Part shown: positions 1 to 38,054 of the stretch, one piece after another
Layout of the letters: each line of letters begins with the position of its first letter
Numbering within the stretch: position 1 is the first letter of the stretch
Origin: Faecalibacillus intestinalis
Lineage (GTDB): Bacteria > Bacillota_I > Bacilli_A > Erysipelotrichales > Coprobacillaceae
DNA length: 38,054 nucleotides
Assembly: GCF_003024685.1 (NCBI RefSeq)
Contig: NZ_PYLQ01000025.1
Coordinates: 1-38,054, forward strand
Reading direction: 5' to 3'
Program-made: the position numbers and the translations under genes
The notes under the pieces: generated by a model
What the model was told of the DNA's origin: nothing
The model's input: only the letters and a program-made list of their open reading frames with translations
Database searches by the model: none

Positions 1-539
1 GAAACTATGATGGAATGAAAAAGGCCTATGTCATATGGATACTTCCACAAGCTGCTAAAAAGCGAGATGGACATGTCAATCGCATAAACTCTAAATTAGA
101 AAATGTCAGTGGAAGTACTATTGAAAGGTTAGAAAGTTATGATAAAAGCGAACAGATTATGATATACTTAAATAAAGATCATGATATCAAAGATAAGTAT
201 GAAGATAGTGATTGGATCAAGACACCGTTAGTCATCTTTTTAAACAATACATATGATCTTTTGATAAAGAAAGAAGTTATGAAAGAATATGGATTTGAAG
301 AAATAGAGAAGGAGGTTAAAAAGATGTGTAATTTAGGAGAAATGATAGCCAGAGAAAATATAGAAAAAGGACATTCTATGGGGCTTGAACAAGGACAAAA
401 ATTGGAAAGAAGAAAGAAAAATATTGAATTAATAACAAATTTGATGAATAGCTTAAGTATTTCGTTTTCAAAAGCAGTTGAATTGTTAAAAGTTTCTGAA
501 GATGAAGTTTTAGAAATAAAAAAATATTTTGAAGCTTAA
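1..539 (+). CDS. Rpn-family nuclease/transposase-like protein, C-terminal part (cut by window edge)
   Basis: The reading frame is open to the left edge (frame from base 3, reading NYDGMKKAYVIWILPQ), so the true start lies outside the window. The KKAYVIWILPQ strand and the charged tail with Gly-Gln-rich helix (GLEQGQKLERRKKN) resemble the C-terminal half of Rpn/PD-(D/E)XK nuclease family transposase-like proteins. These DNA nucleases promote recombination and are often multicopy in gut Firmicutes. The catalytic core would lie mostly upstream and cannot be checked here. The stop is followed at once by a strong terminator. The family call rests on pattern recognition only. Confidence 0.6.
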   Translation, partial: NYDGMKKAYVIWILPQAAKKRDGHVNRINSKLENVSGSTIERLESYDKSEQIMIYLNKDHDIKDKYEDSDWIKTPLVIFLNNTYDLLIKKEVMKEYGFEEIEKEVKKMCNLGEMIARENIEKGHSMGLEQGQKLERRKKNIELITNLMNSLSISFSKAVELLKVSEDEVLEIKKYFEA

Positions 540-551
540 TGGTATTTGCTG

Positions 552-585
552 GCAAGGACGATATTTTGTCCTTGCTTTTATTTTT
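552..585 (+). terminator. Rho-independent terminator after the Rpn-like gene
   Basis: Perfect 8-bp stem (GCAAGGAC / GTCCTTGC) with an 8-base loop, followed by TTTTATTTTT. Confidence 0.9.
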
Positions 586-677
586 GATGACAAAAAATAG
601 ATGTAAATAGCTAGAAATGATAACGATTTTGGGAAATGCTTGTGATAAAATAAACATGAGGAAAAAGGAGATGTATT

Positions 678-2588
678 ATGAATACTTATGAACATTTATT
701 TACACCTATTAAAATAGGAAATACAACAGTAAAAAATCGTATTTTTATGCCACCTTTATCAACTAATCTTGCAGATAAAGGTTATGTAACAGATGCCTTA
801 GTAAAGCACTATGCAGCTAGAGCAAAAGGTGGAGTAGGACTTATTGTAACTGAAGTTACAACTGTAGAACCTACGTATACATATTTACCAGGAGATATGT
901 CAATCTATGATGATTCTTATATTCCTGGATGGAAAAAACTTGTAGATGCAGTACATCAATATGATACTAAAATCTTATCACAACTCTTTCATCCAGCTTA
1001 TATGGCTTTTCCAATTCCTGGGACACCACAATTGATTGCTCCTTCAAATGTAGGACCATATTATGCTAAAAGTGCCCCTCGAGAAGTAACAAAAGAAGAA
1101 TTAAAAGTAATTGTTAAACAATTTGGTGAAGCTGCTTTACGTTTTAAAAAAGCAGGGGGAGATGGAGTTGAAATCCAAGCAGCCCATGCACATGGTTTAT
1201 TAGGAGGATTTTTAACGCCTTTATATAATAAAAGAACAGATGAATATGGTGGAGATATTCATGGAAGATTACGTTTAACTTTAGAAGTTATTGAAGAAGT
1301 AAGAAAACAATGTGGTAGAGATTTTATCATTGATGTGCGTATTTCAGGAGATGAATACAGTGATGGTGGTTTAACACTTAATGATATGATCTATGTTTCT
1401 AAACAATTAGAAAAAGCAACCGTTGACTTTATTCATGTTTCTGGAGGAAATACCATTAAAAAAGGAAGTTCAATGCCAGCAAGTGGAACAGCTCCGGCAC
1501 CACATAAACATGCAAGTGAGGAAATTAAAAAACATGTATCTATTCCAGTGGCAACAGTTTCGCGTATCAACGAACCTTGGGTAGCAGATGAGTTAATCGC
1601 TAATGATGTTTGTGATGCGTGTATGATTGGTCGTCCTAATTTATGTGATAGTGAATTTGCGAACAAAGCAAAAGCAGGAAAAATAGATGAAATTAGACCA
1701 TGTATTGGTTGTGGAAGATGTTTAACAGGAATTATGTTTGGTAAACCAATTAGTTGTACAGTCAATCCAGCTGTTGAAAAAGAAGAAATTGATGAAGCTC
1801 CTGTTAAGAAAAAAGTACTTGTTGTTGGTGGTGGACCAGCAGGAATGGAAGCTGCTTATGTCGCAAAAAAACGTGGACATGAAGTTGTTTTATGTGAACA
1901 AAGTGATCGTTTAGGTGGTCAATTAAATATTGCTTGTGTGCCTATTGGTAAACAAGAAATTACTAAAGTAGTTAAATATATGAAGAGCCAATTAACAGGT
2001 GTTGATGTTCGTTTAAATACAACAGTGACTAAAGAAATGATTGAAAATGAATTTAAAGATTATGAAATTATTACAACAGTAGGAGCAACACCTAAAGAAA
2101 TCGAACCTTATAAAGTCTTTAAACAAACAATGACAGCTGATGATATTTTATCTGGTAAAAAATTTCCAGGTAGAAAGATCGTAATTATTGGTGGTGGTTC
2201 TGTTGGTTGTGAAACAGCAGATTATTTAGCACCATTGATTAATGATTTATTCCCTACAAATAGAGATATTACTTTAATTGAAATGACTAAAGGATTAATG
2301 ACAGGGGAATCTGGAGCAACGAAATCATTGCTTACAAGACGTATGATGGAAAAAGGTGTGAAGATTGAATTAAATTCAAAGATCACTTATGTTGATGAAA
2401 ATACTATTAAATATGAAAAGAATCATCAAGAATATGTTTTAGATGATGTTGATACATTAGTTTTTGCAGTTGGCTATAATCCAGTTGCTTCACCAATTGA
2501 AAATGCTCATTTAATTGGTGATTGTCAAAAAGTAGGAACATTAAAAGATGCTATTACAAATGCATATCAAATAACAAAGGAGATATAA
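678..2588 (+). CDS. NADH:flavin/Fe-S enoate reductase (Old Yellow Enzyme type, BaiCD-like)
   Basis: A 636-aa flavoenzyme predicted to reduce activated C=C bonds with NAD(P)H in the cytoplasm. Residues 1 to about 335 form the OYE TIM barrel (LFTPIKIGNTTVKNRI at the start, NKRTDEYGG near 187). Cys342-x2-Cys345-x2-Cys348-x11-Cys360 are the 4Fe-4S ligands. A FAD-binding Rossmann motif VVGGGPAG lies near 382-389 and a second nucleotide-binding motif IIGGGSVG near 503-510. Total length is close to 2-enoate reductase, 2,4-dienoyl-CoA reductase and bile-acid BaiCD enzymes. The usual active-site H-A-x-H-x-G-Y pattern is changed: it reads QAAHAHGLL at 167-175, so the canonical Tyr is missing. SD AAGGAG precedes the ATG. 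The next reductase begins 4 bases after the stop, so the two form an operon. The substrate is not determinable here; unsaturated steroids/bile acids, cinnamate-type acids or dienoyl-CoA are possible. Confidence 0.85.
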   Translation: MNTYEHLFTPIKIGNTTVKNRIFMPPLSTNLADKGYVTDALVKHYAARAKGGVGLIVTEVTTVEPTYTYLPGDMSIYDDSYIPGWKKLVDAVHQYDTKILSQLFHPAYMAFPIPGTPQLIAPSNVGPYYAKSAPREVTKEELKVIVKQFGEAALRFKKAGGDGVEIQAAHAHGLLGGFLTPLYNKRTDEYGGDIHGRLRLTLEVIEEVRKQCGRDFIIDVRISGDEYSDGGLTLNDMIYVSKQLEKATVDFIHVSGGNTIKKGSSMPASGTAPAPHKHASEEIKKHVSIPVATVSRINEPWVADELIANDVCDACMIGRPNLCDSEFANKAKAGKIDEIRPCIGCGRCLTGIMFGKPISCTVNPAVEKEEIDEAPVKKKVLVVGGGPAGMEAAYVAKKRGHEVVLCEQSDRLGGQLNIACVPIGKQEITKVVKYMKSQLTGVDVRLNTTVTKEMIENEFKDYEIITTVGATPKEIEPYKVFKQTMTADDILSGKKFPGRKIVIIGGGSVGCETADYLAPLINDLFPTNRDITLIEMTKGLMTGESGATKSLLTRRMMEKGVKIELNSKITYVDENTIKYEKNHQEYVLDDVDTLVFAVGYNPVASPIENAHLIGDCQKVGTLKDAITNAYQITKEI

Positions 2589-2592
2589 TAAT

Positions 2593-4572
2593 ATGAAACT
2601 ATTAGAACCAATCCAAGTAGGGAAAATGACATTAAAAAACAGAATTATGTTTCCACCTCTTACAACAGGGTATGAAGAAAGAGATGGATCTATTGGTCAA
2701 AAAAGTTTAAGTTTTTATGAAAGATTAGCGAAAGGTGGAGCTTCTTATGTTGTTATTGGTGACGTAGCTCCTGTACGTACAGCATCACCAACACCAAAAC
2801 TTTATAGTGAAGAACAAATACCAGCCTTTAAAAAACTTGCGGATACATTACATCAATATGATTGTAAAGTGGCTTTACAAATCTTCCATCCAGAATATGA
2901 TGTTCCTGGTGTTGGAAAAATGATTATGGAAGCAGGAATAGCTCGTCAAAATGCGGCTAAAGCAAAAGCTGAAGGAAATGAAGAAGAAGCTTTAAAACAA
3001 ACAGAATTAGCACAAAAGCTTACAAAAGATGCTTATGCTAAATTACATCATGATATGCAACATTTTGTTTCAGAAGCAACTGTTGAACAATTAAATCAAA
3101 TTAAAGAAAGTATAGCAAGTTGTGCTCATAAAGCAATGATTGCAGGAATTGATGCAATTGAAGTTCATGGAGATAGACTATTAGGTTCTTTATGTTCTGA
3201 AGTATTAAATCATCGAAGTGATGTATATGGTGGTTCTTTTGAAAATAGAATTCGTTATGCTTTAGAAGTTGTTAAAGCAATTAAAGAAGCCGCACCTGAT
3301 TTGACAATTGAATATAAACTTCCAATTATTACTTTAAATAAAGATGGAAGTTTAAGAGGTAAAGGTGGTTTAAAAGAAGCTGAAGGAATTGCTTTTGCGA
3401 AAAAACTAGAAGAAGCAGGCGTTGACATGATTCAAGTAGCTCAAGCCAACCATACAGGAAATATGGGTGATACGATTCCACCAATGGGAGATGTGCCATA
3501 TAATTGGACATTACCAGTTGCTAGAAAAGTTAAAGAAGTTGTTTCTATTCCAGTAGCAACAGTAGGTAGAGTGGTAAGTGTAGAAGCTGGTGAAAAAATC
3601 TTAAATGATGGAGACGTTGATATGATTGGTTATGGACGTTCTTTATTAACTGATCCTGATATTGCTTTAAAAGTGAAAAAAGGAGAATGCATTAGAGAAT
3701 GTTTAAACTGTAATAAAGGGTGCGTTGATGCAATTCAAAATAGACAATACATTTCATGCGTTTTAAATGCTGAAAATGGAAATGAAGCTACTGTTTCAAT
3801 TAAACCAACAAATAATCCTCAAAAAGTAGTTGTTATTGGTGGAGGAATTGCTGGTTTAGAAGCAGCAAGAGTTGCTGCTGTTAAAGGACATACAGTGACT
3901 TTATTTGAAAAATCAGATCATTTAGGAGGACAAATCAATATTGCCTCTGTTCCACCAAGAAAAAATGAAATCTTAAGAAGTGTTGAATATTATCAAAAAG
4001 TATTACCTACATTAAATGTAGATATTCATTTAAATGAAGAAGCAAAAGATATCAATAGTTATGATTATGCTATTATTGCTGTAGGGGCACATAATATGGA
4101 AATGCCAATTCCTCATGATAACAGCAATATTGTTTCAAGTTGGGATGTTTTAAACGGACAAGAAGTTACTGGTGATTGTGTGGTTATTGGTGGAGGTTTA
4201 GTAGGTGCTGAAACTGCTGAATATCTAGCAAATAAAGGTCATCAAGTGACAATTGTAGAAATGATGGATAAAATTGCTGCTGGTGAATCTACAACTGTTT
4301 TACCATTAATGATGAAAGACTTTGCAGATCATAATGTTAAGCAATTAGTAAATACAAAAGTAGATCATATTGAAAACAATATTGTCTATACAGCAAATGA
4401 TCAAATCAAAGCAGATACAATTATCAATGCTTTAGGATCAAAGAAAAATATCTTTGATGATTCATCTATTACAATTCCTCATGTATGTGTAGGAGATTGT
4501 TCTGGTGAAAGAACTGCTGATATAGCAAGTGCTATTAGAACAGCTTATCATGCTGCTAATGCTATAGATTAA
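2593..4572 (+). CDS. Second NADH:flavin/Fe-S enoate reductase (BaiH-like)
   Basis: A 659-aa paralogue of the preceding gene and its operon partner. Domain order is the same: an OYE barrel starting LLEPIQVGKMTLKNRI, a 4Fe-4S cluster by Cys370-x2-Cys373-x3-Cys377-x11-Cys389 (canonical spacing), a FAD motif VVIGGGIAGLEAA and a second Rossmann motif VVIGGGLVGAETA. A charged Lys/Glu/Ala-rich helical insert at about residues 115-165 (AKAEGNEEEALKQTELAQKL) is not in the first enzyme. The active-site stretch reads EVHGDRLLGSLCSE (His192), lacking the usual His-Gly-Tyr. Its 659 residues against 636 for the first gene recall the BaiH/BaiCD size pair, but a different substrate is just as likely. A strong terminator follows. 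Confidence 0.85.
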   Translation: MKLLEPIQVGKMTLKNRIMFPPLTTGYEERDGSIGQKSLSFYERLAKGGASYVVIGDVAPVRTASPTPKLYSEEQIPAFKKLADTLHQYDCKVALQIFHPEYDVPGVGKMIMEAGIARQNAAKAKAEGNEEEALKQTELAQKLTKDAYAKLHHDMQHFVSEATVEQLNQIKESIASCAHKAMIAGIDAIEVHGDRLLGSLCSEVLNHRSDVYGGSFENRIRYALEVVKAIKEAAPDLTIEYKLPIITLNKDGSLRGKGGLKEAEGIAFAKKLEEAGVDMIQVAQANHTGNMGDTIPPMGDVPYNWTLPVARKVKEVVSIPVATVGRVVSVEAGEKILNDGDVDMIGYGRSLLTDPDIALKVKKGECIRECLNCNKGCVDAIQNRQYISCVLNAENGNEATVSIKPTNNPQKVVVIGGGIAGLEAARVAAVKGHTVTLFEKSDHLGGQINIASVPPRKNEILRSVEYYQKVLPTLNVDIHLNEEAKDINSYDYAIIAVGAHNMEMPIPHDNSNIVSSWDVLNGQEVTGDCVVIGGGLVGAETAEYLANKGHQVTIVEMMDKIAAGESTTVLPLMMKDFADHNVKQLVNTKVDHIENNIVYTANDQIKADTIINALGSKKNIFDDSSITIPHVCVGDCSGERTADIASAIRTAYHAANAID

Positions 4573-4592
4573 TAAATAAATTAATATTTAGA

Positions 4593-4626
4593 AGTGTTAC
4601 TTAGTTATCTAGGTAACACTTTTTTA
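4593..4626 (+). terminator. Terminator of the enoate reductase operon
   Basis: Perfect 8-bp stem AGTGTTAC / GTAACACT, 12-base loop, then a run of T. Confidence 0.88.
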
Positions 4627-4653
4627 TGCAAAAAATGCACATAAAACATGACA

Positions 4654-4717
4654 TTCACGCACGAAAAGTAGCTGTTTGTGAACGAAAATGGGAAATAGAG
4701 GGTATGAGTTATATAAT
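4654..4717 (+). promoter_or_regulatory. Activator-type promoter, copy 1 (21-bp period direct repeats plus TATAAT)
   Basis: Two 14-bp direct repeats, TTCACGCACGAAAA (4654-4667) and TTTGTGAACGAAAA (4675-4688), lie exactly 21 bp apart. After 23 bp comes TATAAT (4712-4717), with no good -35 box. A second copy with identical spacing lies at 9916-9979. This layout fits an activator that binds two adjacent sites on one DNA face, as LytTR-type response regulators do. The regulator is not identified in this window. It points at the broken ABC-3C locus. Confidence 0.6.
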
Positions 4718-4810
4718 AATATTAATATTTATATTTTATAACAAATAATAAAAGAAGTAAATTTTTATTATTAACTTATTTTTGAATATAAAAGAGAGGA
4801 GATTTGAAAA

Positions 4811-5217
4811 ATAGGTGACAAATATATAGGAACAAGAAATAATAAAATAAATATAAGGAAAGATGATCCTGATTTAGCTGCATATTTAAAAGAAAGAGCT
4901 TCAGTTACAGATGTAGATATTAGACTTTATCTTAGAGAGGTAAATTTTCATTGTCCTCTATGTTGTAAAGATTTACAAAGAAAAAGTCAAAAAAAAGAAG
5001 TGTAAAATTATTTGAAATAGCACATATCTATCCCAATAGCCCTACTGTAGAACAATATTTGGAATTAAAAGGCCTAGAACGTTTAGGAGATAATTCAGAA
5101 TCTTTTGATAATAAAATAGCTTTATGTAAGGACTGTCATAGCACAAAAGATTATCATACAACAAAAGAAGATTATTTAAAGTTAATAAAAAATCCAAATT
5201 TGTCAAAAAAATATTGA
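4811..5217 (+). pseudogene. HNH endonuclease of an ABC-three-component (ABC-3C) system, broken
   Basis: Frame one (from about 4811) reads GDKYIGTRNNKI and continues to NFHCPLCCKDLQRKSQK, then hits TAA at 5003. A shift at a run of eight A (4989-4996) restores RSVKLFEIAHIYPNSP and continues to NKIALCKDCHSTKDYH, ending at TGA 5215-5217. Together they give a zinc-binding HNH fold (CPLC ... EIAHIYPNSP ... LCKDCH) typical of the HNH effectors of ABC-3C defence loci. One extra A would repair the frame. At the expected start, behind GAGAGGAG, the codon is ATA instead of ATG. The C-terminal region is also missing. Three lesions make a dead gene likely; the homopolymer alone could be phase variation. 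Confidence 0.7.
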
Positions 5218-5762
5218 AAAGACACAATGAATTTAAAAGTAAAAAAGATGAATTGGAAATGAAAAATGATGCATATAACAAATTTATAGAATTAAAAAAT
5301 AATGAATCTATTGATAAAAAAAGAGTATCAAATATAAAAGATCAACAACTATCAATTCTTTCAAGTAAAATTAATATAGAAATGAATAGATTGAATAATA
5401 TAATTTATAAGGAAGAAAATAATGTACCAATTTTAAGTTTTTCAAAAAAAAATTATAGTTTTGCAACACCTGAAAATACAGGTACAGGTATAGCTTATAA
5501 GGGATTGGTTATATTTGATATTTCTGTTCTGAATTTGACTAATTTACCTATTATAGTGCATGACTCATTTGTTTTAAAACAAATATCGGATAAAGCATTT
5601 GAAAAAATATTAGAATTGTATATTAAAAGTGAAAAACAAGTAATAATAGCTATTGATAAAAAGAACTCGTATACAGACGAGACACAAAAAATATTAGATG
5701 AAAGTGTTATTTTAAATTTAGGTTCTAATGGAAATGAACTTTTTGGAAAATCGTGGGGATAG
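5214..5762 (+). pseudogene. C-terminal fragment of a DUF2326 ABC-type ATPase (ABC-3C system)
   Basis: The open frame of about 182 codons carries only the end of the ATPase: a coiled-coil stretch (MKRHNEFKSKKDELEMK, then about 60 helical residues), then PENTGTGIAYKGLVIFDI, NLTNLPIIVHDSFVLKQI, KQVIIAIDKKNSYTDETQ and LFGKSW. These match the signature/Walker B half of DUF2326 proteins, the SMC/RecN-like ATPases of ABC-three-component systems. The Walker A N-terminal half is missing, as is any middle component. The frame overlaps the stop of the HNH fragment in a different phase, so an internal deletion has probably joined the two genes. A non-functional remnant. Confidence 0.75.
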
Positions 5763-5767
5763 ACTAT

Positions 5768-5890
5768 GTGTTAAATTATGAATTTAAAGATATAAAAGAT
5801 AAATTATATGATGACTTGAATAGATTAATTAAAGCATTAGAAATTTATTTGTATCAGTATGTTAATAAAATAAATTGTGAAAAAAATTAA
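5768..5890 (+). CDS. Possible 40-aa ORF, unknown function
   Basis: GTG start 8 bases after GGGGA, reading VLNYEFKDIKDKLYDDLNRL and ending KINCEKN before TAA at 5888-5890. It is Lys/Asp/Leu-rich and probably helical. It follows the ATPase remnant by 5 bases. It may be a small accessory protein of the ABC-3C locus, a fragment of a larger gene, or chance. Confidence 0.3.
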   Translation: MLNYEFKDIKDKLYDDLNRLIKALEIYLYQYVNKINCEKN

Positions 5891-5937
5891 CAGATATACA
5901 AAAAATAATTGCCAAGGAGGAAATATGTAAAATATAA

Positions 5938-6492
5938 AGTTTTAATTATACGAATACAATAGAAAGAGTATATATAGATAAATCTAATATGGATATTGAC
6001 TTTATACATGGTAAAGCAAATAAAGATTTGGAAATTGAAAAAAATAATATGGTTTTGGGAATTGATGAATTTCTTCCGGCTGAAAAACAAAATATAAATG
6101 TTGAATTTGTGGAATTTAAAAAATTTTATCAAAGAATATATAAAGAGACAGGATGTAAGTATAAAAATTGGGTTGATGAAATAAAAAGTGAGCATTCATT
6201 ATATGTGAAAAAAATAGCGAAAGCAAATTTTTTGTATGATGAAGCTATGATATGCAAAAATTGTAAAAAACACAATTTATATATTTTTGGACACTCATTA
6301 GATGTCACAGATGGAGATATATTAAGAGACTTAATATTGAATGATAACGTAAGTACAACTATTTTTTATCATAATAAGGAAAATATGGGAAAACAAATTA
6401 CTAATTTAGTAAAAGTAGTTGGAGAAAATGAATTGATAGGAAGAACGGGAGGAAGTACTAGAACAATAAAATTTAAGTTACAAAAAAATTAG
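5938..6492 (+). pseudogene. AbiH-family abortive infection protein, 5'-truncated
   Basis: The open frame starts after a stop at 5935-5937 with SFNYTNTIERVY, then DFIHGKAN, MVLGIDEF and IFGHSLDVTDGDILRDLI. These are typical central and C-terminal motifs of AbiH proteins, which act in phage abortive infection. AbiH proteins are usually well over 300 residues; only about 184 remain. Upstream, a good SD (AAGGAGG, about 5914-5920) precedes an ATG at 5925 that is followed directly by TAA and is out of phase with the AbiH frame. This looks like the original start joined to the middle of the gene by a deletion. Translation from the internal ATG at 5989 would give a fragment of 167 aa. Confidence 0.72.
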
Positions 6493-6535
6493 TATAGATT
6501 TTTAATATTAACATTTTTAAAAGGAGGATATTATT

Positions 6536-7003
6536 ATGAAATTTGATAGAATAAATGTTAATCGTTTGGATGATATAGGTTATGTGATTGATAAAGAAAA
6601 ATTTTTAAAGTTTGTTAATGATTTCAGGATTATTGGTGTTCATTGGTCTCAACCTACAAATATTAGTGCTAGTTATTTTTTAAGATTATTACAAGATGGC
6701 TCAAAAGCACGAGCGCGTGGATTTGGAAAACAATCATATATTGAAAATGATGAATCATCAAATCAATTAAGTGAATTTTACGATAAATTATTTGATCACG
6801 GAGCATTATGGAAATTAGAAAATGGTAGAGTAATTTGTACAGCAATGCCATATAGTGATGAAAAAATTGTGCTTGATGAATTTGAAAGATTGAAGAATAA
6901 ATGTGAATATCCCGATGACGTGATATTAAATTTCTTAGATAAAAAATATAAATTTAGAAAAAATGGCGATATTATGGTTGTTATTTCGTTTGATGAAATT
7001 TAG
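6536..7003 (+). CDS. Unknown 155-aa protein in the defence island
   Basis: Complete gene with a strong SD (AAAGGAGG, 8 bases before ATG) and its own downstream terminator. It starts MKFDRINVNRLDDIGYVIDK, has a middle stretch GVHWSQPTNISASYFLRLL, an Arg/Ala patch SKARARGFGKQS and a mixed alpha/beta C-terminal half ending MVVISFDEI. No signal peptide, membrane segment or clear catalytic motif. I do not recognise the family. It lies 43 bases after the AbiH remnant, so it may have been a partner or may be an unrelated intact neighbour. Confidence 0.7.
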   Translation: MKFDRINVNRLDDIGYVIDKEKFLKFVNDFRIIGVHWSQPTNISASYFLRLLQDGSKARARGFGKQSYIENDESSNQLSEFYDKLFDHGALWKLENGRVICTAMPYSDEKIVLDEFERLKNKCEYPDDVILNFLDKKYKFRKNGDIMVVISFDEI

Positions 7004-7128
7004 ATTAGATAGATTAAAAATATTATTTTTTAAACAACTTAAATACTATAAAAATTTATGAAAAAAGCAATCTAAATAATCAAATACTTTAGTAAAAAAT
7101 CACTTTAAAATATCTGATACTTTTTAAA

Positions 7129-7177
7129 GAGGAAAATTAGATAAAGCAATTTCTGATTTTCCTCCTTTTATTTTTCT
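7129..7177 (+). terminator. Terminator after the 155-aa gene
   Basis: Stem GAGGAAAAT (7129-7137) / ATTTTCCTC (7156-7164), then CTTTTATTTTTCT. The gap 7004-7291 otherwise holds only AT-rich DNA with no reading frame I can support. Confidence 0.7.
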
Positions 7178-7291
7178 ATTTTACTTTTTATAGTTTACTC
7201 TAGAATTGCCTATACATTTGGAATTTATCCATGTAAAAGAGTTGAGTATTTCTTTTTTATGTCCAAACGTTTTTGTAATATTATTTTTAAT

Positions 7292-8085
7292 GTAAGCGCC
7301 AAATAAAATAGTGTATTTAAAGAAGTCGATTGAATTGATATAATAATCAATTTAGTCGGCTTTTATTTCAAATTCTTCTTTTATTTCTTCACTCCATGGT
7401 AAGAACCAGTCCAGTCTTTCTGGATCTTCAACCAGATCTTGTTGAGGTAAATAATCCAGGATGAATTCAATATAATCGTATGGATTAAGTTTATTGGATT
7501 TAGCTGTTTCAATCAGGCTGAATACTGATGCACTTGCTTCAGCTCCTTTAGTAGAAGTTGAAAACAGCCAGTTCTTTCGGCCAACTGTAAATGGTCTGAT
7601 TGTACGTTCATCTAATGAATTTGTTATAGGTACAAGACCATCTTCTAAAAATGAACGCAGTCCTGCCTCGTAATTCAAGGCATATTGTATAGTTTTTCCT
7701 GTCTTAGAAGCTGTTAACACCTTGTTTTGGTTATCCTTGTACCATGAAAAGAAGTCATCAACTAATGGCTTTGATTTTTCTTGACGTACTTTCACCTTTT
7801 TATCAGGTGATAATGTTTCGATTTGTTTTTCTATCGCAAACAGTCTGGCTATTTTTTCAACAGCTGTATTTGCGAGTGTATCTGATGCATTCTTCATATC
7901 TACAGGCAATGCATCATAGAACTTTCTTCTGGCATGCGCCCAACAGTAGGCATTGGTCACACCATCTATATGGTTATATCCATAATAGCCATCAGTGATG
8001 ATAGTACTCTCAAACCCTTTAAGAAATTCTTGAGGGTTGGTTGCATTTTTGTCAGGTCTGTAATCAAATATAGATAGGTTACACT
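7292..8085 (-). mobile_element. IS66-family insertion sequence remnant (one end plus 3' part of tnpC)
   Basis: The element begins at the inverted-repeat tip GTAAGCGCC (7292-7300), the hallmark terminus of IS66 elements. It contains the C-terminal part of the tnpC transposase on the minus strand. The other end, tnpA, tnpB and the 5' half of tnpC are gone; the right border is an abrupt switch into galU at about 8080-8090. The element is immobile as it stands. The first 57-59 bases of the end recur at 15453. Confidence 0.85.
7352..8085 (-). pseudogene. tnpC: IS66 TnpC transposase, C-terminal fragment
   Basis: Reading leftwards, the fragment of about 245 residues shows LSIFDYRPDKN, TIITDGYYGYN (a catalytic Asp region), AYCWAHARRKF and NSLDERTIRPFTVGRKNW, all typical of the IS66 DDE transposase core. 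The IS66 C-terminal domain follows (NPYDYIEFILDYLPQ). Full-length TnpC is about 500 residues, so half is missing. The frame stays open for another ~50 codons to 8239, but those run antisense through galU and are not transposase. Confidence 0.88.
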
Positions 8086-8615
8086 TCATTGGAGATGAAC
8101 CATTTGCTGTACTACTAGGAGATGATGTGGTTGTCAATAAAGAAGGGAAACCAGCATTAAAACAATTAATAGAACAATATGAAAAGACATCAGCATCAGT
8201 AATTGGAGTACAAACAGTCGATAAAAAAGATGTCAGCAAATATGGAATCGTAGAACCATCAAAATCACATCCAGCAAAGGGAAGACTGGTAAAATTAACA
8301 GATATGGTAGAAAAACCAGTAGTAGAGAAAGCACCAAGTCAACTAGCAGTCTTAGGAAGATATGTATTGACACCTGAAATCTTTGAACTTTTAGAAACAC
8401 AAGGAAAAGGAGCAGGAGGAGAAATCCAATTAACAGATGCCATTAAAAGATTATTAGATAGACAAGCAGTCTATGCGTATGATTTTGAAGGAAAGAGATA
8501 TGATGTAGGAGATAAATTTGGGTTTATCAAAGCAACAATCGATTTTGCATTAGACAGAGAAGACTTACATGATCAAGTAAGTAAACATATTCAAGATATT
8601 GTCAATAATAAGTAG
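8085..8615 (+). pseudogene. galU: UTP-glucose-1-phosphate uridylyltransferase, 3' part only
   Basis: From about 8085 the plus strand reads FIGDEPFAVLLGDDVVVNKE, then YGIVEP, APSQLAVLGRYVLTPEIF, GAGGEIQLTDAIKRL and YDVGDKFGFIKATIDFAL, the well-known second half of bacterial GalU/GtaB. About 176 of some 290 residues are left. The nucleotide-binding N-terminus is replaced by the IS66 transposase fragment on the opposite strand. No start codon or SD serves the fragment. An intact galU presumably exists elsewhere, as UDP-glucose is needed for envelope glycans. Confidence 0.9.
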
Positions 8616-8635
8616 TGATAGGAAGGTAATTTAAA

Positions 8636-9184
8636 TTGGATATATATCAAACGGTTATTTCTCATTATCCTCATTGGAGTAAAATAGAATTAATTGCTGT
8701 AGTTATAGTAATGATTATAAGTTTTATTATTTTAGAAAGATTTTATAAAAAAGATAAAATAAATAAAATACAAATGTTTTTTTGTGTTTTATTTATTATC
8801 TATTTATTGCATGTTTATGGATCTACTGTTTTTTCTAGATTACCAAGTAAAAGAATATGTAAGTTAGAAGTATTTTGGTCATGGAAAGAAATATTAAATT
8901 CAATGAATATGACATATCCAAAATATGAATTGTTCTTGGAGAATATATTAAATGTTATTATGCTTTTACCTTTAGGTATCTTTTTACCATTAGTATATGG
9001 TAAAAAGATAGATTGGAAGGTAGGTTTATTGATAGGTTTTTGTATTTCTTTTTCTATTGAATTGATGCAATTGGTTTTATGTAGAGGAATGTTTGATGTT
9101 GATGATATTATTCATAATAGTTTGGGTTTTTTAATAGGAATAGTGATTATTAACAAAGTATTGTTAATGAATAAAATAAGCTAG
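8636..9184 (+). CDS. VanZ-like integral membrane protein, copy 1
   Basis: A 182-aa protein starting at TTG behind AGGAAGG (9-base spacing). It has a membrane helix at about residues 17-35, another at 46-65, then NILNVIMLLPLGIFLPL, a helix at about 125-142 and the VanZ signature SIELMQLVLCRGMFDVDD followed by IIHNSLGFLIG. VanZ-family proteins sit in the membrane; the founding member gives low-level teicoplanin resistance, and the role of most members is unknown. It starts 20 bases after galU, so it probably belonged to that transcription unit. A close paralogue follows. Confidence 0.85.
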   Translation: MDIYQTVISHYPHWSKIELIAVVIVMIISFIILERFYKKDKINKIQMFFCVLFIIYLLHVYGSTVFSRLPSKRICKLEVFWSWKEILNSMNMTYPKYELFLENILNVIMLLPLGIFLPLVYGKKIDWKVGLLIGFCISFSIELMQLVLCRGMFDVDDIIHNSLGFLIGIVIINKVLLMNKIS

Positions 9185-9213
9185 CAGCTTTAAATTTAGA
9201 GCTGCTTTTTTTA
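9183..9213 (+). terminator. Terminator after vanZ-like copy 1
   Basis: AGCAGCT (9183-9189) pairs with AGCTGCT (9200-9206); TTTTTTT follows. It overlaps the stop codon. Confidence 0.85.
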
Positions 9214-9231
9214 TTTGATTTGAATTTTATG

Positions 9232-9274
9232 TTTACATTATTTGTATCTTGTACAATAATAAGATACAAATAAT
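9232..9274 (+). promoter_or_regulatory. Promoter overlapped by a 14-bp perfect palindrome (operator) before vanZ-like copy 2
   Basis: ATTATTTGTATCTT (9237-9250) and its exact reverse complement AAGATACAAATAAT (9261-9274) flank a 10-base loop. A weak promoter can be drawn through it: TTTACA at 9232-9237, 17 bp, AATAAT at 9255-9260. A dimeric repressor bound here would block transcription. There is no T-run, so an operator is more likely than a terminator. Confidence 0.55.
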
Positions 9275-9307
9275 GATGAACAACTAGGGTTGGCAGAAAG
9301 GAAAAAG

Positions 9308-9331
9308 TATATTGTATAAATATACAATATA
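9308..9331 (+). repeat. 10-bp perfect inverted repeat between SD and start of vanZ-like copy 2
   Basis: TATATTGTAT (9308-9317), AAAT, ATACAATATA (9322-9331). The SD-like AGAAAGGA (9295-9302) lies before the hairpin and the TTG start at 9347 after it, so in RNA the hairpin would sit inside the initiation region. Confidence 0.6.
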
Positions 9332-9346
9332 TTAGTAGTTAAAGCA

Positions 9347-9895
9347 TTGGATATATTTCAAACCATTATTTCTCATTATCCTAAATGGAGTAAAATAGAA
9401 TTAATAACTGTAATCATTGTAATGATCATCAGTTTAATCATATTAGAAAGTTATTATAAAAAGAATAAGATAACTAAAACACAAATGTGTTTTAGTATCT
9501 TATTTATTATTTATCTTTTACATGTTTATGGATCAACAGTATTTTCTAGATTACCAAGTACTAGAAAATATCAACTAGAAGTATTTTGGTCATGGAAAGA
9601 GATTATTCATCCTATAGGGAGATTAGGAACAGCTTCTAGATATGATTTGTTGTTGGAAAATATATTAAATATTGTTATGCTGTTACCAATTGGTATTTTT
9701 TTACCATTAGCATATGGTAAAAAGATAGATTGGAAGGTAGGATTATTGATAGGTATTGGTATTTCTTTTTCTATTGAGTTATTGCAATTAGTTTTATGTA
9801 GAGGTTTATTTGAGTTTGATGATATTATTCATAATAGTTTAGGTTTTTTAATAGGTATATTGATAAGTAATAGAATATTAAGAAAAAAGTTGTAA
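9347..9895 (+). CDS. VanZ-like integral membrane protein, copy 2
   Basis: A 182-aa close paralogue of the protein encoded at 8636; both begin at TTG and share SHYP(H/K)WSKIELI, LLHVYGSTVFSRLPS, EVFWSWKE, YGKKIDWKVGLLIG and DDIIHNSLGFLIGI. The VanZ signature is SIELLQLVLCRGLFEFDD. The loop between the second and third membrane helices differs most (IGRLGTASRYDLL against MNMTYPKYELF). It has its own promoter with a palindromic operator, so it is regulated separately from copy 1. A tandem duplication is the simplest origin. Confidence 0.85.
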   Translation: MDIFQTIISHYPKWSKIELITVIIVMIISLIILESYYKKNKITKTQMCFSILFIIYLLHVYGSTVFSRLPSTRKYQLEVFWSWKEIIHPIGRLGTASRYDLLLENILNIVMLLPIGIFLPLAYGKKIDWKVGLLIGIGISFSIELLQLVLCRGLFEFDDIIHNSLGFLIGILISNRILRKKL

Positions 9896-9915
9896 ATAAA
9901 AGTAAATATATGTCG

Positions 9916-9979
9916 TTCACGTACGAAAAGTAGTCATTCGTGAACGAAAACAGTAAATAGATAACACAAGTTGTATAAT
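9916..9979 (+). promoter_or_regulatory. Activator-type promoter, copy 2 (21-bp period direct repeats plus TATAAT)
   Basis: Direct repeats TTCACGTACGAAAA (9916-9929) and TTCGTGAACGAAAA (9937-9950) with 21-bp period, then 23 bp to TATAAT (9974-9979). The geometry equals the copy at 4654-4717, and the region up to the -10 is also alike (AAATAG, AGTT before the -10). It points at the truncated AAA ATPase at 10050. Confidence 0.6.
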
Positions 9980-10005
9980 AATAGGTGTTATCTATTTCTT
10001 TTTTT
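9955..10005 (+). terminator. Terminator of vanZ-like copy 2, overlapping the promoter
   Basis: 13-bp stem AAATAGATAACAC (9955-9967) / GTGTTATCTATTT (9985-9997) with a 17-base loop, then CTTTTTTTAT. The -10 box lies in the loop, so transcripts from the local promoter start past the left arm and cannot form the hairpin. Confidence 0.75.
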
Positions 10006-10049
10006 ATAGAAATAAGAGCAAATATATGTAAAAGATTAGGAGGTTAAAT

Positions 10050-10277
10050 ATGAACCTAAAAAAATTTAAATTAACAAATTTAAGAAAATTTACAGAGAAT
10101 AATAATGAAATAAATTTTGCATTAACGAGTGACTATGGTGAAGATGTAAATATTGCTCCTAAAACAACATTGATTATAGGACAAAATAATGGTGGAAAAA
10201 CAACAGTTATTGAGGCTTTGAAAAGAGTTATAAATGGTATTGATTTAAAAGCAGAAGATTTTAATTTTGATTATTGA
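10050..10277 (+). pseudogene. AAA/RecF-like ATPase, N-terminal fragment
   Basis: Good SD (AGGAGG) and ATG, then MNLKKFKLTNLRKFTEN and a Walker A loop IIGQNNGGKTTVIEAL at about residues 42-57. The frame stops at residue 75 after DFNFDY. The rest (coiled coil, Walker B, any TOPRIM domain) is absent, and the next ~95 bases carry no continuation in any frame that I can see. The start resembles OLD/RecF-type ATPases of defence systems such as the Gabija or ABC-3C classes, but which one cannot be decided from 75 residues. Confidence 0.7.
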
Positions 10278-10372
10278 TATTTGAGTAATGGTACTTAATA
10301 ATAAACATTTTATGAGTTAATGATTACATTGAAAGAAATATGTAGTTTATTTTAAAATATGAATATTAAAAA

Positions 10373-12631
10373 GTGAAAGATGGTGCAATTGCTTTGAAAA
10401 TAGATGATTTGATGCAAAAAATAGATTTAAATTTACTAAATGAAGAAATGTGTATAAAACTAAAAAATCAAAAAGTGGAATTATCGAATAGAGATAAGAA
10501 GTATTTATTAAACTTTTTTACTTATTATAAATCAGGAATAAAAGAAAATATATTAAAGGCAATAGTATGTTTTGCAATTTGGGAACCCGATGAAGCTATC
10601 AATCAAGCTAGGAAAAAAGGAGTGTTTCGTTATAGGGTATTTGGAAATAATACCAAAACAAAAGCGCGATATTATTTGGAATATTTAATTCTTAAGAAAG
10701 ATATACTATGTTTTTCAAGAGAAACAAATAAATATTTGAAACAAAAATATGAGTTTGTGTGGCTAGAACATTTTTATATTGAAACAGAGAAGAAGATAGA
10801 TAAGGAGATTAGATATCATTACAAAAGAAAAATAAAAAAGAAAATCAATGGAATCAGATTTGAATCTTCTTTACACAAGGAATTGTTAGCTTATATAGAT
10901 AGAATTTTTTTATTAGAGGAACAAAAGCAAACGAAACAAGATGGTAATTACAATATATTAAGTACATTTTCACAAGAAGAAAAAGCAGAAGGGATTTCAT
11001 ATTTATTTTTTAAATATATTCAGAAATATGAAATATCACCGGAAAAGAATTATATTGTAGATGCTACATATATAAATTCAAATAAAATTGAAAAGCTTAT
11101 TCTGCTTGCTTGTCAAATTAATTATGTTTTAGAAATGGAACTTCTTATAGATTTCTATGATTATGATATATATTACGAAGGGAAAAATATTATTTTAAGA
11201 AATAAGGATGAAACACTTGAAAAAAGTGTTCAACTAGGATATATAATGCAGAAAATGCAAAGTATTTTGTTTTTTGATAGAAGATATAGTGGTCATAAAG
11301 AATATGATTGTTTAGAAACTATTAGTAGACAAATAGTACAGAAATTTGGCAATAAAATAGGCAAACGTGTTGGTAATGAATTGTTGACACGTTATATATT
11401 TGAAATACCTACTGTTTTATTGAAAAAAATGTCTGAACAGAATATTGAAGGAAAAGTACAATTTTACAAAGAAGAAGGAGTTGAATTGGAACATTTTTCT
11501 AAGGAAATGTGTATGAGTTTAAATCAGTTATATGAAAAAAAAGTTACACAAAATTGTAATGCTTATGATATTCTTCTTAGTCAACGATTTTTTAGAATAA
11601 TATATTTTATCCAAAAAAATTTTTATCAAAATGAGAAAGATATAAATGTTATTGTACAATCTTTAATTCCTTCGATAGATAGAGAAATATTGAAAAAAAT
11701 TCTTTTTATGTTTCTAAAGAATAAGCAAAAGGTAGATGAAATATATGATTTATTATCTTATGATAAAAACTATAAATTCGATATACAATATACACCATTT
11801 TTTGAAACTGGTAAAAAAGTGATATTTCCAATATCTGTAATGGCTAATTCAAATCTAATGAGAAATACAATCGCATATTCCTATCTTTCAAAAAATAAAA
11901 TAGTAAATGATAATAATGGAATTGAACCACTTGTAAAGCTGTGTGAAAATTATTTTAGACAGTGTTCTTATGAGTATGAAATATTTATAAATAAAAATTA
12001 TAAGTATAAAGGAAAAAGTGGAGAAATAGATGTTTTAGTTGTTTCAAATTCAGATTTAATTATTATTGAGTGTAAAGATCCATTAATGCCAACGAGTAAT
12101 TTTGAAATGAGATCTACGTTTGAGCATATTGAGAAGGCGCAAAAACAATTAGACCTATCTAAAAAAGCATTTGAGGACAATGGATTTAGAAATAAATTTT
12201 TTAGAGATAGTCTACATATAGATGCAAAATACAGAAATATTTATACATGTGTAGTATTAGGAAATAGATTGTTTTCTATTTGGTCAGGAGTAAGACATCC
12301 TATTAGGAATATACATGAATTAGATATGATATTAAATAGTGGTATAATAAATTCAACATTTGCAAAGTGGAGTATTTGGAAAGGGGAAAAATATTCACAC
12401 GAAGATTTGATTGATTTTTTAAAGCAAGATGGTGTATTTATAAAAATTATGCAAGACTCTATGGAGGCTTTTGATAATAAATTAACTTTTGCAGGTAAAA
12501 CGATACAATATGAATCTTATATGTTAAATATGAAAAAATTATTTTTAATTTGTGATGATAAATTAAGATTAATAGAGAAAAGAAAAAATAAATGTGATGA
12601 ATTTTTTGATATTAATGAAGAAAAAAATTAG
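10373..12631 (+). CDS. 752-aa protein with C-terminal PD-(D/E)XK nuclease-like site, otherwise unknown
   Basis: Large Lys/Glu/Ile-rich protein. Residues 1-520 are mostly helical and unrecognised; no P-loop is seen. At 550-569 comes GEIDVLVVSNSDLIIIECKD, a textbook Asp553-x12-Glu566-x-Lys568 active site of PD-(D/E)XK nucleases. The site is preceded by YEYEIFINKNYKYKGKSGEI and followed by a helix EHIEKAQKQLDLSKKAF, as in Mrr/NERD-like folds. The GTG at 10373 lacks a clear SD and has an in-frame TAA two codons before it, so the N-terminus may be lost; the first in-frame ATG (codon 14) also lacks an SD. It lies between a truncated ATPase and a dGTPase. It could be a DNA-targeting effector. Confidence 0.65.
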   Translation: MKDGAIALKIDDLMQKIDLNLLNEEMCIKLKNQKVELSNRDKKYLLNFFTYYKSGIKENILKAIVCFAIWEPDEAINQARKKGVFRYRVFGNNTKTKARYYLEYLILKKDILCFSRETNKYLKQKYEFVWLEHFYIETEKKIDKEIRYHYKRKIKKKINGIRFESSLHKELLAYIDRIFLLEEQKQTKQDGNYNILSTFSQEEKAEGISYLFFKYIQKYEISPEKNYIVDATYINSNKIEKLILLACQINYVLEMELLIDFYDYDIYYEGKNIILRNKDETLEKSVQLGYIMQKMQSILFFDRRYSGHKEYDCLETISRQIVQKFGNKIGKRVGNELLTRYIFEIPTVLLKKMSEQNIEGKVQFYKEEGVELEHFSKEMCMSLNQLYEKKVTQNCNAYDILLSQRFFRIIYFIQKNFYQNEKDINVIVQSLIPSIDREILKKILFMFLKNKQKVDEIYDLLSYDKNYKFDIQYTPFFETGKKVIFPISVMANSNLMRNTIAYSYLSKNKIVNDNNGIEPLVKLCENYFRQCSYEYEIFINKNYKYKGKSGEIDVLVVSNSDLIIIECKDPLMPTSNFEMRSTFEHIEKAQKQLDLSKKAFEDNGFRNKFFRDSLHIDAKYRNIYTCVVLGNRLFSIWSGVRHPIRNIHELDMILNSGIINSTFAKWSIWKGEKYSHEDLIDFLKQDGVFIKIMQDSMEAFDNKLTFAGKTIQYESYMLNMKKLFLICDDKLRLIEKRKNKCDEFFDINEEKN

Positions 12632-12734
12632 TACTACTCTTTAAAAGATACTGTAATTATTTTCCATTTGGTTAAGAAAATAAGTATTTCATAAGCATTT
12701 TAGCAAAATAATAAGATTTTAATCATTAAAATTC

Positions 12735-12767
12735 TATAATAAAATATAAGTCAATAAAAAGAGAGGG
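12735..12767 (+). promoter_or_regulatory. Likely -10 box and SD for the dGTPase operon
   Basis: TATAAT at 12735-12740, 40 bases upstream of the ATG, and AGAGGG at 12762-12767 as SD with 7-base spacing. No convincing -35 box is seen. Confidence 0.45.
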
Positions 12768-12774
12768 TTATAAG

Positions 12775-14256
12775 ATGGATTGGAGTAATTTATTAACAAC
12801 AGAAAGATTTTCTGAAAATGGAAATCGTTTTTCAAAAAATGACACAAAAAAAGAATACAGTTTTAAAAAGTATAATCGAGGAAATTTTACATGTATTGAT
12901 GATGATTATCAAACAATTATTAGAAGTGCTTCTTTTAGAAGATTACAAGATAAAACACAAGTCTTTCCACTAGAAAAAAATGACTTTGTAAGAACACGAC
13001 TTACTCATTCAATAGAAACATCAGCCATTGCTAAAAAATTAGGGAATATGGTACTTGCAAATATATCTTTAGAAATAAATAAAAATAATAATAGTTATAA
13101 AGACTATCAAAAAAATAAAGAAGAAATGAGTACGATTCCCGATTTACTTGCGTGTGCAGGGTTAATTCATGATATAGGTAATCCACCATTTGGGCATTTT
13201 GGTGAGGTTGTTATGTCTGATTGGTTTAAAGATAATATAAAACATTTAAAATATAAAGGAAATAAATTAGAAGATATATTTACACAACAACAACTAGAAG
13301 ATTTATATCATTTAGATGGTAATGCTCAAGCATTACGAGTTGTAGGGAAACTGCATGATTTACATAATGAAAGTGGAATGAATCTAACAAAATCTTTGTT
13401 AAATATACTTGTAAAGTATCCTGTTAAATCTACAGAAATAGATAAAGATTCAGATGATATTAAATATCATAAATTAGGATACTATGCATCGGATTTTGAT
13501 ATGTTTGATGACATTGCTCGAACAACTGGTACAAAATTATCAGATGATGAATATGTAAGACATCCACTTACTTATTTGCTAGAAGCTGCAGATGACATTG
13601 CTTATGCTACAGCTGATATAGAAGACGGATTAAAAAAGAATTATATAAGTGTTCAAGATTTTATAAATATTTTTGAACAAATTGTTGATGAAACAGATGA
13701 GAAAAATTATCCATTATTACAAAGTTTAAAAGAACAAATAAAAAATGACAGTCAAAATGAATTACAGATAATACAGGAATGGTTAGACAATGTAAGAGAT
13801 TGGTTGGAATATAATGCAGTTTATAGTTTTACATCTAATTATAATGTTATTATGAAGGGAAACTATGCAAAAGAATTATTAAATGGAGTTTATAATGAAA
13901 ATATATTAAAAGTTCTTAAAGCAGTTGCAAATGAATATTTATTTGCTAATAAAGAAATTAATAAAGTAGAATTATCAGGATCGGTAATATTGGAATTTTT
14001 ATTAAGTAAGTTTGTAGGAGCTATATTGGAATACGATGAAGATGATATAAAAGTGACAAAAGAAAATAAGAAAATTATCGGCTTATTATCTCAAAATCAT
14101 TTGAATGTCTATAATCGAGAAAAAGAAAAATGTACCACAGAAGGAGATAAAGTCTATTTAAAATTACACTTGGTTATTGATTATATTTCAGGAATGACAG
14201 ATAGTTATGCTAAAAGACTTTGCCAAGAATTAAGAGGAGTTACATTTTTTGAATAA
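12775..14256 (+). CDS. dgt: HD-domain dGTP triphosphohydrolase (dGTPase), putative defence role
   Basis: A 493-aa cytoplasmic enzyme of the dGTPase family, which splits dGTP into deoxyguanosine and triphosphate. The HD metal site is complete: His78 (RTRLTHSIETS), His132-Asp133 (GLIHDIGNPPFGHFGE) and the late Asp in EAADDIAYATADIEDG (273/274). The family N-terminal motif IIRSASFRRLQDKTQVFP is at 48-65. Length is typical of the long E. coli-type class. It is 17 bases upstream of a DUF2971 gene, in one operon. dGTPases can deplete dNTPs during phage infection; the island context and unusual partner favour that role over housekeeping. Codons are AT-rich like the rest of the island. Confidence 0.88.
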   Translation: MDWSNLLTTERFSENGNRFSKNDTKKEYSFKKYNRGNFTCIDDDYQTIIRSASFRRLQDKTQVFPLEKNDFVRTRLTHSIETSAIAKKLGNMVLANISLEINKNNNSYKDYQKNKEEMSTIPDLLACAGLIHDIGNPPFGHFGEVVMSDWFKDNIKHLKYKGNKLEDIFTQQQLEDLYHLDGNAQALRVVGKLHDLHNESGMNLTKSLLNILVKYPVKSTEIDKDSDDIKYHKLGYYASDFDMFDDIARTTGTKLSDDEYVRHPLTYLLEAADDIAYATADIEDGLKKNYISVQDFINIFEQIVDETDEKNYPLLQSLKEQIKNDSQNELQIIQEWLDNVRDWLEYNAVYSFTSNYNVIMKGNYAKELLNGVYNENILKVLKAVANEYLFANKEINKVELSGSVILEFLLSKFVGAILEYDEDDIKVTKENKKIIGLLSQNHLNVYNREKEKCTTEGDKVYLKLHLVIDYISGMTDSYAKRLCQELRGVTFFE

Positions 14257-14273
14257 GTGAGAGGATAAATAGA

Positions 14274-15398
14274 ATGAATAAAAATATAGAAAATTTATAT
14301 CATTATACCAATGTAGAGGGATTTAAAAGTATTATAGAAAATCATTATTTTAGGTTATCAGAATCATCATTTTTAAATGATCCAGATGATTGTAAATTGT
14401 TTAATGATTTTTTAGTAAAAAATATAGATTGCCCAAAGAAATTGATTGTATCAAGTGGAGTTAAAAAGTTGATAGATTATGAGAATGAAATTTTAGAAAT
14501 TTATAAAAAATGTTCTTTTGAAGACTATGTAAAATATTTAGAAAAACATATTAAATTATACGTTATGTCTTTTTCAAGTGTAGCAGATGATTTAACAATG
14601 TGGAATTATTATGGGAAAGGAGGATTTTCTTTAGAAATATCAAAAGATCAATTGATTCAAGTAATGAAAAATACTTTAAAAGAAAATGATGAATATTTTA
14701 CTATTTCTAATGTGATTTATTCTGAAAAAGATAAATGTGCTCCAATTCCTAATTTTAATAATTTTCATTTATTTAGTAAAAAGAGTAATGATCTTTTAAA
14801 AGAAAATGAAAAAAATAGAAAAGAAAAGGCAAATAAGGAAGATATAAAAAATCTTTTTGAAGAAAATGATTTAGAAACATTTATTTACATATATTATAAG
14901 GGTTATCTTTTATCGTTGGAGTACTTATTAGAAAGTAAAGAGATATCTATTGAAGATGATCAGGAAACGATATGTAAAGCAGTATTTAAAAATACAAAAG
15001 ATTTTGAAATAAAAAATAGAAATATGTTATGGAAAAGAGATCTTTCATTATTTATGATATTATTATCATCATTAATTAAAAGTAACTCCTATGAAAGTGA
15101 AAATGAAATAAGAATTGTATATTTTAAATATGATAATGAAAATAAAGAAAATGAAAACATTGATTATTACATAAAACATACACCATTTGGTAATTTATTA
15201 AGTCCATATATTTCTTTAAAAGGAAGTAATGAAGAATTTAATGATATCATAGAAAAAATCATTATCTCACCAGCTACTAAAAATTTACCAATAAATATAA
15301 ATATGTATAAAAATACATTAAAGGAATATTTATTATCGAAAAAATATTATAAATCATCTAAATCAATTAGTTATTCTAAACATAATATACGTTGGTAA
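14274..15398 (+). CDS. DUF2971-domain protein, partner of the dGTPase
   Basis: 374 aa, SD GAGAGGA before the ATG, 17 bases after dgt. The N-terminal region shows the DUF2971 pattern: NLYHYTNVEGFKSIIENHYF, then SSFLNDPDDCKLF at about 32-44, and YVMSFSSVADDLTMWNYYGK near 97-116, followed by GGFSLEISKD. The middle is a long Lys/Glu-rich helical insertion. The C-terminal part has ESENEIRIVYFKYD and ends SKHNIRW. The molecular function of DUF2971 is not settled; members often occur singly in accessory DNA. Co-transcription with a dGTPase suggests a sensor or modulator, which is inference. Confidence 0.8.
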   Translation: MNKNIENLYHYTNVEGFKSIIENHYFRLSESSFLNDPDDCKLFNDFLVKNIDCPKKLIVSSGVKKLIDYENEILEIYKKCSFEDYVKYLEKHIKLYVMSFSSVADDLTMWNYYGKGGFSLEISKDQLIQVMKNTLKENDEYFTISNVIYSEKDKCAPIPNFNNFHLFSKKSNDLLKENEKNRKEKANKEDIKNLFEENDLETFIYIYYKGYLLSLEYLLESKEISIEDDQETICKAVFKNTKDFEIKNRNMLWKRDLSLFMILLSSLIKSNSYESENEIRIVYFKYDNENKENENIDYYIKHTPFGNLLSPYISLKGSNEEFNDIIEKIIISPATKNLPININMYKNTLKEYLLSKKYYKSSKSISYSKHNIRW

Positions 15399-15691
15399 TA
15401 CATATCATATGAATTAGAAATATAGTAATTAATTATAATAACTGTCTTTTTAGTAAGCACCAAATAAAATAGTGTATTTAAAAAAGTTAATTGAATTGAT
15501 ACAATGATATAAAATTTAAAGCTATAATCTGGTGTATAGCTATATTTTCATTGTTTTAATTTGTACATACAAGCAATAAAAAATGGAGGATGCTCTTATT
15601 TTGAAAAACTTAATGTATTAACGCGTCATATTTTTAATGTTACCAATGAAGATGATGTTTTAAAGTTAATTAACTGAATAATATATTATAT
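15399..15691. other. Non-coding gap with mobile-element debris
   Basis: Contains the solo IS66 end (15453-15511) and then a short hairpin AGCTATA (15520-15526) / TATAGCT (15535-15541) followed by T-rich DNA. A weak frame near 15608 reads EKLNVLTRHIFNVTNEDDVL and stops soon after (LKLIN). That frame has no usable start or SD and I do not recognise it; it is probably the tail of a lost gene. Confidence 0.4.
15453..15511 (+). repeat. Solo IS66 terminal sequence, direct repeat of the end at 7292
   Basis: GTAAGCACCAAATAAAATAG and what follows match the IS66 end at 7292 almost base for base for 57-59 bases (differences GCG/GCA, AGAAG/AAAAG, CGA/TAA and near the edge), in the same orientation, and then diverge. 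No transposase is attached. Confidence 0.8.
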
Positions 15692-15733
15692 GAAAAGGAT
15701 AAACATATCTTAAATACGATGTTTATCCTTTTC
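15692..15733. terminator. Long hairpin at the end of the helicase gene
   Basis: Perfect 15-bp stem GAAAAGGATAAACAT (15692-15706) / ATGTTTATCCTTTTC (15719-15733), 12-base loop. It spans the helicase stop on the minus strand; the T-runs are weak on both sides. Confidence 0.65.
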
Positions 15734-17264
15734 TATCTATTTTATGTATTTCATCTATTAAATCTTGAATTTCTTTTGGATAAGTTTCTAGTACTTTTTT
15801 ACCGAGTTCATAAATAAGATTATCTTTGTTTTTAGATGAACCAATATGATAAAAATCTTTGACTTCTTGACTACAAATTAAATTCTCTTGTCTTAATTGA
15901 TTAATTAAACAAAGACCTTCAATAGATTTAACACGACTTAAGGCTACGTATAGTTGACCGTTATCAAATGAATAGGGGATTAAATTGACTTGATCATAAG
16001 TTTGTCCTTGACTTTTATGCATTGTAATAGCATAAGCAAGCTTTAAAGGTATTTGATAAAAAGCACCTACTTTTTCTTTAGATAGTTGATGATCTTCAAT
16101 ATCTCCATCTTTCTTTTTAGACAAAACATAATTTTCTATAGCCCATTCATGATATCCAAAAGTAACTAATGTTTTATTTGTATCAAGCATAACTGTTACA
16201 CAATCATCTTCTAATTTATATACTTTTCCAAATGAACCATTTTGATATAAATCTTGTTCAGTATCATTAATTAGTACCATTACTCTAGCTCCTATTTTTA
16301 GATGAAGTTCATCTAAAGTAGGTTTATCAGAATTTTTAACATCTCCTACTATTCTAGAATGATAGACTTTAGCTTTATTGGGTAACTTAGAGAGTTTATC
16401 TTGATTGATTTGTTCTGCTTTTTTATTAGTAGCAGTTAAAATAATTCCATTTTCAAAAAGTTCTTTTTGACTATGAGTATTAAAATAACTTACACAAGAA
16501 TAGTCACCTATTCTTGCTTTATTAAGTTCATGAACAAATTCAGGATCCTTTTGTCTAATAACTTCTTTTAATTCAACTGTTTGAAAATCTAAATCTTTCC
16601 AATTTGTAGATTCAAAAGCGTAGCCTTTATGATAATGTTCATATATTTTTTCTAAAACTTCACGATCATTATCAGTAGTAACTGGAGGAAGTTGAAAGAA
16701 ATCACCAACTACAACTATTTGTTTACGAGATAAAGATTTTTCTTCTGCCTTAGTAATTGTTCTTACAACAAAATCAAAAAGATCAACACGACACATACTG
16801 ATTTCATCTATAATGATAATATCGCTTTCTTGTACAACTTGAGGTACTTTTTGGATATGTTTAATAACTTGTGGCTCAGGGGATACTTGAAAACATCTAT
16901 GAATAGTTACACCTTGGATATTAATAGCAGCAATACCTGTAGGAGCACAGACAATTACTTTTTTATTTTGTTTTTCCATTTCACTGATAAATAATTTTAA
17001 AACAAATGATTTACCTGTTCCTGCACCACCGGTTAAAAAGATATTTTTACCTGATATTAATTGGTTATAGGCATTATATTGATCTTTACTAAGTGATGGT
17101 TTATCTGTTTTTTGAGTATTTTCATTTAAATAGTTCCAAGCTTCTTCTTTAGAAGTAAAACTTTTAAATTGCGCATTTTTAAACTGATTTACTTCATTTT
17201 GACATTCTTCCCAAGTATTATAAATACCAGGATGTCTTCCTTTTTTTACAGCATAATATTTCAT
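15723..17264 (-). CDS. RNase H1 N-terminal domain fused to Pif1/RecD2-like DNA helicase
   Basis: 513 aa. Residues 1-47 (MKYYAVKKGRHPGIYNTWEE ... FTSKEEAWNYL) are the hybrid/dsRNA-binding domain found at the N-terminus of RNase H1. Then a superfamily 1 helicase: Walker A FLTGGAGTGKSF (79-86 core), Walker B IIIDEISM, motif III VVVGDFFQLPPV, and C-terminal MHKSQGQTYDQV and YVALSRVKSIEGL. It probably unwinds DNA or RNA-DNA hybrids. I chose the ATG at 17264 because AAGGAG lies 8 bases before it. An upstream in-frame start at 17351 has no SD and would extend into the fucO promoter region. Divergent from fucO. Confidence 0.82.
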   Translation of the reverse strand: MKYYAVKKGRHPGIYNTWEECQNEVNQFKNAQFKSFTSKEEAWNYLNENTQKTDKPSLSKDQYNAYNQLISGKNIFLTGGAGTGKSFVLKLFISEMEKQNKKVIVCAPTGIAAINIQGVTIHRCFQVSPEPQVIKHIQKVPQVVQESDIIIIDEISMCRVDLFDFVVRTITKAEEKSLSRKQIVVVGDFFQLPPVTTDNDREVLEKIYEHYHKGYAFESTNWKDLDFQTVELKEVIRQKDPEFVHELNKARIGDYSCVSYFNTHSQKELFENGIILTATNKKAEQINQDKLSKLPNKAKVYHSRIVGDVKNSDKPTLDELHLKIGARVMVLINDTEQDLYQNGSFGKVYKLEDDCVTVMLDTNKTLVTFGYHEWAIENYVLSKKKDGDIEDHQLSKEKVGAFYQIPLKLAYAITMHKSQGQTYDQVNLIPYSFDNGQLYVALSRVKSIEGLCLINQLRQENLICSQEVKDFYHIGSSKNKDNLIYELGKKVLETYPKEIQDLIDEIHKIDRKG

Positions 17265-17334
17265 GATATCACTCCTTGTTTCTATTATGACATATTTATA
17301 GCTTTTTGTAATGGGATAAAAATGATATAAAACT

Positions 17335-17395
17335 TGTGAAATGTTACACATAGCCTTATGTGTAACTTGTTTTTATTTTCACATGATACTAAAAT
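17335..17395 (+). promoter_or_regulatory. fucO promoter with upstream palindromes (possible Rex site)
   Basis: TTGTTT (17367-17372), 17 bp, TAAAAT (17390-17395) form the promoter. Just upstream, GTTACACATA (17343-17352) / TATGTGTAAC (17357-17366) is a perfect inverted repeat. Overlapping it, TTGTGAAATGTTACACAT (17335-17352) resembles the Rex operator TTGTGAA-N4-TTCACAA. NADH-sensing control would suit an NADH-dependent reductase. The Rex assignment is tentative. Confidence 0.45.
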
Positions 17396-17425
17396 ATGTG
17401 TAGTTAGAAAAGAGGAGATTTAATT

Positions 17426-18571
17426 ATGGCAAACAGATTTGTATTAAATGAAACAAGTTATCATGGAAAAGGAGCAATTGAATCAATTCCTGAAGAAGCA
17501 AAAGCAAGAGGATTCAAAAAAGCTTTAGTATGTTCAGATCCAGACTTAGTAAAATTTGGAGTAACAGCAAAAGTTACTGATTTATTAGATAAAGCAGGAT
17601 TAGCTTATGAACTATATTCTAATATCAAACCGAATCCAACAATTGAAAATGTTCAACAAGGTGTTAAAGCATTACATGATGCTGGAGCAGATTATATGAT
17701 TGCTATTGGTGGTGGTTCATCAATGGATACAGCAAAAGCAGTAGGTATTATTGATAAAAACCCTGAATTTGCTGATGTAAGAAGCTTAGAAGGTGTTGCA
17801 CCAACTAAAAATCCTTGTACACCAATTTTCGCTGTTCCTACAACAGCTGGTACTGCTGCTGAAGTAACAATCAACTATGTAATCACAGATGTTGAAAAAG
17901 ATCGTAAAATGGTATGTGTAGACGTACATGATATTCCAGTTGTAGCATTCGTTGACCCAGATATGATGTCATCAATGCCAAAAGGATTAACTGCTGCTAC
18001 AGGTATGGATGCCTTAACTCATGCTATCGAAGGTTATATTACTAAAGGTGCTTGGGAAATGTCAGATATGTTCCATATCAAAGCTATTGAAATTATTTCT
18101 AAATCATTAAGAGGTGCAGTAGAAAATACTCCTGAAGGTAGAGAAGGTATGGCTTTAGGTCAATATGTTGCAGGTATGGGATTCTCTAACGTAGGTTTAG
18201 GATTAGTTCACTCAATGGCTCATCCACTTGGAGCTTTATATGATACACCTCATGGTGTTGCTAATGCTATCATCTTACCAACAGTTATGGAATATAATGC
18301 ACCATATACTGGTGAAAAATATAAAGACATTGCAGAAGCAATGGGTGTAGATACTACTGGTATGTCTCAAGAAGAATATCGTAAAGCAGCTGTAGATGCA
18401 GTTAAACAATTATCTAAAGATGTTGGTATTCCAGCTGACTTAAAAGAAATCGTTAAAGAAGAAGATTTACAATTCTTAAGTGAATCTGCTTTAGCTGATG
18501 CTTGCTGTCCAGGTAATCCAAGAGATACAAGTGTAGAAGAAATCAAAGAATTATATAAATCATTATTATAA
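17426..18571 (+). CDS. fucO: Lactaldehyde reductase / 1,2-propanediol oxidoreductase (iron-dependent alcohol dehydrogenase)
   Basis: 381 aa, group III Fe-dependent alcohol dehydrogenase. The sequence follows E. coli FucO throughout: MANRFVLNETSYHGKGA, GADYMIAIGGGSSMDTAKA (NAD site), VPTTAGTAAEVTINYVITD, TGMDALTHAIEGYITKGAW and YVAGMGFSNVGLGLVHSMAH. Metal ligands are Asp195, His199, His262 and His276. It reduces lactaldehyde to 1,2-propanediol with NADH during anaerobic use of fucose or rhamnose, or acts on similar aldehydes. No fucose genes adjoin it, so it is a single-gene unit between its own promoter and terminator. SD AGAGGAG. Confidence 0.92.
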   Translation: MANRFVLNETSYHGKGAIESIPEEAKARGFKKALVCSDPDLVKFGVTAKVTDLLDKAGLAYELYSNIKPNPTIENVQQGVKALHDAGADYMIAIGGGSSMDTAKAVGIIDKNPEFADVRSLEGVAPTKNPCTPIFAVPTTAGTAAEVTINYVITDVEKDRKMVCVDVHDIPVVAFVDPDMMSSMPKGLTAATGMDALTHAIEGYITKGAWEMSDMFHIKAIEIISKSLRGAVENTPEGREGMALGQYVAGMGFSNVGLGLVHSMAHPLGALYDTPHGVANAIILPTVMEYNAPYTGEKYKDIAEAMGVDTTGMSQEEYRKAAVDAVKQLSKDVGIPADLKEIVKEEDLQFLSESALADACCPGNPRDTSVEEIKELYKSLL

Positions 18572-18578
18572 TAATAAG

Positions 18579-18605
18579 ACAGTCCTCAATGAGGGCTGTT
18601 TTTTT
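18579..18605 (+). terminator. fucO terminator
   Basis: ACAGTCCTC / GAGGGCTGT stem (one G-T pair), 3-base loop, then T6. Confidence 0.9.
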
Positions 18606-18656
18606 GTTTTAAAATGTAAAAAAAAAGAGAATTTTGTTATTAATTTCACAATAAAG

Positions 18657-18684
18657 TTGACTTTTTATGAGGTTTCAATATAAT
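18657..18684 (+). promoter_or_regulatory. Promoter of the NSS transporter
   Basis: TTGACT (18657-18662), 16 bp, TATAAT (18679-18684). Confidence 0.75.
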
Positions 18685-18713
18685 TTTTTTATATGTTAAA
18701 AAGGGGAAATTCG

Positions 18714-20069
18714 ATGGAAACAAATAAAAAATCAAGTTTTTCAGGCCGTTTAGGATATGTTATGGCGGCTGCTGGCTCAGCTGTTGGATTAGGAAACATT
18801 TGGCGTTTTCCATATCTTGCGGCTAAATATGGTGGAGGTACTTTTTTATTTACTTACATTATTTTAGCGTTTACAGTTGGTTTTGCTTTACTTGTAAGTG
18901 AAACAGCATTAGGAAGAAAGACCGGAAACAATCCAATCAAAGCATATAAAATCTTAGGAGCAAAAAAATTAAAGATTGGTGGTTGGTTGAATTCAATTAT
19001 TCCAATGTTGATAATTCCTTATTACTGTGTTGTTGGTGGTTGGGTATGTAAATACTTATTTGAATATTTAAGAGGATCAAGTCAAATCTTGACACAAGAT
19101 ACCTATTTTTCAAATTTTATTGCTAATCCAATTAGTCCAGCTTTTTGGTTAGTTGTTTTTGCAGTATTAACTTTTATTGTGGTTATTAAAGGGGTAGAAA
19201 AAGGAATAGAAAAGGTAAGTAAGATTTTAATGCCTATTTTAGTAGTAATAGCTATTTTTATTTCAATCTATGGTTTAATGACACCAGGAGCAATTGAAGG
19301 TTTGAAGTATTATATTATTCCTGATTTTTCAAGGTTTAGTATTATGACAGTTATTTCAGCAATGGGACAAATGTTTTATTCTTTATCAATTGGAATGGGT
19401 ATTTTATTTACATATGGTTCTTATATGAAAAAAGATGTTGATATGGAAAAAGCAATTTCTCAAGTAGAAATTATGGACACTTTAATTGCTTTTTTAGCGG
19501 GGTTAATGATTATTCCTGCAGTCTTTGCATTTTCAGGAAAAGATAGTTTAAATGCTGGAGCGTCTTTAATGTTTATTACAATGCCTAAAGTTTTTAATTC
19601 ATTAAAATTAGGTGGATTTATAGGTGGGGTATTCTTTTTACTTGTCTTATTTGCTGCTTTAACTTCAGCTATTTCTTTAATGGAATGTTCTTGTGCAACA
19701 TTGATGGAACAATTCCATATTTCTAGAAAAAAAGCAGCTTTAGCAATGATTATTGAAATGTTAGCTTTAGGAATTCCTATTTCACTTGGCTATGGTGTTT
19801 TAGGATGGATTCAACCATTAGGAATGACTTTATTAGATTTCTTTGATTTTGTCACAAATTCATGTATGATGCCAATTTCAGCGTTATGTACAGTTTTATT
19901 AATTATTTTTGTAACAAAATTAAAAACAATTTCAAATGAAATTAAAATATCATCTGCTTTTAAAAGAGAAAAAGTCTATAATATTGTGATGAAATATATT
20001 TGTATTCCAACATTATTAATTATTTTATTAAGTTATATTTTATCAACATTTGGAATTATTACGTTATAA
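18714..20069 (+). CDS. Sodium-dependent transporter, NSS/SNF family
   Basis: 451 aa, about 11-12 membrane helices. The first helix carries the NSS hallmark GSAVGLGNIWRFPYLAAKYG, which builds the Na+ and substrate sites; further family features are LLVSETALGRKTG, PYYCVVGGWVCKYL and MGQMFYSLSIGMGILFTYGS. It is a bacterial LeuT/Tyt1/MhsT-like symporter that should import an amino acid with Na+; the substrate is not readable. I start it at 18714, seven bases after AAGGGG; the in-frame ATG at 18693 has no SD. Monocistronic, with promoter and terminator. Confidence 0.88.
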   Translation: METNKKSSFSGRLGYVMAAAGSAVGLGNIWRFPYLAAKYGGGTFLFTYIILAFTVGFALLVSETALGRKTGNNPIKAYKILGAKKLKIGGWLNSIIPMLIIPYYCVVGGWVCKYLFEYLRGSSQILTQDTYFSNFIANPISPAFWLVVFAVLTFIVVIKGVEKGIEKVSKILMPILVVIAIFISIYGLMTPGAIEGLKYYIIPDFSRFSIMTVISAMGQMFYSLSIGMGILFTYGSYMKKDVDMEKAISQVEIMDTLIAFLAGLMIIPAVFAFSGKDSLNAGASLMFITMPKVFNSLKLGGFIGGVFFLLVLFAALTSAISLMECSCATLMEQFHISRKKAALAMIIEMLALGIPISLGYGVLGWIQPLGMTLLDFFDFVTNSCMMPISALCTVLLIIFVTKLKTISNEIKISSAFKREKVYNIVMKYICIPTLLIILLSYILSTFGIITL

Positions 20070-20096
20070 AAAAGCTTTTTTAAGCTTTTTTCTTTT
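20068..20096 (+). terminator. Terminator of the NSS transporter
   Basis: AAAAAAGCTT / AAGCTTTTTT with TTTT loop, followed by CTTTTT; overlaps the stop codon. Confidence 0.8.
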
Positions 20097-20100
20097 TGGA

Positions 20101-20122
20101 CATAAAAAAGACATTTTTTATG
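20101..20122. repeat. 9-bp perfect inverted repeat upstream of rodZ
   Basis: CATAAAAAA / TTTTTTATG around GACA, ten bases after the transporter terminator. It may be a second-strand terminator or a binding site; nothing decides it. Confidence 0.4.
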
Positions 20123-20158
20123 TATATAATATATTAGAAATAAAATGAGCTTTTGTAT

Positions 20159-20186
20159 TTGTCAAATAAAACATTTGTGCTATAAT
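20159..20186 (+). promoter_or_regulatory. Promoter of the rodZ-pgsA-cinA operon
   Basis: TTGTCA (20159-20164), 16 bp, TATAAT (20181-20186), 43 bases before the rodZ start. Confidence 0.75.
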
Positions 20187-20228
20187 TTATTTGTTTAATT
20201 ATGCCTAAGTGTAAAGGAGGATGTCTTT

Positions 20229-21215
20229 ATGGACAAAATAAGCGAAAAGATAAAAGCAGCCCGCATTGCCAAAGGCGTTACAATAGAGGAAGTCGCAGAA
20301 GCAACATTGTTATCTGTTAATATCATTAAAGATATAGAAGACGGTGCTTTTGAACGATTTGTTGGAGACGAGCTTTATGTAAAAATGTATCTTAAGAAAA
20401 TAGCAAGATACTTAGAAATAGATGAGACGATTGCTGATGATTATTATGCAATTACGAGAGAAATTAAAAAGGCTGATTTAAAAGATTTAGAAAATAAAAA
20501 AGAAGATATAGGATCTGTTACTTTTGTAGATAAAGTAAAAAATATTCAACCAACTAAAAAACAACCGACAAGAAAGGGAGTTTATGAAGATCACTATATC
20601 TTAAGATATGTTAAATATGCAATTGTCATTATTATTGTCATTGCTATTATTATTGTACTTGGATATTCATTTGTCTTTACGAAATCAAATGATTCATCAT
20701 TTAAAAATAGTAATACATCTAAAACAGAAACAAGTGAAACTTTAAAGAAGAAAACAACAGAAACAGATAAAAAGAAAACAACAAAATCTGATACAACAAA
20801 AAAAGATGAACAAACATCTACTGAAATAACTTTTACTAAAAATGCAGATGGTGATTATAGTTTTAAATTACCTGATGGATATGATCAAGAAACTTTTAAA
20901 TTAAAAGTAGATTTTACTTTTGCGACAAGAGTTGATTTACATGTCAATGGAGATCCAAACAGTTATCAAACAGATACATTTAAACGAGGAGTTTATAGCG
21001 GTAGTCTTGCTCCTTCAATGTCTGATGCTTTAAAAGATGATTCTGCATGTGAAAGCGTTGAGTTAGAATTTAATGTAAATGATTTCCAATATTTGGAATT
21101 TTCATATAGTTGGAACATAGGACATCGTTATTATATTAATGATCAAAAACTCCCACTAGAGGAAAGTGATCATAATAACACAATTAAAACATTTAAATTA
21201 ACGATGGTCAAATAA
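20229..21215 (+). CDS. rodZ: RodZ-like cell shape protein
   Basis: 328 aa bitopic membrane protein. Residues 1-80 form a Cro-type helix-turn-helix (KIKAARIAKGVTIEEVAEAT ... LYVKMYLKKIARYLEID), which in RodZ binds MreB. One membrane helix at about 131-151 (AIVIIIVIAIIIVLGY), then a Thr/Lys/Ser-rich linker (about 158-195) and an outer beta domain of DUF4115 type ending FKLTMVK. It anchors the MreB elongation machinery. The gene corresponds to ymfM of Bacillus and overlaps pgsA by one base. SD AAAGGAGG. Confidence 0.85.
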   Translation: MDKISEKIKAARIAKGVTIEEVAEATLLSVNIIKDIEDGAFERFVGDELYVKMYLKKIARYLEIDETIADDYYAITREIKKADLKDLENKKEDIGSVTFVDKVKNIQPTKKQPTRKGVYEDHYILRYVKYAIVIIIVIAIIIVLGYSFVFTKSNDSSFKNSNTSKTETSETLKKKTTETDKKKTTKSDTTKKDEQTSTEITFTKNADGDYSFKLPDGYDQETFKLKVDFTFATRVDLHVNGDPNSYQTDTFKRGVYSGSLAPSMSDALKDDSACESVELEFNVNDFQYLEFSYSWNIGHRYYINDQKLPLEESDHNNTIKTFKLTMVK

Positions 21216-21808
21216 TGAATTTACCTAATAAATTAACGATTACAAGAATAATCCTTGTTCCAATTCTTATTCTTATTTATATGTTTCCTTATGCAACGTT
21301 TGGAATCAATGTACCTATGTATCATATTTTGAATGCTGATATTTCACTTGTTAATATTGTTATCTTTATTATTTTTGCAGTTGCTTCGTTAACTGATTAT
21401 TTTGATGGACAAATTGCGAGAAAATCTAAATTAATTACAACTTTTGGTAAGTTTGCTGATCCGATTGCAGATAAACTATTAATTAATACGATTTTTCTTC
21501 TACTAGCAAGTGATGGGACAATTTCTATCATTATTCCTATTATTATGATTTCTAGGGATACGATCGTAGATGCCATTCGTTTGGTGGCTGCCAATAAACA
21601 AGTTGTTATTGCAGCAAAATATTTAGGAAAATTAAAAACTGTGACACAAATGATCAGTGTGATATTCTTATTATTAAATGATTTTCCTTTTTCAATCATT
21701 CATTTACCAATTGGTCAAATAAGTGTATGGATTTCTTGCGTGATTTCAATAGTAAGTGGTATTGATTATTTTATGGATAGTAAAGATATGTTAACGGAGT
21801 CAATGTAA
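21215..21808 (+). CDS. pgsA: CDP-diacylglycerol--glycerol-3-phosphate 3-phosphatidyltransferase
   Basis: 197 aa, several membrane helices, first step of phosphatidylglycerol synthesis. The CDP-alcohol phosphotransferase motif is complete: Asp64-Gly65-x2-Ala68-Arg69-x8-Gly78-x3-Asp82-x3-Asp86 (DGQIARKSKLITTFGKFADP then IAD). It starts in the TAATG overlap with rodZ and ends in a TAATG overlap with the cinA-like gene, so the three are translationally coupled. Confidence 0.93.
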   Translation: MNLPNKLTITRIILVPILILIYMFPYATFGINVPMYHILNADISLVNIVIFIIFAVASLTDYFDGQIARKSKLITTFGKFADPIADKLLINTIFLLLASDGTISIIIPIIMISRDTIVDAIRLVAANKQVVIAAKYLGKLKTVTQMISVIFLLLNDFPFSIIHLPIGQISVWISCVISIVSGIDYFMDSKDMLTESM

Positions 21809-22266
21809 TGAATGAACTTGCTGAATTATTAATAAAAAATAATATTTCTATTGGAACTGTAGAAAGTTTTACAGTAGGAAATTTTGCGACAATGCTAGGA
21901 AATATTCCTGGCATTTCTAAGGTTTATAAGGGTTCTTTAGTCACTTATCAAAGTGAGACGAAAGAAAGGCTTTTAGGAATTGAACATCCATTGATTGAAA
22001 AGTACGGTGTTGTTTCTAAAGAAATTGCTACTTTAATGTGTGTTAATGGTAAAAGTATTTTAGATGTTGATCTATGTATTTCTTTTACAGGAAATGCTGG
22101 ACCGGATGCAATGGAAGGAAAACCAGTAGGAGAAGTCTATATTGGTATTGCTTATGAAGATGTTGTTGTTTATAAATTGAATTTAGAAGGTAGTCGAAAA
22201 GAGATTGCTTTAAAGGCAATAGATTTTGCTCAAAAGAAAATAATTGAAAAAATTTTAAAAAAATAA
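21808..22266 (+). CDS. CinA C-terminal domain protein (nicotinamide-nucleotide amidohydrolase family)
   Basis: 152 aa, only the amidohydrolase half of CinA; the N-terminal MoCF/pyrophosphatase half of the usual ~410-aa protein is absent, as in PncC/YgaD-type single-domain forms. Motifs: GTVESFTVGNF with Ser20, GSLVTYQSETKERLLGI with Tyr47 and Lys52, ISFTGNAGPDA and KPVGEVYIGI. The usual ESCTGG reads ESFTVG here, while the Ser/Tyr/Lys set remains. The enzyme would deamidate nicotinamide mononucleotide in NAD recycling. The position between pgsA and recA is the conserved Firmicute place for cinA. Confidence 0.8.
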   Translation: MNELAELLIKNNISIGTVESFTVGNFATMLGNIPGISKVYKGSLVTYQSETKERLLGIEHPLIEKYGVVSKEIATLMCVNGKSILDVDLCISFTGNAGPDAMEGKPVGEVYIGIAYEDVVVYKLNLEGSRKEIALKAIDFAQKKIIEKILKK

Positions 22267-22314
22267 AAGAAAAAATGAAAAATAAAGCATATATAGGAAT
22301 AGGAGGTATTATTT

Positions 22315-23346
22315 ATGGCTGGAAAAAAAGAAGTAGAAACAAAAGATGCTAAAAAAGCACAAGCATTGAATGATGCAATCAAACAAATTGAAAAGCAATT
22401 TGGAAAAGGTTCTGTTATGAAGCTTGGAGATCGTGCAGCTGTTGATGTGGCTGTTATTCCAACAGGTTCTTTAACACTTGACATGGCTTTAGGAATAGGT
22501 GGTTATCCTAAAGGAAGAATTATTGAAATTTATGGTCCAGAATCAAGTGGTAAAACAACGCTTACATTGCATGCAATTGCTGAAGTACAGAAACAAGGTG
22601 GTACAGCTGCATTTATTGATGCCGAACATGCCATTGATCCTGTTTATGCTAAAAATCTAGGAGTTAATATTGATGAATTGATTCTTTCGCAACCAGATAG
22701 TGGTGAACAAGGTTTAGAAATAGCTGAAACACTCGTACGTTCTGGAGCTATTGACTTAGTAGTTGTTGACTCTGTTGCTGCACTTGTTCCTCAAGTGGAA
22801 TTAGATGGCGAAATGGCTGATCAACAAATGGGATTACAAGCAAGATTGATGTCTAAAGCTTTACGTAAACTTTCAGGGGTTATGAATAAAACAGATTGTA
22901 CAATTATTTTCATTAACCAATTACGTGAAAAAATTGGAGTTATGTTTGGAAATCCAGAAACGACTACTGGAGGAAGAGCTTTAAAATTCTATTCTTCTGT
23001 GCGAGTAGAAATCAGAAGAAGTGAAGCAATTAAAAATGGTACGGAAATTGTTGGGAATAAAGTCAATATCAAAGTTGTTAAAAATAAAGTGGCACCACCA
23101 TTTAAATCAACACAAGTTGATATTATTTATGGTAAAGGTATTTCAAGAGATGGTGAAGTCTTGGATTTAGCAGTTGATAAAGATATTGTTGATAAATCCG
23201 GTGCTTGGTATGCTTATAAGGGTGAAAAGATTGGACAAGGACGCGAAAATGCAAAACGATATCTTGTTGAACATCCTGATATAATGAATGAAATTACGGA
23301 AGCAATTAAAGCTTCATTAATGCCTGTAGAAGAAGAGGAATTGTAA
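22315..23346 (+). CDS. recA: Recombinase RecA
   Basis: 343 aa. Walker A GPESSGKT at 74-81, Walker [12 protein letters not shown]2/ATP-linked motifs [11 protein letters not shown] and [18 protein letters not shown]. It forms the nucleoprotein filament for strand exchange and triggers LexA cleavage. SD GGAGG eight bases before the ATG. No clear LexA (Cheo) box is visible in the 48-base gap after the cinA-like gene, so it may be cotranscribed from upstream. Confidence 0.98.
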
Positions 23347-23360
23347 AAATTCCTCTTTTT
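23335..23360 (+). terminator. recA terminator
   Basis: GAGGAATT / AATTCCTC stem overlapping the stop codon, then TTTTT. Confidence 0.88.
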
Positions 23361-23369
23361 AACTTGTTA

Positions 23370-23398
23370 TTGTCAAAATAAGCAATTTGACATATAAT
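23370..23398 (+). promoter_or_regulatory. rny promoter
   Basis: TTGTCA (23370-23375), 17 bp, TATAAT (23393-23398), giving a leader of about 130 bases. Confidence 0.8.
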
Positions 23399-23478
23399 AT
23401 ACTTGTGCGCAAAACACGTTTAATAAACATAGTAAAGACTATGTAAATATTAATTATTATAACCGAAACAACCGGTGA

Positions 23479-23498
23479 ATGATTGAATAATCAATCAT
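23479..23498 (+). other. Hairpin in the rny leader
   Basis: ATGATTGA (23479-23486) / TCAATCAT (23491-23498), loop ATAA, ending 22 bases before the SD. RNase Y leaders could be self-regulated through structure, but that is inference. Confidence 0.4.
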
Positions 23499-23532
23499 AA
23501 AAAATGTGCATAGAGAAAATGGAGGGTGGAAT

Positions 23533-25089
23533 ATGCCAGGTTTAAATATTGCCACTATTTTATCCTATGTTCTAGCTGTCGCTGTTGGGGTTCTTATTTA
23601 TTTTGTATATGCAAAACTAAATATTTCAAAAGCTAATGTCAGTGCTCAAAAGATTATTGATGATGCAACGAGTAAAGCTGATAATCTAGTTAAAGAAGCT
23701 ATTTTAGATGCTAAAACTCAAGCTTATGAATTAAAATTAGAAGCAGAAAAAGAAATTAAAGAACAAAAACAAGAAATTACTGAACTTGAAAATAATCTTT
23801 CAGAACGTGAAAAAGGTATTGAACGAAGAGATATTGCTGTTCAAGGTAAAGAAGACGTTCTTGAACAAAGAATTAAACAATTAGATATTAAAGAAGCTGG
23901 AATAGATAAATTAGAGGCTGAATTAAAAGATAAAATTGATTCTAAAGTTGTTGAATTAGAAAAAGTTGCCGCTATGTCAGCAAGAGAAGCTAAGGAAGAA
24001 TTGTTCAAACAAGTTGAACAACAAATTTCATTAGAAATGTCTGCTTACATAAAGGAACAAGAAGAAGAAGCTAAAAGCAAAGCTGCTGATATGTCTAGAG
24101 ACATTATTGCCAATGCAATTAATCGATATGCTCAAGAGGAAGTTACTGAAAGAACAGTAACTGTTGTTGATCTTCCAAGTGAAGAAATGAAAGGGCGTAT
24201 TATTGGACGTGAAGGTCGTAATATTAAAGCAATCGAACAAGCAACAGGTGCAGATTTAATTATTGATGATACACCTGAAGCAATTACGATTTCTTGCTTT
24301 GATCCAGTAAGAAGAGAAGTTGCTCGTTTATCGTTAGAAACTTTAATTAGAGATGGACGTATTCAACCAGGAAGAATCGAAGAAGTTGTTGATAAAACAA
24401 GAAAAGAATTAGATGAAGTTATTCGTAAAACTGGAGAAAATGCAATTTTTGAATTAGGTATTTCTCGTATTGATAAAGAAATTGTTAAACAAATTGGTAA
24501 ATTAAAATATCGTACAAGCTATGGTCAAAATGCGCTTCAACATTCATTAGAAGTTGCACATTTAGCAGGAATTATGGCTGCTGAATTAGGATTAAATCAA
24601 CAATTAGCTAAACGTGCAGGTCTATTACATGATATTGGTAAAGCAATGGATCATGAAATGGAAGGAAGCCATGTTGAATTAGGTGCAAAATTCGCGAAAA
24701 AACATGGAGAACATTCAACTGTTATTAATGCAATTGCTTCACATCATGGGGATGTACCAGCGACAAGTGTTATTTCTATTTTAGTAGCTGCTGCTGATAC
24801 ATTATCAGCTGCTAGACCAGGAAGTCGAAGTGAAACAATTGAAAATTATATTCAAAGACTTGAAAAACTTGAAGAAATGGCTAAAAGCTTTGATGGTGTC
24901 GATCGTGTCTATGCAATTCAAGCAGGACGTGAAATTCGTATCGTTGTAAAACCTGATAAAGTGGATGATCTAGCAAGTCATAAGATTGCACGTGATATTA
25001 AGACAAAGATTGAAGAAGAATTAACTTATCCAGGACATATTAAAGTTACTGTTATAAGAGAAATTCGTGCGAGTGAAATTGCAAAATAA
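23533..25089 (+). CDS. rny: Ribonuclease Y
   Basis: 518 aa endoribonuclease that starts mRNA decay at the membrane. N-terminal membrane helix ([20 protein letters not shown]), long Glu/Lys-rich coiled coil to about 205, KH domain with GRIIGREG at 221-228, then the HD domain with [10 protein letters not shown] and [10 protein letters not shown] (His366-Asp367). Length matches the family. The ATG at 23533 has a strong SD (GGAGGG at 23521-23526) and fits the family start [10 protein letters not shown]; an in-frame start at 23506 lacks an SD. ymdB follows, as in Bacillus. Confidence 0.96.
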
Positions 25090-25117
25090 AAGGGAAATCA
25101 ATTCCCTTTTTTTTTAT
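25090..25117 (+). terminator. rny terminator
   Basis: AAGGGAA / TTCCCTT with 5-base loop and a run of ten T. Confidence 0.92.
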
Positions 25118-25153
25118 ATATGTTAAAATATCTTTACGAAATGAGGAAAGAAA

Positions 25154-25939
25154 ATGAAAGTTTTATTTATAGGAGATATCGTTGGAAATGTAGGACGACA
25201 AATGATAGAAGATTATCTTTATCGTATTCGAAAAGATTATCAAATTGATTTTGTAATCGCAAATGTTGAAAATGCGACACATGGTAAAGGATTAAATAGA
25301 AAACATTATGATTTCTTTACTTTTGAAGGTGTTGATTGTATGACAATGGGGAATCATACTTTTGATAAAAAAGAACTTCTTGATTTTATTGATGAAGCTG
25401 ATCGCCTTGTTGTTCCTTTCAATCAACCAAGTATTTTACCAGGAGTCCATACAAGAGTATTTAATGTTAAAGGTACAAAAATAAGAGTAACCAATGCACT
25501 TGGATGTGTCTTTATGGATAACCGTTATTCGAATCCTTTTGATCATATTGATGATTATCTAAACCTTGAACAAGATATTCATATCATTGATATTCATGCA
25601 GAAGCAACCAGTGAAAAAATAGGTTTAGCTTATTATTGTAAAGATAAAGTACAAGCGGTCTTAGGAACACATACACATGTACAAACAGCAGACGAAAGAA
25701 TTATTGATAAAAAAGTAGCATTTATTTCTGATGCAGGAATGACGGGTCCTTATTTAAGTTCTTTAGGATGTGATTTAGATAGTGTCATTACACGTATGAG
25801 AGGTCTAAGTTCAAAGTTTTTAATTTCTGAAAATTCAGGACAGTTTGCTGGAGTTGTTATTGAATTTAATGACAAACACCAACCTATCTCTATTGAAAGA
25901 GTTTTACTCAATGATGATCATCCATATCGAGCATCTTAG
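25154..25939 (+). CDS. ymdB: YmdB-type metallophosphoesterase
   Basis: 261 aa, TIGR00282 family; in Bacillus YmdB hydrolyses 2',3'-cyclic nucleotides and affects biofilm and colony behaviour. Motifs with metal ligands: LFIGDIVGNVGR (Asp8), IANVENATHGKGL, MTMGNHTFD, IDIHAEATSEK and VLGTHTHVQTADER, then AFISDAGMTGP. All expected residues are present. SD GAGGAAAG. Placed after rny as in many Firmicutes. Confidence 0.94.
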   Translation: MKVLFIGDIVGNVGRQMIEDYLYRIRKDYQIDFVIANVENATHGKGLNRKHYDFFTFEGVDCMTMGNHTFDKKELLDFIDEADRLVVPFNQPSILPGVHTRVFNVKGTKIRVTNALGCVFMDNRYSNPFDHIDDYLNLEQDIHIIDIHAEATSEKIGLAYYCKDKVQAVLGTHTHVQTADERIIDKKVAFISDAGMTGPYLSSLGCDLDSVITRMRGLSSKFLISENSGQFAGVVIEFNDKHQPISIERVLLNDDHPYRAS

Positions 25940-25951
25940 GATGCTTTTTTT
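25930..25951 (+). terminator. ymdB terminator
   Basis: AGCATC / GATGCT with TTAG loop and T7, overlapping the stop codon. Confidence 0.85.
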
Positions 25952-25998
25952 GTTATTTTTTTAATGATAATTCATATAGTGAATTAGGAGGCAAAAAT

Positions 25999-26259
25999 AT
26001 GGAAATAATTAAAGTATCTTCAACATCTGTTCCTAATCACGTTGCAGGAGCAATAGCATCATTAATGAGGGAACAAGATAAACTTATGATTCAAACAATT
26101 GGTGCAGCAGCACTTAATCAAGCAATTAAATCAATTGCTATTGCTAGAGGATATATTATACCGACAGGTAAAGAGCTTATCTGTATTCCTTCTTTTCATG
26201 ATTTAATGGTCGATGATAAAAGGATTACTGCCTTAAGGCTTGTAATAGAATTACGTTAA
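25999..26259 (+). CDS. spoVS: Stage V sporulation protein S
   Basis: 86 aa, full length for this highly conserved Alba-like protein: MEIIKVSSTSVPNHVAGAIA, then IQTIGAAALNQAIKSIAIAR and a short C-terminal beta region ending ALRLVIELR. SpoVS binds nucleic acid and is needed for late sporulation in Bacillus. SD AGGAGG. With cotE below it points to an endospore former. Confidence 0.95.
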   Translation: MEIIKVSSTSVPNHVAGAIASLMREQDKLMIQTIGAAALNQAIKSIAIARGYIIPTGKELICIPSFHDLMVDDKRITALRLVIELR

Positions 26260-26275
26260 TTTTTAGTGAAAAGGG

Positions 26276-26304
26276 TTTCTTTTTTTAAAAATTCATTGTA
26301 TAAT
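26276..26304 (+). promoter_or_regulatory. Promoter of the 81-aa gene
   Basis: TATAAT at 26299-26304; TTTCTT (26276-26281) is a weak -35 at 17 bp. Confidence 0.55.
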
Positions 26305-26332
26305 ACTGACATGTAAATGGAGGTTTTTTAAA

Positions 26333-26578
26333 ATGGCAAAATGTAAATTATTAATGCAAACAGGACAAGTTCAAAAAATTATTGATTTCTTTGATGGATA
26401 TTCAGATGATAAAGTATCATGTAAATATGTTAAAAAAGTAGGAATCAAAGCTGAATTTGAATGTGAAACTGAATTATCACCAGAAGAAGCTGCAGGTCAT
26501 TGTAAAGGAGTATTTAAAGGAACTCCAGAAGGTAAAGTATTATACTTCTCAATCCAACCAGATGGATTCTTTGGATAA
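26333..26578 (+). CDS. Conserved-looking 81-aa protein with four cysteines, unknown
   Basis: Complete small gene with SD GGAGG, own promoter and strong terminator. Sequence starts MAKCKLLMQTGQVQKIIDFF; Cys4, Cys30, Cys44 and Cys57 are spread rather than clustered. Middle EFECETELSPEEAAGHCKGVF, end VLYFSIQPDGFFG. No membrane segment. Its regular codon use (GTTAAAAAAGTAGGAATC style, like guaB) suggests good expression. I do not recognise the family. It lies between spoVS and miaB, where Bacillus has other genes. Confidence 0.8.
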   Translation: MAKCKLLMQTGQVQKIIDFFDGYSDDKVSCKYVKKVGIKAEFECETELSPEEAAGHCKGVFKGTPEGKVLYFSIQPDGFFG

Positions 26579-26588
26579 GATAAAATGA

Positions 26589-26615
26589 TAAGGACTGATA
26601 AGTCCTTATTTTTTT
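26589..26615 (+). terminator. Terminator of the 81-aa gene
   Basis: TAAGGACT / AGTCCTTA with GATA loop, then T7. Confidence 0.9.
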
Positions 26616-26667
26616 CTAGCCAAAAGATAACTTTATGTATATAATAGGAAAGAAATGTGGTGAAAAA

Positions 26668-28110
26668 ATGAAAGATTATAGTGAATATTTTAAAGGGCCA
26701 AATTTAAAAGAGGCTCAAAAAAGAAGTAGAAAACAAGTTGATCATTTAAAAGATGCTTTTGAAATACCTAGTGATATGGTAAGTGTAGGTAAAGGAAAAA
26801 CTTATTATATTCATACTTATGGTTGTCAAGCGAATGAACGTGATGGTGAAACATTAGCAGGTATTTTTGAAATGATGGGATATATAGCTGCTAAAGAAAT
26901 CGAAGAAGCAGATGTCATTTTATTAAATACTTGTGCTATTAGAGAAAATGCAGAAGAAAAAGTATTTGGGAAAGTAGGTTATGTTAAAAACTTAAAGAAG
27001 AAAAACCCAAATCTTATTTTTGGTTTATGCGGTTGTATGGCGCAAGAAGAAGTTGTTATTAAAAGAATATTAGAAAAACACCCACATATAGATTTAATCT
27101 TTGGAACACATAATATTCATCGTTTACCAACTTTATTAAAAGAAGCAATGTTTAGTAAGGAAATGGTTGTAGAAGTATGGTCTAAAGAAGGGGATGTTAT
27201 TGAAAATACACCTGTTACACGTGCTAATGGACATAAAGCATGGGTCAATATTATGTATGGATGTAATAAATTCTGTACGTATTGTATTGTGCCTTATACA
27301 AGAGGAAAAGAACGTTCTCGTTTAATGGATGATATTCTTGAAGAAGTTAAAGGATTAAAAGCAGATGGGTATCAAGAAATCACTTTACTTGGACAAAATG
27401 TCAATAGTTATGGAAAAGATTTAGAAGAAGACTATGATTTTGCGACTCTTTTAGAGGAAGTTGCTAAAACGGGAATTGCACGTATTCGTTTTACAACAAG
27501 TCATCCATGGGACTTCTCTAGAGAAATGATTGAAATCATTAATCAATATGATAACATCATGCCTTATATCCATTTACCAGTACAATCAGGAAATACAGAA
27601 ATCTTGAAATTAATGGGTAGAAGATATACAAGAGAACAATATTTGGAACTTTTCCACATGATTAAAGAAGTGATGCCAGATTGTTCAATTACAACAGATA
27701 TTATTGTTGGTTTCCCAAATGAAACAGAAGAACAATTCCAAGATACACTTTCTTTATATGAAGAATGTGAATACGATTTAGCCTATACATTTATCTATTC
27801 TCCTCGTGAAGGAACACCTGCTGCTAAAATGCAAGACAATGTGCCATTTGAACAAAAACAAGACCGTTTAGAAAGATTAAATGAAGTTGTTAAAGAAAAA
27901 GCTTTAAAACAAAATCAACGTTTCTTAAATCAAGTTGTGGATGTTTTAGTAGATGGTCCATCTAAACGTGATGAAACAATGATGACAGGATATACGGCAC
28001 ATCAAAAATTGATCAACTTCAAAGGGCGTAAAGAAGATATTGGTAAAATTGTGCCTGTAAAAGTCACAGAAGTAAAAACTTGGGCTTTAAAAGGTGAACA
28101 AGTTGACTAG
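26668..28110 (+). CDS. miaB: tRNA-2-methylthio-N6-dimethylallyladenosine synthase
   Basis: 480 aa radical-SAM methylthiotransferase acting on A37 of tRNAs reading UNN codons; its substrate is made by MiaA, encoded later in the window. N-terminal cluster ligands Cys53 (YGCQANERD), Cys89 (NTCAIREN) and Cys123 (CGCMAQEE); radical SAM Cys199-x3-Cys203-x2-Cys206 ([16 protein letters not shown]); C-terminal TRAM region ([15 protein letters not shown]). I chose the ATG at 26668 with the weak SD GGTG; an in-frame ATG at 26635 has none and falls just after the previous terminator. Its end overlaps ymcA. Confidence 0.95.
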
Positions 28111-28429
28111 AATTGAAGAGCTTGCTAGAAAATTAAATCAAGAAATTTTAGCTTTAGAAGTTGTTCAAGAATATCAAAAGTATGAAAAACTTGTTTTAAA
28201 TGATGAAAAACTTAAACAATTAGAAAAAGAATTAAAAGTATTACAAAAAAAGATTGTCAATCAAAAAGCAAAACAGGATGATCGAGTTACAAAAACAATT
28301 CAAGAATATCAAGAAAAAAAAGCATATTATGAAAATCATCCATTAGTTGTTAATTATTTATATTTACAAAATGAAGTGAATGAAATCTTACAAACAATCA
28401 ATCAACAAATGAATAATGCTTTAAAGTAG
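28103..28429 (+). CDS. ymcA: YmcA/YlbF-family regulator of RNA processing
   Basis: 108 aa helical Com_YlbF protein: [20 protein letters not shown], then a Lys/Glu/Gln coiled coil and [20 protein letters not shown]. In Bacillus YmcA (RicA) works with YlbF and YaaT to guide RNase Y in mRNA maturation and is needed for sporulation and competence. TTG at 28103 is favoured because AAAGGTGA ends six bases before it; GTG at 28094 is an alternative without SD. It overlaps miaB by 8 bases, matching ymcB-ymcA in Bacillus. Confidence 0.85.
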
Positions 28430-28450
28430 GGAAACCTACTTTTTCTTTTT
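28425..28450 (+). terminator. miaB-ymcA terminator
   Basis: AGTAGG / CCTACT with GAAA tetraloop, then TTTTCTTTTT. Confidence 0.9.
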
Positions 28451-28454
28451 ATTA

Positions 28455-28483
28455 TTGACTTATTTAAATTTGGGGATTATAAT
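28455..28483 (+). promoter_or_regulatory. guaB promoter
   Basis: TTGACT (28455-28460), 17 bp, TATAAT (28478-28483). The short leader leaves no room for a purine riboswitch. Confidence 0.85.
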
Positions 28484-28519
28484 TTTTCAAAAATATAGAA
28501 AGAATAAGGAGATAAAAAA

Positions 28520-30022
28520 ATGGCATTTTACTTTGAAGAACCATCGCGTACTTTTAATGAATATTTATTAGTTCCAGGATACTCATCAGCTGAGTGTCGT
28601 GCTGAAAACGTAAGTTTAAAAACACCATTAGTTAAATTTAAAAAAGGTGAAGAACCTGCATTATCACTCAATGTTCCATTAGTTTCAGCAATTATGCAAG
28701 CTGTATCTGATGATAATATGGCAATTGCCTTAGCTAAAGAAGGTGGAGTTTCATTTATTTATGGATCTCAATCAATCGAAAGCCAAGCAGCTATGGTAAG
28801 ACGTGTTAAAAATTATAAAGCTGGATTCGTTCCAAGTGATTCAAACTTATCACCTGAATCAACTTTAAAAGATGTTTTAGATTTAAAAGAAAAAACTGGA
28901 CATTCAACAATGGCAGTTACAGCGGATGGAACTGCTAATGGTAAATTATTAGGAGTTGTTACTGGAAGAGATTATCGTATTTCTCGTTTATCAATGGATA
29001 CAAAAGTTGAAACTTTTATGACATCATATGATAAATTAATTTGTGCAGATTTAGGAACATCTCTTAAAGAATGTAATGATATGATTTGGGATAACAAATT
29101 AAATGCATTACCTGTAGTAGATGCTGAACAAAGATTACATTATTTCGTATTTAGAAAAGACTATGAAAATAGAAAAAATAATCCAAATGAATTATTAGAT
29201 GAAAATAAACGTTACATTGTTGGTGCTGGAATCAACACACGTGACTATGCTACACGTGTTCCTGCATTAGTAGAAGCTGGTGCTGATGTTTTATGTATCG
29301 ATTCATCTGAAGGATTCTCAGAATGGCAAAAATTAACAATCGATTGGATTAGAGAAAATTATGGTGATACTGTTAAAGTAGGTGCCGGTAACGTTGTTGA
29401 TGCAGAAGGATTTAGATTCTTAGCTGAATGTGGTGCTGATTTCGTTAAAATTGGTATCGGTGGAGGATCAATTTGTATCACTCGTGAACAAAAAGGTATT
29501 GGTCGTGGACAAGCTACAGCAACAATCGAAGTAGCTAAAGCAAGAGATGAATACTTTAAAGAAACAGGAATTTATGTACCAATTTGTTCAGATGGTGGTA
29601 TCGTTCATGATTATCATATGACATTAGCCTTAGCGATGGGTTCTGATTTTATTATGCTAGGTAGATATTTCTCAAGATTTGATGAATCTCCTACAAATAA
29701 AGTTCAAATTAATGGACAATATATGAAAGAATATTGGGGAGAAGGTTCTGCTCGTGCTCGTAACTGGCAACGTTATGATATGGGGGGAGATGCTAAACTT
29801 TCTTTTGAAGAAGGTGTAGATTCTTATGTACCATATGCTGGAAGTTTAAAAGATAACGTTGGTTTATCATTATCAAAAATTAAACATACAATGTGTAACT
29901 GTGGTGCTTTAACAATTCCTGAATTACAACAAAAAGCTAAAATCACTTTAGTATCAGCTACTTCAATTGTTGAAGGTGGCGCACATGATGTTGTGTTAAA
30001 AGACTCTAAAGAACAAAAATAA
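28520..30022 (+). CDS. guaB: IMP dehydrogenase of the Tritrichomonas-like type
   Basis: 500 aa; oxidises IMP to XMP with NAD+, the entry to guanine nucleotides. Barrel plus a CBS-pair insert at about 105-225. Catalytic Cys319 lies in [18 protein letters not shown], and the mobile flap has Arg418-Tyr419 in [12 protein letters not shown]. Both numbers equal those of the protist Tritrichomonas foetus enzyme, whose sequence I recall as very similar over the whole length ([43 protein letters not shown]). It differs from the common bacterial GuaB signature. High-expression codon use; SD AAGGAG. It stands alone between promoter and terminator and interrupts the usual ymcA-cotE adjacency. Confidence 0.95.
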
Positions 30023-30046
30023 GACTTCGTTGAAGTCTTTTTTTTA
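30022..30046 (+). terminator. guaB terminator
   Basis: AGACTTC / GAAGTCT, loop GTT, then T8. Confidence 0.92.
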
Positions 30047-30078
30047 TTTTTAGACATATTGTTATATGGGGTGACAAA

Positions 30079-30558
30079 ATGGCTGGTAAAGTGTATGAAA
30101 TCATGACCAAGGCAACTTTATCAAAAGGAACGAAAAAAACGATTTCTAAATATGATTATGTTGTTAATGAGATTGATAAAATACTAGGATGTTGGATTTG
30201 TAATCATCAATATCAAGGAATCATTAGGGAGCATCAACCATTTATAGAAGGAAGTTTTGATTTGCATATTTGGTATAGTCATTTAAATGAAAGTTATTTA
30301 TTAAAACAACAAGTGCATTATCAAGATGCTATTGATTTAAATATGAAAGATCATCAACTCAGTCAAAATGATCAAATCATTGTTGAAAGTCAATACTTAC
30401 CTCGATGTATCCATGCAACCTTAGAAAATAAAACAATGCACATCGAAATAGAAAAACAAATGTCTTTAAAAATCATTGGTGATACAACAATTCTTGTAGA
30501 AAGTAAAACAAATGATGAAGAACTTGAAATGAAAATTAATCCTGATTTCATAACATAG
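30079..30558 (+). CDS. cotE: Outer spore coat morphogenetic protein CotE
   Basis: 159 aa. The start KVYEIMTKATLSKGTKKT, then ILGCWICNHQYQG, IEGSFDLHIWYSHL, the V-x-Y-x-D strand and INPDF near the C-terminus follow Bacillus CotE. CotE organises assembly of the outer spore coat in the mother cell. The acidic tail of Bacillus CotE is much shorter here (NDEELEMKINPDFIT). Position directly before mutS matches Bacillus. The SD is GGGGTG. No clear sigma-K-type promoter could be assigned in the short gap after guaB. Confidence 0.87.
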   Translation: MAGKVYEIMTKATLSKGTKKTISKYDYVVNEIDKILGCWICNHQYQGIIREHQPFIEGSFDLHIWYSHLNESYLLKQQVHYQDAIDLNMKDHQLSQNDQIIVESQYLPRCIHATLENKTMHIEIEKQMSLKIIGDTTILVESKTNDEELEMKINPDFIT

Positions 30559-30580
30559 AAAGATGTTTCTTTCTATGTTA
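30551..30580 (+). terminator. Long hairpin between cotE and mutS (terminator or operator)
   Basis: 13-bp perfect stem TAACATAGAAAGA / TCTTTCTATGTTA with TGTT loop, spanning the cotE stop. No T-run follows, but TATAAT (30579-30584) begins inside the right arm, so it may also control mutS transcription. Confidence 0.5.
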
Positions 30581-30612
30581 TAATAATCAACGAATTAGAA
30601 TGAGGTGTAAAA

Positions 30613-33120
30613 ATGAAACAAAAATACAGTCCAATGATGATGCAATATTTAGGTATCAAGGAACAAAATAAAGATGCTATTGTGATGTTTAGATTAGGGG
30701 ATTTCTATGAAATGTTCTTTGATGATGCGATAATTGTTTCTAAAGAACTAGAACTTGCTTTAACAGGGAAAAATGCCGGCGCTAAAGAAAGAGTTCCAAT
30801 GTGTGGTGTTCCTTTTCATAGTGCAAGTGGATATATTCAAAAATTAGTAGATAATGGACATAAAGTCGCGATTGTTGAACAATTAACAGATCCTGGAAAA
30901 AAAGGTATTGTTGAACGTGGTGTTGTTCAAATTGTCACACCAGGTACTATTTTTGATGAATCGATGACAAAGAATAAAAATAATTATATCGCATGTATGA
31001 TGATTTTTGATTTTGTTTATACGCTTGCTTTTTGTGATATTACAACAGGTGAATTTCAAGTCGTCAATATTGATAAAAAGGATCATCTTTTAAATAATCA
31101 ATTAGCTTCGATGGAAGTTAAAGAAATTGTTGTTAAAAGTGATTGTACATATAACTTTAATGATTCAATTATGGTATCTCATTATGATAATGAAACATTT
31201 AATGAAAAATATCGAGATATTTTTCATAATATAAAAGATTTAAAAGAAATCAAAGTATCTACTTTATTATTAAATTATTTAATTGAAACACAAAAAAGAG
31301 ACTTAGAACATCTTCAAATGATTGAAGAAATCAATAATCAAGATTTTATGACAATGGATCTTTATACTAAAAAATCATTAGAATTAACTGAAAATTCTAA
31401 AGATCATGAAAAATATGGTTCCTTATTTTGGCTATTAGATATGACAAAATCAGCAATGGGAGCAAGACTTTTAAAAAATTATATTGATCGACCACTTTTA
31501 AAAAAAGAAGCCATTGAAGAAAGATTAGATATTGTTGAAATCTTTACTCAACAATTTATTCAAAGAGAAAGTATTAAAGAAATATTAAAAGAAATCTATG
31601 ACTTAGAAAGACTATCAAGTCGTATTGCTTTTGGAAACATTAATGCAAGAGATTTAAAATGGATTGCTTCTTCTTTAAAAGTCTTACCAGAATTAAAACA
31701 ACAACTTTATTCATTCAATGAACCTTTAACAGATCAATTAGCCAATCAAATCATTGATCTATCACATATTACAAAACTCATTGATGATGCTATTATTGAT
31801 AATCCTCCTCTTACGATTAAAGAAGGAAATATTATCAAAGATCATTTTAATGAAGAATTAGATGAATTACGTTATTTAAGAGATCATGGAAAACAATGGT
31901 TAGTTGATTTTGAACAAAAAGAAAGAGAAAAAACAGGTATTAAAAACTTAAAAGTTGGGTATAATCGTGTCTTTGGTTATTATATTGAAGTTACAAAAGG
32001 AAGTTTAGATCTTGTTAAAGATGAATTCGAATATACAAGAAAACAAAGTTTATCGAATGCAGAAAGATTTATTACACCTGAATTAAAAGATATGGAAAGT
32101 AAGATTTTATCAGCACAAGATAAAATTCAAAAATTAGAATATGTTTTATTTACTCAAGTTAGAAATGAAATCAAAAAAGAAGTCCATTTGATTCAAGATG
32201 TTTCGAAAATTATCGCGCGTGTAGATGTTTATCAATCTCTTGCAATGTTAGCAAGTGAAAATAGTTATGTAAGACCTGTCTTTAATAATCAAAAAATCAT
32301 GGATATTAAAGAAGGTAGACATGGTGTCATTGAAAAAGTCATGGGGCATGGTAAATATGTACCTAACGATGTTTCAATTGATGAAAATTCACCAGTTGTC
32401 TTAATTACAGGGCCAAATATGGGTGGTAAATCGACTTATATGAGACAAGTAGCTTTAATTGTTATTATGGCACAAATTGGTTCATTTGTTCCTGCTAAAT
32501 ATGCTAATTTAACGATTTTTGATCAAATCTTTACGCGTATTGGAGCAAGTGATGATTTAATTAGTGGTCAATCAACTTTCATGGTAGAAATGTTAGAAGC
32601 GAATAATGCTTTACGTTTTGCTAGTGAAAAATCTTTGATTTTATTTGATGAAATTGGTCGAGGAACAGCAACTTTTGATGGAATGGCTATTGCCCAGGCA
32701 ATGATTGAATATATTGCCAGTGAAATTCATTGTATGACATTATTTTCAACCCACTACCATGAACTTACATTTTTAGAAGATAAAGGTCTTGGAATTCAAA
32801 ATGTTCATGCCAGTGCTAGAGTAGATAATGATCATTTAGTATTTGAATATTTAATTAAAAAAGGACGTTCTAATAAATCTTATGGGGTCAATGTGGCTAA
32901 ACTTGCTAAATTACCAGATGAAGTAATCAATCGTGCTAATTTAGTATTAGAAACACTTGAAGAAAATAACGTAGAAGATCGTTTAATTGAAGAAAAACAA
33001 GTTCAAGTTATTGAAAAAGAAAGTGAAGTTGAAAAATATTTAAAGACAATTGATCCAATGGCTTTATCACCATTAGATGCTTTGTCAACTTTAATCGAAT
33101 TAAAGAAATTAGTAAAGTAG
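30613..33120 (+). CDS. mutS: DNA mismatch repair protein MutS
   Basis: 835 aa. N-terminal mismatch-binding domain with the Phe-x-Glu motif (RLGDFYEMFFDDA), clamp and lever domains, then ATPase: GPNMGGKST at 600-608, the signature DDLISGQSTFMVEM, Walker B ILFDEIGRGTATFDG and STHYHEL. It recognises mismatches and recruits MutL, encoded 9 bases downstream. SD GAGGTG. Confidence 0.97.
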   Translation: MKQKYSPMMMQYLGIKEQNKDAIVMFRLGDFYEMFFDDAIIVSKELELALTGKNAGAKERVPMCGVPFHSASGYIQKLVDNGHKVAIVEQLTDPGKKGIVERGVVQIVTPGTIFDESMTKNKNNYIACMMIFDFVYTLAFCDITTGEFQVVNIDKKDHLLNNQLASMEVKEIVVKSDCTYNFNDSIMVSHYDNETFNEKYRDIFHNIKDLKEIKVSTLLLNYLIETQKRDLEHLQMIEEINNQDFMTMDLYTKKSLELTENSKDHEKYGSLFWLLDMTKSAMGARLLKNYIDRPLLKKEAIEERLDIVEIFTQQFIQRESIKEILKEIYDLERLSSRIAFGNINARDLKWIASSLKVLPELKQQLYSFNEPLTDQLANQIIDLSHITKLIDDAIIDNPPLTIKEGNIIKDHFNEELDELRYLRDHGKQWLVDFEQKEREKTGIKNLKVGYNRVFGYYIEVTKGSLDLVKDEFEYTRKQSLSNAERFITPELKDMESKILSAQDKIQKLEYVLFTQVRNEIKKEVHLIQDVSKIIARVDVYQSLAMLASENSYVRPVFNNQKIMDIKEGRHGVIEKVMGHGKYVPNDVSIDENSPVVLITGPNMGGKSTYMRQVALIVIMAQIGSFVPAKYANLTIFDQIFTRIGASDDLISGQSTFMVEMLEANNALRFASEKSLILFDEIGRGTATFDGMAIAQAMIEYIASEIHCMTLFSTHYHELTFLEDKGLGIQNVHASARVDNDHLVFEYLIKKGRSNKSYGVNVAKLAKLPDEVINRANLVLETLEENNVEDRLIEEKQVQVIEKESEVEKYLKTIDPMALSPLDALSTLIELKKLVK

Positions 33121-33129
33121 AGGTGGCCT

Positions 33130-34935
33130 ATGAAAATAAAACAACTTGATGATATTTTAGCAAATAAAATAGCAGCTGGTGAAGTCATTGAAAGACCGGC
33201 AAATGTTGTCAAAGAATTAGTTGAAAATAGTATTGATGCCTCTTCTTCTAAAATAGATATTATTATAGAAGAAGGAGGAATGAATTTAATTCAAATTATT
33301 GATGATGGATCAGGAATGGATAAAGATGATGCACGTCTTTGTTTTTCAAGACATGCAACAAGTAAAATCTATAATGATCAAGATTTATTTTGTATTCAAA
33401 CATTAGGCTTTAGAGGCGAAGCTATTCCTTCCATTGCTTCTATTTCTCATTTTGTTTTAAAAACCAGTGATGGAAGTCAAGGATCAACAGTAATTTATGA
33501 ATTTGGTAAATTTATTGAACAAAAACAAAGTGACCTTAATAGAGGAACAAATATTTCTATTTCAAAGCTTTTTCAAAATGTACCAGCAAGATTAAAATAT
33601 GTAAAATCTGTCAATGCTGAATTTGCACATATACAAAATTATGTAGAAAGACTTTCTTTATCTCATCCAGATATTGCTTTTACTTTAATACATAATGATA
33701 AGATGACTTATAAAACAAATGGAAATGGAAATTTATTAGAAGTTATTCATCAAATTTATGGGTTATCTGTGGTTAAAAATATGTTGAATTTAAAAGCTGG
33801 AAATGATGAATTTCAAATAGAAGGTTTTATTGGCAAAATTGAAGTGAATAGGGCAAGTAAGAATCATATTGTTACGATGGTCAATCATCGTATTGTTAAA
33901 AATCAAGTAGCAATCGATGCTATTAATCAAGCATATCGTAAATATTTAGCAGATAATCGTTATCCTATTGCAGTCATCAATATTGAAATTGATCCCTATT
34001 TAGTGGATGTCAATGTTCATCCAAGTAAGTTAGAAGTTAAGTTTTCTAAAGAATACGAATTAAAACAATTGATTTTTGATGCGGTATCTAAAACTTTGGA
34101 AAATGTTAATTTAACTTACCAAGTCAAAGAAGAAAGACCAGTCTTTAAGCCACAACTAGATCAAATGGATCTAGATATTGATTTTAGACAGGAAATTCCT
34201 ACAAAAGTTCAAGAAAAACCGCAAGCTTCATTTATTCAACAAAAAAAACAACCACTATTTGTTCATGAAGAAAAAAATGAATATATAACAGAACCTGTAG
34301 AAAAGCTTTTTGAAGAACCTATCCAACTCGAAAAAGTTGAAGTGTCTTTAAAAGAAATGAAAAAGAAAATATTTGTAAAAGCACAAATTCATGGAACTTA
34401 TATTGTAGGTGAAGATGATAGTGGAATGTATTTGATAGATCAACATGCTGCACAAGAAAGAATCAATTATGAATATTTTCTAGAAAAATATAGTCATCCA
34501 GATATGACAATGAGAGATTTATTAATACCTATTACAGTTGAATATCCTTTAAGTGAATGTATGATGATTGAAGAAAGAAAAGATTTATTAAAAGAAGTTG
34601 GCATTGATTTAGAGCCTTTTGGTAATGGTTTTATTATTAAACAACTGCCAATGTGGATGAATCAAATTAATGAACATTTATTTATTGAAGATATGATTCA
34701 ACAGATATTAAAAGATAATAAAATTGATTTACTTTCTTTACAAGAACATGCTATAGCAACATTAAGTTGCAAAGCATCTTTAAAAGGAAATAGTCATCTA
34801 TCAATTGAGTCAATGCAAACAATTGTTGATAATTTAATGCGTTGTGATAATCCTTATGTTTGTCCACATGGAAGACCAACGATTATTCATTATTCAGCAT
34901 ATGAATTAGAAAAATTATTTAAGAGGGTCGTATAA
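33130..34935 (+). CDS. mutL: DNA mismatch repair endonuclease MutL
   Basis: 601 aa. GHKL ATPase N-terminus (VVKELVENSIDASSS, DDGSGMDKDD, TLGFRGEAIPSIASIS), variable linker at about 330-415, and C-terminal dimer/endonuclease domain with DQHA-x2-E-x4-E at 437-448, LSCKASLKG and CPHGRPT. The endonuclease motif shows a nicking MutL, as in bacteria without MutH. SD AGGTGG right after mutS; the stop overlaps the miaA start (TAATG). Confidence 0.97.
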   Translation: MKIKQLDDILANKIAAGEVIERPANVVKELVENSIDASSSKIDIIIEEGGMNLIQIIDDGSGMDKDDARLCFSRHATSKIYNDQDLFCIQTLGFRGEAIPSIASISHFVLKTSDGSQGSTVIYEFGKFIEQKQSDLNRGTNISISKLFQNVPARLKYVKSVNAEFAHIQNYVERLSLSHPDIAFTLIHNDKMTYKTNGNGNLLEVIHQIYGLSVVKNMLNLKAGNDEFQIEGFIGKIEVNRASKNHIVTMVNHRIVKNQVAIDAINQAYRKYLADNRYPIAVINIEIDPYLVDVNVHPSKLEVKFSKEYELKQLIFDAVSKTLENVNLTYQVKEERPVFKPQLDQMDLDIDFRQEIPTKVQEKPQASFIQQKKQPLFVHEEKNEYITEPVEKLFEEPIQLEKVEVSLKEMKKKIFVKAQIHGTYIVGEDDSGMYLIDQHAAQERINYEYFLEKYSHPDMTMRDLLIPITVEYPLSECMMIEERKDLLKEVGIDLEPFGNGFIIKQLPMWMNQINEHLFIEDMIQQILKDNKIDLLSLQEHAIATLSCKASLKGNSHLSIESMQTIVDNLMRCDNPYVCPHGRPTIIHYSAYELEKLFKRVV

Positions 34936-35858
34936 TGGAAAAAGTAATTGTTGTAATTGGACCAACAAGTGTTGGTAAAACAAAAATGGGAGTGGCTCTT
35001 GCTAAAAAGTTCAATGGAGAAGTTATTAGTGGAGATTCTATGCAAATTTATAAACAGATGGATATAGGAACTGCTAAAGTCACAGAAGAAGAAAAAGAAG
35101 GCATTATTCATCATTGTGTAGACATTTTAAATTCTGATGAAACATATAGTGTTCATGATTTTCAACAAACAGTAAGAAAAAAGATAACAGAAATTACCCA
35201 AAGAGGACATGTTCCAATAATTGTTGGTGGAACGGGATTGTATATAAAAGCAGCTTTATATGATTATCAATTTGATGAAATGGAAAATGATCATCATGCA
35301 ATAAATGAAAAATATAAAGATTATACAAATGAACAATTACACGATCATTTAAAATCAATCGATGAAGAAAGTGCAAAAACATTACATTTTAATAATCGTC
35401 GACGTGTTTTAAGAGCTATTGAAATTTATGAAACAACAGGTAAGAGGAAAAGTGAAATGTTAGAAGAACAAGAGCATATTTGTTTATATGATGCTTATTT
35501 TGTGGGATTAACGCTTCCTAGAGATGTTTTATATGAAAGAATTAACAAACGTGTTGATGTGATGATGGAAAATGGTTTAAAAGAAGAAATGGAGCGTCTT
35601 TATAGTCAAGGACTTACAAGAAATCATCAAAGTATGAAAGCGATTGGTTATAAAGAATGGTTTGATTATTATGATCATCAAATTGATTTAAATGATGTTT
35701 TAGAGCTAATAAAAAAACATTCAAGACAATACGCTAAAAGACAGTATACTTGGTTTAAAAACCAATTTGATGTTCATTGGTATGATGTGAATTTAGAAAA
35801 CTTTGAACAAACCATTGAACAAGTAACAGATGATATAGAAAAAATCCTAAAAGTTTAG
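34935..35858 (+). CDS. miaA: tRNA dimethylallyltransferase
   Basis: 307 aa. Adds dimethylallyl to A37 of tRNA, the substrate for MiaB. P-loop GPTSVGKT at 9-16, then GEVISGDSMQIYKQMDIGTA, IIVGGTGLYIKAALYDY and NNRRRVLRAIEIYETTGK. One-base overlap with mutL makes mutS-mutL-miaA one operon. Confidence 0.97.
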   Translation: MEKVIVVIGPTSVGKTKMGVALAKKFNGEVISGDSMQIYKQMDIGTAKVTEEEKEGIIHHCVDILNSDETYSVHDFQQTVRKKITEITQRGHVPIIVGGTGLYIKAALYDYQFDEMENDHHAINEKYKDYTNEQLHDHLKSIDEESAKTLHFNNRRRVLRAIEIYETTGKRKSEMLEEQEHICLYDAYFVGLTLPRDVLYERINKRVDVMMENGLKEEMERLYSQGLTRNHQSMKAIGYKEWFDYYDHQIDLNDVLELIKKHSRQYAKRQYTWFKNQFDVHWYDVNLENFEQTIEQVTDDIEKILKV

Positions 35859-35867
35859 GATTTTTTT
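35840..35867. terminator. Bidirectional terminator between miaA and rarA
   Basis: AAAATCCTAAA / TTTAGGATTTT hairpin with A-run on one side and T-run on the other, serving both converging genes. Confidence 0.85.
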
Positions 35868-37123
35868 GTATGATTTAATTTTTTAATATTACTTGTACGC
35901 CCATGTTTTAAAATACGTCGATAATTTTCAGCTAATGCTTTTTCATATTGACTTGTCATCCAAGGTACATAGAATTGATTATTTGCGATTTGATCAGGTA
36001 AATATTGAATATATTCCCATAACTCAGGACGGTCATAATTATATTTTTCATCCTCTTCTAGACCAACAGGTGTTAATCTTAAATATTCAGGTGCAGGCAA
36101 AGATTGTTGTCTTAAAGAAGCTAAGGCAGCATCAATAGCTGCTTCTGATGATTTAGATTTAGGTGAAAGACATAAATCAATAATAGCACTTGCAATAGGA
36201 ATTCTTGCCTCAGGAAATCCTACTGTTCTGGCAGCTTGAAAAGCAGCAACAGTACGCATACAAGCATTTGGATTAGCAAGTCCAACATCTTCATATGCAC
36301 AAACAAGGACACGTCTTTCTAATGATTCAATATCATTATATTCTATCAACTTTGCAAAATAATACATAGCTCCATTAGGATCACTTCCACGAATAGATTT
36401 TTGTAAACCACTTAAAGTATCATAATGTTGATCTTCATCTTTATCAAATTGACCATTAGCTTGTGTTAAAGCATTTTTAGCATCTTCAATAGTAATATGA
36501 TTATCATGAGAAATAATTGTACATACTTCTAAACAATTATATGCAAAACGAATATCTCCTGATGAAAGACGAGCAATATGTTGCAAGATTTCTTCATCAC
36601 ATTGATATTGATGGTGATAGCCTTTTTCGCTATCTAAAGCGTGATGTAAACCTTGAATAATATCTTCTTGAGTTAAAGGCTTAACTTCAATGATTTGACA
36701 TCTTGAACGAATGGCAGGATTGATAGAATGATAAGGATTAGCTGTTGTACATCCAACAATAATCAATAGACCACTTTCTACATAAGGAAGTAAATTATCT
36801 TGTTTCATTTTATTCATACGATGAATTTCATCGATAATGACAAAAAGACCATTAGATAATTTAGCTTCTTCAATAATCAAATCCATTTCTTTTTTATTTC
36901 CTGTAGATGCATTAAAAGTACGACAAGGCATATTTAAATCATGAGCCAAAGCCATTGCAAGAGTTGTTTTACCACAACCTGGTGGGCCGTATAAAATAAC
37001 AGACATTGGATGATTCTTTTCTACAAATTTAGTAAATAAACCATTTTCACCAATAATGTGTTTTTGTCCTAATATATCTAAAAGAGATTGAGGTCTCATA
37101 TTATAAGCTAAAGTTTCACTCAT
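35855..37123 (-). CDS. rarA: Replication-associated recombination protein A (AAA+ ATPase)
   Basis: 422 aa, also called MgsA. Clamp-loader-like AAA+ protein that acts at stalled forks. N-terminal MRPQSLLDILGQKHIIG, Walker A GPPGCGKTT at 46-54, Walker B VIIDEIHRMNKMKQD, sensor 1 GCTTANP, Arg finger region AIRSRCQ, then the tetramerisation domain with GSDPNGAMYYFAKLIE, VCAYEDVGLANPNA and FYVPWMTSQYEKALAENYRR. Start at 37123 has SD AAGGAGG. Divergent from dtd. Confidence 0.95.
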   Translation of the reverse strand: MSETLAYNMRPQSLLDILGQKHIIGENGLFTKFVEKNHPMSVILYGPPGCGKTTLAMALAHDLNMPCRTFNASTGNKKEMDLIIEEAKLSNGLFVIIDEIHRMNKMKQDNLLPYVESGLLIIVGCTTANPYHSINPAIRSRCQIIEVKPLTQEDIIQGLHHALDSEKGYHHQYQCDEEILQHIARLSSGDIRFAYNCLEVCTIISHDNHITIEDAKNALTQANGQFDKDEDQHYDTLSGLQKSIRGSDPNGAMYYFAKLIEYNDIESLERRVLVCAYEDVGLANPNACMRTVAAFQAARTVGFPEARIPIASAIIDLCLSPKSKSSEAAIDAALASLRQQSLPAPEYLRLTPVGLEEDEKYNYDRPELWEYIQYLPDQIANNQFYVPWMTSQYEKALAENYRRILKHGRTSNIKKLNHTKKS

Positions 37124-37200
37124 AAAAAAATCTTCCTCCTTAATACAAAATGAATTATAATGATTATAACACTTTTATAAAAAGAAAGGTAGAAATGAAT

Positions 37201-37650
37201 ATGAGATTAGTTGTACAAAGAGTAAGTGAAGCAAGTGTGGAAATTGAAGGAGAAATAAATGGACAAATCAAACAAGGATTTATGGTATTAGTAGGTATTA
37301 CGAATGATGATAATGAAGAAATTGTTGATAAGATGATTAATAAGCTTATCAATTTAAGAATTTTTGAAGATGAAAATGAAAAATTGAATTTATCATTGAT
37401 GGATATCAAAGGAGAAATTCTTTCTATTTCACAATTTACTTTATATGCAAATTGTAAAAAAGGAAGGAGACCTAGTTTTTTAGATGCTGCTAAACCAGAA
37501 ATATCAAAACCATTATATGAATATTTTAATAAAGCATTAGAAAATGCAGGGGTCCATACAGAAACAGGAATCTTTGGAGCGATGATGAAAGTCTCGCTGA
37601 TCAATGATGGACCAACAACGATCATCCTGGACAGTAAAGAAATCATATAG
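37201..37650 (+). CDS. dtd: D-aminoacyl-tRNA deacylase
   Basis: 149 aa; removes D-amino acids wrongly attached to tRNA. MRLVVQRVSEASVEIEGE at the start, LRIFEDENEKLNLSLMDI, the catalytic SQFTLYANCKKGRRPSF and the terminal NDGPTTIILDS in the place of the Gly-cis-Pro motif. I start at ATG 37201, which fits the family; ATG at 37195 (two residues longer) is nearer to the SD GAAAGG (37184-37189) and may be the true start. A longer in-frame start at 37150 lies before the SD and is rejected. Confidence 0.93.
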   Translation: MRLVVQRVSEASVEIEGEINGQIKQGFMVLVGITNDDNEEIVDKMINKLINLRIFEDENEKLNLSLMDIKGEILSISQFTLYANCKKGRRPSFLDAAKPEISKPLYEYFNKALENAGVHTETGIFGAMMKVSLINDGPTTIILDSKEII

Positions 37651-37659
37651 TCATAAGGC

Positions 37660-37690
37660 AAAGAAACGTTCTGTAAAGATCGTTTCTTTT
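37660..37690 (+). terminator. dtd terminator
   Basis: AAAGAAACG / CGTTTCTTT, 12-base loop, followed by T then AATC. Confidence 0.75.
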
Positions 37691-37783
37691 AATCATGACA
37701 AAAAAACACAGATAAAAAAACGTTGATATAAAGGCAGAAAAAGAGGGGAATAGAGAAAAAGATAAAAAAATACAGAAAAAAGC

Positions 37784-37812
37784 TTTACAAAAGGGAGAGG
37801 GGATGGTAATAT
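37784..37812 (+). promoter_or_regulatory. rRNA operon promoter
   Basis: TTTACA (37784-37789), 17 bp, TAATAT (37807-37812), preceded by about 90 bases rich in A-tracts that could act as UP element. It lies about 135 bases before 16S. Confidence 0.7.
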
Positions 37813-37837
37813 AAATGGGCACTCGACGAGAGAGTCA

Positions 37838-37946
37838 AGTGAGAGGACATTGAAAACTGAACAGGAAAGAATAAAACACAACGTCAATTAAGTTAAAGAA
37901 ATAAAAAAGAGCTAAACAGACCAAAGTTGTCTGAAGAGATAGAAGG
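37838..37946 (+). other. rRNA leader with boxA-like element and processing stem
   Basis: The stretch GACATTGAAAACTGAACAG (from 37846) resembles the boxA/leader signature found before 16S in low-GC Firmicutes, where Nus factors load. CAGAC (37917-37921) / GTCTG (37929-37933) forms a small hairpin just before the 16S start. Confidence 0.55.

Positions 37947-38054
<108 letters not shown>

Follow-up and report, generated by a model that had tools for sequence, protein, structure and literature searches.

A PRK01096-type dGTPase gene and a DUF2971 gene predicted to encode an ADP-ribosyltransferase-like fold lie 17 nt apart in a species-specific island of Faecalibacillus intestinalis

In the window, which is the whole 38,054-nt stretch of Faecalibacillus intestinalis contig NZ_PYLQ01000025.1 analyzed here, an intact gene for an HD-domain dGTPase is closely followed by an intact gene for a DUF2971 protein. 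We tentatively favor the explanation that these are horizontally acquired, co-transcribed accessory genes, most likely serving phage defense, with each protein acting alone, that is, two separately working defense-type genes over one dedicated machine. A defense role for both is suggested by their genomic context and by the dGTPase and ADP-ribosyltransferase (ART) families to which the proteins belong or are likened. The most useful new point of the analysis is the prediction of an ART-like fold for the DUF2971 protein.

The gene pair and its island

The dGTPase gene (12775..14256, + strand; 493 aa, ATG start, PRK01096 type) and the DUF2971 gene (14274..15398, +; 374 aa, ATG start) are both intact open reading frames, and both proteins align end to end with their relatives. 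A Shine-Dalgarno-like sequence precedes each gene, that of the DUF2971 ATG being AGAGGA at the 17-nt intergenic gap (14257..14273, +). This same-strand spacing implies co-transcription, as we expect, and the initial annotation of a complete HD dGTPase and a DUF2971 gene in a tight operon holds. The GC contents of the two genes (26% for the dGTPase, 20% for DUF2971) are both below the window mean of 28.8%. A −10-like TATAAT at approximately 12736 may account for the start position given in that annotation; a promoter and terminator scan found sites no more often than chance and missed this TATAAT.

To either side, window positions 543–4572 and 17335–22505 are collinear with a sister species (G012) at 86–87% identity by blastn, and the intervening 12.8 kb (4573..17334) is replaced there by approximately 1 kb with a GGDEF fragment. 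Because the flanks of the sister species are collinear without the 12.8 kb, the insertion that carries the pair is specific to this species. Searches of the five other species in the genus turned up no DUF2971 and no close relative of the dGTPase. The insertion contains fragments of defense genes (a DUF2326 piece, an AbiH C-terminus, and a 75-aa N-terminus of an AAA ATPase), an IS66 transposase remnant, a GalU-like nucleotidyl-transferase fragment, and a split HNH-like frame, the latter read by eye. "Island of broken defense genes," beside IS66 debris, is a fair label for 4573–17334, much as the initial annotation had it. The site left of a fucO-like gene, at the 4573/17334 boundary, varies among species of the genus (L338, L339, L342), carrying the island, the GGDEF fragment, a gene for a 1792-aa protein, or other genes, and is possibly an integration hotspot.

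Several other features accompany the pair. An intact gene for a 752-aa NERD-domain protein (10373..12631, +; PF08378, 23.8 bits) ends 143 nt upstream of the dGTPase gene and has eight distant relatives on plasmids; whether it shares a transcript with the dGTPase and DUF2971 genes is uncertain. VanZ-like genes form a tandem duplicate (8636–9184 and 9347–9895; 84–86% DNA identity), and a PIF1-type helicase that bears an RNase H1 domain at its N-terminus (15723–17351, −), also in the island, is absent from five sister species. A repeat search found that sequence adjoining the IS66 remnant (7292–7347) has a second copy (89%) at 15453..15508, which starts 55 bp past DUF2971. These direct repeats, 8161 bp apart, bracket the galU fragment, the VanZ pair, and the NERD, dGTPase, and DUF2971 genes, and possibly mark a recombination or mobilization boundary.

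Family, phylogeny, and ligand sites of the dGTPase

The dGTPase exceeds the cut-offs of NF002205 (456 bits versus 439) and TIGR01353 (318 versus 152) and matches Pfam HD and HD_assoc; against NF041026, the anti-phage dGTPase model, it scores 184 bits, under the cut-off of 400. The initial annotation had allowed that this might be the sole housekeeping dGTPase of the species, which it is not: the genome has two further, distant TIGR01353 genes (at C1, beside ftsE/X-like genes, and at C34), so the window dGTPase is an accessory copy. Genes of the C1 kind are present in most genomes of the family that were sampled. We rejected the PADLOC "dGTPase" match as a sign of defense, since a Listeria gene located before rpsL scores higher (257 bits) than the window gene (227 bits).

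In a tree of 32 proteins, a starred clade (99/97) joins the window dGTPase to stand-alone dGTPases from Listeria (the rpsL-preceding gene), G006, G047, G058, G066, and G067, plus a divergent one from G444; the closest neighbor of the window protein is that of G066 (92/95). Another starred group, apart from this one, holds most of the CloA-type proteins; two others that also have CloB neighbors (L118 and L116) lie elsewhere in the tree. The phylogenetic check thus groups the window protein with stand-alone dGTPases and not with most CloA. At L102:6616–9041, the G066 dGTPase gene follows a KilA-N gene at a distance of 62 nt, and KilA-N is possibly another dGTPase partner there.

The Clover system consists of the dGTPase CloA and the nucleotidyltransferase CloB (PMC12265719), and we mapped the residues of Salmonella CloA described in that report onto the window protein using phmmer and MAFFT alignments, in which N-terminal positions are aligned less surely. 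All six catalytic positions are identical, with H78, H132, D133, H141, and E144 present, and both the HD metal ligands and the HE dyad are kept. All five dGTP contacts are identical as well, as are seven of the nine dTTP contacts (R47, D61, K256, S418, N420, T449, and Y452), although this dTTP site is largely common to housekeeping dGTPase relatives too; the two changed positions are Q172, replaced by H, and A444, a main-chain contact, replaced by Y. Mutation of Y452 abolishes CloA activity (PMC12265719). By contrast, the p3diT-binding arginines R29/R34/R38 of CloA correspond to K/D/T in the MAFFT alignment and N/D/T in the phmmer alignment, and the p3diT-site loop of the window protein carries an extra stretch of residues. 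As R38 is kept in most of the dGTPases compared and is T here, the inhibitor pocket may serve a partner instead. Judged from these residues, the window dGTPase would be able to sense dTTP and not p3diT, and the mapping suggests that a dTTP gate may be common to stand-alone PRK01096-type dGTPases without a p3diT site. The best PDB matches of the protein, 9p8s-v, are presumably the CloA entries of the Clover paper.

Predicted fold of the DUF2971 protein and distribution of both families

The DUF2971 protein matches PF11185 at 25.7 bits (gathering cut-off 22) and also phrog_1762; the literature mention of DUF2971 that we found is a genome reannotation. An AlphaFold2 model built from a 62-sequence alignment reached a pLDDT of 74 and a pTM of 0.74, with a core above 90, an earlier two-sequence model having been useless (pLDDT 33). 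In a Foldseek search with this model, DarT1 was the top PDB match, at an E value of only 0.33, with KptA next among ARTs. Structural realignment with VIA-align placed DarT highest (7omx, Z 7.8 over 135 residues at 3.6 Å; 7yk3, Z 7.6), followed among ARTs by KptA (6.4), DarT1 (6.0), and pertussis S1 (4.6); all 11 matches with Z of at least 4.5 are ART folds and the next, unrelated match scores 2.4, with every DUF2971 match in the zone below Z 8 where chance arrangements occur. A BFVD fold search gave no match at E 0.001, and PF14487 (DarT) was not among the Pfam matches at the same threshold. At the profile level, hhalign against DarT aligned the N-terminal YHYT..I motif (P 0.0015, probability 17%).

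Ten positions are invariant across the 62 DUF2971 sequences (H10, Y11, N35, D36, W110, Y149, K269, E276, E278, and R280), an invariance that is partly circular for the first four, as the viral set was chosen by its YHYT..ND pattern, and not for the others. ARTs carry a catalytic glutamate at the start of the strand that follows the ARTT-like loop, together with a His/Arg that binds NAD. By the secondary structure of the model, E276-x-E278-x-R280 lies at the start of a strand after a loop-helix, and H10 too is suitably positioned for such a putative role. Taken together, the model makes it plausible that DUF2971 has an ART-like fold nearest to DarT. If this prediction is true, the broad DUF2971/phrog_1762 family, found in bacteria and many viral contigs, joins the ADP-ribosyltransferases, and DUF2971 becomes testable as an anti-phage or counter-defense enzyme. 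We rejected a CloB-type nucleotidyltransferase identity for DUF2971 (hhalign probability 0.2% against the CloB profile). DarT genes (PF14487) occur in the sister species G012 (L343) and in a family member, G022 (L344), the window genome giving no match in the same search.

We then looked for the pair elsewhere. Approximately 106 distinct DUF2971 proteins were drawn from viral contigs, Bacilli genomes, and various other loci, with flanks whose lengths ran from a few hundred bases up to 9 kb, and among them a dGTPase was found only at the window. When both families were sought in 344 Bacilli genomes, the sole pair was again that of the window, and in 72,556 plasmids no place covered both. No DUF2971 lies beside the stand-alone dGTPase relatives. 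A DNA pattern running from the dGTPase C-terminus across the gap to YHYT returned 105 viral stretches, and in the 80 that were read neither gene was found by HMM save for one unrelated DUF2971. Most of this searching was done in Bacilli, plasmids, and viral contigs, together with one narrow scan of an 84,980-species genome collection. Within that scope the pair occurs in this strain only, the outcome that the initial annotation had named as counting against its claim, and nothing points to a conserved dGTPase–DUF2971 system. A literature search likewise found no named dGTPase–DUF2971 system, which agrees with that annotation. The closest DUF2971 relative (30% identity), which has the same long helical insert as the window protein, stands alone in a Thomasclavelia MAG, and DUF2971 genes in viral contigs showed no enrichment for membrane-protein partners (neighbors with TM helices, 16/97 versus 82/616 in the background).

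Other partners of dGTPases were seen in viral contigs and plasmids. Of 21 dGTPase loci in viral contigs, 6 have a CloB-type gene directly downstream of the dGTPase, and Clover systems, in which the dGTPase is followed by a nucleotidyltransferase with the GG..R..D.D motif, were found in viral contigs at L108, L113, L114, L116, L117, and L118 and on a Phaeobacter plasmid at L257. A family of small proteins adjoins dGTPases of two clades in two viral contigs (L120:6525–7232, +; L109:4036–4686, −); these two are 34% identical to each other and have no Pfam match. An IMG/VR scan with patterns derived from the same two returned those members only; a Salinivibrio plasmid carries a third, which has no dGTPase close by. 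We rejected this family as a second ART-like partner, its similarity to DarT being weak (probability 4.6%) and one of its three members having no dGTPase nearby, but it remains a lead.

Competing explanations and relation to known systems

In the explanation by separate action, the dGTPase is a dGTP triphosphohydrolase predicted to be gated by dTTP, as for CloA: phage takeover of dNTP synthesis would raise dTTP, which would switch on the enzyme and so deplete dGTP; the window dGTPase would do this without the p3diT brake of Clover. The DUF2971 protein, with a DarT-like ART fold and its putative catalytic residues kept, would modify nucleic acid or protein using NAD+. We infer the enzymatic activities, dTTP gating, use of NAD+, target, and independence of the two proteins from sequence, model, and context. 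Separate action accords with the solitary closest DUF2971 relative, with the solo dGTPase relatives that lack DUF2971, and with the single occurrence of the pair, but the 17-nt gap and the joint survival of the two genes would also fit a dedicated pair. A true two-gene system with Clover-like logic, in which the dGTPase serves as effector and is held off until infection by DUF2971 acting as brake or sensor, for example by ADP-ribosylation, seems to us somewhat unlikely. Such a system would explain why two co-directional genes with no room for a separate promoter stayed intact amid fragments, and the brake role is vacant, the p3diT arginines being lost and CloB missing from the window; partnered dGTPases are also common, as the viral loci with CloB downstream illustrate. 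Against it stand the lack of a second example in the Bacilli genomes, plasmids, and viral contigs searched, the unrelatedness of DUF2971 and CloB, and the partnerless dGTPases of the same clade. Since interacting genes can exist as a singleton, absence elsewhere lowers the two-gene claim without ending it. Of the two-gene defense system originally proposed, what survives is a pair of intact, co-directional genes in a decayed defense island, with the catalytic residues of the dGTPase kept; conservation of the pair found no support in the genomes, plasmids, and viral contigs searched. A more specific version, which we regard as improbable, has an ART-fold DUF2971 replacing CloB and restraining or arming a dTTP-gated dGTPase by NAD+-dependent modification, a Clover-like arrangement without a nucleotide second messenger whose p3diT site decayed because the brake is now protein modification. 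Were the genes to cooperate, they would constitute a dNTP-depleting defense with a regulator other than a nucleotide-signal synthase.

It is similarly improbable that the dGTPase is a transferred dNTP-homeostasis enzyme and DUF2971 an unrelated passenger, neither being anti-phage. Relatives do occur in ordinary chromosomal contexts, such as before rpsL in Listeria, and are scattered in Erysipelotrichales, and the PADLOC ranking of the Listeria gene above that of the window points the same way; however, the island around the window copy is species-specific and contains defense fragments, and the genome already has two other dGTPase-family genes. Least probable of all is a three-gene operon: the NERD gene is intact and on the same strand, yet the 143 nt that separate it from the dGTPase gene are ample for a promoter, and no NERD relative was found near a dGTPase or DUF2971 in the fetched loci. 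We retain separately acting, co-transcribed accessory genes as the favored, if tentative, explanation.

Several known systems share parts of this locus. Like the ART of CmdTAC, an mRNA ADP-ribosyltransferase defense against phage, DUF2971 would be an ADP-ribosyltransferase in phage defense, a likeness in described function, and the partner genes of CmdTAC (PMC11618068) differ from those of the window. DarT, the toxin of DarTG (PF14487), is the top structural match of the DUF2971 model and shares the aligned N-terminal YHYT..I motif, but DUF2971 is only about 10% identical to it, has the long helical insert, and adjoins no DarG-like gene that we could see. With the stand-alone anti-phage dGTPases (NF041026; Tal et al. 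2022, as cited in PMC12265719) the window protein shares an HD dGTPase domain with intact catalytic residues, differing in being of the PRK01096/NF002205 type and in having a co-directional partner gene. Clover resembles the locus in having a second gene closely after the dGTPase, and the window dGTPase keeps the catalytic and dGTP-contact residues of CloA and most of those for dTTP activation; unlike Clover, the partner here is DUF2971 and not a CloB nucleotidyltransferase, for which an HMM found nothing in the window, the p3diT arginines of CloA are lost, and the dGTPase does not belong to the clade that holds most CloA-type proteins.
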